In this document: one piece after another, positions 1 through 64,000 of the stretch | Position numbering within the stretch: the first letter of the stretch is position 1 | Layout: each line of letters opens with the position of its first letter | Source: Megalonaias nervosa | Lineage: Eukaryota > Mollusca > Bivalvia > Unionida > Unionidae | Reading direction: 5' to 3' | NCBI GenBank assembly: GCA_016617855.1 | Contig: JAECUM010003288.1 | Coordinates: forward strand, 1 to 64,000 | Length of the DNA stretch: 64,000 nucleotides | Program-made: the position numbers and the translations under genes | Notes under the pieces: generated by a model | Told to the model about the DNA's origin: nothing | Database searches by the model: none | Seen by the model: only the letters and a program-made list of their open reading frames with translations

Positions 1-574
1 ATGTATTAAATGACTTTATGACCCCACCCCACCCCATTCTATTGTTAAATTGATGTGTGCCAAATCTGAAATATCCGCGTGTGGGAACAGAAAATATATG
101 CTCTTCTTATCACAACCTGTGACCTCCTTGATTGTAAGTCTATTGGTAATCTCTGTCCCAGATGACGCATCTGTGAGCAGTCGGGTGAAATTCCACTGAT
201 TAAAACACGCACTTGCTTTTGATGGCAAGAAGTCCAAGGTTGTTCTTGTGGGAACACCAACAAACATACATACATAAGTAAACTTTTATACAATTGTGCT
301 GGTCAGACAATATTCACATGGACTTGCATCTTTCTTTCCATAATCACTGCACAACTGGCCATGTTTATAATTATGATGATGATAATGCAATGCCCCAAAC
401 CCAGTGTGACCCCTCTTGAAAGAGGTCATAGCAGATCAGAGGCCATCTTGTCTGACACCAAAATAGTATCTTTTCACCATTTTTTCCCTCAAAATACTAA
501 CAATGGTATTTCAAGCAGTACATTATACGAACCCATGATCTCTGAAGCATCTGCTCAAACGACTTGGGCCACCG
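1..574. other. Intergenic, nothing recognised
   Basis: I see no coding similarity, no splice-flanked frame and no clear repeat here. Short open frames on both strands have no recognisable motif. Confidence 0.5.
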
Positions 575-785
575 AAGCGATCAACTCAGGCATCATGTCA
601 CAGACATGCAACATGATTTCCCACCCAGTCAAATTATTCTGACACCAGGCCAACCAGTCATAACACTAACCCCTTAATGCTGCACACCAAGAGACGCAGC
701 TGTTAGCACCATTTTTGGTATGACTCAGCTGGGGTTCAAACCTGTGACATCCAGGCATCCAAGATTGATGCTCTAACTACTTAGA
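575..785 (-). mobile_element. tRNA-derived SINE (family A), inverted copy
   Basis: Read on the minus strand it starts with a tRNA-like head (GTTAGAGCATC as A box, GGTTTGAACCC as B box). It continues through GAGTCATACCAAAAATGGTG and GGTTAGTG, then GGCCTGGTGTCAGAATAAT and TTGACTGGGTGG. It is the inverted partner of the copy at 934-1215. Confidence 0.85.
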
Positions 786-933
786 CCACTGGAAAAAGTT
801 ATTGTGTAAAACTCATTTTCAATAACCTTGGCCCCCAAAATCAACAGGGCTTGTCCATACCTTAAGTTCAAGCCCTCCAAGAACTTTGGCCAAGGTACAG
901 AGTCCAGAAACAAAATTATGCAAAAACCTTGAC

Positions 934-1215
934 CACTCCAGTGGCCTAGTGGTTAAAGCATCCGCTTCAGATGTGGGAGGTAGTGGGTTCCAGCCAAGTC
1001 ATACCAAAGACTTTAAAAAATGGTACTAACAGCTGACTTGCTAAGCACTCAGCATTAAGAGGTTAGTGTTAGGGCTGGTCGGCCTGGTGTCAGGATAATG
1101 TGACTGGGTGAGACATCATACTAGATGTCTGCTGCACGATGCCCCAGTGCAAGACATCACTATAAACTGCCACTCCACAGACATCATGGCAATGAGACTA
1201 AAACTTTTTTAAGCA
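934..1215 (+). mobile_element. tRNA-derived SINE (family A), direct copy
   Basis: The head GTGGCCTAGTGGTTAAAGCA and TAGTGGGTTCCAGCC are RNA polymerase III A and B boxes. The body shares GTCATACCAAAGAC, GGTTAGTGTTAGGGCTGGTC and GGCCTGGTGTCAGGATAATG, then TGACTGGGTGAGA with the copy at 575-785. The conserved central stretch recalls the core-domain SINEs found across metazoans. Confidence 0.88.
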
Positions 1216-1249
1216 ACATTAAAAATCCAAGTCAAACACACACACACAC

Positions 1250-1960
1250 ACGTGCGCAAAAACCATTTTTCTTCAATCAGTCATCCTGACCTTTGACCTT
1301 CTGACCCAAAGAGCAATAGGTGTAAGCCATCCACAAATATTGCTAAAGATGCATGTTTGACAACTGAAATTTGTTGCAGAAACCATTCTGCAGCCAGTGA
1401 TCATGACCATTGACCTAACAGGTTTCAAAATTTAATTCTAGTCTTGAAGAACAGAAATCTCCAACTGCCCAAACAAATTTTTAAGTGATCAAATCTGAAG
1501 ACCACCACCCACTACATTCATTAAACTGTCTTTTAACCTATTCCATGTGCCACCCTCCACAAAGTTTTGTCAACATCAGGCATGTATGAATAAAGTTTTG
1601 GTACAGTAAGATTTTATTCTTTACCACAGTGACCTTGCTCTTTTACCTTGTGACCCCACAATCTCCCTACTCCAGGTGTAAGCCATTCACTTGGTTGAGG
1701 TCTGTGATGTGCAGCATGACTAGAGTTATTTTGTGGAAATCATTTTTCTCTTGCAGTAGGTGGCCTTGACCTTTACCCCATGATCATTTTGCTTCTTTCT
1801 TTCTTCAAGTTTAAGCTATCAACAAAGATTCATTCAGTTCTAAGAAGTAAAACTATTATTACTGTGCTGAAACCGTTATCTTTTTTGAAACATTAATTTG
1901 GGCATTTTGACCTCAAAATCAATAAACTTCTTCCTTCTCTAGAGCAGTGATGGTCAAAAT
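1250..1960 (+). repeat. Dispersed repeat with TGACCT half-sites, several degenerate units
   Basis: Units of about 110-130 bp carry a consensus like TGACCTTTGACCTT, followed by GTGTAAGCCATCCAC and AAA...TTTGGT. They recur around 1283, 1629, 1766 and 1907. Related units lie at 820-950, 5200-5720, 8228-8275, 34643-34720 and 56720-57060. I recall similar repeats being very common in bivalve genomes. Confidence 0.6.
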
Positions 1961-2330
1961 ACGGCCAGTATCAAATTTCAATCTGGCCCACCACGACTCC
2001 CAGCAACCGAGGAAACAATAGATTGTGAGGTAATTTCATTAATATAGTACAAATGTGCGACCAATGCCGACTTACAAATATTTGTGGAGTACCCCTCCCC
2101 CAATGAAAATTATTGCCCACCCCTGTTCTATAGCAACTAGGGTAGGTAGCCTGAGCAAAGAATGGGGCAAACAGCAATTTTCTCGCACCAACATTTTACT
2201 GACTGGCAAGCTGTGGTATGGTGGGTAGTTGAGGAAAAAACTGGCTCTCAGGGCCCTACCCCCCACCAATTGGCCACTGCTGTTCACTATAACATTGCTG
2301 TTTTCACTAGAAAATATTTACATATCTCAA

Positions 2331-2956
2331 TTAACTCATTAACCCCCGGAGGTTTTTGTCGTTTTCGCCTGAAATGCAAGTAGGAAACCCATTTTGGGGG
2401 CTATTTCTGAATATATCCTAATACATCAACCGCCAAGACATTTTAGGTTAACCTAATGCCTAGTTGTGTTAAAAACATCGTTTTTCATTGGCTATTTCGC
2501 CTGAGCATGAGCAGAAGGGTAAAAGCTGGACTTCTTTGTTTTTTGTTTTTTTTTGCTTAACGGACTCATCGTTTTCGTGTCGAGACCACTCTTTATTCTT
2601 AATGCCCATCTTATCCTACTTTTTGCAAAGGTTCACCTGTCTGTGTGCAGTTCAGACCGGTCTGTCTTAGATCTGAGGCCAAAAAGTCTCAAATCCGGAC
2701 ACAAAATCGGATTCTGACCTTGGGCGAATTTGGGCTGGAAAAAACTCGGGTCCAAAAGGTTACGTTTTTCCCTCTGTATTTTGTAGTGCAACTAGAACAT
2801 CCATATTATTTGGTATCATCGTAAAGCTACATCTGTCTACCTTTCTATGATACCACCCACTTTATTGTGTCGTACATGACCTTGACGCTACAGAGCTCAG
2901 AAGTAGGCTACCACCTCCTGCCGCGTAAACGCGGCGCCAGGGGTTAATGAGTAAAG
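2331..2956. mobile_element. ~0.6-kb MITE with terminal inverted repeats ending in TTAA-CCCC
   Basis: The left end TTAACTCATTAACCCCCGG and the right end CCAGGGGTTAATGAGTAAA are inverted repeats. A TTAA lies immediately outside the CCCC/GGGG ends, as expected for piggyBac- or Kolobok-type insertions. The interior is more GC-rich than its surroundings and contains no open frame that I recognise. Confidence 0.7.
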
Positions 2957-3991
2957 ATCCTGTATTTAAATGATTTTACCATTATCTTTTAGCATCTTTA
3001 TTCTTTATCTCTACACCTATATTTTGAGGATTTTACATTTTTAAAGATTTTTTCTTTTTCTTTACAAACATTTTACAGGATTTTAACATCTAGAGCTTTT
3101 AATTTTATTTTTTGGAGTACATGTTTATGGTTTTGTAAGAAGGGCATATCTCCTTTTCAGGTATTTTGAAATTTTCATTTTTAGAGGTTAACATTTGCCC
3201 TATATCATTAGAATTGTGCAGAGCTTCCATTAAAAAATATGTATATATACTTACTTACTGTGCTGATGCAGGCAAGACAGACTTGTGCAAAATGCTTACA
3301 AATTATCTTGACAGTTAGTGCAAGTATTAGGGCAAGACAAGACAAAATCTGGACATCAATTATTGATGCTCATGCAAATTGTAGCCTGCAGCATTAAAAC
3401 AAAACTGGATACAAGTCAACTTTTCACAAATGTTTATTTATTTAGCACAGTAATAACAAAAAAAACTAAGTCCAACTCATTTTTTAATTTCATTCATCCA
3501 TTGCAATTCCCACAACAAAATTTAATACTGGTCTTCAAAAACAGAAACTTTCAATATCCTGTAAAAAATCTAAAGTGATTAAAATTTCTGGGTAGGAAAA
3601 TATATACATTTTGCCAAATGTTGGGTACCAAAGTGTATCTCTTTGCATGGTAACAGCTTATGACCTTTATTCACATCCAATTAATATTATCTAAATGTAT
3701 TTACATCTAAGCACCAATTACACTTAAGTTGAATTAGACTTTTGAAAGTGCAAATGTAACATTCATGAAAAAGTCATGCAATACTAAAACCCTGTTATGT
3801 GAAAACTAAAACTATTTTAATTCAATTAATAAATTTGTCAAATGTTTAAAAATTCTTGCAAAAATCAAATTTAGCTCATGTCTTGTCAGTGAAAAGGTCC
3901 ATATCTAAACTGGTTTCCATCTGTAATTACACTTTTGTGATACTGTAAACAAATTAAATTCTGGGTGGCAGGACAAAGTATGATGTTAAAT
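2957..3991. other. Intergenic, nothing recognised
   Basis: AT-rich sequence without recognisable coding, RNA or repeat structure. Confidence 0.5.
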
Positions 3992-4155
3992 ATTTTTGTT
4001 GTTGTTGGTTTTCATGGCACTTTCAACACATTGCAGTCAAGTGCCTTTCCCAAGGTCACACTGGGGCAGTTGATCTGGGCTGGCCAGGGCAGATATTCGA
4101 ACCCAAGGCTCTTGGATTTTGAGTCCTTTGCTCCACTAAATGACTGCAGTTCTTA
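3992..4155 (-). mobile_element. tRNA-derived SINE (family C)
   Basis: On the minus strand there is a head with B box GGGTTCGAATA, a core CTTGGGAAAGGCACTTGACT, and a 3' tail of (CAA)n seen as TTGTTGTTGTTGG at 3997-4010. Confidence 0.8.
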
Positions 4156-4900
4156 GTCAAATATGGGCTGTAACCCAATTAAATTTTGATGCAAGTATGG
4201 GATAATCAAACTTGACATAGGTGTTGTTACTATAAACTTAATGTATGTGTTTCAATACAAATCTGTCCAAGGTGTTATAACTGTAAACCTGACATAGACA
4301 TATCAATACACACCTGATGTAGGTATCGTCAATATCAACCTGATGCAGGTGTTTTTAATATTTACCTGACAGAGGTGTTTTTAATATAAAAGAAACCTAG
4401 GTGTTATCAACAAAATCGCTTTTACTCGATTTTATTAATTTCAATCCATAAAGTCACTTGAAACAGATTTCATAACACATGGGCCAATTATAAAGCCAAC
4501 AAAAGACTGTAAATTTGCCAAATTTCAACATAAACTGAGCCAAGATGAACTATAAAACCCTATATTAAATTTCGCTTCACTCACACAATCCATTCAAAGT
4601 TGTTAAGAAACAGAATTCATGAGAAAACTTTTAAAACATACAAGAACTGTAAAGGAGTTAATTATAATGGAAATTGATGAAAATTAAACTTTATTTATAT
4701 CTAATGATATAAAGATCCAGGCAAATTTGGTGCCAATCTATCAGGTCTTTTTCAAACAATAGCAATAAACAAAAGTAACTACCTAACAGTATTGATGTAA
4801 TAAATATTGTGCCAGGATATGCAAGTATTCCATACACCAGCCTTATGCAAAACTTGGAAATTTATGTCAGCATTTGCTTTTGCAAGTGTCAGCCAGAAAT

Positions 4901-6461
4901 TTTATTTTAAATTTAAAAAGTAAAATTATAATTTCTTGTACAGCAGAATAAATGTATACTTTCAGAATGCCTCCTTGTTCAGTAGATTTTGCATAGTGTT
5001 ATCTAACATATTAAATTCTATTACTATCATACTACTAAATTTAGCAAACATTTTTGTAAATTTAAATTTACAGATATAAAATGTATGCAAAATAATACAA
5101 AAGTATCAATAACAGAATATTATACACTGGCCTTGTGTTCAACATTCCTCTATGGTGGTACAATTATTGTCAAGAATTTAGTCAAAAGCCATGACCTACA
5201 GCCTTTTAACCCTAAAATCAATAGGCCTCTTCTAAACCAAAGTGCTACTGAGCAAAACCCAATTTTGGGTCACAATGACCAAGCCCTCCACAAAGTCTAG
5301 TCAATGTACATGGTCTGGAATGGATAAATTTGTAAAGAAACTATTTTCTTCTTTTCTTCAACCAATGATCTTATCCTTTTACCTTCTAACCTTGAAATCA
5401 ATGGTTCTTAACCAAAGTGTGACTCATCCACATTTTGGTGCAGGTGCATGATTCAACTATTGCATTTTTTGTGCAGAAAATGTTTGTTTAAAGTGACCTT
5501 GACCTTTTGACCCTAAAATTACTTTTTTTTCTCCCCAAGTAAAAGCCATCCATAAGTTTGGTCCAAGTCTATGATGAAGAACTATGTTAATATTCATAAA
5601 TCATTCTGTCTTCTTTCAGTCAATGATCTTATCTTTAATCTTTTGACCACTAAATCAATTTGTTCTTTACCCAAAGTGCCAACTATACAGAAAGTTTGGT
5701 AACAGTAGATGTGGAGAACTGGAGTTATTATATGTACAAATATCATAATATAATATGTTCCATCTATGGCAGGTATATAACATTCTACTGTCCAAAGTAT
5801 ATTAAGATCACATCTAAACTAAATTAATTAGATTTACAAGTGAAAAGAATAAAAAAAAATACCCACAAGCAACATCCAGTGTCTCACTTGCATTTGTACT
5901 TTGATGCCCAAACCCACATCTGACATGCAAAAACTTTAACACAAATTATTATTATTGACATCATAGCAACCACTGTACACATGATATACATCATCAGACA
6001 CGTATGACAAAAAAATAAAGAAAAAAAATATGCTGGAAATATTAAAAGGCTTCCGTATCAAGCTTTCATCTTGCAAACCTAAATCTGAATAACAATACAT
6101 GATCTTCCAGATGATGTTCCAATACTACTGAGAATAACTTTTTTGATCTCTTCAGTGTTGAACAAAATAGAGTTGATAACAATTCAAGTAAAGAATTGTT
6201 GGGTTGAATTCATTTCTTAAATCCTATCACCCAATTTGAATTTTGACCACTTTAAAAATATAATTCACAACATCAAGACTTGGGATTTGTTCATGAAAAG
6301 TCAACATCAGATTTAAAAACTGTACAAAGTCTATTCCAGAAATTAATCAGCGGAGTCACTTAAAGTAGCAAATGCTTCTGTGGTACAGTCAGCTGTTGAA
6401 ACTGAAGCAAAAAAGCAAGTGCTCTTCATCCTTCGACATTTTCCTTCCAAGTCGTTATTTT
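4901..6461 (-). other. Probable MSH6 3' UTR and downstream flank
   Basis: This stretch lies downstream of the MSH6 stop on the minus strand. The first AATAAA on that strand is the complement at 4901-4906, and an ATTAAA variant lies at 5634-5639. I cannot tell which is used. The stretch 5200-5720 is a dispersed repeat rich in TGACCTTGACC-type words, so the real UTR may be shorter. Confidence 0.35.
5200..5720 (+). repeat. Dispersed TGACCT-type repeat, about four units
   Basis: The same family as 1250-1960. Repeated phrases are TTTTGACCCTAAAAT and AAATCAAT.GG.TCTT, followed by CCAAAGTG and CATCCA..AAGTTTGGT. It includes GTGACCTTGACCTTTTGACC at 5492-5511. Confidence 0.65.
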
Positions 6462-6528
6462 TCATGGCACTCTAATCTCATGCTGTATTTTTTCCAGGTT
6501 CTTTGAGGCACTGTCCTTGAGCAAACTC
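6462..6528 (-). CDS. MSH6: MSH6 terminal exon U and stop codon
   Basis: One base completes Arg, followed by [20 protein letters not shown], Pro and TGA (6462-6464). The acceptor GTCTATTTTCGCCAG is in phase with exon T. The extreme C-terminus is poorly conserved in MSH6, so the support is splice phase, reading frame and helical amphipathic character. A second frame further down (CFFASVSTADCTTEAFATLS, near 6353-6420) also resembles the human tail CLASERSTVDAEAV, so an alternative acceptor is conceivable. Confidence 0.75.
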
Positions 6529-9500
6529 CTGGCGAAAATAGACAAAAAGGATTTTACTTTTCTAATGAGCTTATAGTTCATCCTGCATGTAACCTAATTT
6601 ATTAAATATCCATTTTCTACTAGATTTGTGTTTGTAAAACAAACATTCCACCACTGTAAACATACGAGTCCAAATCTAAGTTTTTAAATATTTTAGCTTG
6701 ACCTATGTTTGTAAAACATGCATGCCACAAATACAGACCAAAATATTCTATCTAAAACTTTTAAAACTGTAGAGAAATGTCAGTTTGTTTTATAACTGCA
6801 TGAAAACTCCAGGTCATCTACACAGGGTTTCCACACTTTTTAAAACAAAATTTTCCAGGTCTTTTCCACATTTGCTCCTGGAAGAAATTAATTATTATTT
6901 TCAAGTTTTTACACATGTGCCTTACTGCATAGAACCAATAACAAAATGTCTTAAAAAATGCCAATTTTAAAAATTAAAAGTTGTTTGTGTTGAGACTCTC
7001 CCATAACATCTGAATTTGACACCCTGACCATGTACTAAGCCAAAGAATGTAACACTAGAAACGAGTACAACTACTGAAATTCACATAAATTCTACATGTA
7101 ACTCATTTAAATTTACAGAATGAAATCGATACTTTTTTCTCTGAACATGCTGGTATAAAAAAGTATTTTAGAAAAGGGTTACTTTCAATTTTGACCAAAA
7201 TAATCTTGTACATTCACCGCAAAAGCCTTATTAATATGACACCAAAAATCAATTAACTAATCCAATCTTTCACAGCCAACGCTGCATTCACTTCAACATC
7301 TAGATAATCAAATGTGTTTGCCTCTAAACAAAAAAAAAATGGTATTATCTGACCATGTATGACTGACAGAACAAGCGCCAATGGCCAATCCTTGATTTAG
7401 TATCATTACAGTACCACCATGAAGACGGGAGACTGGAATTTCTAAGCAGTTTACAAACTCTTTAATTCATTATTAATGATTTGGGCAGTTTATATTTGAA
7501 TATGAACCTAGAGTAATGAATGTCATCAAAAAGCTGAGTTCATCAGATCTGCTTATCTAAGGTGGTTGAGTTTATTTCCCGCCTCATTTACCACTATATG
7601 CCCACCGAGAGCTATAGATTTTGTTGTACAATTGACAACAGATAATAAGTACCAGGAACAAAGAACGCCCACTCAAATTTGACATTTAAAAACCCTTTCC
7701 TGCCTTTAATACATATTAGCTTTTGCATAAAGCCAAACTTTAATTGGTCACCTGATTATCTTTATATATTAGTTGCACTGTATCATTTTCATCATTAGGA
7801 TCATCACAACCAGCACAACCACTACTACCACACCATCACCACACTGAACCCCACCACCACCACAATCAGCTTCTTTCCTATCACTGTTGTCATCTCAAGC
7901 TTCAACAAGTCATGTGTTATATCCCTGTAAATTTTCAGTTCATTTCTTTGAGATTCACTGGAGTGCATGTTATGAACAAATCTGTTAACAATGAATACTT
8001 CAGCAACAACTGCCTGGAAGCAAAATAAAATCTATTTAGAACAATTATGCATGCAAATGAAATTTACCTCAAAATCCGAAGCCTGTCAAGAGATTCTTCA
8101 AAATCTTTAGCTTTCTCTACTGCTACCTTAATAACCTGCAAGAGAATGAGAAGCAACTACATATGGCCTGGTAAAGCATATAGGCTCTAAAACTGATAAA
8201 ATTTACAATAAAAACACCAAAAATGTCTTGTGACCTTTTGCCTACAATGACCTTGACCTCTGAAATAGGGACTTGACAACTGTCTGAAGTGTGGACATTG
8301 CATATAAATTCATCAAAATATCTGACGGGGTTAAAAAATGACCAACTCTTATTTTTTTTCTCTGCTTTGAATCTGGCCTTGCAGTAGTCGGTGTGGCTAC
8401 CATCAAACTCTTCAGAAATGATGTATGAAGATTTTCAGTGGTTTCAAAGTTACTGTCCAAACAAGGATACAAGGCAAAGTTACAGTTAAGAGTCCAGATA
8501 AGGATACAAGGCAGAGTTACAGCTACAGTCCAGCAAATGATACAAGGCAGAGTTACAGCTACAGTCCAGAAAAGAAAACAAGTCAGAAATACAGTTATAG
8601 GCCAGACAAGGATACAAATGAGAGTAAAAGTTGAAGTTACAGTCTACGAATTATTTACTTTTTTCCTAGATATAGCACTCATCAATCGGTTGTACTTTAT
8701 TGGACAGGTTTCATACATGGCTGATCGTTAATTCCGGAATGGAGGTGGTATGATAAAGATTGATCGTTCCAGAATGGAGGTAATCTCCAGAACGGACGGC
8801 TTAAGTATGTTTAATTCATCTTAATCAAAAGTTAAAGTATATATATAATATAATTTCAGCAAATACTTTTGATCCTGGACCTTTTCACTCTAATTCTGTG
8901 TATTTATTACTATGACCCTCAGTTTATCTTATCTGTCGAATCAAGTACGACCGAGTGATGCCATTACATGCATTTAGCCATAAACAGGAAAAAAGTAAAT
9001 AATTTACATCAAAATCACATCCTATTTTATTTTGCTTTATAGTATTACTCAAACAAAAACAAATCATAATTCCTGTGTGCACACCGGTATATACACCAAG
9101 AACATGTAAACACATGTATTTCGGTAAGTATTTCAGTTTTTCAGTGTATTTCGGTGTTTCTAGTAACCCTTCAGATTGTCTTTTTCACTGCGTTCAACAC
9201 AGAATCACAAATTTTATCCTATCTGTAACTCGGTAACCTTTCTGGTCAGGGTCATTAAATGTAACTAAAAGTACCTAATTTGTTTCACATGAAGTATTTT
9301 AAATGCAGACCTGCCAACCCTGACAAGTCCGTCTCAGTAAGGCAGTTGATTTTTTTCCACAAGATTGACCAGTTTTCAGTAAGGTGTAACAAAATATCAA
9401 TAACTGCTATTGTAAAGCTGGAAAACATAATTAAAAGTTTGATGCAGCGATGATAACATTATGTTCAACTGAAAAGTTTGTAAAGTACACATAGACTTTA

Positions 9501-12500
9501 TTTACCAGTAGTACAGTTGCACAAACTTTAGTTCCACACCCTACACAACTCAATGGCTTGTTGCTATCTCTCAACTTGACGTAATTCTTGGAAATTCTTT
9601 TTCCATTTCATATGACAATGACAATCATATCTCCCACCACAAGATGTACTCAAATTGGCATGTGATGTCCAATAAACCTAATTGTGTCCTTTCCATCTTT
9701 TATTCATAAGAATCTGAATATTCTTTTTTATTCTTCTTTGTTGATTATTAACACTTTTCTAGAGGCTTATTTTCCTTTTTGTCTTAAATATGCATCGCTT
9801 TCGGGATGCCATTTAAAAAAATTCTATAATCAACAGTTTGATCCTGCAGATGCTTCGCATGAACAAATAGGTGTGTCCGGGGTGCTACTGTAAATGTTAG
9901 TCTGGTTCCCTGACTAATTTCACTAATTCTAATATGAAACCCAGCTCCAAATAAAACAAAGATGAACCATTTATCTGGACTTTTCAGCAACAATCATTTT
10001 TCCATAGTTTCTGCTTGTATGCTTAAGTCCGTATTTTAAGGGTAATTTTCATTAGACTTGCAGCAAAATCATAAAGGCGCAGGTCTGTAAATGTATTATA
10101 TACTTTTAGCTACATATAATGATGCTCACCAGAAAATTTGGCAAGTTACGGATAGGATTAAAAACAACTTGCAATGCTGTGTGGAATTAAACTATAATAA
10201 CTTCCAGTTTCATAAATATTAAAAGTATCACTTTATGCTATTTCAGATTACCAACAATAAGGAAATTGCATCATTAATGCTAAAATGCTTTTTTCCACAG
10301 TTTTATGAGAGATACAGAAAGAGGGATGCATATGTATTCCATCGCATTTTTCTTCTTGCACCTCATGATAGAGAGAGACAGAGAGTCCAGCTGTTCATGT
10401 TTTTTTTTTGTTTTCTTTTCTTTTCTTTTTATCTTACTGCCCCCATTTAGCTGAAGCTTTTGTCAAAGAGAGAAAACATTAATAAATAAAACAATAAATT
10501 TAAATTATGAAAATACATACCATACTCCTCCAGGGTTTAAATATTCACAATAGTTATATCCATATAGACACCATGTAGGTTAAATCTCAAGAATGACCAT
10601 TTTGCATGTTGTCTATGCTATTCTTTGCAAGTATATGTATAACAACCTCTCCATTCCCAACAAACAATACTTTTTTAAAAGTGCGTGTACACTTCCTGTA
10701 CTTATGGTACGGTATTAATAATACCCATGGGTAGCCTCATGTCCCTATTGGTAGCCTCACTAATCTGATCTGGTCTGCCAAATCTTGACTTCAAACAGGT
10801 GTTAAGTTGGAATGACTGAATACAGCTGTAGCATATAATTAGCTTGTAAATACCACTACAAAGTCATGTGATTCTTGTATAATGGAAGTGACAATAAAAA
10901 ACTAGAAGGAATTGCCTACCTAGTGGTATTAATTGATAATGGAATATGGTACTGCACTTGTATATGAGTAAGATCAGACATCAGGTAAGTGAACAATACA
11001 ATACAGATTTACAATCATGAAGACATATCTCTTTTGTCTGTTTGTCTGTCTCTCTCTCAATGGGGCATTTATATGATCATTAGGTGCAAGAAGAAAATTG
11101 TGATGGAATACGTCTTTTTCATGGTTATTCATCTTCTAACTTGTAAATTCTAATGCACATATATGTAATCAAATTTAAACAACATATATTACAAACAATG
11201 TACATTACTGGTTTATGATGCTTTAGCGCAATTACATCTGATGTTTTTGAATACTAATGATCATGTAATTCTTTAAAATACTTAATGTGGGATCCTATAC
11301 TTTTTATACATGATCTCTTCCCCAAAATGAAATATTTTTTACACATTGTTTTTCATACTTTTGGAGAATTATTTTCCATATGAAAAATATGATAAAGCGA
11401 TTCGGATGACACAATCCATATATAGGTCGATTTGGAGTATAAGATGAAGCAAAGATTTTCTGGTAAAAATCTATCATCTTATAGGCCGGCAAATACAGTA
11501 CACTGAAGTATGCTTCAATAGACTACACTGAGGTATACTTCAATAGACTATACTGAATCATACTTCAACATACTACACTGAGGTATACTTCAATAGACTA
11601 CACTGAAGTATGTTTTAACAGACTACAATGAGGTATACTTCAACAGGTTACAGTGAAGTATACTTCAATAGACTACAATGAATCATACTTCAAAAGACTA
11701 CAAAAAGGCATGCTTTAATAGACTATACTGATGTATAATTCAATAGACTACAGAGAGGCATGCTTTAATAGATTATACTGATGTATAATTCAACAGACTA
11801 CAGAGAGGCATGCTTTAATAGACTATACTGATGTATACTTCAACAGACTACAGAGAGGCATGCTTTAATAGACTATACTGATGTATACTTCAACAGACTA
11901 CAGAGAGGCATGCTTTAATAGACTATACTGATGTATACTTCAACAGACTACAGAGAGGCATGCTTTAATAGACTATACTGATGTATAATTCAACAGACTA
12001 CAGAGAGGCATGCTTTAATAGACTATACTGATGTATAATTCAACAGACTACAGAGAGGCATGCTTTAATAGACTATACTGATGTATAATTCAACAGACTA
12101 CAGAGAGGCATGCTTTAATAGACTATACTGATGTATACTTCAACAGACTATTGAGAGGCATGCTTTAATAGACTGTCCTGATGTATACTTCAATAGACTA
12201 CAGAGAGGCATGCTTTAATAGATTATGCTGATGTATACTTCAACAGACTACAGAGAGGCATGCTTTAATAGACTATGCTGATGTATAATTCAACAGACTA
12301 CAGAGAGGCATGCTTTAATAGACTATGCTGATGTATACTTCAACAGACTACAGAGAGGCATGCTTTAATAGACTATGCTGATGTATAATTCAATAGACTA
12401 CAGAAAGGCATGCTTTAATAGACTATGCTGATGTATAATTCAACGGACTACAGAAAGGCATGCTTTAATAGACAATGCTGATGTATAATTCAATAGACTA

Positions 12501-15500
12501 CATAGAGGCATGCTTTAATAAACTATACTGATGTATAATTCAATAGACTACAGAGAGGCATGCTTTAATAAACTATACTGATGTATAATTCAATAGACTA
12601 CAGACAGGCATGCTTTAATAGACTATACTGATGTATACTTCAATAGACTACAGAGAGGCATACTTTAACAGACTATACTGATGTATAATTCAATAGACTA
12701 CACTGAAGTAAACTACAACAGCCTACAAATGAACTTTAAAAATGTACTGATTTTGCTCAATGGATTTATTGAAATATACAATAGTTTTAGAAGGTTTGTA
12801 ATATTTTAACACAAACAATGAATGAAGAATAAAAATACATATGGTAATTAGGGATATTTATTTTCTTTTTAAACTCAACTTGAACACTGGCCCTACTGCA
12901 AAGACCTGTACTGAGAGACCTGTCTTGAGAGACTATTTTATGATGACAAAAGGGACAGTTTTACTATACTTGGGGACAGTTTTATGAAAATATCCCCAAA
13001 TATAACAAAGTTACAGGCATGACATGCTTCAGCTCGAAGGATGGATAATGACAGAACATTATTTAAACATTCAACAGAAGATACCACAAACTGAATGACC
13101 ACCAGTATCTCTCCATGATAAATTTTGTGTATTGGATAATATGAGTCATAAGCAAGGAATACCTTAGTCAAGCAGAGTGAACAAACGAACACAGGCCAGT
13201 AGTGATGTGCTCTCTACAATTTCCACTACAAGGCTCTAAACAGAAAAACTTTAATTGGAAAACCAAGTCTGGAGATGGGCAACTTTGTCAGCAACACAAG
13301 TAGCTTATTTATAGCCATGGCAATTGGAGTGGAACGCCTTTCCCAAGGACTTGCCACTGGTGCTATCTTGTCTGGTCTGATGGTGGAATCTGAACCTGCA
13401 ATCTTCTGGTCACAAGTCCAGTATGCTTGCCACAGAGCCAATGCTGCTATAAATTTAACTGAATGCAGCAAAGATTAGTACAGTTAGGCTACAGGTGCCA
13501 AAGTCAGTAAAATGGTACTCTGGGGCTACAATTCCTGTAAATGAGGTCACAAAATACTTTAAGTCAAATTCACGCTAAATCTGAAGACACACACCATATC
13601 TGGTTGAAATGAAACAAACTCGGGTGAAGTTATTTTGCAGGAACCTATGTAAGAAGATGAGTAATCAAGGGGCCACAACTCTTTTAAATCAAACTAAGCC
13701 TAAATAATCCTATGCAAATCTATTAGACAAGATACATACCAAACTTTATCTGAATATGCAGTCTGAATGGTTCTTGAGCTTTCATGGTTACAAGCCACAT
13801 CCCATTAAAAAGTATAAATTCAATTGTCAAAGGCCACAACTCCATACAAAATGGGAGTTGACAAGACTAAGACCCTACAAGGCAAATCTAAGCCTTAGAG
13901 TCAATGTACAAATCTAGACCTTAGAGTCAACATACAAATCTAGGCCTTAGAGTCAATGTACAAATCTAGGCCTTAGATCCACTGTACAAATCTAGGCCTT
14001 AGAGTCAATGTAAAAATCTAGGCCTTAGAGTCAACATACAAATCTAGGCCTTAGAGTCAATGTACAAATCTAGGCCTTAGAGTCAATGTACAAATCTAGG
14101 CCTTCGAGTCAATGTACAAGTCTAGGACTTAGAGTCAATGCACAAGTCTAGGCCTTAGAGTCAATGCACAAGTCTAGACCCTAGAGTCAATGTACAAATC
14201 TAGGCCTTCGAGTCCATGTACACATCAATTTGCATGGTTCCCAAGCTGTGCTAGTTAGGAGGATTAGCTGTAATGGAGACTTAATATTTGTGGAAAAATA
14301 CCTGTAATTCTGCTAAAAATGGACCAGAAGAAAAAAAAAACCTTGAAAATACATGTCTATATGTTTTAGGTAATTTACAAACCAAATATTATCCAATTAT
14401 GTTGTAAGGGCTGCAGAGAGATAATAGCTACAATTAACATCCCATGTGAAGAAATGAAAATAATTGTCAGGGGCAATATCTCTATCCAAATTAGAGCTGA
14501 CAAGACAAAACCTGCAAAAGGCACCTTTTGATTTACAAAACAATGAATACACCAAACTGCATCAATGCCAGTTACAAGTATCTTCTGTGTAAGTTTGATG
14601 GATAAAGGGCAATAGCTACCTCAAAATTAGACCTGAAAAGACAAAACCTTCTAAAAGCTATATCTACATCAACCAGATGGCAAGCAATGATGTGCAAGTG
14701 TAGCAGAGCTATGTTGGTTAAAAGTGTAACAGAAAGACAAACAGACAGACTGAAGGAAAAGGCAATTACAATGTAACTCCCACATTTCAATGCAGGTCCC
14801 CAGTAATTTGTATAGTTTTAGTTCAGCATGATACAGCAAATTCAACAGCCTCAACAAGATTTTGGCAACTGACTGCCATTTTGCAGTGTCATCCTTAACA
14901 GACCAGTTCTGTATTTCTTGTTTTGCTTGAATGAAAATCATGACAAAGACCTAGTCAAACAATATTCCTCAAAGCGTCTAATGATAATGGTACTGTAAAA
15001 GAAAATTTATCATTGTAAAACTTTGTATATAGTCATAATGAACACTACTTGGTCATACTAAACAAAACTTCTACAAGTAATTATTTTACAAATAGAATGT
15101 TAACCCTACCTGACTAAGGAATATTTTGGTTATTCTTCAAATGCCATCTAATACACAAAAATCACTGCTGAAAAACACACAAAAACATGGCAATGGACTT
15201 TTTCTCTAGCATATATTAAAACTATTAGGGTCTGAAAAACTATATATATCTAACCCAAGTTTGGAATATCAATTAAACTCCAGCTAATTCCAAAAATAAT
15301 GCCACATGGATGTTTGTTTAATTAAAGATGGTATGAAATGCCTCCACTGAAAGGCATTAAAATAGATATTGTGATATGAAGATTACCACCAATTACCACC
15401 ATTTAAATCTAAGCAATGAAATAGACACTGTGAAGATAACCACTAACTACCACCATTTTAAAACCCTAGCATTAAGAGACACTGATATGAATATTATCAC

Positions 15501-18500
15501 CACCTGATAGTAATTCAAACCCAAGCTATAACACAGACACTGAGTTGTGAAGGTTACCAGTAACTTCCCCCATATAAACCATAGCATACAAATAGTGATA
15601 TGAAGACGGCCACCAACCACTACCATTCAAATCCTAGTATTAAAATAGACATTAAATGAAAATTACCACCAACTACCACCATTTAACCATGCCGCACAAA
15701 AAGACTGATAAAGACAGTACTAAGTGACAAATAAAAACAAGGATGGGATTGGACTGCAATGCCAAATGCCAGATACTGTAAGTGATTTTCAACACTAACT
15801 AGCCATCACAGAACCTATTATTAATGAACTCAATAAAACCCATTAATGAACTCAATAAAACCAATTAAAATGCTCAGTGAAACATCTACTTGGACACAAT
15901 TATCAGATTTATAAAGAAAATGGTCTTTAACAATCAATCAAAAATTACTTTTAAATTGAGCTACTCACACTATCAGGGATATTAGCCAACTTTGCAGCAT
16001 TGAAGCCATAACTTTTAGGGCATGCTCCCTTGGAAAATTTGTACAGGAATGTGATGGTTTCCTGGGTTGGATCCTCTTCCTCATTCTCAACCATGCAAGC
16101 CTGCAATTAGCATGTGATAAAAAAGGTTGGAAAGAATTCAAATAAAATCTAATGCATTATACGTTTTCTTTCTTTTCAAAAGAGAAATTAAATCCTTGTT
16201 AAATATCTAAGATAGTATCTGCATGCCAACTCTTTTGTTTGATCAAATATTACAACTTTCCTCCTGTAACATTTTTAACTGAATAGGTAAGAAACTCAAA
16301 AACTCTATTTTAAATCTCCGGACCATGTATGGTTAGCAACATAAAAAAGTTCTCAAATTTTTCAATGAAAATATAAAACATTTGAAATTAATACAGGAAC
16401 CTTTCCTTCAAAAAATATGTAAGTTCACTAATTTTCATGCAATACCAGCTTTTATTAATTTCTTATTAGCAATGGCAACATTAGCTGATTTCAGAATGGA
16501 ATTATTTTGAACAAATCTGATACAGCTTTATGCCAAGATCTTTTTATTTAATAGTAAGTTTTTGTCAAATTTTCTTCAGCAGTTCTGAGAAGTCGATCTA
16601 CCTAATGTGAACCTTTGATGCTACCAAGTTTTGTCTGAAGCAGGATTACTCTCATGTCATCAAAACTAGAAATGAAGTGGGCAGGGGGAAAAAACAGGGG
16701 CAGGAAGAGGACAGAATTGGGTTCTGTCCTCTCTTTACCCCTGCTTTTTTTCACACTTCACATTTCAATATTTGCCTTTCTTCCTGCTTCACTCTGTCTA
16801 CTGGAATCAAAACCCTCATAAGATTCCCTCTCCAGCAATGTAAGAATTACTCTGTCATCTGTGTCTGGGCTTAATATGTCCCTTGTCTGAGTAGGAATAT
16901 TGTTTTCTGGTGAGAATCCAATATTGCAATCTACCATCAAGGGAATATAACATAGACAAGAAACTATTCTTCCTGGCTGTTTTGTAGAATTTTCATAGTT
17001 AACCACACCGACGCATGGATAACTATGCTATAAAGCGTGCATGACCTTGTAATTTGACAGGGTCATGTGAGAATTGATGTCCTAAAAATTCAAATACTGA
17101 TTTCCAATTTAAAAGGGTTATTTTCATCACAATTTTTACAATACAACACTTGCCAGTAGCTTCTCGTGGGTCGGTGGATCTTTCCTGGTGTTTTCTGGGT
17201 TCTTCCTCCACCATTAATACTGGCCACCATGTATAGCCTATCGTGTGCTGAAAAATGGCATTAAACCCTACAACAACAACAACAACAACAAACCTCTTGT
17301 CTTGGTGTTGTGTTGTAAGCACCTGTACTGTAACATCCAAGATTTCTGAAAATTTGTATCAAATTTTGGTTTCTTCTTTGCCAGTTCATCTAACCCAACA
17401 TCTGATATGGTTTTACAATTATTGTCAGCCGTTGAGTGAGAAACTCCACTTGGTACGCCACTTTCATCTTTCCACCATTTGCTGTGCTCATTCAAGAAAA
17501 CACTGAGTCAATGTTGAGAAGAATCAGTAATTCTCAATCCAACCGTGTTCCTCTATTATTTCACCTTCCAGAAATGGACCAAAATTCATGTGTATCTTAG
17601 GAAGAGCATCAGTTGCAGAACCCCTCATTTTTCTGTTGTGAATATTCAGTGGGTTTTCCAAGTATTCTTTGGTATCAACTTACATCTGCATACCTTGGAA
17701 ATCACAGCTCTGTCTTCTGAATAATTTTTTTGATTCTTATTTATTCAATTTATCGAAACAATGAAACAAACATTTTATACTGCTGTGAGCGAATCTGTAT
17801 GTGCACGATTCTAAACTAATTTGCAGAAGTTCTTACACATCATTGTTTCCTAGTGCACAATTCTGTAAAGTGTTTGTGTGATTTGCACGCTCATATGCCT
17901 ATGGCAGAATCTGTGAACTTGACAGATGAAGGACTATACGATTTTGTGGCCAGGTAAGCTAAAATGCTTGCATTAAGCGATGGAGAGACTTACCATGTGT
18001 CCCAGCCTGATATTGGGGTCATGTGAAAACTCCTCCACTAGCGAGTGATAGTGGGTTGAGAAAAGTGTACGGCAGCAGATGTTCTGAGACAGTTCCTCAA
18101 CCACAGAACAGGCAATGGCTGTACCATCATATGTAGCTGTGCCTCGGCCTGTGTGGAAAAATTGTATTGTCTTCATCAGGGATATTAGCAACAACAATAG
18201 TAGTACATACAATAGCAACAGTAGTACATACAATGGCAGTGGGAGTGCATGATATAGCAGTGGTAAAACATACAATAGCAGTGGTTGTACATGCAATAGC
18301 AGCAGTAGTACAGACAACAGCAGTGGTAGTACATACAATAACAGTGGTAATGGCTCTAACATAATATGTAGCTGTGCCTCGGCCCATGTGGAAAATATTA
18401 TCTACCTTCATCAGGGATATCAGCAATAGCAACAGTAGTGCATACAATAACAGTGGTAGTACATACAACAGCAGTGTTATACATCCAACAGCAGTGGTAG

Positions 18501-21500
18501 AGCAGTGGTAGTACCTACAATAGCAGTGGTACTACATACAATAGCAGTAGTAGTACATACAACAGCAGTGGGAATAGATACAATAACAGTTGTAGCATAT
18601 ACAATAGCAGTGGTACTACATGCAATAGCAGTGGTACTAAATACAACAGCAGTGGTAATACATGCAATAGCAGTGGTACTACATACAATAACAGTGGTAG
18701 TACATACAACAGCAGTGGTGGAGACAGGAATAGTAGTAGAAATAGTAGCTGCAACAACAGAAGTTGTATTAGTAACATTAAGAGTAGCAGTATTCACAGC
18801 CTAGTATTAAATATGATTTTGACATCCCCGAAGTGACAAACTGACACTCAGTGCTTGAACATTGTACTCACTGACTTGTATATAAAAGGGATAAACTGCC
18901 ACTCTGTCAAGTCTCAAACACTGTTCTCATTGGCTTGTATTTACCAGTGATAATCTGCCACCATTAGGTCTCAAAGATTGCACTCATCGGTTTTTATTTT
19001 CAAGTAGTGACTATCGAGTGCAAATTGGTTGTTAAAGAAACTTGTCCATTTCATCCATTAGCATTTTAAGCAGGTTCAGTATTAAAAAATCATTTCCATA
19101 TGACTGTTTAGGAGAAGTAGTGACAACAAGATTTTCAAGATTGTTGCCACGGCATCCATATTCAATATCTGCTCATTATAAATCTTTGAGTAAAAAATCC
19201 ACGCACATATGGCCACCTATTCAGTATTAGTAGCAATAACAAGATTTTCAAGAAGGCCACTGAATGTCTTACTGGCACCATTTTCATGTTAGGCCACTAG
19301 ACCTCTGGATGAATGTGTCTGAAAAGTTTTACTGCAACTGTCCAAGCATTTCAGTAGCAGCAGTGACAACAATCTTGTGCAACTGGAAGGTGGATGGAGG
19401 AGAATATAAGCTCTTCCAGTCCATGACAAGTGTTAAAAATAAAACTTCAATAGAAATATTGATGCTGCTTGTCACACTGCCAATGCTAAAAACAATGCCC
19501 ACATCTGATGGGGCTTACAATGAGACAAAAATATTTATTAAGTAAACTCAATTTAGTGATTAACTGTGACAAGAAAACATATTGAAACATTACTCCATAA
19601 GGGAAAACTGAAAATACTTTTGCTGAAATATACTTACCCAACTCATCCATTAGGACTAAGGAGTGTTGAGTTGCATGTTGTAAAATGGCTGAAGTTTCAC
19701 TCAGTTCAACGTAAAATGTGCTCTCACCTAATGGAAAAAAAAATGAATTTGAAATCAGGGCTGTTCCATTTAAACATACATTTATCCAGGGAAGGCAGTT
19801 TTTTTAAAATATATGCCAGGGTACTTTGATTTCACCAAGTTCATATTAAAATGATAAGAAAATTTTAAATTGCATCTAAGGGCATGTACCCATCATTAAA
19901 AGTGCCTTTCCTGGGACCCATGTACGTTTTACTGGAACAGCCCTCAATATGAACAGAGATCTCATCATCTTTTATAGTAACAGGCTGAAAATTAAAATCA
20001 GACCATTGGTTGTGATTAAACACTGTGCAACTGGTAAAATAAATCTACAAAATTTAAAAAATAGCAGAAAAAAATAGACAACTCTGCTGAAAAAGTCATT
20101 AAATTCAGCCAGTAGCTGAAAAAGTCAATGAATTCAGCCAGTGACTGGGAAAGTCAATAAATTCAACCAGTGGCTGAAAAAGTCAATAAATTCAGCCAGT
20201 GGCTGAAAAAGTCAATAAATTCAGCCAGTGGCTGGAAAAGTCAATAAATTCAGCTACTAGCTGAAAAAGTCAATAAATTCAGCCAGTGGCTGGAAAAGTC
20301 AATAAATTCAGCCAGCGGCTGGAAAAGTCAATAAATTCAGCCAGTGGCTGAAAAAGTCAATAAATTCAGCCAGTGGCTGAAGAAGTCAATAAATTCAGCC
20401 AGCAGCTGGAAAAGTCAATAAATTCAGCCAGTGGCTGAAAAAGTCAATAAATTCAGCCAGTGGCTGAAAAAGTCAATAAATTCAGCTACTAGCTGAAAAA
20501 GTCAATAAATTCAGCCAGAGGATGAAAAAGTCAATAAATTCAGCCAGTGGCTGAAAAGTCAATAAATTCAGCCAGTGGCTGGAAAAGTCAATAAGGGCTG
20601 TTCCATTAAAACATACATAGGACCCTGGGACGGCACTTTTAAAAACATCTATCCCAGGGTGGTCTTGATTCAAAATTGCTTCTGTCCCAGGTTGTTTATT
20701 CAATAAAATCGCTTCTATTGGTGGTTGGTATAACTGGTTCTGTAGGTCTGTCTAAAAGTGCGACCTAAACATAATAAAAAAACTTCCACTTTAGATACCC
20801 AGTTATTAAATTCGTATTTTATGTTATGTACGCCATATTTGTTCCCGTCAAGAGAAGGTCTATTTCCTTCGAATGGACAACAGACTATAAAACGTTGTCA
20901 TTGGTCAGCTATAAATAGGTCAGGAAAGCCTACCACATGATCTGCATTTGTAGTTTTACTAATCACAAAGTAAAAATCTTTGTCTTCATTTTCTCAATCA
21001 TAGGAAAACTAGCAGATTTTTAAAATAAATCTCCTTATAAAATTAAAGTGTAAATTCGTGACATTAATTTTAGTCTCGTGAGACTTGGTTTGCATCAGTT
21101 GGATCCGATGCGTGCTGCGAAAAGAAGCGAATGTAGCTGTATTGTGACAGTTATGGCGGTGAAACATGTTTTCGACAGGGGAAAAAGTCGGTATTTGGTT
21201 GAGAAAGCAAAGCCTTGAGAAATAATTGACAGCCTTAGAGGTAAGTTCTGTTATTTTTTCAGCAAGCTAATCAAAAAGTGTTAAGACTAGTGAAATTTGT
21301 TTATTCAATCATTACAAATGTTGTTGTCATAGACTCGTTTCTGTCGATCAAAAACCAATGGCATTGTAACACGTACTTGTCTTCATCCAATTAACTCAAG
21401 ATGACCGACACACATGAATTGGCGTGGGGCAGATTTCGCGATAGTTAATTGATTGAAGGGGTAGAAACGAACGCTTGTGTGTAATGGAGTCTTCGTTGGA

Positions 21501-23584
21501 TATTTTAACTCCAACATGTACTCAATCCAAGTCCAGTTCCAATAGATAATTCCGATATTTTGGAATACAGCTTGACAAAATTTGACTATTTAACAGTTAT
21601 CAGAGGAAAAATATGATTGATGGCATTTTAACGTTGCAATGGATGAAGTGCAGAGGATAATACCATTGGCATTACTGTTGTATGTTTGTATGAAGTATCT
21701 TATATGACAATTTCAATGAACTAGTTTCATGGATTCAGTTGCATTTTGTTTAATTACTGTGACAGTTTAAAAGAAATCTCGGAACTATTGTAATAAATGG
21801 CAATATATGGAAAGGAAGTTAAAGTTATAGAACAAAAATGAGAAAATTATCTTGAAACCAATGAGTTGGTTAGTAATAGATTATTGTTCACCCAATCTTC
21901 CAGTTATTTCTGCATATAAATGATACTGTCCATACCTAATTAAAATGTAACTATTGGTAATCTAAGTCAAAATGTGTTAGGAGTTTTTCATTGATTTCAG
22001 ATTTTTAATAGGTAACAGTTCTTATTTTCATTGGTTGTGGTCATAACCATGCAAGTATTTATTAACAATGTGGTCAGTTGTGGCTTGTATACAAGTAGAT
22101 GATTATTACAACTTTCTGCTTGGTATCCAGTCATCTCATTTTCTCCAAAAAATGTAAGCATAATGAAACCACAGTTGCAAGTTGAATTAAACATTGTTGA
22201 CTTCATGTTTAGACTTTGCTATGTGCATGTCAAGTTGATAAACATTTGGACAGTACACCATTTTTTGCTATGTATATCATCTCCAAAATATACATAGCAC
22301 ATAACATAGTTGCTGCATTACACTCCACACCTAATTTTTATTCACCTGAATAATTTTCATAATGAATGCACTAGTGGTAATTTTAGTTCATGTGTGTTAG
22401 TTTCAGTGTGAATCTTATGTTGGCTTTGGATTAAACTTTGTTTTGCTGAGTACTGTACATTTTGTATGTACATATGGGGGGGATGAAGTCTGAATATGTG
22501 TGGGCGCGGATAAGACCAAGCAGTACATACACACCTAATAACAAAAACTTTATTTATTAAAGTTACAATAAAACCTATTTGCCATAGCCAACAAGAAACA
22601 ATTGATTGTATTTGCACACTTTACAATTTGTTTGTAGCCCCTTACCAATTTTAAAAATAAAAAGCATCAAGAAGATAAGTTATAAATAAGTGCAGTACAT
22701 CATTTTCAATTGGCCAATGAGAGGGCAGTCAATCATTCTGTGTACTGCAGTTGCATATTAAGTGGGTCTGATTATGGCCATACAAGTTGTGCGAAAAAGG
22801 AGAGAAGTGTCTTCACTGGTATTTTTTTTTTTTAATAGTACATATATAACTGATAAGTTAACTGTAAGCAGCTAGATCAGCCCATGTGCCCTTTTCTGGT
22901 TTCCAGGATGGATGATGCATGGCAGTCAGAACTGTGTCGTCTCCATCCAGTATTTGCAATGTACAGTTTTAATATTTTTAGAAATAATGGACAAATAAAA
23001 ATGTAACTCCAAAATGTGTGGAATTAGTGGGATTATCAAACACGGTGAATGATCAAATCTGTTGCTTGAAAACAGGGACTTGATGATGCAAATATGGAGA
23101 CCATGTTACTAAAAAAACTCCCTTTTTATTTTAAATGCAGACAAATTGACAGTGTTTGAAGGGGGGTACTAAGCAAATGTAAACATTCACACTGAGGAGG
23201 GGTTAGAAAAAAGTCCACCCTGCAACTGGGGGAGGGGGTAAAAAATGGCAGTTTTCAAATGTACTAAAGGACAGCCCCTTATCCTCACCTGGAATAATAA
23301 CTCTTATTAGGCCAGCAATGATGACAAGACAAAATAGCTTTAGTCATTTGTTTTTTTTAATTAATGTTAGGAATGGAATGGCTGCATGAAATTTTTATTA
23401 TTGTTTTTTTACAAAATTATTATACAGTTTATTTTATTTTAGATAGTACAAAATGTTACTGTCAGAAACTGAATAGGAATTTTGCATCATTTCTGACCAC
23501 AAAAGTTTGATAATGGGTAATCCCTTGCAGTATTTATTTAATCACTGGACATGTCCTCGCACCAAGCTGTTATATCTCTGGTAT

Positions 23585-23616
<32 letters not shown>

Positions 23617-26600
23617 GAGCTTAAAAGTACTTTACCCCCCCCATCAATGCCAACATGGGCAAGGCACTTTATTACTATGCCCTGGTGCTAAATCACTAAA
23701 TAACCAAGTAGTTTCAGCACTCAACAGTGAAATAAAAGAAATGGTTTTATCTTAGATTCCTAGAAATTTTTATTGATCAGTAGAGTGTGCTTCCCTTTGA
23801 AAGACTTTTTTAAAGTTTCAAAATATAGCTGCTGCTTCTATCATAACCTAGATGCCATTTTATTGTTGTTTTTTTTCAGACAGAAATCCTAGAAAGTGTC
23901 AGTATTGTTATATCAAGCAACATTGTGGTGGACCAATTTGTGACTTTACTACAAACCAACTTCTATTCATGTTGATAAAAAGATACAAAAGATGAACTTA
24001 AGGTTACCGAGGAAGAAACTGCCATCAATGATGCAAGTCCTGCTCTTAAAAAAAAAGACCACCAAACAGAGTTCAGTACTTGATGCAGAATGGAGTAATT
24101 CAGAAAGTAGCCAACAGATACAAAGTCAAACAGTAGTTGTTTTATTTAGGTAATGTTACTAAATTGTACAAAATATCAAAAATTTTCTTTTGAAGGATTT
24201 CCTGTTAAAAATTTTACAATAAAAATTGTTATGTGTATGTATTTCAACAAAAGACTGTATGGTATTACTCGGATCAGACTACCAATCCAATTGGTGAGGG
24301 GGTTCATGTTTATAATACAGAGGTGTTGGCAGAGTTTCCTTCAACAGCAGGTAGTTTTAAAAGCCATTCAGCTTGTACATTGACATGTTATGTCACATGT
24401 AAATAAATAACAATGAAGAGTGTGTTATTTGTCATATATTTCAATATCTTGTTCACTTCTGCTGAAATGTAGGGTCACATTTTGGTATCACAACATGAAA
24501 CATAGTTACAACACTAGTAACCAGTACGGAGCACTGACCGATTATGTTCAAAATTTAAATATGTGTGTCATAGGGGTTATCTCACATAGTTCAAATTTTT
24601 AATAGTGCTTATCAGTTCTTTTCTTATTATACAGGCATCTACCTCTGTGAGCCCAAGGCATTAAGATGTATGAAGGGGATTTCCTGAAAAATTTGCCAAT
24701 TTTAAAAAGATCTTACTTTCAATTTAGAAATGATGAATCCCATAAAATTGTCAAGATAAAAAAATGTTGAAAGAAAAAAGGTTTCCTGGTTCTATTGTTA
24801 TTTCTGTTATCTTTGTTTCAGTAGTTTAAATTACCCAAGTACATGTTCAGAGATGAAATTATGCCATTTATTGATGTTTATGAAATTTCAGATTTAGTAT
24901 TTGTCATTGTTGTACATGTTAATGTCAAACATGTAACTGAAGTACCAACATGTCATTTATCCAGAACATTCAGTTTTCGAAATCACATTTGCTGCCATGA
25001 GCCTGTTGTTATGATCTAGGTACATGTACTTGTATTTGTGGTATGTAAGATGGCAAATGTGGATTTAGATACAAGGGTTAGGGTCAACACTGCTTGTGTT
25101 AGCTTTGTTTCAGATGGAGTTGTCATGAACAACATCTTTTGTTCAAAGTTTGTTGGTTAACTTTACTGGGTCTCAAATTGCAAGTGGTCATTCATATTTT
25201 TGACAAACTTGAATTCCTTAAGTGAAGTTTGGACAATTTATTGTCTTTATCCTGTTAATGATTGGAACACAACATTTTATCAATGATGTAAGAAATCATT
25301 TTGGTAATATATTTTGAAATAAAGATGTTAAATTGAATGCTGTTTTGAAGTATTGTTTAGACCACTTCCCAGCTATAAATAATAAGGCATACAGAACCAT
25401 GCATAATTTTGTAGAATAGATCAGTATATGGTGACCTTGTCTATCACATTTTACATCTACAAACAGGAGTTGAGTGGTTGTAGAACAGCATTTAAGGCAG
25501 AGGAGTGACTGTCCATGCTAATATCATTTCAGATGTGCCAAATGTTACAGAAAAAGACAAGAGTAAAGTAGAATGTAGACAATGTAGCAATCCTGCATGC
25601 ATGTCATGGTTTTGCAATATACACCTAGGCATGTTAAGTACTCTTTACATATCCCTAACAACTTTTATAAGCACCAATCATCACTCAAATGTGCCAGTTT
25701 TTGACTCTCAGCCAGAAATGCACATACTTAACAAAGCCTAACGCAGGTCCGCTGGTTTGAGGCCACCAGATATTCATAAGGACCACCACTTTCCTAAAGC
25801 TCGGTGGTCTGTGGTGCCTGCAATTTTAGACTGTGGATATTAAAAATATATCTATCCTATGTTATAGGATCGTATAAATCTCTCTTTAAATTATAAACAT
25901 GTCAAACATGACAAAAATCAAAAGTGAAATGAAGTTAAAACAAAGATCACGCCTATGCCATTTAATCCAAATTATCATTGTCGTTTGGGCGCCTGCCATA
26001 AATTGTCATTTGGGCACTTACTTTGTTAATCATATAAAAGCATCTAGCATTTAGGATACTGATCTTTTCTGTAGTTTCGCGTGTTTGAAAAATTTGGAGA
26101 TTTTTATGGTGTCAATTGCTACCGCCTCCCCCCCCCCAAGACAAGAAACACTAAATATGTGTGTACGATAAAACCAAAAGAGAAAGAAAATTACAAGATA
26201 AGTGGAAGCAGGAAGTTTCGTGGCTAACCCACAGCAAGAAGAAGGATAAGATGACATTTTCAGTTTGTTTTGCGTATAATATTATCGGGAACATTTGTAG
26301 TTGGCTGCAGCAACTTCATAATTGGTACAATCAGAACCCATGAGCTGAAACAGCAACCTCTGGCTGTTCTGAAAGTGAGGAGTCTGTTATGCTGCTGAAT
26401 AAAGCAGCCTTTGAAAAACTACGCGTCATTGTTAGAAATGCTCATTTTTTCAAGAAACATGGATGACCATATACTATGTGAAATTATGCGAGTTGGACAA
26501 GGTTTGGAAATAGTCAGTACCTACCTGATGGACAAATACTGTCAGAAATTTATCAGGGCTATTGCCCATAATCGTAGGGTCAGAACAGGACCATATCATT

Positions 26601-29600
26601 TCCTCCAGTCATTTTTTTTCTCAGTTATTAGTGATTGCTCCACTGACATGTTTAAGTGAAAGGTAAATGTTATAAAGTTTCATTTTATACTTTTGAATTT
26701 AAACTATTAAACACAAGTTTAAATTAAGATCCATTCCATTTATAATAATGTAAGCTCTTAAACCAATTTAAAATTAGACCTGTTCTAGCTTATTTAATTC
26801 TGTTAATTCAATAATTTAGTATTTCTTCTTAGGTTTAAATTCATTTTTTTGGTATAAAAAATGTACCTAAGGTAGACAGTGAAACCATCAGTCTTGCTAT
26901 AATAGGCCTTATGTCAGAGAGATATGGGAATGAATGGATGAAAAAGAATGTTGCAATGGGAACTGATGGTGTGTCTGACAGTGATGTTGTTGTTGTTGTT
27001 GTTGTGGGGCTTAACACCATTTTTCAGCACACGACAAGTTATACATGGCGGCCAGTATTAATGGTGGAGAAAGAAACCGGGAAATCCGCGGAAAGAACCA
27101 CCGACCCAGGAGAAGCTACTTGCAAGCTTTCTCACATATCCACATGCGCCGAATCTTAGACTTGAACCACAGTGATGTTGATGCTGCTTATGACAATGAT
27201 GATTATGATGATGATAATAAATTCCATGCTCAAGATTTGTCAGCATTACAAAACAAAGCATATAAATTGATGAATTTAATGTAAACTGATAAAATAACAA
27301 CCTTTTATGCGTGTTTTATTTTATTGTATAAATTATACATTGTTTTTCACTAAGTAGACCCATAAACAAAAAGGTCCTTATATCAGTCAGAAGGACCACC
27401 ATTTTTCAAAAGCGGGAAGTCCTGCAGGTTTCCTATTTAAAAAAGTTAGTGTCAAACCATGACATAATTGCATTTTTTATGCTATACAGTCCTACCCGTT
27501 TATGTCGACATCCTCGGGCCCGAGGAAATATTGTCGACATAGGCGGATGTCGAGATAAGTGGGGGGGGCTGAAAAAAGACAGAAGTTAAATTCGTCAGTA
27601 AGGGGTGACCTGTTGTCAATGAGTAGCATTTACACTTTGAGAAAACAAACAATGCAAATTTTGATTCCATGAAGACAAAACCAGTGTCAAATACACTTGT
27701 ATATTGACAAATTACATTTTGGTTACCTCTGTGTAACAAAATCCACCATAAAATATTGCATCGGTCACATCCTGATATGAAAAACATTCACTACGGTTAT
27801 TCAATGTCGGCATAAGCACATGGTTGCATAGTTGTTATTTACACGCTTGGAGTGCATGTACTTAAATTGGCCTAGATTTTGGTCAGTCTGTTCCCATCTT
27901 ACTGAGGCTACCAAGGGGATGGGGCTATTCACAGAGAAATGAAAACCTGTGAACATGTTGGTTTAAACAGTACTTGTATTTAGTTACAGAAGTCATCGTG
28001 AAAAGTACATAAAAGCGAACAAGAGATATGCGGCTGATATGATTAATGAAGGCATAATATTGTATACATTGACACATGCTAATGAGGTATTAAAAGAAAA
28101 TGATTCTTACAATACAATATTGTAACAATGTCAGCTCAATACATTTAAAATTTTTCACAGACATCTTTGCGAGATGTCCCACCCTCAACTTCCTTAACAG
28201 CCAGATATTTAGTTTCCAGAGACTGTAAATTTAATCTGCGTTTACACTGCCGTTGGTAGCCATCGTAAATATAAATAAAGTTAAAAAGGAAACTTTCACA
28301 GCACAATAAACTTGTTTTAATCACTGATCACTTGGGAAAATGCAAGAATCAGATCAGATTTCATTGCTTTTACTTAAGTCGCCGTGAGAGGCCAACTTTA
28401 TAGCACCAAACAAAAGCCGGTTTTTTTATCGCGACATTAAAGCCTGGCGGCAAGATCAACTAATTGTTGAATGAAATACAGGTCGGAACTGGCTGCTTGC
28501 TGACATAAATGATTAGGCGAGAAAATTAAAGCCTGGCGGCAAGATCAACTAATTGTTGAACAAAGTTTGGATTGGAACTGGCAGCTGGTCGACATAAATG
28601 ATAGGGCGGTAAAATTAAAGTCTGGCAGCAACATCAACTAATTGTTGAACAAATTATGGGTCGGAACTGGCAGCTTGTCGACATAAATGATCAGAAAACA
28701 AAGGATTTGTTCAGGCTGGGACCAAGGGCTTCTGTCGACATGTACGTTTATTTTTTATCTCGACGTCGACATAAGCATAACAATCTTGGTAGTAATAGTA
28801 GACCAAGGGACCGGGACTTTGCTTTTTTGTTGAAATAGGCGGCTTGTCGACGTAAGTGATGTCGATATAAGTGGGTAGGACTGTATCTTGAATAAAATAA
28901 TATTTAGACTTTGCTTTCTATAAGTCAAATATTTTCCTAATATATCCTGCCGCCCCAACAAAAAACTTCTATCGGTGGGTGATTTTGTTGTTAAATCGAT
29001 TTTATCGGTGGGTCCTGAAAGGCCTAAATCACATCTATGGCTGGCTACCCAATTTCAAAACTGCCTTCCCCGGTCCCATGTATGTTTTAATGGAACAGCT
29101 CTGAATTCAGCCAGTGGCTGGAAAAGTCAATAAATTCAGCCAGTGGCTGAAAAAAGTCAATAAATTCAGCCAGTGGCTGGAAAAGTCAATAAATTCAGCC
29201 AGTGGCTGAAAAAGTCAATAATGAGAAGACTATTTTTATTACTATTATTATTATTAACATCATTAGATTAATCGATCATAATGAATATTTACATCATGTA
29301 AAAAACTTCTCATCAGTGATTAAATAGTCCTATGATGTAACTTTAAAAAACATTTGCAGATGTTCTAACAGTTGGACCCTTGATCACTACCCTTTAGACC
29401 ACCTATTTCCATATCCCTTGGTAATCCTGTTACAACTTTAAAGTCAAAACTACATTTCACTCATGAATGTAATATCTTATAGAAATTTGTCTGCCCTACA
29501 CTCCTTTGTTGAGGGCTGTTCCATTAAGCATACCTGGGACCCAGGGAAGTTATTTTTAAAGTGGGGTACTCACCCATAGATGCAATTTAGAGTTTTCTTA

Positions 29601-32600
29601 TCATTTTAGCGTGAAATCAAAGTACCCTGGAATATATTTTTCACAAACTGCCTTCCCTGGGTACCATTTATGTTTAAATGGATCAGCCCTGACTAAAAAA
29701 AGCCAATTAAGCCAGTTTTATGGCCATTCATTAACTTGGCTTACAAAATTATACATTGTTCACTTGATCATCTATGCCTTTTTTCACAGCAGATGCTAAT
29801 ACATGACTTATGATCTTGTAATGCAGGTCAAATCAAATTCCTAATGGCTGGCCAGTTTTGAGAAGGATATACTGATTTGTATCTGGTTTTGAGAGGTGGC
29901 CACTATCATAAAGTTTATATTATTTTTAAACATGTTTTGTTTGGAGCCATGGGTGACTGGAGCTGATAAATGGGGAAGTTAAAATGAATATTTCTTTGCA
30001 TGAAAGACTGCATTGCTTTCAGTTACAATTATGATGCTTCCTATAAAAGCAGTTGGCTAGGTTTAAAATGTCAGACATCAGTGACCAATATAAAAAAATT
30101 AAACAAACACAATAACAGCTTGATATCTGAAATTCAGTAAAAGAAATATCCAGAACAAAAATTTTAACCTAGTTCCAAGAACAAAAATGTCAGTACACAA
30201 AAGAAATGAAAATAGGCACTTTGTTCAATAGCACTTAAATGGTGTAAAACAAAGATGATGCATGGATGTTTTAAATTTAAGATTATTCACATTCAACCTA
30301 TTCCTCAGTCTGTATAATAATAACCTGACCAATAGAGTTTATCACATGTTCTGATGGTTATGCAAACAGAACATTAAAATTGATTATATGGACTGTTTGA
30401 ATTATCTGCTGGAAAAGAATTTTCCTGACATTTTAAAAGCATTCATTTTTAATATTTGTTCAGAATACAACACATTTAAAACATGGTTCACCTATAAAAG
30501 CAATAAAATTTATTTGTGCAACCAGAAAGATCTGCTGCTGTGCAACATCAGACATAAGAATATATACAACACCTATTTCAATCTTCCTAAAGATACCAGA
30601 ACAGGATGCTGTCTTACCTGTGCACCAAAAATCCAGGATGAAAATTCATTTTCTAATAAAAATTATGTTTCTAAGCACCTACTGAAAATGTTGACAATAA
30701 AAATACAAAATGTAGTTTGCAGGCTCTGCCTTAGAAAAGTATTCACTTAAAACACACAAACACAGTATTCTAAAAATGATTCAGTTGAAGACTTACCTGC
30801 CATAATTCTATCACTGGCCCCAAGCCGTGTAAAAACCCTATCAACAGGTGTCAAGGTACATTTTTCTGCTGGTACATAACATCCCTGGAAAAGATGTTTA
30901 TAACTGAAAAATGTATTCATGGAATATAAATGCCTGAAGAATAACCTAAATGTTTTAACTTTACAAAGGTATGATAAATGGATGAACAGAAAGACAAACA
31001 AACAAGAAATAAACTGATGTCCCTACCACATTTCTTGCGAGACATAAAAATATTAGTTCTTTATATTTCATACATTTGGGAAAGAACTCCTTTTGGTAAA
31101 AGCAAATTATGAATGCTACAACTAAATATGGACTTGTATTCACTTGCTACCTAATACTATGAAAGAAAACATTCAAATATTTCTTGAATTATGACAATTT
31201 CATATATAGAAACAGAAATTTTTTAAATTAAGCAGCTGAATATATTTAATTGTATATAAGCTATATAATTCATCACAATACAATTTTACATTTTCAATCT
31301 TCATGCTCATCATTCAGATTAAATAATATGTTATATCACCATCCTCATTTCTCTTCATTCTCTCAGGAAAATGCTTTACTGTCTTGGACTAAATATTTTA
31401 CCTCCCGCCAGAACATGCGGACGGTTTTAAGTTCAGCATCCAGGGTTTTTAAAGTCATGGTTGTTCATCCTCTTTGGTGTTCGTCTTGAGGGTTCCAATC
31501 CAATGCATGACAAGTGAAGTTGGGCTGGTCTCCCTGCAAGGAATGTCCAATCCATGTTCTTGGTGAGTGATGTTGGGTTGGTCTCTTTACAGGGTACTGG
31601 TGTCTCTGCTATGTATGTTCAATCCAACTCCATTTCTATTTCTTGATGGTGTCATATATGGATTTCTGTTGTGTTCTAGGCCACAATTCCTGGTTGGGGA
31701 TTCGGTCTGGCCTCCAATGCACAGGATCTGTCCAAGACATGTACTGATGAAGACCAGCAGCTTATCTTCCAAGTTCCAGGTCTATGCCCCATACAGCAGC
31801 ACTAATCTGACACTGGAGTTGAACAATCTAATCTTTGTTTTCCAATGGATGTTATCATTCCTCCAGGCCAATCTGAGTGGTAATGGCATGGCATGCCTTG
31901 TCAATCACTGCCTTGACTTCATCATCTGTTCTTTTCTTGCTTCTTCACAATGCTGTCACTATATGTGAACTTATCAACATTCTCAATGGCTTGTCCCAGT
32001 AAGAGAATGGGTGTACCCTGGTTTGTACTGACTCGCACACATTCTTTCTTATTTGCATTGATCTCCAGGCTGGTGGTTTTGGCTATGGTATGTTGGCTCT
32101 CTGTCTTTGCATGTGAGTATGACAGCAGTCCAGTGTCATATGCAAATTTCCATTGTTTTGGTCATGGTCCACTGTATTCTTTGTGGCTCATCCATTGCCA
32201 TCTTCATCATCCAGTCTATCATTAGTGAGATCATCATTCATGAGAGTAAGCATCTATGCCAGTTTCAGCAGAAGAAGTCATGTCTGTGTTGTGTATGACA
32301 TGACAGGTAATATCTTTGTAGGGGCACTGGATAATCCTGATAATCTTCTCTGGTATGCCTAATACCTCAGGATGGTCCACATTTCAAATAGTACTGCGTA
32401 ATAATTTTACATACTCCTAGTTAAAGAAGGAATAAAACAGGAAAAGGAAAAGAAAATCAGAATCATATTAACAAATAAATGGGTTCTGCTTACAACTAAA
32501 TACGAAAAAAACTTCTGTTGCAAAGATTGCATTCTAGACTGTGTCTTCTCACACATACAGGTACTTAAGTTCTGGCAAAAAAAGCCAGAAAGCCTCTGTG

Positions 32601-35600
32601 CACTGTTGGAACATCCTTCTAGTAAAACAATTTTAAATCTCTGAACAAGGTGTACAAGCAAATATACTAATAGTTTCCAAATTGGTAAGGTCTGACAAGT
32701 ATATATCTGGATGGATATGCAAAGAATAGATCCTCATGTTGAAAGACTAGCTTTGTTGAAAATATTAACATTTAAACCATAAATTAAATCCCCACACCTT
32801 TTATTTTAATGTCACTCCTGCAGCTTTTGAATGGAAAAAAAAAACAACAGAAGAAACTATTCAGTTTCCACACTCTTAAAGTACTGCTGATAGTAATGAA
32901 ACATCACTGAGTTCTTGTGAGATCAAGAAAGTCATTATGATGAAATAACCACCACAGGTACTAGGGCAGCTGAAAATGACACCTACCTATATGGAGGTCT
33001 TTATCTAGCATGCAGATAACAGTCTGATCATTATTTTATTGTTTCATGCAAATGCTCATTATCCATATTAATAATATGGCAGTTAACTGGCCAATGGATA
33101 CTGTATACTCGCTTACAAGTCGAGTCAACTGCAGACTGCACAGACAAAGAACTGCCATCACATGAGTCAAATGCAGACTACACAGACCAAGAACTGCCAT
33201 CACATGGTCAACTGCAGACTGCACAGACCAAGAACTGCCATCATGAGTCAACTGCAGACTGCAGAGACCCAGAACTGCCATCACATGAGTCAACTGCAAA
33301 CTACACAGATCCAGAACTGCCATCACATGAGTCAACTGCAGACTACAGATCCAGAACTGCCATCACGAGTCAACTGCAGACTACACAGGCCCAGAACTGC
33401 TATCACGAGTCAACTGCAGACTACACAGATCCAGAACTGCCATCACATGAGTCAACTGCAGACTGCACAGACCAAGAACTGCCATCATGAGTCAACTGCA
33501 GACTGCACAGACCAAGAACTGCCATTACATGAGTCAACTGCAGACTACACAGATCCAGAACTGCCATCACATGAGTCAACTGCAGACTACACAGATCCAG
33601 AACTGCCATCACAAGTCAACTACAGACTACACAGACCCAGAACTGCCATTACACGGGTCAATTGCAGACTACACAGACCCAGAACTGCCATCACGAGTCA
33701 ACTGCAGACTACACAGACCCAGAACTGCCATTACATGAGTCAACTGCAGACTACACAGACCCAGAACTGCTATCACGAGTCAACTGCAGACTACACAGAC
33801 CCAGAACTGCCATTACATGAGTCAACTGCAGACTACACTGATCCAGAACTGCCATCATGAGTCAACTGCAGACTACAAAGACCCAGAACTGCCATCACAT
33901 GAGTCAACTGCAGACTACACAGACCCAGAACTGCCATCACGAGTCAACTGCAGACTACACAGACCCAGAACTGCCATTACATGAGTCAACTGCAGACTAC
34001 ACAGACCCAGAACTGCTATCACGAGTCAACTGCAGACTGCACAGACCCAGAACTGCCATCACATGATGCACAAATAGATCTAGATATATGCAGTTTCTTA
34101 GGATTAATTGGCAATTAAAAAGTAACACTGACACTGATCTGCTGGTGCATTATGCGTTATGGCAATGCAGAGGATCTATTTTGCAGTTGGACTCGACCTA
34201 TAAGCAAATATGTGATAATTTTAATAATCAAACCATACAAAGTACTCGCTAACTTGTGGCTCGATGTTAAATAAGTGTTTATTTTATACTGATTGTACCA
34301 AACACCAATGGTGGCCTGGGGCCTGATTGCAAAGCTTCTATTATTTTGTTCTCTTTATGATGCATTTAACATTATTCTGCAAGCCACAGCACCTAAGAAA
34401 CTGAACTCAAAACTCAGGTTAATGCAAGTCATTGTAACAGGAAATATAGATCACAGTGATATGGTTGTCACTGAAGAGCGTAATATTCCTTAGGATGCAT
34501 TTACATAGCAAGTTACATTATTCTGTTGGTATCAGTCTATAAGTAACTAAGCCAAATGTAAAGACTAATGCAAATCACTGTAGTATGAAATAAGATCAAT
34601 GACCTAGTTTTGACTTATGGGTGTGAAACTATTTTCTTCTCAGTTTGTGACCTTGACTCGCAAGGCCTTTGAAGCCAAAATCAACAGGCTTTTACTTACT
34701 CCAAGTCATCTACAGAATTAGGTGTAGAATTTATCATGTGAAAATAAAAAGGCAAGAGATGGAATTACAAATAGACATCAAAAACAATATCTTTGTGCTG
34801 TTACAGTTGGAACAGTTTGCTTACAGTAGTCCTCAGACACTTATCTCCCTTTTTTATGAACTGTTCTCCATAAAGGTCAGTTTCCTATTTTCATTTGCAA
34901 TTGAGGCAGAAATGTAAATGTACTTTCATTCCTACAGACACATTTCTTTAATGTAAATGTAGTAATTTTCATATCTTGCATTCCTACAGACACATTTCTT
35001 TAATGTAAATGTAGTAATTTTCATTGTTTCACAAATTTTACCCTAGTTTGACAAGTTCTCACCAAAGAATAAAAACCGTTATTTGAACATAACATGATGT
35101 TGTGTGTTTTGAATACTAGACAGCTCGAGGGTTATGCTAACTCTAATTCCTCCCGAGGAAGGGAAGTACAATCTTTTTAAAAAAACAATATGGCCCCATC
35201 CTGAAGCCATGATTCTAAGGAAGCAACACGGCTTCATCCTCAATCTACAAATTACGTTACTAACAAGAAGTTAATTTGTGACAAACCTAAAAACATTAAT
35301 CTCAATGAAAATAAATAAATTCACTTTCAGATAGTAACTGTATCTTTGTGTCATACCATTTGTGCCATAATTGTAATGAGACCCACTTGTCTCATGAGTG
35401 TAGATTTGCCCCCCATATTGGGTCCAGTAACCAGCACCACTCTACTGCAATCGCCTACATTATCACCCTTCTCATCTGTCTCCATATCATTAGCCTGCTC
35501 AAATAACAGAGAAAAAAAATCATAGAAATATTGTAGATTTTCATGAATCGTGTGCTGCTGAAATTAAAAAAGAGAAAAGAGGGGGACAGCACATGGAAGT

Positions 35601-38600
35601 TACTTTCTTCAAAGGCCCTTAATAATGCTGATGATATTCACTTACATGTAAGTGGGTCATGACAACATAATAAAGAATTTGCACAACTATTAATTTAGGT
35701 AGAAATACAGTTTGAAAATTCTGTTTTTGATCAGTGGAAAGAGTTGGGATTATGCATTCTGCTCATACACAACAAAATAAATGCTTTCTTCATCACCCCA
35801 CCGCATTTTTTTTTCAAAGAAAAAGTTCTCACATATGTCTCTGAAGCAAGAAAATCACCAATGCCAGTATGACCTGGTTGCAAACCATTCCTTTTTTATT
35901 CATGGGTTACCAATGTTTGAACATTTCTGGTCCCCCTGAACCAAAGACTGACATGTCTAAATACCAACTTAAGTGGCTCCACAAGCAACTGGGTAAAACA
36001 AAATGACCCAACAGCAGACCCTAAGGTGGATAAACTTAGTCTGATAAATCATCACCCAAACCAGAACTGATGCTAGCTGACGATTTGAGGCTTGATCTCA
36101 CCTCTTCATAAAATCAAGCAGTTGATGCCAAGAGATCTGTGTGCAACATCAGTGTACATTTTAGACACTTACCAGTATTTCCAGCTGTTCTCAAGTTACA
36201 ATCAGCTACAGGTTCCTTTTGGTAATATGTAAATAATATTTCCAAATCAAATCCCATGTTTGACAACCTGTAAATCCATGTGGAATAAGAATCAAATTTT
36301 GAATTTCAACCCTACATCTGGCTGTTCCATCAGATGCAAATTCCACTCGTTTGAAAGTTTTGGCTACTCTGGTCAAGTACTCAACCTGACAAATCTTATC
36401 TTACTATTTTTTTGTTCTGTCTAATCACACATTAAATGAACTGAATGAGAAATCCACTATAAAAGGCTGCTTAGTAATGTTCTTATGTTATGTATAGACG
36501 AATATATCTAAGTACATTTATTTGGCAGTCATGTGACAAATCCACAGATGCTCAAGTTGAATCACAGCCATAGCTAAAACTTTCAAATCTGTGAATGATC
36601 AACAGCTGCATCTGATTAGTTGCTGGATCTGATGGAAAAGCTGGACTAAGATCAATGAACTCAAGGCAAAGGCATGCATGAATCACTGACCCATAAAATA
36701 CAGATCACAGTGACTTAAGCTTTTGTCAACAGCTTTAGTATTTCTCATAATCCAATTACATACCATATTATGTCACTTCATAGGCAGTGGTGTTGAGAAA
36801 ATAGCTAAATGCAAAGATTTATTAAAAATTAATAGACAATAAAGATCGGTCACTGTGATCTAGTTTGGATTCAATGTTTTTGTATTCCACATGATATATA
36901 TTTCAATATCAACTTGTGTGACTCTTTTAGTAATAGAATCTGTGGGAGTGACCTAAAACCAAACCTTAACCAAGTAAATGTTTGCTCAACCCTATAGGTA
37001 AGCACATTTCATGAAACAAGAGGCATATGACAGTAACAAGGTTTTCACTAAGAGCCCAAGTGCTCCTCATGATTCAATTGCATAACTAGTGAAGTGACAC
37101 CAAAAAAGCAATAACACCTGAGATAATGAGCTGAATGCAAAGAATTCTTGAATTGTGAGGTGCATGTCTGACCTCTTGGAGAAAGAAGAATTGTCAATTA
37201 AGGTGGTGCATAGTCGGTAAATAGACATTACATTTACTGGAATAGTGATGATATACAAATATGATACAAAGTAATACCTTGCTTTTCTCTCTTTCATCCA
37301 CACAGTTTAACTTCATCAACATACCAAACATATTCAACATAACAATGACTGAATTCATTTAAAAACAAAAGGCCCATGTGAGTGATGTTGCTCACTTGGT
37401 TTATATAAAAAATATTGACCTTTACCATAAGCAGATGATGTTCAATTGTTTCAGAATGTAACTCTGTTAATCATTAACATGCATGGACATCATTTAATAG
37501 AATCTGTCCAAAACAATCAGGATATAAGATTCTTACTATGTAGGAGCAAAATCCAACTGAACTTCTGTCTCTAGAATGGTGACAAGCTTAGACAATCAGA
37601 TGCATGATCATGTGATTATGATGATCACATCTTGCTTGCTATCAAATTCATCCAAGAGCTCAAACATAAGTTTGCTGAGTGATAAAACACCTACCCAGTT
37701 GGATGTAAGATCACCTCATAAATATGCACAGGTCTTCCTCATAAAACTCATCCAAGATCTTGACCTCATTAGCCTGTTTTCCCCAAGTCATATTAAGATC
37801 AGGTCACAAATTGCATTTCTCAAATGGTAAGAAGATAATTTAATTAGAGGTGTTTTAAAGCACAGTAACATGTATAGGTTAAGTAGTGCCAAGACAATTG
37901 AAGTAAAGTACCTTGCCATGGACACACCTTACCACAGCAGCTGGCCTGCCTGATCTGATGGTAGGATTTGAACCAGCACCCTTTCAGTTGCAAGCCTCTC
38001 ACACTAACCACTGAATCACCTAGCTTTTACCTCCATTTGTCAAATACCATATACCTCTTTAATATCTGTAGATCTTGTTTATATTAAAATTATCTTGGTA
38101 TCTCAACAATTTAATCCTGCTCACCAAGTTTCGTACAAATCTGATAAAAAATTAGGCTGCTAAAGCATAAAAAGCTCAGCCAATCAGATGCAAAATCACC
38201 TAATCAATGTGTATGGATCTTGATTGGATCTATTTGACTTGGTCTGCTTTGGTGTTTTACAACACAGCTACCCAGGGAGGCTATTTAGTGCTTATGTACC
38301 GTGACAAATCCCACTGCTGTCTCAATCTGTTAACCCAACATCTCCTTCTCCTTAAGTTGCCTGTTACTACATACAGAAGGGTGCATCCCACTTAGTCTAC
38401 TCCTCTGAGATCCTGATGTTTTATTATGATTTATGAAGTTTAATCAAAACTGGATCAGAAATACAGTTCAAAAAGTGGTAACAAGCTATGCTAATCAGAT
38501 GCAAGATCATCTTGTTAATATGCATAGTTCTTGCATAATATCACATTCTTTTGCAATCATAACAAACTTGCTTTTAAAGTCTGATCCAAATCTCATCAGA

Positions 38601-41600
38601 AATATGGCTTCTATGTGAAAAAAGCTCTGACAATCACTCAAACTCATGTAATTATTGTGTGGTTCTCACCCACTATCAACCTTGATGTCAATTACTTCTA
38701 TGTCCAGTTTGTGAAATTTAAACTGTTCAACTTATATTTTACCTAGTTACCAGTATTCCCACCACTACCACAACCCACAATCCCCAACCCCCAGCAATAA
38801 TTCAATATTTTCTACTTGTATGAACTTGTGTCTAGTATGCCGAATAGTGTTATTTGGTCTGAACTGTCAGGTATGCCGAATACAGTGTTATTTGGTCTGA
38901 ACTCTCTGGTATGCTGAATACAGTGTTATTTGGTCTGAACTGTCTGGTATGCCGAATACAGTGTTATCTGGTCTGAACTGTCAGGTATGCCGAATACAGT
39001 GTTATTTGGTCTGAACTCTCTGGTATGCTGAATACAGTGTTATTTGGTCTGAACTGTCTGGTATGCCGAATACAGTGTTATCTGGTCTGAACTGTCTGGT
39101 ATGCTGAATACAGCGTTATTTGGTCTGAACACTCTGGTATGCTGAATACGGTGTTATTTGGTCTGAACTGTCTGGTAACCCGAATACAGCGTTATTGGGT
39201 CTGAACTGTCTGGTATGCCGATAGTGTTATTTGGTATGAACTGTCTGGTATGCCAATTACAAATTGTAATTTGGTATGAACTTGTGTCTGGTATACTGAT
39301 TACATTGTTATTTGGTATGAACCTACACATGGTATACCAATTCCAATATTATTTGGTACAAATGGTACGCCAAATACAGAGTTATTTCATATAACTTACA
39401 TCTGGTATGCCGATTACAGTATTGTTAGGAATGAAATCCCCTCCTGAGAAAGTTTTCGATACACATGGATGACGTCCATCTCTGATTTCCAGAAAGGGCT
39501 GAAATGTAAATAAACAGTTTTAAAAAATACTTATATGTCTATTTAAACAAATTTTTAAATGTCAAACATGTTATTGCTTTTAAAATTGGTTTCAAGACGT
39601 GGCCATAAAATTCACTTCTTCCAAAAATAAAATAAAACCTGCACACTTATCTGCACATTTGGAACATCTGTCAAGAGCATTCAAAGAATCATCTAGAAAT
39701 GGTATCTCCCACCCCACTCTCCACTGACACTGAAGTACACTAAGGTCCAGCATTTTTAATTAATATACTATTTATGATTGTACCCTATGGCCTAACATTT
39801 TCAATTAACAGACTTTTTATGATTGTACCCTATCGTCTGACATTTTCAATTAATATACTATTTATGATTGTACCCTATGGCCTAACATTTTCAATTAATA
39901 TACTACTTATGATTGTACCCTATGGTCTACCATTTACAATTATGTACTACTCATGACAGTACCCTCTGGTCTAACATTCTCAATTAATAGATTTCTTCTG
40001 ATAAAGCAGTTTTAATTAACAGACTTTTTATGATTGTACCCTATTGTCTGACATTTTCAATTAATATACTATTTATGATTGTACCCTATGGCCTAACATT
40101 TTCAATTAATATACTATTTATGATTGTACCCTATGGCCTAGTATTTTCAATTAATATACTATTTATGATTGTACCCTATGGCCTAACATTTTCAATTAAT
40201 ATACTATTTATGATTGTACCCTATGGTCTAATATTTTCAATTAATATACTATTTATGATTGTACCCTATGGCCTAACATTTTCAATTAATATACTATTTA
40301 TGATTGTACCCTATGGTCTAATATTTTCAATTAGAATACTATTTATGATTGTACCCTATGGCCTAATATTATCAATTAATATACTATTTATGATTGTACC
40401 CTATGACCTAACATTTTCAATTAATATACTACTTATGATTGTACCCTATGGTCTACCATTTACAATTATGTACTACTCATGACAGTACCCTCTGGTCTAA
40501 CATTCTCAATTAATAGATTACTTATGATAAAGCAGTTTTAATTAATAAACTATTTATGATTGTACCCTATCGTCTAACATTTTCAATTAATATACTATTT
40601 ATGATTGTACCCTATGGCCTAACATTTTCAATTAATATACTATTTTTGATTGTACCCTATTTTCTAATATTTTCAATTAATATACTCTTTATGCTACATT
40701 TTGGTTACATGGCAACCTAAAATATACTGAATGCATGAATGTTGAAATATTTAGCACCTCTATGCATCTTGAAATAAATAGCAAGTTTCATTAAATACCC
40801 TTAAGAATGCTCCAGACACAAAAATGTTTTCACAGATATAGTTTGAGGGAGATGGAGGAGGAGGAAAAAAAATGGACAAGGGACAACCAACGAAACATAA
40901 GATAATGAAATATGAAACACTAGAAAAATGTAAGCAACTAGGAATGTATTCAGCGAACACAACTGGGGAAGATATAATGTCTGCTGTTGTTGCTGTTACA
41001 GGGTTTAACGCCATTTTTCAGCACAATATAGGCTATACATGGTGGCCAGTACAAATGGTGGAGGAAGAACCAGGGAAAACCCCAGAAAGTACCACTGACC
41101 CACAAGCTACTGGCAAGCTTTCTCACATACCCACACTGGCTGAGCCCGAGACTCAAACCCACACAGACTGAGGTGAGATCGCAGTAATCCGTAACAGTGA
41201 GAGCTTTAGACCACTTGGGGTCTGAAAAGTAATGCTATCAAGTGAGTGGAATGGAAGTCTCATTTTTAATTCATCTGCTTGCATAGAAAGGATGCAATTA
41301 TGCTGGTATGTGGCAAGAAAAGCATTGTTTTACAAACAGTCAACTAAGAAACTTGGTAGTCAAATGCAAAAGATGGCTTATCACGGAAAAGTGTATTTTC
41401 AAAGTAAGCTCTCAAATAATGCAATTCCGGAGATAACTCAATACCACTGTGGATACCATGACCAAAATTAAAATATTTTTTAAATTTTGCTTTTTAAATT
41501 GGTCCATCAAATGCATAACAGAAAGTTTTCAAATAAGAGAACGGTTTTAATATCCAAGAGTTGTAACTGCAATCAAAACAATGCGACTTATCCAAAAAGA

Positions 41601-44600
41601 GATGTTAATGAATTTATACAATTGTTGAAAGACAAGTCATTTTTAATGCTGTAAAAATTGTAGTAAATATTATGTATTCATTTTGGTCCTTTTATTTTCA
41701 GTCGGTTAATGGTTGGTGTGTTGGATTTTAAAAGCACTTTCAACAGTTTTGGCTGCATCATGCCGAGGAAAAGGCATCCAAGCCTTTCCCCAAGGACAAA
41801 TTGAGGCAACAAGGGTTAAATGAGTTGATGGACAGATAGGTAGACAAATAGATGGAAAAGGTAGCTCTTACAGAACTCCTGCATCTAAATGAGGGACTCT
41901 ACAAAACTACAGTTAAATGGGTATTTTTACATGCTGCTTACACATAATCAAGGTGTTATGCACAGACAGACATATGGACTGAGACAATGGTAACACTACC
42001 CAGTCCCTTCTGGTGTGGGAAAATAATCAATATGCAAACATCAGTGTTATTATTAAAGTTTACTCATTTCTTTGTGTGATTACCATGATACCACAAAATT
42101 TATTGTTTTGCTAGCTCCACTAAAACCTATTCTAAATATCCAGAAAACTGAGTGTGGCATGAAACACCAGCCACTGTGACCTCATATTTTTCTGTGATCA
42201 GTACCTTCCACGCTCAAGGTCCATGACTGTATATGCAACAGTTTCAGTTAAAGCAAGTTGAATGCAATAACAATGCTATGCCAACAATGACAACACCGCT
42301 GTAAAACCGATACCTACATCTTGATAATGCTTCAGTAGTAAGAAAATAATGAAAGATTTCAGAAACAAACCAATCAGATTTTACTTTAATTCAGCAGGAA
42401 AAATAATCCATTACACAGTAATTACCCCTGTCTCCTCAGATGGGCAGATAATCTCTGGTCTGCATATAACTCCGTCTCCACAGTGACTGTTATGAGCCAT
42501 GGACAATAAAACATCCAATACTGCCAGACACTGAACTGTTGCATTCCACTTCTTGTACCTACAAATATAAATATGTAGCTGAGCAATTAATATTCCAAAT
42601 TGCACACACCTCTTTTTGGTCAAACTGGCACAGAAGCATCAATTTACTGAGAACACTCTGTTGGAACAAACACAGCTTTTGAATACCTAACGAGAACATC
42701 ATCATTTTCTTTAAGCTTTTCACCACCCATGCCTGTGTCTTGTTACCATTTAAACCTGTGGTCTAAACAAATCCTTGGCAAACAGGCAGCAATCCTCCCA
42801 GTAGTTTGGAAGCACGAATAACAAATGTGCTAATGGGTACCAGATGAAAGCTCGCATTAGTGTCTCACTCAGTTAAAAACTGGCGACAGCTGGTGGTATC
42901 AAGGGGAGGTAATGGGCAAGAGTTATTGCCCTTTGTCTTTCTAAAAATTGACAGGATAAGACAATTTTCGTCTTTAAATAGGGCTAGATTCATGAGGTAG
43001 CAGGCTAATATTCCTAACATGATGTGATTGGGGAACATATTCAAAGTAGAAATGCAATCACATAAGCTACTGTGGTCTATGACCAAAGCTAGAACTGGAG
43101 TTATGTCAACGGAAGTTACAAAAGGCACATGCAAGTTTATGCAACAATGTTCATGATGACAGCTGCATCAGAATATTTTGACCAGTTCTTGAGCTACTCT
43201 GTTCATAAGCAATAGTTCATGTGAAGATGTGAATTTAATTGCCACTGGCCACTATTCTATCCAAAATGGTATGGACATAGAAAAACCTATGAAGGTACAT
43301 CGTGGTCTAAGAGACAATGTCTGTACCACACTGCCCCATAACATGTCAATTGAATGGTTCCTGAGCTGTACCAGTTACAAGTTACAGTTATTACACATTT
43401 AATATTAATTTTTTGGCAGAGATAACATTTAATGGCACATACATATAAATTTAAAAATTGGCAACTCGAATGTAAATAGTTTTTAAGTACATGTGTACTC
43501 ACCTGACACCAGCTGAGCTGTCTGTATCTATAATTGGAATTCCATCACAAAGAAGCACAAGGTATAAAATTTTCTGCTAGATAGACTCAGATCCATATAA
43601 CTTATTTCTTGCAAATACATTAAAATGAGATTATGAAACACCACATTTTTGGCAACATTCATATTTGCTGGACATGTCCAAATGGCCTGATTTCTGACTG
43701 ACAATAAAATACATAAATCAGACATTTCGAGTGTCTACATGCAACCCTGTATTTTGGCTTGAAAAGTACTTTAACTGAAAATTGATATAATAGGTCAAAA
43801 GTTACTGACCAATGTAGCTGAAATCTGAATTTATGTATGTGTATACATCTCAACGCCTGTACCCATTAAAGTATTGAATTGTACAGGTACAAAGTGAGTT
43901 CCATAAATAGTTTAGTCATTCTCCAAAGAGGATAGTACCCAAAAAATAAATAAAATGAATCCAATTTAAACTTTATTTTATAACTAAGACTTTCCTGAAC
44001 TGCAGAACAAAACCAGGGAGTAGAATGTTTTACTATATTCGCAATCCCTCCACCCTACAACTTAAAAGGTTCTGCTGCCATTGACGTTAGTATTGTGAAT
44101 ATAATTTCCTGTGAAAAAGGCATTGATCTTATGCAGCTCCCTGACTACAAAATTAAAAGGGTTAAGATGAATTGGGAGGGGCCCAGGTAGGGAAGAGGAG
44201 GGGGTACATGCATATGGCAATGGCAAAATTTATTCCTGACAGTTCAAGTGTTAAAGTTGTTACAGCAGATGTGTATGATTCTCATGGAGCATTAAAATTC
44301 CTTAAAATAGTACGTAAATTAACTGATTTATATATCCAGGCAGTAAACATTGTTTTGTTATGTATGACAGATGAGTGAGCAAACATCTGTTGGCTATGTT
44401 TCCTCTGCATTCAGTGAAGACTATGTACAAGATGCATTTTAGACAAACACAAAATGACTGAACAGTTTTTATAGTTAATGCTTCAACAATCAGATTAAAA
44501 ATTATCAGCTTTTTAAGGAGCTAAGGTATATCAAATAAAAGCTAGAAGAATGAAATTTTTTTCCCTTAAGAATACAGCATATCTTGCCAAATTATTAAAT

Positions 44601-47600
44601 CAAGCTCTTTCATATTTTGGCAGTAAAGAAATCTCTGTAGTGCTTTAAGTAACTGTGAAATTAGTGTTAAATTTCAGGAACCATGTCATGACAATGGTAT
44701 ATCCAGATTCACGTTATGATGAATGGTTCTACTGCAACGTTTCATTGCAATGGTATTGTTATTTTTTATCATTATTTATGAATTTAACAAGCTTGAAAAA
44801 CAAAATATACACATTCAGAAAATATATTTATCTAAAGCTGTTGGCTTTCTTTTTTCAAGAAAATAAACTCAAATAAAACTTATGGCACACATAAAAAAAC
44901 AAAACATAAAAATAGAAGTAACAAAGTAATTGACATACAAAAGTTAGCATGCAGTAACAGCATAATACCCCACCTCACGGGACCGAAAAACTCCCTGATT
45001 TGAGTCTAAACCCCACAACTGCTGTCAAGATCTATGAACGGTATTGTGAATAAACACTAAAGGGTTGTATATATCAAGAACTTCATATATTCTCACCTTT
45101 CATCAAATGTATGAAATATCCGTCTCATCACATCCTTCAAGGAGGCATCTTTTCGTTCCTCAGCATCCATCAGTTTTGCAAACAGTTTCTCAATCTCAGC
45201 AGTTTTATATCTCTTCCAACCTTTTTTGGACAAATGGCACCCTTTTCCAGGCCAGTTCTGGTACCTCCATCTGGTATCGGTTTTTTGCTGTTCCCCAGTA
45301 GACTATGGACTATGACAAAAGCAAAAGAAAACAAGAGAAAATTGGTCATTCATTTCTTCTATGAATCCTCAATTCTAGACCATTAATTAACCCTAGCTTT
45401 AGCATCAGGAATATACTGGTAACTTTGTTCTGGACATCCCACTTCTAACTCTAGTGGTTAGAATTGACCAGAAGTTGGTACACAAGCTAACCATATTATG
45501 GCTCCTTCCACTGGTGTTCCTGTGAGGGGTCAGGTTGTGAGGGTGGGGAACTCAACTTTAACCATGAGGTCTTAGCATAAAGACACAGAATATATGCAAA
45601 AGATTTCTGGCAATCACAGCAGAGAATCGAGTTAAAGTGGGGTTGGTGGATGAGAGAGGAGAAATGCTGATATATAATGAAGGAATGGAAATTTTCCACT
45701 GTGAATCATGGAAATAGAATTGGCTCAAATATTTACTTAGATGCCATAAACCATATGATTCAGAATTTTTTTTAAACATGTCTGACTTTATATTAGCCCC
45801 TTTTGGACCTATATTAATAAAACGTGTACCTGACAATATTACCCCTTTATGGACCAATGTTAATAAACCTTGTACCTGACATAATATTAGCACTTTATGG
45901 GCCTATATCAATAAAGCGTGTAGCTGACAATATTAGCCCTTTATGGACCAATGTTAACAAACCTTGTACCTGACATAATATTAGCACTTTATGGGCCTAT
46001 ATCAATAAAGCGTGTAGCTGACAATATTAGCCCTTTATGGACCAATGTTAATAAACCTTGTACCTGACATAATATTAGCACTTTATGGGCCTATATCAAT
46101 AAAGCGTGTAGCTGACAATATTAGCCCTTTATGGACCAATGTTAATAAATCTTGTACCTGACATAATATTAGCACTTTATGGGCCTATATCAATAAAGCG
46201 TGTAGCTGACAATATTAGCCCTTTATGGACCAATGTTAATAAACCTTGTACCTGACATAATATTAGCACTTTATGGGCCTATATCAATAAAGCGTGTAGC
46301 TGACAATATTAGCCCTTTATGGACCAATGTTAATAAACCTTGTACCTGACATAATATTAGTCCTTTTAAAACTATTTTAAAACAACCTGTATCTGACATT
46401 ATATTAGCCCTTTATGGACCTATGCTAATAAAACTTGTACATGAAACAGTTATCTTTTGATAAACCAAAGTGCAATGGTTGTAGAACCAGTACAACAGAT
46501 TACATAATCAGCATGGGTGCATTACACTCGAGTGGCATCCACCAAGGCCTTACTGTGAACATTCTGCCATGCATTCTTTACCATGTGTTACCATGTGTTT
46601 AGCAAAGTGCATCATACTGGAGTGGCATCTACCAAGGTCCTACTATGACTGTCCTTCATTACATCATAAAATGAGATCAGCAAGGGGTGTATAATACTGG
46701 AAAGTCATTCGTTCACCAAGGTCCAACTGTCTATGACCTTTATCACATCAAAAAATGTGATTAGCAAAGGTGCATAATGCAAGGGAGTCCTTCACCAAGG
46801 CCCTACTATGCATGTCCTACAGTACAACATTCCATTTGATTAGCGAGGGTGCATAATACTGTCAAGTCATTCACCAAGGCCCTACTACGCATATTCTCCA
46901 GTACAGCATAGGATGGGTTGGGTTTAGCAAGGGTGCATCATATTGGAGTGCTATCCACCAAGGTTTGTTTGTGAAATTCCTTCATTTGTATCTTACAACA
47001 TATAGTAGAGTGTTATCTTCAGAGTGCCATATTTGACAGTGTACAGTAATTTTCCGATGCCATATATGACAATGTACAGTACAGAGTTATCTTCATGGTG
47101 CCATATTTTACAAAGGACAGTACAGAGAATTAACTTCAAGGTGTCATATTTGACAATGTATTGTACAGGAAGATGTCATCAGTGTGCCATATTTTGTGCT
47201 TCTAATCATAAAAAAGTTTTGAAGTGTTTAACTTTGCATTTAAGTCAATTTGGTATTATTCTCTGTACAGAATGAACATATTTAATATTTTATGAAATTT
47301 TCATTAATACTGGAGGATAAGGGTGGGTATTCCTATCACAGAAATTTTATATGATGCAAGTGTAATGTTCGAGCTGTACAAATGTCAAAATAATGGATAC
47401 ACTATAATTAATGATATACAAATTTCATGTAATTTATTTTTGGTTTAAAATTTATTAACTGAGTTGAATAATGCATGTGTATGCCACAAACTGCCTGAAG
47501 TTAGTGGCTTACTGTATTACTAAACTTATAACATGTATTGTGCTTTGTGCTTAATGTATTACTAATTTATTATGTAAATGTATCATGCTTACTGTATTAC

Positions 47601-50600
47601 TCAATTGCATAAATGTATCATGCATGCTTAGTCGATTAATAAATTACATAAACGGATCATGCTTACTCAAGATAAAACATTCTGTTTATCACAACAGTTA
47701 CACTGCAACATTGCTGCATACTGTGCCACAATGTGAGCTGTGCTTTGTACAACGTACCATTATTACCATGATAACACACAACTGGTATCAGAAATGTTGA
47801 TATTTGCACAGCTTTGGTTCATCCAGTCTGAAACAGTTCCTTTAATTAAGAACATTTTTGGGAGATTTTAAGGACAACCAAGTTTTCATGGAACCTTGGT
47901 TCTTAGTGACAGTGAACTTCATCCATATGTTACTTTGTTTGTCACTGTGTAAACTTTTACCAAAGCAGAAGGAAAAAGATCTCACCAATCAGCATGCCAC
48001 CACTGCAAAGGTACACTTCTCCATCTGATAACAACCTGTTTTGAGTGTCATTTCAGTGACCAAAATTTGTATACCATTTAATTATTTGGTACTTCTAGAA
48101 AGTACATTTTAAAGAATTCTAAATTTAAATAGTGATATATTTCATTGTAATGTTTTTCTGTATTCTCTCTGATGAATCCAAGTCTGTTGATACATTTCAA
48201 GGAGTTTGCCATGAATTTGAGGACTTTCAAGGATAAAAACAACTTTGTACAAATTTGTGGAGTTTTCAAGGCAACCCTCCAATTACAGACTTTTTAAGTC
48301 ACTCCAATATTACAATATGCATGATACAACATTAATACTAAATGTAATTATATTGTTTAGTAAAATTTTCAAGGCTTGTGTGCAGAAAATAATAAATGAA
48401 CTTGTACCAAGATTCAAGTTATTTTTAATATACTGTATCATTTTCTATGATTTTTTTTTTATTATAACTAGCTTTGGCAATGATAAACTGTACATTCATT
48501 CAAAGAGATAAACTATATTTATTTTGTATGATATATCATACTCACTTTGTTAGATATTGTACATTCATTCAATGAGAAAAATTACCTTCTTTCAATGACA
48601 TACACTGTACACTCATTCTGAGAAAAACTACCCTCATTCAATGAGATACACTGTACACTCATTCTATGAGAAAAACTACCCTCATTCAATGAGATACACT
48701 GTACACTCATTCTATGAGAAAAACTACCCTCATTCACTGAGATACACTGTACACTCATTCTATGAGAAAAACTACCCTCATTCAATGAAATACACTGTAC
48801 ACTCATTCAATGAGAAAAAAATACCCTCATTCAATGAGATACACTGTACACTCATTCAATGAGGAAAAACTACCCTCATTCAATGAGATACACTGCACAC
48901 TCATTCTATGAGAAAAACTACCCTCATTCAATGATACACTGTACACTCATTCTATGAGAAAAACTACCCTCATTCAATGCGATACACTGTACACTCATTC
49001 TATGAGAAAAACTACCCTCATTCAATGAGATACACTGTACACTCATTCTATGAGAAAAACTACCCTCATTCAATGAGATACACTGTACACTCATTCAATG
49101 AGATAAACTACTCTCATTCAAAAAGACATATCATACACTGATTCAATGCGATAAAACTCATTCAATGAGACATTGTACACTTATTCAATGAGATGCACTC
49201 CTATTCAACGAGATAAAACTACTATCATTCAATAAGATAAATTGTACTCATTCAATCCAATAAACAACTCTCAGTTAAACAATGTACATTCAATAACTGT
49301 ATATTTGATACACTGTCCACATATGCAATGAGATCTACTGTACATTTATTCACTGATATATATTGTACATTTATTCAATGATATACTGTACATTTGTGCT
49401 GTACACTTATTCAAGCATGTGAAAACTTAAAATACAGAAACTAGCACAAAGTACGGTGATATATAGAGTATTGTGACCTTTATATCAAGGCATGTGTTAT
49501 CTTACAACATCATTAACACTGCCAATAATTAAGAATGCTATCTGATTGGTCCTATGTAGTTCCAGATAAGCATAGAATGTTACTTCATAAATCCAATTAC
49601 CTTGCCAGCTAGATTGGTCCTCTGTTGTTCCTGATAATCACAGAATGTTACTTCATAAAACTAATTACCTTGCAATCTAGACTGATCCTCTGTTGTTCCA
49701 GATAATCACATAATGTTACTTCATTAACCAATTACCTTGCCAGCTAGATTGGTCCTGTTGTTTCAGAAAATCACAGAATGTTACTTCATAAAACCAATTA
49801 CCTTGCAAGCTAGTCTGGTCCTCTGTTGCTCCAGGTAATCATTCAATGCCTGTTCTGTTGCCTTAATGTCAGAGACTGCCTTGTCATATTCTTTATCAAC
49901 ACCTGAAGTAAAAAATGTAATAAAAATCATTTTAGCTCAGCCATCTTACCCGAATAGTACAATGAACTCAGCCATCTTACCCGAATAGTACAATGAACTC
50001 AGCCATCTTACCCGAATAGTACAATGAACTCAGCCATCTTACCCGAATAGTACAATAAACTCAGCCATCTTACCTGAATAGTACAATGAACTCAACATCA
50101 ATGAAGATTAACTCAAATGATTTGCATGTAAATACAACTCAGTAAAAATAAAAACATGAATTTAAGGCCTGAATCACTTCAAACAAGTTTTTAACTAAAC
50201 TGAAAACAAAGAATGAACATTATCAATACAAGTTTGGTATTGTGGGGTTTAACACCATTTTTCAGCACACGAGGGGCTATACATTGTAGCCAGTATATTT
50301 TGGTGAAGGAAGAACCTGGGAAGAACCACCAAACCTCAAGACGCTACTTGTAAGCTTTCTCACATACCCATATCGACCTGAAACCATGCAGACTGAGGCA
50401 CTATGTGAGTGATCCATAAGGGCAAGTGCCTTAGACCACTCAACCACTCAGAACCCCTCGTCAAAACCAACCATAAATACATTTTAAAGATACCTGGTAC
50501 CAAAACGAAAATAAATACCACTTTTATATCTTTACAAGTATCCTCCTGAATGTAGTCTAATCTATGAACAGTGTAATATCACTAGAATCTTACACAGGCA

Positions 50601-53600
50601 AGGCAGTTGTTGTTGTTGTTGTTGTTATAGGGTTTAACGCCATTTTTCAGCTCAAGATAGGCTACACATTGCGGTCAGTATAAATAGTGGAGGAAGAACC
50701 AGGGAAAACCCTGGAAAGTACAACCGACCCATGAGATGCTACTGGCAAGCTTTCTCACATACCCACATTGGCCAAGCCTGAGACTCAAACCCACACAGAG
50801 GTGAGATGGCAGTGATCCATAATGGTGAGCACTTTAGACCACTTGGCCCCCAGGCAAGACAGTAATCTTAGTGTATCAAAATCCAAACCTTTGATCTCCA
50901 GTAACACAGTATCGAAGTTTCAGTTGATTACATCACTCAAAAACAAGAAAATGATAAAACCAATACCATAACCACTGGAAAATTAATACCAATCTCTCAA
51001 CATTCTAAACTATAACAGACTATACAGTACAGGTATTCTTATGGTTGCAAGTGTACACATTAACTTTGTAAGATTTATATACAAATATATTAGTAAAACT
51101 TACCTTTACTCGGCAAAATGACTCCATCTTTCTTGGCTTTGTTGTGATCAAAAGCATTCTGGAAGGAAAGTTGAGCATTCTTATGCTATAATATCAATTA
51201 TATGATTAAGTGGCCGGAAAACAATTTTTCCTGACCCAGTAAAATGTTTCTTCGAGCATACTACCTTGCAAACCCAGTCCTCCCAGATACTATTTTTAGC
51301 TCCCTTTAGTAGTATCTGGGAGGGCTGGATTTGGGAGGTGGGAGTAGTTCTCCCAAGGTAGTATGATTAGGTAACATATTTAAAGAAGAAATCCAGTTGG
51401 ATCCAACTGCAAATTGCAAAGACCCAGACTTGCCATCACATAATGTGCCAGCAGATCAGGGTCTATGTTCTTTGTTAGGAGAAATCAGTAGAAAAACAAC
51501 ACAGATCCAATCTGACAGTGCAATAATATGTGATGGCAGATATGGCTCTATGTTGTTTGTTACGAGAAATCAGTAGAAAAACAACACAGATCCAATCTGA
51601 CAGTGCAATAATATGTGATGGCAGATATGGCTCTATGTTGCTTGTTACGAGAAATCAGTAGAAAAACAACACAGATCCAATCTGACAGTGCAATAATATG
51701 TGATGGCAGATATGGCTCTATGTTCTTTGCTACGAGAAATCAGTAGAAAAACAACACAGATCCAATCTGACAGTGCAATAATATGTGATGGCAGATATGG
51801 CTCTATGTTACTTGTTACGAGAAATCAGTAGAAAAACAACACAGATCCAATCTGACAGTGCAATAATATGTGATGGCAAATATGGGTTTATGTTCTTTGT
51901 TAGGAGAAATCAGTAGAAAAACAACACAGATCCAATCTGACAGTGCAATAATATGTGATGGCAGATATGGCTCTATGTTGCTTGTTACGAGAAATCAGTA
52001 GAAAAACAACACAGATCCAATCTGACAGTGCAGTAATGTGTGATGGCAGATATGGCTCTATGTTGCTTGCAGTTGAACCAATTTATCTAATCCTGTTGTA
52101 AATGATATGTATACATCTATGTGCTTTCCACAATGATCAGGAATCTAATTTTATGGTTTGTAACTTCACAAATTCATATTAGATGCAATGTACATTTACA
52201 AAGATACTTTTAAAATACATCTGCTAATAAAGATTTGTAAAAAAGATTAAAAACTATATGACAGACATACTCGTTTCTTGTATACAACTTTAGTTCATGG
52301 TATATAAAAGTAATATGACAATAAAAGAACAGTCACAAGCTTCTGACCAACTCAGACAAGCAAAGAAATGAAGACAAATTAAGTGTGGCAAACTACCACT
52401 GCATTTAAACCTAACCTCAAAGAATTGCAGGTCTTCTGTTAAATCTGGAAAGTAACCATCAGCCTTCTCACGTGCTAGTGTTACGGTCTTTTTCAGAAAC
52501 TTTGACCTGAAATATACACACAATTAAACAAGAATAGAATAAACAAAACCCTTTCCTTTATGTGTAAGCACTCAACTGAAAACCTTCTGTCAAATCCAGA
52601 GGTTAAAGTAAACACATATATCCACAGGAAAGTACCCTGAATAACACACACACAATCACACACACACACACATTACTGGCATTGTCATGAAGAGTAACTA
52701 GGCGCCAAGTGCCTTTCTCATGTGCAGTAAATAGGTGCTAAGTGCCTTTCTCATATTTTAAAAAATGTATGCCGAGGTACCACAATTACTCAAAGAGTTC
52801 ACATAAAAAAAAATACAAAATTCTAAGTAACATCTACAGATGGCTACTCCACATTAAAAGTGCCCTCCCTGGGTCCCAAGTATATTTTACTGGAAACAAA
52901 ATCTCATAAACTAACTGAAGTTAAAAAATGTTTACAAACTAGTTTTTTCAATGCAAAGCAGGACTTTCAAGAAAAACAACTATCTGTAAACTATGTAGGA
53001 ATTTTACAGTTCAGACCTTGAAATGGATGACTTACTTGTGGTTTGGACCTTAAAACTAAGTACATACTAGTAGCTCAGAACTTTAAACAATACCTACAGT
53101 TCAGACCTTGAAATGAATGACTTACTTGTAGTTCAGGCCTCAATATTGAGTACTTACTTGAAGTTTTCTGTTTTGTCTTTGAACTTTCCTGCAATCTTAT
53201 TGGCTACCTTAAATCCGTCTATTGTTGATAAGAAGTCTTCAATTTTTCTCTTACTGCAATGACAAGTTGTAGTAATACTTACAAAGTATATATATGAAAA
53301 AATAAATGACGTCAGTATTTAGAAAAAATTATTGAAAGGAATCAGTAATATATCCAAACTTTGTACGTTCTAGTGTATTCACACTATTATCATTAATGCT
53401 CTTCAGGTAGGTGCATTATCATCATGAATACTCTTCAGGTAGGTATATCATAAACACTCTTCAAGTAGGTATATTATCATGAACACTCTTCAGGTAGGTA
53501 TATCAAGAACACTCTTCAGGTAGGCGCATTATCATTATGAACACTCTTCAGGTAGGTATATCATGAACACTCTTCAGGTAGATATATCAAGAACACTCTT

Positions 53601-56600
53601 CAGGTAGGTGCATTATCATCATGAACACTCTTCAGGTAGGTATATCATGAACACTCTTCAGATAGGTATATCATGAACACTCTTCAGGTAGGTATATCAT
53701 GAACACTCTTCAGGTAGGTATATCATGAATACTCTTCAGGTAGGTATATCATGAACACTCTTCAGGTAGGTATATCATGAATACTCTTCAGGTAGGTATA
53801 TTATCATGAACACTTCAGGTAGGTACATGATCATGAACACTCTTCAGGTAGGTACATGATCATCATAAACACTCTTCAGGAGGTGCATTATCATCATGAA
53901 TACTCTTCAGGTAGGTATCTGATCATCATAAATACTCTTCAGGAAGGTATATGATCATCATAAACACTCTTCAGGAAGGTATATGATCATCATGAATACT
54001 CTTCAGGTAGGTATATGATCATCATAAATACTCTTCAGGTAGGTATATGATCATCATGAATACTCTTCAGGTAGGTATATGATCATCATAAATACTCTTC
54101 AGGTAGGTATATTATCATCATAAATACTCTTCAGGAAGGTATATGATCATCATGAATACTCTTCAGGTAGGTATATGATCATCATAAATATTCTTCAGGA
54201 AGGTATATGATCATCATAAATACTCTTCAGGTAGGTATATTATCATCATGAATACTCTTAGGTATATGATCATCATGAATACTCTTTAGGTAGGTATATT
54301 ATCATCATAAATACTCTTCAGGAAGGTATATGATCATCATAAATACTCTTCAGGAAGGTATATGATCATCATAAATACTCTTCAGGAAGGTATATGATCA
54401 TCATGAATACTCTTCAGGTAGGTATATGATCATCATGAATACTCTTCAGGTAGGTATATGATCATCATAAATACTCTTCAGGAAGGTATATGATCATCAT
54501 AAATACTCTTCAGGAAGGTATATGATCATCATGAATACTCTTCAGGTAGGTATATGATCATCATAAATACTCTTCAGGAAGGTATATGATCATCATGAAT
54601 ACTCTTCAGGTAGGTATATGATCATCATGAATACTCTTCAGGAAGGTATATCATAAATACAACAACCAACATACGTACATACACACTATATTTTCCATTT
54701 CAAAGACCACTTTAACTTCAGCCTCAATAGCTCAGCTTGAAGTGCATCAAACCCATAACCAAAAGGATATGCGTTTGATATCTACTCAGACCAGCCTAGT
54801 ACAGCTTCCTATGTGTCCTTAGGAAAGATCCCAAGTTCCTATTTCCCTGACATGATATAAGTAATAATGTGTTGAATGTGGCATGAAAAAATCCCAAAAA
54901 ACAAACCTATCAAACAACCACCCAACCTACCCGTGTGATAGGTATTTATTCATAACAATAAATAATATGTACACTCAAACTTGTGTGTTTCTACCTGTAG
55001 GTGACCTCCTCGTACAGTACTGCTCTACTGTCTGGATGATTTGGACCTTTGTTTACTCCAAGGGTGTGAATCCTGTGAAAAAGAAGAAAATTACATGTAT
55101 ACTAACTGAACAATTTCTTATGTTACACAGACATTAAGATGTGTGCTGAAATGCTAAAATTCTGTTTACAGCCAAACATTTGATAAATTCACATTTAGTC
55201 AAGAGGTACTAAATATGCTTAAACATCTAGAATGCAATTTACAGTGCCTAATTTGTTGTAATTTCCAATGTAAATAATAAATCAGGAACTAATCTGTCAC
55301 AAGATTTATTAAGGTAAATAAAGCCATCCCAAGTTTTTACATATTACACAAGTATTAACACTCATGACATTACAAATACTGTCATGATATTGCTCAAGGT
55401 GTTAGTGTGTCATCCAAATGTTTAAAATCAATTCTCTTTTGTTGTTTTATGGAAAATTTTGTACATTTTGTCATGCATAATATAACCTTACATTTTGTGC
55501 TTTAGTTTATGGTTGCAAAAGATAGACATTATTAAAAAAAAAATCATAAATATCTTTTTTAAATGAGCTTTTTATTTCTTTACTGTATGAAAGAGAATTT
55601 CATACTAACCTACTAAGAAACCTTTCCAAATCTGGCAATTTCTTCAATAATTCTGTTACCTCAGCAACCAAATCCTGACATCCTATCAGGTCATCTACTG
55701 CATCAAGTCGGTCATTAATAGCCGATGGGTTACAGAGAGGTGCACAAAGCCACTGTCTAAAAAGACGCTTTCCTGAAGAAAAAATATAAGATATAATTTA
55801 CATTGTGTCTAGTCTACATGCATAAAAGCTCCCAAAAATATTTTTACCTGGTAATTTTGGTAAATTTACCAAATTTTTAATGTTTTCAGGAAAATTATAG
55901 CTGTATTTTCTCTTTCAAACTCAGTTTAGTAGTATATGGGCATAGACCTGTTTAAAAGTTCTGATTGGGAACTATTTATTTTTACTCCAAATCTGATGAA
56001 AGGATACCTTCTAGAGTTGGAAATGGGGCTAAGTTTGATCCCAAAACAGGCCCAGAAAATGAAAATGAATACTTGGTCTAATGGTTCCGATGAAAACAAA
56101 GTTTCACCAATGAAAATTTCAATATGTAAATTATATTATTTTCAAACATAAAGTTCTCACAACTGCTCTTGTTAGAACTGTTGTCTCTGGTAGAAAAGTG
56201 TTCCCTGTGCCTACAATTCATCAATACTGAATAATAAAGTACAAACCAAAAGCTGTGCTGCAGTTGTCCAGCCTTTCTAGTAGAGTCCCTTCAAGGGTTC
56301 CAGTAGAGCTGTTTTCTATCACATCCAAATTTTTCAGTGTCACACCATCTAGTACCTGAGAGTGCAAAACAAAATAACTTAATGAAATTAATTTTTTTAA
56401 TCCCAAGTAATTTTACATCTCAGATTTAAGCATCACCCTCCCTTCATGATTCTACAATTCAACCCCTAAACTTACAAGAATTTACACAATAATATGTTTA
56501 ATTGCTCCTGTGTCTGATATAAATATATGCATGTATTGAACTGCGAATTACTTTGACCCTAACACTGCCCAAGAATCGAAGGAGCCAGGATAGAAGTGCA

Positions 56601-59600
56601 TGAATATGAAAGAACAGTGCCTTTTGATTTAAACAGTCCAAGTATTATGGCAGTCCCTTAAAAGGTTTGGAACTTTCATCCATACAGAAAAAAATTCTCT
56701 TAACCAAGAATTTCCAATGAACTTGACCTTTCCTGAGTATCAGAGAAACAGATGGGACAATGGATATGAATGGGAAAAACTCCATAATTCTAAATTCAAA
56801 GAATAATAATACTCCTGGGTTTGGAACTACTGACCATAAACAAAAATCTCAACAAAAATTTGAGATATTTCAAATTTCCTTGACCTTGGTACATTGTCAG
56901 AGCAAGGGTTGGGGTAATGGATACGTAAGGGCAAAAGTCCCTAATTTACCAACACTCCCAGGGTTTCAAACAAATGACCATGTACTTTTAACAAAAACTT
57001 AACCAAGAATTTCAAATGACCTTGGATTGGATGCAGTTGGGCAACAACATTTTTAAATAAATCAAGGTCCACAAAGATTTGTTAACATGTAAAACATTAA
57101 ATAATAACAATAGTATGTACCAAATTTCACAGCAATTCATATAAAACTGCAAGACAACTTGCATCACCAAAATTTGGTCTTGCGCTGCATTTAGCTGCAG
57201 GCAAACACAAACAGCAATAACTCTTAACAAAGATCACAGGAATAATGTGATTTTTATCAATATCTGTATCATCCAGCTATTACAATAATATTTATCAATT
57301 TTCATGCCATTCCACCAGCAGAACTGTTTGTAATGGACCAATTGCACTCAAACAGTTGTGATAATTGGAAATATAAAGAATTCTCAACTAACTGCATAAT
57401 AATAGCACATTTCTCATAATACTTACACAACCTAAGCTGTATAAAATAACTGCAACAGTAAAAGATGCAGCAGACAATTCACTTCGTACAACTCAAGAAA
57501 AACTAAAATAACTACAAGAAGATGAATCAAGAACAAAGACTCACTCAAAGATTAAAACCTATGCAAATAAGCATATTAATGTTATAAGTTTTGCTTTTCT
57601 CAACAAAAAATCCAAACTGTATGAAACTTTGCTGGTAATTTTTTCTTTTCTTTAGGTGTGATAAGATTCTGGTAATTGCCTACTTCACATATACCTTACC
57701 ATATGCTTCTTGCCCAGATCAAATGTGGTCTTCTTTGGGGAATTGGCAGGTGCAGAATCCAGTGGCACATATTGCTCAAAGTTCTTCATGGATAACAATT
57801 CCTTGTCCATGAGTGAATACTGTAAATACCTGTGTAAACGGAAACCATGAAGATCATGAATTATTAGTTGCATAACAGTACCTGTGTGAAAGGAAATCAT
57901 GAAGATCATGAATTATTAGTTGCATAACAGTACCTGTGTGAAAGGAAACCATGAAGATCATGAATTATTGTGTAACAGTACCCGTGTGATGGGAAACCAT
58001 GAAGATCATGAATTATTAGTTGCATAACACTACCTGTGTGAAGGGAAACCATGAAGATCATGAATTATTTGTTGCATAACTACCTGTGTGAAGGGAAACC
58101 ATGAAGATCATGAATTTTACAGAAATAAACACAACTGGGTCTGATCACACGGTTATGTTCTTACCAGTGGAAATCTTCCCTACATTTACCAACTGATACA
58201 ACTGCAATTATTCTATTAAGACACATTACTCTAGGCCTGCAGACTTAACCATCATCATATCATGACATATTGGTCTAGGCCTGCAGACAAATCCAACATC
58301 CTATCATGACACATTAATCTAGGCCTGCAGACAAGTCCATATCTCTAATGACACATTAGTCTAGGCCTTAAGACAAATCCATCATCCTATCATGACACAT
58401 AATTCTAGGCCTGCAGACAAATCCATGATCTCTGAATGACACATTAGTCTAGGCCTTAAGACAAATCCATCATCCTATCATGACACATAATTCTAGGCCA
58501 GCTGAAAAATCCATGTCCTGTCATCACACATTAGTCCACATCTTCCAGTTGTGCAGAAATTTTGTTAAAATCAAGTTGTCCACTGACAATTACAAAATTT
58601 ACTTATCTGTATAAAAGACCCATTCATCTGTATTTGCATAGTTGAAACAAATAGTGGAAGGCAGACTCTTAAAATGTTTACTTGTATTAAGTTGCACCAT
58701 TACATGCTAGCAGTATGGATCTGTGGCATGTAAAATATACTTTCAATTTCATCTGGTCTTGTTTTTGGACTTTTATGGTCAGGTTCTACAAATCCAACAA
58801 GACTGCATTCTTGGTATATAACTGCTGAATCAGTACTAGCATCTGAAAAGATTGATATGAATTTAGCCCTAGATATATTATCCTTGACATTTTTCAGTAG
58901 ACATCAGATGTACTGTTGATGAAATATATTCATGCGGTTTTGTTGATATGATAATTTCCAAGTTCAACACCAGTTTGGATTTGAACTGCACAAAGAAATT
59001 CATAAAGTGAAAAAGATTTTCTCTGCTTTGCTATGGCATATGCTGTGTTAAAAAGCTTGTAATGCTTGGTTTGATTCGCATTGTATTAATTGATCACTCT
59101 GTCTAAATCACCCACTTCTTTTTTCTCAGGTTTGGCCTTTTCATTACCAAACTGACATGTATTGTGCTTTGCACTTTTTGGTATATTAACAGTGTGTTTT
59201 CTTTGTGATAACCTGTCCTGAAAACAATTTACAGGTTTTATCAGAGGGATAAGTTTTATGTATTATACGTTGTATATTACAAGCTGCAATTATCCAATCT
59301 TCATTGGACTTAAGCCCAGGAAACTCCTGCAGCCAAATATCTTTGAACTCCTGTTTTATCATTTTTCCTGTCATAGTCAAGTTTAGTTTAACCTGTTTTG
59401 TAGACTTTCAACTTTTCACCTTTCAGCTCTAGCTTCAAAAGAAAGCAATCCGTCTTGATGCACTTATCGTAGTCATGTATACTGATTTCAACAAGTCTGT
59501 CAATTGGTACAGAACAACAGATTCCTCAGGGAAGCCCCATCCTCCTGCCAGTGAAATTCATTTGGGTGTAATCATCAAAAGATATCACCTAAAATAGTAC

Positions 59601-60152
59601 TGTTTGCTTCCATTGGTTTTATCCATAGAAGCCATGGCTGGTTTCAGTCCCAATCCAAAAATATCACTATCTTCTATGTAAATACACAATTCACTTGTAT
59701 GGTACTCACTGGTAAGTACAAATGGCACATGTGTTAACATCACTCAGACAAAACAGGAACTACTGCCCTTTCAAGTTATAGGTCACAATTTACTTGTCCT
59801 CAGACAAGTAACCTTGCAAAAGTTGCTTATTTGTAAGAACAAAATTTTCAACTTGGACAATATGAATAAAGGATTTCTGCACTCCTGCAGGCAAATTCAT
59901 CATCCTATCATCTATTATTATTCTATTCCTCCTTACGGGCTGTTTCTGGATTTGGATTTCCTTTGCACAGCAATGAAAGGTGAAGATTGATGGTCACAAA
60001 ACTTGTAAAACATACAATACATAGGATCAGTAATATTCTTTACTGCAATACAGAAAAAACATTTAAAGATACGACAAAATTCAACCATTTCCTCCATATA
60101 TCATCCATAATTTTACCAATGTTGATTAAATTTAATGTTCCTTGAATTATTT

Positions 60153-60194
<42 letters not shown>

Positions 60195-63100
60195 TTATAC
60201 AAAAAACTGAAATGTAAAACTTACCAAGTAATAGCCCCCAAAGCACTTATTGCAAGACTGTATTCTTCTGCAGCTGTCAATCCTAACGAATCAGCTGAAA
60301 AATATGAAAATTTATTAAAAAACTTCAGCAGTGGACATTATTTTAAATATGCAGGTATCTATGGGAATGAAACACCATGTATCTTCTATAATAATATTGC
60401 ATCTCCATCTCTATGTAGGTAGATAAGTATTTAACACATGTGCCTCCTGATGGCTGCAGGAACAAAGCATAAAAATGGATGTGTCACATAGGATCATTTA
60501 ATTTTCTATTATGTCAGAGTTTAATTTGTGTCACTCAGAATACTGTGCAAAGTTTCAATAAACATATAATTATGTTATTGTAGATTTAATGCCATTTTTC
60601 AGCAACTGATGAGCTATACATGGTGGCCAGTATAATTGGTGGAAGAAGAATCCAGGAAGACCATGAAAAGAATCACAGACCCATAGGAAGCTACTAGCCA
60701 GCTTTCTCACATAACCACAAAGGCCTAGCCTGAGACCTGAAATCAGGCAGAGGTCAAATGGCAGTGATCAGTAAAGGTGAGCACTTCAGACCCCTCCACT
60801 ATAATTATGGTCATTAACAAAAGAAAAAAAAACAAGAAAAAGAGGTATAGTCCAGATACCAGATAAATCCAGTGATAAATTTACCACATGCTTATATTTT
60901 TTAGCCACCTCTTCATCAAAGACACTAGGAAAACATTAATTCTTATTATCCAATACACTACAGTAGCCTTTAACCCATAACCATTTTCATTTCATCCCCA
61001 TATCCACACTACCACATTAGATATGACTGGGAAGATCTCACAAGGCCAAATTTTGACAGTGGACACGTATAAATGGATAGTCAAAAGCAAATTTCACAGA
61101 ATATAAATTTCAGCACTAAAAATGTTACATAGCTGCCAATCCTCCTGGATCGCAATTAGTGAAAATAGGGAAAAAAATTAGTCAATTATGACATGAATGC
61201 GTGAAGCAATATTCAAGTCCAGGAATACATGTCGGAACAAATGTTTAGCATGGGTTCCAGCTGATAAAGGTACATTGTGTTCAACATGCAGGTCTTCCGT
61301 CGATGGCTTAGAATATTCCAGAGCTGAAATCTGCTGGAGTTCTTAATTTTCCCAACCTCTATGTGCTTTTTGCTAACAATGTGCTTCCTTACATCATCTT
61401 TGCCACCATGCCCAATGCTGCAATTTATGGCACACTGTGTGCAAAAAGCATGATGTATAATCAGTGTTTGATGGCTGAATGCATGGCCAATTGTTGGTAT
61501 ATTCGAAACTAAACTTCTCCTTTTGTGCAATACATTTCTTTTTCCTTGGTGGTGAAGACATTTTCAATATCAATGTCGAACGGCAATTCAAATCAGTGTT
61601 GGCGGCGCATACGCGGAGTAACATTCCAGTTTGGCCCAAGTTTCTCTCAAAAGCATTTGTAAAACTACTCTTATCCAAATAGATTAAAATATGCTAAAAT
61701 GCTTGATACTGGGACAACTGTATCAATTGGCTCTAGTTCTACTAATATCACAGCCAGCAATACCTGACAATTTTGGCAACTGCCGATATCACGACTAGCA
61801 CGTAATGGGAAATTGGTCATTTTATTAAAGATTTAAAATAATAAGAATTGGGGAATTCTTAAATTTTTTTGCATGCAGCATGAATCCGTGAATCGCAGAA
61901 AAAGGTGTGAAATTCACACCAAAATCATGAGGGTTGGCAGCTATGTGTTTATTCTTTGATAGATCTGGCATGCAAGACAAGCTGATTTTGCTCGTCTTAG
62001 CAAAGAAGTGTAGTAATTCTGCAAAAATATTACATCCTATGGAAATCAAATTTTTTATTTGTATGTACACGATAACTGACATTCTGTGACAAGTTATACC
62101 TTCTGATATCATCTTTAAAACATCTGGCCAATTAAACTCGTTGACAACTGTTATACCTTCTGATATCATCTTCTTTAAAACATCTGGCCAATTAAACTCG
62201 TTGACAAGTGTTATACCTTCTGATATCATCTTCTTTAAAACATCTGGCCAATTAAACTCGTTGACAAGTGTTATACCTTCTGATATCATCTTCTTTAAAA
62301 CATCTGGCCAAATAAACTCATTGAGAAGTGTTATACCTTCTGATATCATCTTCTTTAAAACATCTGGCCAAATAAACTCATTGACAAGTGTTATACCTTC
62401 TGATATCATCTTCTTTAAAACAACTGGCCAAATAAACTCATTGACAAGTGTTATACCTTCTGATATCATCTTCTTTAAAACATCTGGCCAAATAAACTCA
62501 CTGACAAGTGTTATACCTTCTGATATCATCTTCTTTAAAACATCTGGCCAAATAAACTCATTGGACTCTTCAGCCTTAAAGTAGTCTTTCTCTGCTAGAA
62601 CCTTTAGGGTCTTTCCACTATCCCAGAATTCCTTGCCTGGGACAAGGGGTTCCTTTAAGCAAGATGTCAGGTTGTTTGAGAGCATTTGAGAAGTTTTCTG
62701 TGACATCTTCCCCTTCTCATGAAGAACCTGTTAACAAACATGTAAACTGTCATTTTTGGTTTGATCATACAGACCTAAGTATGTAAATGGAAAAGAACAA
62801 AACATCCAGACCTAAGTGTGTCAATGGTAAAGAATGTAGCATCCAGACCTAAGTGTGTCAGTGGAAAAGAACAAAACATCCAGACCTAAGCATGTCAATG
62901 GAAAAGAACACAACATCCAGACCTAAGTGTGTCAGTGGAAAAGAACATTAAGACTGAAGTGTGTCAGTGAAAAAGAACATAACTTCTGGGCTTAACTGTG
63001 TCAATGGAAGAGAACAAAACATCCAAGCTTAAGTGTGTCAATGGAAGAGAACATAACATCCAAGCTTAAGTGTGTCAATGGAAGAGAACATAACATCCAA

Positions 63101-63883
63101 GCTTAAGTGTGTCAATGGAAGATCAAATAACATCCAAGCTTAAGTGTGTCAATGGAAGAGAACATAACATCCAAGCTTAACTGTGTCAATGGAGAGAACA
63201 TAACATCCAAGCTTAACTGTGTCTATGGAAGAGAACATAACATCCAAGCTTAAGTGTGTCAAATGATCACCTAAGACAGCTCTTTTAACAGTGAAACCAT
63301 TACAGCACAATTTACCATAATCGACTAGACTGTAACCTTTCAAACTGCTACTAAAATCAGTTCATGTACCAAAGATAAAGACCTAAAGTTCTGAACATGC
63401 TTTGCAACATTTATTTTCTGCAAAGAGAACAATGTATAAATCTGAATTTTTGACAAAGTAATGCCTATTTATATGTCCAAATTCAGAACTGTTTACTGCA
63501 TTCTGAAGTTAAAATCCCTTTATTTTCAAAACAAAGATATTATTTCAAGTTGTTGGTTTTTGGTAATCAAATCTGTTTTACTTTGCTTTCATCCACATAT
63601 TAAAGTCTGGCAAAAATGGCACATAATTCTTAATAAATCCATCACTGTAACATCTTAATATTTTTAAAAGTACACATAACCATTAATAATGTTATATCAA
63701 GAAGAATAAACTCTTTTGAAAGCAGCTTTTTTTTATATTGTTATGGGCTAACAAAGTATACAAACAAGATTATCTTGTCAAGGGCTTGAACAGATACATA
63801 ATGAACATTACCTGCACAGGTGTATAGTGTGCAATAAGTGTCCGCAATCTGGAACAATGGCGATCGTCAGGGAACTGTCCAAT
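6462..63883 (-). CDS. MSH6: MSH6, DNA mismatch-repair MutS homologue (3' two thirds, 21 exons; gene-level entry)
   Basis: MSH6 pairs with MSH2 to form MutS-alpha, the nuclear ATPase that recognises base mismatches and small loops. I assigned it by exon-by-exon resemblance to human MSH6 as I remember it: [89 protein letters not shown] and [12 protein letters not shown]. That combination fits MSH6 rather than MSH2, MSH3 or MSH7. Exons in transcript order: 63812-63883, 62517-62727, 60225-60294, 57700-57829, 56247-56355, 55610-55772, 54995-55072, 53158-53253, 52416-52506, 51104-51158, 49802-49902, 45097-45309, 42426-42558, 39400-39498, 35357-35494, 30797-30884, 19638-19727, 17994-18148, 15969-16100, 8068-8135, 6462-6528. 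All splice phases match. The total of 2359 nt (785 residues plus stop, plus one surplus base) locates a single frameshift in the 45-kb exon. The N-terminal part is outside the window. Confidence 0.96.
6529..8067 (-). other. MSH6 intron T-U, nothing else recognised
   Basis: Contains only A/T-rich intronic sequence and a short CCACCA-rich patch (7810-7865). No coding similarity. Confidence 0.6.
8068..8135 (-). CDS. MSH6: MSH6 exon T: C-terminal helix-turn-helix segment
   Basis: This exon is 22 codons plus two bases: [20 protein letters not shown] then IL and part of Arg. Human MSH6 has [20 protein letters not shown]. The acceptor is TTCTCTTGCAG and the donor TTGAG|GTAAAT. Together with exon S it makes 200 bp, which I recall as the length of a single human exon. 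Confidence 0.92.
8449..8636. repeat. 36-bp minisatellite, about 5 copies
   Basis: The unit is GTCCAGATAAGGATACAAGG followed by CAGAGTTACAGCTACA. Both plus-strand frames stay open through it only because of the repeat. It is not part of an MSH6 exon. Confidence 0.85.
8725..8800. repeat. Short imperfect direct duplication
   Basis: GATCGTTAATTCCGGAATGG and GATCGTTCCAGAATGG, each followed by AGGT, occur 32 bp apart. A third AATCTCCAGAACGG follows. Confidence 0.6.
8801..11495 (-). other. MSH6 intron S-T, stretch without recognised features
   Basis: I see no coding similarity, RNA gene or clear mobile element. There is a T-rich run near 10399-10430 and GAGAGAGACAGAGAG-type simple sequence near 10370. 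Confidence 0.5.
11496..12720. repeat. 25-bp / 50-bp higher-order minisatellite
   Basis: The edges (11500-11740 and 12690-12720) consist of a 25-bp monomer like ACTACACTGAGGTATACTTC then AATAG. The centre consists of about 19 copies of an exact 50-bp dimer, CAGAGAGGCATGCTTTAATA, GACTATACTG, ATGTATA(A/C)TTCAACAGACTA. Subfamilies differ by ATAATT/ATACTT and ACTATACTG/ACTATGCTG and form blocks. Confidence 0.95.
13280..13460 (-). mobile_element. tRNA-derived SINE (family C)
   Basis: On the minus strand the head region GCAAGCATACTGGACTTGTG with B box GCAGGTTCAGATTCCACCAT is followed by CAGACCAGACAAGATAGCAC and CTTGGGAAAGGCGTTCCACT. The last phrase is shared with other family C copies. It lies inside the MSH6 intron in the same orientation as the gene. 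Confidence 0.75.
13880..14225. repeat. 26-bp minisatellite, about 13 copies
   Basis: The unit is AAATCTAGGCCTTAGAGTCA followed by ATGTAC, with point variants (CACAAG, CTTCGAG, AACATAC). Confidence 0.95.
14230..15360 (-). other. MSH6 intron S-T, nothing recognised
   Basis: I see no coding similarity or repeat structure beyond isolated phrases shared with dispersed repeats (GACAAGACTAAAACCTTCTA-like, near 14490 and 14630). Confidence 0.5.
15375..15690. repeat. ~62-bp degenerate tandem repeat, 5 copies
   Basis: Units carry GATTACCACCAACTACCACC and ATTTAAA.CCTAGCATTAA, followed by A.AGACACTG.TATGAA. They are highly diverged from each other. Confidence 0.75.
15969..16100 (-). CDS. MSH6: MSH6 exon S
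   Basis: This exon has 44 codons, phase 0 to 0. It encodes [20 protein letters not shown] then [24 protein letters not shown], nearly the human sequence [44 protein letters not shown]. The acceptor is TAATTGCAG and the donor ATAGT|GTGAGT. Confidence 0.98.
16101..17150 (-). other. MSH6 intron R-S, nothing recognised
   Basis: Single-copy-looking AT-rich intron. Open frames near 16680-17000 have no recognisable motif. Confidence 0.5.
17155..17292 (+). mobile_element. tRNA-derived SINE (family B), 5'-truncated, with (CAA)n tail
   Basis: The body GGTTCTTCCTCCACCATTAA, TACTGGCCACCATGTATAGC and GCTGAAAAATGGCATTAAAC is followed by a (CAA)7 tail at 17271-17291. The same body occurs inverted at 26983, 40978, 50232, 50608 and 60575. 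The tRNA head is missing here. Confidence 0.9.
17994..18148 (-). CDS. MSH6: MSH6 exon R: H-loop / dimer-interface region
   Basis: This 155-bp exon encodes [40 protein letters not shown], then [11 protein letters not shown]. It matches human RGTATFDGTAIANAVVKEL...[15 protein letters not shown]..... VRLGHM, including the STHYH switch histidine. I recall the human exon also being 155 bp. The acceptor is TTTTTCCACACAG and the donor ACATG|GTAAGT. Confidence 0.97.
18180..18360. repeat. AGTAGTACATACAATAGC-type minisatellite, block 1
   Basis: Units of 18-21 bp built on ACATACAATAGCAGTGGTAG. It lies immediately upstream (minus strand) of the exon R acceptor. Confidence 0.9.
18361..18430 (-). pseudogene. 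Partial tandem duplicate of the MSH6 exon R 5' end
   Basis: The copy repeats the last ~30 nt of the intron (CTTCATCAGGGATAT on plus) plus the first ~30 nt of exon R (ATGTAGCTGTGCCTCGGCC on plus; Arg-Gly-Thr-Ala-Thr-Tyr on minus). In the copy the acceptor CACAG has become CATGG, so its AG is lost. After Tyr the copy diverges into the minisatellite. Confidence 0.88.
18414..18795. repeat. AGTAGTACATACAATAGC-type minisatellite, block 2
   Basis: Same unit family as 18180-18360, about 18 units, with CAGCAGTGGTAGTACATACA as the common form. Long repetitive frames on both strands are a by-product of the repeat. Confidence 0.92.
18800..19637 (-). other. MSH6 intron Q-R, weak internal duplications only
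   Basis: Two ~75-bp segments (18835-18960) are loosely repeated (TTG..CTCA.TGACTTGTATTTA..). ACAACAAGATTTTCAAGA recurs at 19122 and 19231. I see no coding signal. Confidence 0.5.
19638..19727 (-). CDS. MSH6: MSH6 exon Q: signature loop and Walker B
   Basis: This 90-bp exon encodes [20 protein letters not shown] then HSLVLMDEL, and completes Gly at each end. ELSET and LVLMDELG are the STFxxEL signature and Walker B (Asp-Glu) of the MutS ATPase. I recall the equivalent human exon also being 90 bp. The acceptor is TTCCATTAG and the donor TTGG|GTAAGT. Confidence 0.97.
19758..19943. mobile_element. 186-bp MITE, GGGCTGTTCC ends, TCA target duplication
   Basis: The left end GGGCTGTTCCATTTAAACAT and the inverse of the right end GGGCTGTTCCAGTAAAACGT are inverted repeats of about 45 bp, continuing into CCCAGGGAAGGCA-type sequence. 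TCA flanks both sides (19755-19757 and 19944-19946). It sits 31 bp upstream (minus strand) of the exon Q acceptor. Confidence 0.92.
20086..20594. repeat. 29-bp minisatellite, left part (about 17 copies)
   Basis: The unit is AAATTCAGCCAGTGGCTGAA followed by AAAGTCAAT. It is interrupted at 20594 by the large element and resumes at 29102. Confidence 0.96.
20899..20919 (+). promoter_or_regulatory. Candidate core promoter inside the 8.5-kb element
   Basis: An inverted CCAAT box (CATTGGTC, 20899) stands 10 bp before a strong TATA box (CTATAAATAGG, 20909-20919). About 320 bp downstream is a good donor, CTTAGAG|GTAAGT (21240/21241). This arrangement suggests a transcription unit reading rightwards, but the first frame after it (ATG at 21110) is only 36 codons long. 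Confidence 0.4.
23592..23616. repeat. (CA)n microsatellite
   Basis: An uninterrupted CACACA run within GCGCGCACACACAC...GAGC. Confidence 0.9.
23880..24150 (+). other. Possible exon of a decayed gene inside the 8.5-kb element
   Basis: A strong acceptor (TTGTTTTTTTTCAG) precedes a frame reading [20 protein letters not shown], which looks like a cysteine-pair zinc finger, ending after [11 protein letters not shown] at a stop. A later ATG frame in the same stretch ends at TTTAG|GTAATG, a donor-like site. I do not recognise the family. It may be a fragment of the element's own gene. Confidence 0.3.
26130..26990 (+). pseudogene. Decayed hAT-like transposase (KIAA1586/ZNF862-type), frameshifted
   Basis: Pieces in order are [16 protein letters not shown] with KMTFSVC (zinc-finger start); [20 protein letters not shown] in another frame (zinc-finger end with His); [20 protein letters not shown] then a stop; [39 protein letters not shown] (the DxSTD motif with Asp and Thr); and [20 protein letters not shown] then [10 protein letters not shown] (the GTDG step). 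The order matches domesticated and free hAT-like proteins of that type. At least two frameshifts and an in-frame stop make it non-functional, and a SINE cuts it at 26983. Confidence 0.6.
26983..27175 (-). mobile_element. tRNA-derived SINE (family B)
   Basis: Inverted copy: the (CAA)n tail appears as (TTG)n at 26985-27003, then GGGCTTAACACCATTTTTCA, the core, and a degraded tRNA head near CTTAGACTTGAACCAC. It interrupts the hAT-like pseudogene. Confidence 0.88.
27487..28883. mobile_element. 1.4-kb pogo/Tigger-like element, TA target site
   Basis: The left end CAGTCCTACCCGTTTATGTC and the inverted right end CAGTCCTACCCACTTATATC, each followed by GACATC, are flanked by TA on both sides (27485-27486, 28884-28885). 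CAGT ends and a TA duplication are typical of the pogo branch of Tc1/mariner. The interior has no transposase that I recognise. Internal words such as GTCGACATAAATGAT echo the ends. It is nested inside the 8.5-kb element. Confidence 0.85.
28436..28700. repeat. ~89-bp internal triplication in the pogo-like element
   Basis: Three units contain AAATTAAAGCCTGGCGGCAA, GATCAACTAATTGTTGAA and GGAACTGGC.GCT.G..GACATAAATGAT. Confidence 0.92.
29102..29222. repeat. 29-bp minisatellite, right part (about 4 copies)
   Basis: Same unit as 20086-20594. It is the far side of the array split by the 8.5-kb insertion. Confidence 0.96.
29513..29689. mobile_element. 177-bp MITE, GGGCTGTTCC ends, TGA target duplication
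   Basis: The left end is GGGCTGTTCCATTAAGCATA, and the right end reads inverted GGGCTGATCCATTTAAACAT. TGA flanks both sides (29510-29512, 29690-29692). It is the same family as 19758-19943 and the ends of the 8.5-kb element, with a shared interior (TTTTCTTATCATTTTA and ATGCAATTT). Confidence 0.92.
29690..30796 (-). other. MSH6 intron P-Q, nothing recognised
   Basis: A 120-codon plus-strand frame at 30388-30750 overlaps only intron and has no recognisable family. No other signal. Confidence 0.5.
30797..30884 (-). CDS. MSH6: MSH6 exon P: MutS signature region
   Basis: This exon is 29 codons plus one base. It encodes [20 protein letters not shown] then LGASDRIMA. The motif TRLGASDRI belongs to the MutS ATPase core and contacts nucleotide across the dimer. 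Human MSH6 reads [30 protein letters not shown]. The acceptor is TTCCAG and the donor GCAG|GTAAGT. Confidence 0.97.
31440..32260 (-). pseudogene. Decayed LINE reverse transcriptase, C-terminal part
   Basis: On the minus strand the order is [20 protein letters not shown] (the FADD box region), [26 protein letters not shown], then in other frames [26 protein letters not shown] and [14 protein letters not shown]. This is the usual order at the end of non-LTR retrotransposon reverse transcriptases (RTE/jockey-like families). The catalytic FADD is FAYD here, and there are several frameshifts, so it is dead. It lies in the same orientation as MSH6 in intron O-P. Confidence 0.8.
32261..33120 (-). 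other. MSH6 intron O-P, nothing recognised
   Basis: No coding similarity or repeat structure seen. Confidence 0.5.
33121..34068. repeat. 40/42-bp minisatellite, about 23 copies
   Basis: The unit is GAGTCAACTGCAGACTACAC followed by AGACCCAGAACTGCCATCAC, with an optional AT before the next GAG. The 2-bp difference shifts frame between units. Even so, a 232-codon plus-strand frame persists because all three frames of the unit are stop-poor. Confidence 0.96.
34929..35024. repeat. 44-bp direct duplication, period 52
   Basis: TTCCTACAGACACATTTCTT followed by TAATGTAAATGTAGTAATTTTCAT occurs twice, exactly, at 34929 and 34981. Confidence 0.95.
35357..35494 (-). CDS. MSH6: MSH6 exon O: Walker A (P-loop)
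   Basis: This exon has 46 codons, phase 0 to 0. An acidic variable stretch [17 protein letters not shown] leads into [20 protein letters not shown], which is the ATP-binding P-loop and nearly invariant in MutS proteins. It ends GLITIMAQM, as in human LLAVMAQM. The acceptor is TATTTGAGCAG and the donor AAATG|GTATGA. Confidence 0.98.
35495..37894 (-). other. MSH6 intron N-O, nothing recognised
   Basis: No coding similarity. Phrases such as CAATCAGATGCA recur in degenerate ~300-bp units between 37570 and 38650, which may be an old diverged repeat. Confidence 0.45.
37895..38030 (-). mobile_element. tRNA-derived SINE (family C)
   Basis: On the minus strand TAGGTGATTCAGTGGTTAGT (A-box region) and GCTGGTTCAAATCCTACCAT (B box) are followed by CAGATCAGGCAGGCC and GGCAAGGTACTTTACTTCAA. 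Confidence 0.85.
38820..39430 (-). repeat. ~37-bp minisatellite related to the 3' end of exon N
   Basis: About 16 units read on the plus strand GGTATGCCGAATACAGTGTT followed by ATTTGGTCTGAACTGTCT. The exon N end reads GGTATGCCGATTACAGTATT followed by GTTAGGAATGAA, the same unit with scattered changes. The array abuts the donor directly, and units become more divergent towards the exon. The donor itself is intact only in the terminal unit. Confidence 0.85.
39400..39498 (-). CDS. MSH6: MSH6 exon N
   Basis: This exon has 33 codons, phase 0 to 0. It encodes [20 protein letters not shown] then [13 protein letters not shown], matching human [30 protein letters not shown]. The acceptor is TTTACATTTCAG and the donor CAGAT|GTAAGT. 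The last ~35 nt resemble the unit of the adjacent intronic minisatellite. Confidence 0.95.
39750..40700. repeat. 45-bp minisatellite with a larger internal duplication
   Basis: The unit is TTTATGATTGTACCCTATGG followed by CCTAACATTTTCAATTAATA and TACTA, about 20 copies. A distinctive block (CCATTTACAATTATGTACTA, then CTCATGACAGTACCCTCTGG) occurs twice, near 39930 and 40460, so a segment of roughly 530 bp was itself duplicated. The 150-codon frame here simply translates the repeat. Confidence 0.95.
40978..41222 (-). mobile_element. tRNA-derived SINE (family B), full-length
   Basis: From right to left: head CAAGTGGTCTAAAGCTCTCA (A box) and GGGTTTGAGTCTCGGGCTCA (B box), then GTATGTGAGAAAGCTTGCCA, GGTTCTTCCTCCACCATTTG, GAAAAATGGCGTTAAACC, ending in a short (CAA)n-like tail. 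It lies in intron M-N. Confidence 0.9.
41223..42425 (-). other. MSH6 intron M-N, mostly unrecognised
   Basis: A small family C SINE core (CCTTTCCCCAAGGACAAATTG, inverted) lies at about 41740-41815. Otherwise no signal. Confidence 0.5.
42426..42558 (-). CDS. MSH6: MSH6 exon M
   Basis: This exon is 1 + 44 codons. It encodes [20 protein letters not shown] then [17 protein letters not shown], and ends PSEETG. Human MSH6 reads [41 protein letters not shown]. The acceptor is ATTTGTAG and the donor GGG|GTAATT. Confidence 0.95.
42559..45096 (-). other. MSH6 intron L-M, nothing recognised
   Basis: AT-rich intronic sequence. The frames in it have no recognisable motif. Confidence 0.5.
45097..45309 (-). 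CDS. MSH6: MSH6 exon L, contains a one-base frameshift
   Basis: The 5' part reads [18 protein letters not shown], matching human TIVYWGIGRNRYQLEIPE, in phase with exon K. The 3' part reads [20 protein letters not shown], then [25 protein letters not shown], matching human [40 protein letters not shown], but one frame over. The exon is 213 bp where its phases require a length one base shorter. The surplus base lies between about 45222 and 45240, where a T6 run (45222-45227) and an AAA (45232-45234) are the likely slip sites. It could be an assembly indel, an allele or a real lesion. The acceptor is a long pyrimidine tract ending GTCATAG, and the donor is AAAG|GTGAGA. Confidence 0.9.
45780..46440. 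repeat. 94-bp dimeric minisatellite (48 + 46 bp half-units)
   Basis: Half-unit 1 is ACCTGACATAATATTAGCAC, TTTATGGGCCTATATCAATA, AAGCGTGT; half-unit 2 is AGCTGACAATATTAGCCCTT, TATGGACCAATGTTAATAAA, CCTTGT. The central dimers are almost identical, and the edge copies are diverged monomers. Confidence 0.95.
46490..47180. repeat. Two degenerate tandem repeats
   Basis: 46490-46980 holds 5-6 loose ~90-bp units sharing TTAGCAAGGGTGCATAATAC and TCACCAAGG.CCTACTATG. 46985-47180 holds ~50-bp units sharing GTGCCATATTTGACA.TGTAC. Confidence 0.75.
47181..48540 (-). other. MSH6 intron K-L, nothing recognised
   Basis: Loose TACTGTATTACT / ATGTATCATGCTTA reiterations near 47500-47650. No coding signal. Confidence 0.5.
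48541..49130. repeat. 48-bp minisatellite, about 11 copies
   Basis: The unit is ATTCTATGAGAAAAACTACC, CTCATTCAATGAGATACACT, GTACACTC. It contains inverted words (CATTCAATGAG / CTCATTCTATG) that make each unit partly palindromic. Degenerate units continue to about 49400. Confidence 0.95.
49547..49860 (-). repeat. ~67-bp minisatellite derived from the exon K 3' end, with repeated splice donors
   Basis: On the plus strand the unit reads ATTACCTTGC.A.CTAG..TGGTCCTCTGTTGTTCC followed by AGATAATCACAGAATG and TTACTTCATAAAACCA. The rightmost copy is the real exon end. Donor-like GCAAG|GTAATT or equivalent occurs at 49802, 49736, 49669 and 49601 (spacings 66, 67, 68), with a partial older copy near 49547. 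Reading past the first donor hits a TAA after six codons. Confidence 0.9.
49802..49902 (-). CDS. MSH6: MSH6 exon K (clamp/lever helix)
   Basis: This exon is 2 + 33 codons, ending in phase 0. It encodes [20 protein letters not shown] then [13 protein letters not shown]. Human MSH6 reads [33 protein letters not shown] here. The acceptor is TTTTTTACTTCAG and the donor GCAAG|GTAATT. The 3' end and donor recur three more times in the intron. Confidence 0.95.
49930..50095. repeat. 31-bp minisatellite, 5 copies
   Basis: The unit is TCAGCCATCTTACCCGAATA followed by GTACAATGAAC, nearly perfect. It begins about 38 bp upstream (minus strand) of the exon K acceptor. Confidence 0.95.
50232..50458 (-). 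mobile_element. tRNA-derived SINE (family B)
   Basis: Inverted copy with GTGGGGTTTAACACCATTTT, the usual body, and a tRNA-like head ending near CACTCAACCACTCAGAACCC. Confidence 0.88.
50608..50852 (-). mobile_element. tRNA-derived SINE (family B), full-length
   Basis: The (TTG)5 at 50608-50624 is the inverted tail. The body GGGTTTAACGCCATTTTTCA and B box (inverted) GAGACTCAAACCCACACAGA follow, with the A box near TTAGACCACTTGG. Confidence 0.92.
51104..51158 (-). CDS. MSH6: MSH6 exon J (short)
   Basis: This exon has only 18 codons plus one base: [18 protein letters not shown], matching human TAFDHEKARKTGLITPK. The acceptor is CTTTCCTTCCAG and the donor AAAG|GTAAGT. Confidence 0.93.
51395..52075. 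repeat. 85-bp minisatellite, about 7 copies
   Basis: The unit is GAGAAATCAGTAGAAAAACA, ACACAGATCCAATCTGACAG, TGCAATAATATGTGATGGCA, GATATGGCTCTATGTTGCTT, GTTAC. Copies differ by 1-4 bases. Confidence 0.96.
52416..52506 (-). CDS. MSH6: MSH6 exon I
   Basis: This exon is 1 + 30 codons. It encodes [20 protein letters not shown] then [10 protein letters not shown], matching the human region ILKQVISL.....GRFPDLTVELNRW. The acceptor is ATATTTCAG and the donor TTTGAG|GTTAGG. Confidence 0.92.
52642..52672. repeat. Interrupted (CA)n microsatellite
   Basis: ACACACACACAATCACACAC followed by ACACACACA. Confidence 0.9.
52747..52900. mobile_element. Eroded copy of the GGGCTGTTCC MITE family
   Basis: The interior TATTTTAAAAAATGTATGCC and the right half CACATTAAAAGTGCCCTCCC, TGGGTCCCAAGTATATTTTA, CTGGAA align with the element at 19758-19943. 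The outermost bases of both ends are lost. Confidence 0.7.
52985..53160 (-). repeat. Degenerate tandem copies of the exon H donor neighbourhood
   Basis: The phrase CAGTTCAGACCTTGAAATG.ATGACTTACTTGT occurs twice (near 53008 and 53096), each time followed by a G-T-rich stretch. A third related ACTTACTTG is the real donor at 53158. Units are irregular, so I see this only as a weak duplication that includes the donor hexamer. Confidence 0.55.
53158..53253 (-). CDS. MSH6: MSH6 exon H
   Basis: This exon is 1 + 31 codons + 2 and encodes [20 protein letters not shown] then [11 protein letters not shown]. It matches human [20 protein letters not shown]. The acceptor is TCATTGCAG and the donor TTCAA|GTAAGT. 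Two degenerate copies of the donor neighbourhood (GACTTACTTGTAGTT / GACTTACTTGTGGTT on plus) lie in the next 130 bp of intron. Confidence 0.93.
53398..54655. repeat. 26-30-bp minisatellite, about 45 copies
   Basis: The unit is ACTCTTCAGGTAGGTATATG followed by ATCATCATAAAT. Early units are shorter (TATATCATGAAC), and later units have GGAAGG for GGTAGG. Each minus-strand unit carries CTACCTGAAGAG, and each plus-strand unit carries CAG|GTAGGT, a donor-like string in the antisense direction only. Confidence 0.96.
54718..54905 (+). mobile_element. tRNA-derived SINE (family C)
   Basis: The head CCTCAATAGCTCAGCTTGAA (A box region) and GCGTTTGATATCTACTCA (degraded B box) are followed by GTGTCCTTAGGAAAGATCCC and an A-rich tail. 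It is in the opposite orientation to MSH6. Confidence 0.7.
54995..55072 (-). CDS. MSH6: MSH6 exon G
   Basis: This exon is 1 + 25 codons + 2 and encodes [20 protein letters not shown] then EEVTY. Human MSH6 has KIHNVGS...NHPDSRAIMYEETTYS at this place. The acceptor is TTTTTCACAG and the donor CTACAG|GTAGAA. Confidence 0.94.
55610..55772 (-). CDS. MSH6: MSH6 exon F (start of lever/core helices)
   Basis: This exon is 163 bp. It encodes [20 protein letters not shown] followed by RLDAVDDL and ending in [13 protein letters not shown]. It is almost the human sequence [28 protein letters not shown]...[13 protein letters not shown]. These residues form the hinge into the lever domain in MutS proteins. 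It has a TTTTTTCTTCAG acceptor and an AGTAG|GTTAGT donor. Confidence 0.96.
56247..56355 (-). CDS. MSH6: MSH6 exon E
   Basis: This exon is 36 codons plus one base. It encodes [15 protein letters not shown]...[19 protein letters not shown] and matches human MVLDAVTLNNLEI...STEGTLLERVDTCHTPFG. The acceptor is CTCAG. The donor GCTTTTG|GTTTGT is weaker than its neighbours because it lacks the usual A at +3/+4. It joins GA of the next exon to give Gly-Lys-Arg-Leu. Confidence 0.93.
57700..57829 (-). CDS. MSH6: MSH6 exon D
   Basis: This exon is 1 + 43 codons, ending in phase 0. It encodes [20 protein letters not shown] then VPLDS..., matching human [26 protein letters not shown]. It ends KKHM and joins VLDGVTL. 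The donor is ATG|GTAAGG and the acceptor TTTACACAG. The acceptor sits at the edge of a ~52-bp tandem repeat that repeats the acceptor itself upstream. Confidence 0.94.
57827..58116 (-). repeat. ~52-bp minisatellite carrying copies of the exon D splice acceptor
   Basis: There are six tandem copies, the last partial, of a unit reading on the plus strand TACCTGTGTGAA.GGAAACC followed by ATGAAGATCATGAATTATT. The first copy overlaps the exon edge. On the minus strand each unit ends in (T/A)CACACAG|GTA. The copy at ~57981 has lost the AG. Units are 50-53 bp, so alternative acceptors are not phase-preserving. Confidence 0.92.
58220..58530. repeat. ~60-bp minisatellite, 5 copies
   Basis: Units carry GACACATTAGTCTAGGCCTG, CAGACAAATCCATCATCC and TATCAT with frequent changes. 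Confidence 0.85.
58531..60155 (-). other. MSH6 intron C-D, nothing firm
   Basis: A minus-strand frame at 59186-59380 reads [15 protein letters not shown] and [15 protein letters not shown], which faintly resembles the zinc-finger start of hAT-like proteins (WL..FPWL....C). It may be a transposon fossil, with low support. Confidence 0.3.
60156..60193. repeat. (CA)19 dinucleotide microsatellite next to a splice donor
   Basis: This is an uninterrupted CA run. On the transcribed minus strand it reads (UG)n and begins about 31 nt downstream of the exon C donor at 60225. Confidence 0.95.
60225..60294 (-). CDS. MSH6: MSH6 exon C
   Basis: This exon is 70 bp: two bases completing Ala, 22 codons ([20 protein letters not shown] then IT), and two bases of Trp. 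It matches the human [21 protein letters not shown] region. It has a TTTTTCAG acceptor and a TTG|GTAAGT donor. It is followed about 31 nt into the intron by a long UG-repeat (minus-strand reading). Confidence 0.93.
60575..60800 (-). mobile_element. tRNA-derived SINE (family B), diverged
   Basis: GATTTAATGCCATTTTTCAG, CTATACATGGTGGCCAGTAT and GGTGGAAGAAGAATCCAGG are the family B body (inverted). The (CAA)n tail is not evident. Confidence 0.85.
61128..61945. mobile_element. 0.8-kb DNA-transposon remnant with CATAGCTGCCAA ends
   Basis: CATAGCTGCCAATCCTC (61128-61144) and GAGGGTTGGCAGCTATG (61929-61945) are near-perfect inverted repeats of 17 bp. No clear target duplication is visible. The element contains the zinc-finger fragment described next. 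Confidence 0.7.
61213..61678 (-). pseudogene. Transposon-derived zinc-finger protein fragment
   Basis: From an ATG at 61560 one frame reads [20 protein letters not shown] then NNWPCI. After a frameshift, the next reads [20 protein letters not shown] then [11 protein letters not shown]. The C-x2-C ... GHGGK.DV..H...KKH pattern is the N-terminal zinc finger common in hAT-related transposon proteins. The downstream catalytic part is absent, so this is a truncated, frameshifted relic. Confidence 0.55.
62094..62562 (-). repeat. 60-bp in-frame coding minisatellite carrying a splice donor (8 copies)
   Basis: There are eight near-identical units: seven of 60 bp and a last one shortened by one codon (57 bp). 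On the minus strand each encodes a 20-residue module of the type NEF(I/N)[16 protein letters not shown], with no stop. Each contains the sequence AGAAG|GTATAAC, the donor of exon B. About 46 nt of each unit is exon-derived and 14 nt is intron-derived. Units differ at only a few positions (for example I/N before W, one D to V, one V to S boundary), indicating recent expansion. Confidence 0.95.
62517..62727 (-). CDS. MSH6: MSH6 exon B, whose 3' end and splice donor are tandemly repeated
   Basis: Using the 5'-most donor (AGAAG|GTATAA), this exon is 70 codons plus one base. It starts at [12 protein letters not shown] and passes [18 protein letters not shown], matching the human VLFEKGNLS...FWDASKTL region. 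It ends in [11 protein letters not shown] plus G, which joins CT of the next exon to give Ala-Asp-Ser-Leu-Gly, as in human SDSIGLT. The last ~46 nt and the donor belong to a 60-bp unit repeated downstream in frame, so the true 3' boundary could be any of eight donors (62517, 62457, 62397, 62337, 62277, 62217, 62157, 62100). The open frame continues through all copies. Confidence 0.92.
62760..63262. repeat. 37-39-bp minisatellite, about 13 copies
   Basis: The unit is CATCCAAGCTTAAGTGTGTC followed by AATGGAAGAGAACATAA. The left half of the array has CAGACCTAAG and GGAAAAGAAC instead. It lies in intron A-B, just upstream of the exon B acceptor. Confidence 0.94.
63263..63811 (-). other. MSH6 intron A-B, nothing recognised
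   Basis: AT-rich, no motif seen. Confidence 0.5.
63812..63883 (-). CDS. MSH6: MSH6 exon A (first in window): connector-region segment
   Basis: This exon has 24 codons, phase 0 at both ends, with a TTTCAG acceptor and a CAG|GTAATG donor. It encodes [20 protein letters not shown] followed by TPVQ, matching the conserved GQFSDDRHCSRFRTL stretch of MSH6. It splices in phase to VLHEKGK in the next exon. The preceding exon should end just before the GQF motif and is not in the window. Confidence 0.93.
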
Positions 63884-64000
63884 CTGAAATAATTTTTAAA
63901 AATGATGTGACATTTCACCTTAATTGTAGTTCAAATTGCAAATATTTCATTTCTTTGAAATTACCTTTTGCTACCCTGATCTTTAGTGTACTGTACTCAT

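What the first reader, a model, noticed from the sequence alone, without database searches (positions are those of the whole stretch)
62094..62727. Eight tandem, in-frame splice donors in MSH6: a possible length-variable coding module
The 60-bp unit joins ~46 nt of exon B 3' end to 14 nt of intron, including the donor AGAAG|GTATAA. Eight copies follow one another with no stop codon, and seven spacings are 60, 60, 60, 60, 60, 60 and 57 nt. Every donor therefore ends in the same phase and would splice correctly to exon C. Transcripts could carry 0 to 7 extra modules of 20 (last 19) residues in the connector region of MutS-alpha without breaking the frame. I know of no such arrangement in MSH6. 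The copies are very similar, so copy number is probably polymorphic.
Basis: partly seen in the sequence, partly recalled or inferred. Interest (0 to 1): 0.88.

Follow-up and report, generated by a model that had tools for sequence, protein, structure and literature searches.

The report
Eight repeated splice sites in MSH6
A DNA-repair gene, likely from a freshwater mussel, carries eight near-identical tandem copies of one exon end with its splice site, all in one reading frame; the cell would most likely use the first copy and discard the rest as intron, so extra protein modules are possible but look unlikely to matter.

Summary
On the minus strand, the second MSH6 exon in the window (62727-62517) ends in a 60-bp unit (46 exon + 14 intron bases) present eight times. 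The donor AGAAG|GTATAA ends exon sequence at 62517, 62457, 62397, 62337, 62277, 62217, 62157 and 62100, always in phase 1, without a stop; the next exon (60294-60225) accepts that phase. The gene matches Sinanodonta woodiana MSH6 (688 of 717 residues outside the unit), so the source is probably a unionid mussel.

The coding-module reading is weakly supported. Minisatellites cover a fifth of the gene, and other exon edges are also copied into introns (donors of exons 11 and 14, acceptor of exon 18; the acceptor of exon 4 lies in an array). At exons 4 and 11 each extra site would put a stop into the protein. An open, frame-keeping unit has a chance near 0.2. The copies change without coding constraint (5 amino-acid changes, 1 silent), and 120 of 120 related MSH6 proteins lack a module. 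This is a "mirage", known from amphioxus. Less expected: the exon's own array-embedded last 15 codons differ unusually from S. woodiana (11 of 15 identical).

The parts
62517..62727 (-).
62086..62562 (-). Tandem array of eight 60-bp units (last one 57): 46 exon-like nt + 14 intron nt; unit 1 is the exon end itself
   Evidence: TRF; units listed
62516..62517 (-). Donor 1, AGAAG|GTATAA; predicted main site (S. woodiana MSH6 ends its homologous segment here)
   Evidence: preference for the first of equal donors is from PMC6783452 section 7
62099..62457 (-). Donors 2-8, same nine-base site and phase (last exon base 62457, 62397, 62337, 62277, 62217, 62157, 62100)
62501..62502 (-). Extra donor-like site TCA|GTGAGT made by a base change in unit 2; same phase, 15 nt past donor 1; scores higher than the array donors
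   Evidence: 1.40 against -1.14, simple recalled matrix
60225..60294 (-).
57827..58116 (-). Array over the acceptor of exon E4 (57829-57700): six acceptor-like sites, five of them extra; each extra one leads to a stop
49536..49841 (-). Array over the donor of exon E11 (49902-49802): four donors, three extra; each extra one leads to a stop
38829..39322 (-). Array derived from the 3' end of exon E14 (39498-39400); 11 junction equivalents found, none keeps the GTAAGT donor
18200..18719 (-). Array upstream of exon E18 (18148-17994) that holds a copy of the E18 start

Best explanation
The feature is eight tandem copies of the junction between an MSH6 exon and its intron, a minisatellite of the 'mirage' kind that likely arose by local tandem duplication, and its seven extra copies are predicted to be removed with the intron because the spliceosome would favour the first of eight equal donors. 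Shown: the anatomy, the phase, the open frame, the identical donors, and similar exon-edge copies elsewhere in the gene. Inferred: origin by slippage or unequal exchange, use of donor 1, occasional in-frame use of later donors or of the extra site at 62502, and the source as a unionid mussel. Because every array donor is in phase, slips to a later one would cost only 19-20 residues each instead of the message, which would let this array grow under weak selection.
For: Eight identical donors in one frame. Exon-edge copies in the adjoining intron at 4 of 40 exon edges tested (donors E2, E11, E14; acceptor E18), plus the E4 acceptor inside an array. For E4, 5 of 5 extra acceptors and for E11, 3 of 3 extra donors would add stops, so the exon-adjacent site must serve there. 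Substitutions between units show no coding constraint. No module in 120 of 120 aligned MSH6 proteins. Of two equal-strength donors the first was favoured in a human-cell library (PMC6783452, section 7 read). Amphioxus mirages are reported to leave splicing normal (PMC3087553, PMC3902484, passages).
Against: No RNA evidence was available. The donors are weak: -1.14, second lowest of 20 scored (the E20 boundary among them was misplaced by a base), and four other GT sites between 62727 and 61825 score higher. The human-cell rule was measured on other sequences and in another animal. Arrays do not touch splice junctions more often than chance: 3 of 41 junctions against 8.1 expected from circular shifts, which ignore selection against arrays in exons. 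The frame stays open 91 codons past the last donor, which 0.8% of 6568 random intron starts do.
Confidence: 0.72

Rival explanations
1. Length-variable coding module: several donors are used at appreciable levels, so MSH6 carries 0 to 7 extra modules of 19-20 residues in the connector domain.
For: All eight donors are in phase with no stop and fit the next exon. The only indel inside an array unit before a donor is 3 nt, in frame. In human segmental duplications, boundary repeats with alternative repeat-bearing transcripts are reported and 9 of 10 coding ones are in frame (PMC2812944 Table 2, passages).
Against: 5 of 6 variable columns change an amino acid. Chance of an open in-frame unit about 0.2. 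No module in 120 of 120 proteins nor in the module-bearing search. First-donor preference.
Confidence: 0.12
2. The array is wholly exonic: the last donor (62100) is the main one and the normal protein carries all seven extra modules.
For: The open frame runs through all copies and beyond. The last copy keeps the same donor.
Against: The exon would grow from 211 to 628 nt and add 139 residues inside MutS_II; 120 of 120 related proteins have no insertion there; no coding constraint between units.
Confidence: 0.05
3. Assembly artefact: the true locus has fewer copies, inflated by the assembler.
For: Copy number cannot be checked without reads. The gene shows another oddity: exon E12 is 17 nt shorter than S. 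woodiana predicts, shifting the frame.
Against: The units carry private differences at 6 columns and a 3-nt deletion, and the flanks are coherent. Other exon-edge arrays with their own differences lie in the same gene.
Confidence: 0.06

Closest known systems
Amphioxus 'mirages' (Adh3, globins BflGb6 and BflGb9, troponin C, PGBD5)
   Same: Minisatellite-like tandem copies spanning an exon-intron boundary, at donors or acceptors, many keeping AG/GT signals; lancelet PGBD5 has 2 or 7 copies of a 60-bp repeat beside a splice site (PMC3087553, PMC3902484, passages)
   Different: Here in a likely mollusc and in MSH6, with eight donors all in one open frame. Copy-number instability, reported for amphioxus, was not testable here.
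Human internal tandem repeats at exon-intron boundaries in segmental duplications
   Same: Minisatellite expansion at exon edges that alters gene structure, mostly in frame when coding, with alternative transcripts (PMC2812944, passages)
   Different: Those are young human paralogues; this is a gene whose exon structure matches one in a mussel, with no duplicate found within the window.
Intron gain by tandem genomic duplication of AGGT-bearing sequence (Rogers model; potato RdRp case)
   Same: Tandem duplication of a segment with AG|GT makes spare splice sites (PMC4974935, PMC3443670, listing and start of abstract only; PMC3087553 passages)
   Different: No new intron is evident here: the duplicated edge belongs to an intron already present.
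GYNGYN tandem donors
   Same: Neighbouring in-phase donors can give small protein variants (PMC1779574, listing and start of abstract only)
   Different: Those sit 3 nt apart and are not repeat arrays.

Membership tests
[quoted passage not shown]
   46 exon + 14 intron nt per unit, eight units
Mirage (boundary-spanning minisatellite) | Extra copies keep splice signals | tested here: met
   8 of 8 donors identical over nine bases
Mirage (boundary-spanning minisatellite) | Normal splicing unaffected | not testable with these tools
   No RNA data; 120 of 120 related proteins have no module, which is indirect
Mirage (boundary-spanning minisatellite) | Copy number varies between haplotypes or cells | not testable with these tools
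   One assembly only; the genome search did not complete
Length-variable coding repeat (exonic VNTR) | Unit length a multiple of 3 and frame open | tested here: met
   60/57 nt, no stop
Length-variable coding repeat (exonic VNTR) | Purifying selection on the encoded unit | tested here: not met
   5 changing, 1 silent column against 134 to 36 expected by chance; few changes, so low power
Length-variable coding repeat (exonic VNTR) | Repeats present in the mature message | not testable with these tools
   No RNA data

The most novel reading that the evidence does not exclude
The array is a working dial on MutS-alpha and on its own gene: graded use of eight in-frame donors gives MSH6 with 0 to 7 helical modules in the connector domain, copy number differs between animals, and exchange between array and exon rewrites the exon's own last 15 codons, so that an intronic minisatellite drives protein change in a mismatch-repair gene.
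Probability: 0.1. Interest if true: 0.8.

Novelty: new member of a known kind. Interest (0 to 1): 0.42.

Why it matters
If the reading is right, boundary-spanning minisatellites are not peculiar to amphioxus but occur in a likely mussel gene, several per gene. The array gives a natural test of how a spliceosome picks among eight identical donors whose misuse is harmless to the frame. The fast change in the exon's array-embedded end suggests a route by which intron repeats could alter protein sequence, testable with unionid genomes already sequenced.

Tried and rejected
Targeting of arrays to splice junctions: rejected, contact is not enriched (3 of 41 junctions, 8.1 expected). The TRF output of 55 rows was reduced by hand to 34 arrays, of which 26 with score 100 or more were used. 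Selection to keep the frame: rejected for want of evidence. A meaningful second product from the open frame past the last donor: the Pfam scan of the 301-residue frame gave six families, none reaching its curated cut-off. On the opposite strand a Pfam oestrogen-receptor model scored 35.4, above its cut-off of 27, over residues 32-56 of a repeat-made frame, but with no single stretch passing on its own; I take it as a repeat artefact. Structure of the 209-residue module piece: mean pLDDT 46.6 from one sequence, mostly helices, too poor to use. The alignment for a deeper model scattered the modules, so it was not used. Rfam: no match in the window. A weak 32-bp repeat with GTAAGT sites after exon E8 was seen by eye, but the exon-edge test for E8 was negative. 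Papers not held: three look-ups. Searches for mussel minisatellite genomes and for MSH6 splicing in bivalves gave one irrelevant paper each.

Full report
What is there. The window holds the greater part of an MSH6 gene on the minus strand. A PDB sequence search with the exons around the finding hits human MSH6 (E 1.5e-20). A tblastn with human MSH6 and then with the Sinanodonta woodiana protein P0001 maps 21 exons from 63883 to 6465, the latter reaching the C-terminus of P0001; the N-terminal exons lie outside the window. P0001 is the best of the 120 hits listed out of 798 (94% by BLAST over 75% of the query), and 688 of 717 residues outside the repeat unit are identical. S. woodiana is a unionid bivalve. 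I infer that the window is from a unionid mussel; no tool named it.

The array. Exon E2 (62727-62517) ends with AATGAGTTTATTTGGCCAGATGTTTTAAAGAAGATGATATCAGAAG|GTATAACACTTGTC. This 60-base unit, 46 exon plus 14 intron bases, occurs eight times (62562-62086), the last 57 long. All eight donors share the same nine bases, spaced 60 x6 and 57, all in phase 1, with no stop between them. Exon E3 at 60294 accepts that phase. Taking every unit would add 139 residues (872 against 733) inside Pfam MutS_II.

Chance. The exon edge scores 90 against its own intron, against at most 25 in 100 shuffles and 23 in other introns, so the duplication is beyond doubt. The in-frame property is different: one third for the period, times 37 of 60 for 14 intron bases without a stop (20 donors in three phases, one of them, E20, misplaced by a base), gives about 0.2. 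The frame also runs 91 codons beyond the last donor; 0.8% of 6568 random intron starts do that. I have no explanation beyond chance for this and report it as a point against the purely intronic reading.

Not alone. Tandem arrays with TRF score 100 or more (26 after hand reduction of 55 rows to 34) cover 19.7% of the gene span. In a test of 40 exon edges against the adjoining intron, 4 beat both controls: donors of E2, E11, E14 and acceptor of E18. The acceptor of E4 also lies at the end of an array, though only three exon bases are shared, so that edge test misses it. E4 has six acceptor-like sites; 5 of 5 extra ones lead to a stop. E11 has four donors; 3 of 3 extra ones lead to a stop. In the E14 array, 11 junction equivalents were found and none keeps the donor GTAAGT. 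So in this gene the exon-adjacent site must be the working one where it can be judged. Contact of arrays with junctions is, however, not above chance (3 of 41 against 8.1), so I do not claim that arrays target junctions.

Which donor. The eight donors are equal and weak (-1.14, second lowest of 20 scored). Four other GT sites between 62727 and 61825 score higher; the best, TCA|GTGAGT at 62502, was made by a base change in unit 2, lies in the same phase and would add five residues (simple matrix recalled from memory). In a human-cell library, when two donors are equal the first is favoured, and the stronger dominates when they differ (PMC6783452, section 7 read in full). By that rule donor 1 should lead, with 62502 as its closest rival. 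This is a prediction; no RNA was available.

Is the module coding? Units 1-7 vary at six columns: five change an amino acid, one is silent. Of 180 possible single changes 36 are silent, 134 changing, 10 stops, so there is no sign of constraint, with low power. The sole unit indel before a donor is 3 nt, in frame. None of 120 aligned MSH6 proteins has extra residues at the join: all 121 rows, window included without module, have 13 or 14 residues there. A 232-residue module-bearing query found one protein, a shark fragment matching 22% of the query.

Feedback on the exon. The exon's last 15 codons are themselves repeat unit 1. There the window and S. woodiana agree at 11 of 15 residues, against 688 of 717 elsewhere (Fisher p 0.0033). 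Among 626 pairs of other MSH6 proteins with 93-97.5% identity over the rest, none is as low (lowest 0.87, mean 0.987). Against this: the pairs share species and come from a list rich in birds and other vertebrates; across all 120 proteins this segment is more variable than the rest (0.388 against 0.22 non-modal); and the test was chosen after seeing the data. One site hints at exchange: units 6-8 read AAT (Asn), one step from the Lys of S. woodiana, while the exon and units 2-5 share ATT (Ile). I read this as possible exchange between exon and array, unproven.

What is known. Tandem repeats over exon-intron boundaries are called mirages in amphioxus and are reported in Adh3, globins, troponin C and PGBD5, without disturbing normal splicing (PMC3087553, PMC3902484, passages). 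The lancelet PGBD5 case includes 60-bp repeats beside a splice site, 2 or 7 copies by assembly. Human boundary repeats in young paralogues are often in frame and alternatively spliced (PMC2812944, passages). My searches turned up no bivalve case and none in MSH6; the library lacks most subscription journals.

Verdict. A real and pretty example of a known kind, in a likely new phylum, with a frame-safe set of eight donors that is probably a matter of luck. The coding-module reading remains possible and easy to test.

Noticed in passing
45309-45097 (exon E12), break at 45235-45230: Against S. woodiana, 7 codons are replaced by 4 bases, a net loss of 17 nt that shifts the frame before the ATPase domain: a null allele, a pseudogene or an assembly error.
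   Followed up: partly
whole window: Minisatellites with units of about 20 to 135 bp cover 19.7% of the gene span.
   Followed up: partly
57827-58116: Six tandem acceptor-like sites before exon E4, five of which would add stops.
   Followed up: yes
53158-53000: Diverged repeats of about 32 bp with GTAAGT-like sites follow exon E8; the exon-edge test was negative.
   Followed up: partly
62099-61825: The E2 frame stays open 91 codons past the last donor, rare among random intron starts (0.8%); no Pfam match above cut-off.
   Followed up: partly
62776-63262: A 37-bp minisatellite, 13.3 copies, ends 49 bases before the acceptor of exon E2, so this exon is flanked by arrays on both sides.
   Followed up: no
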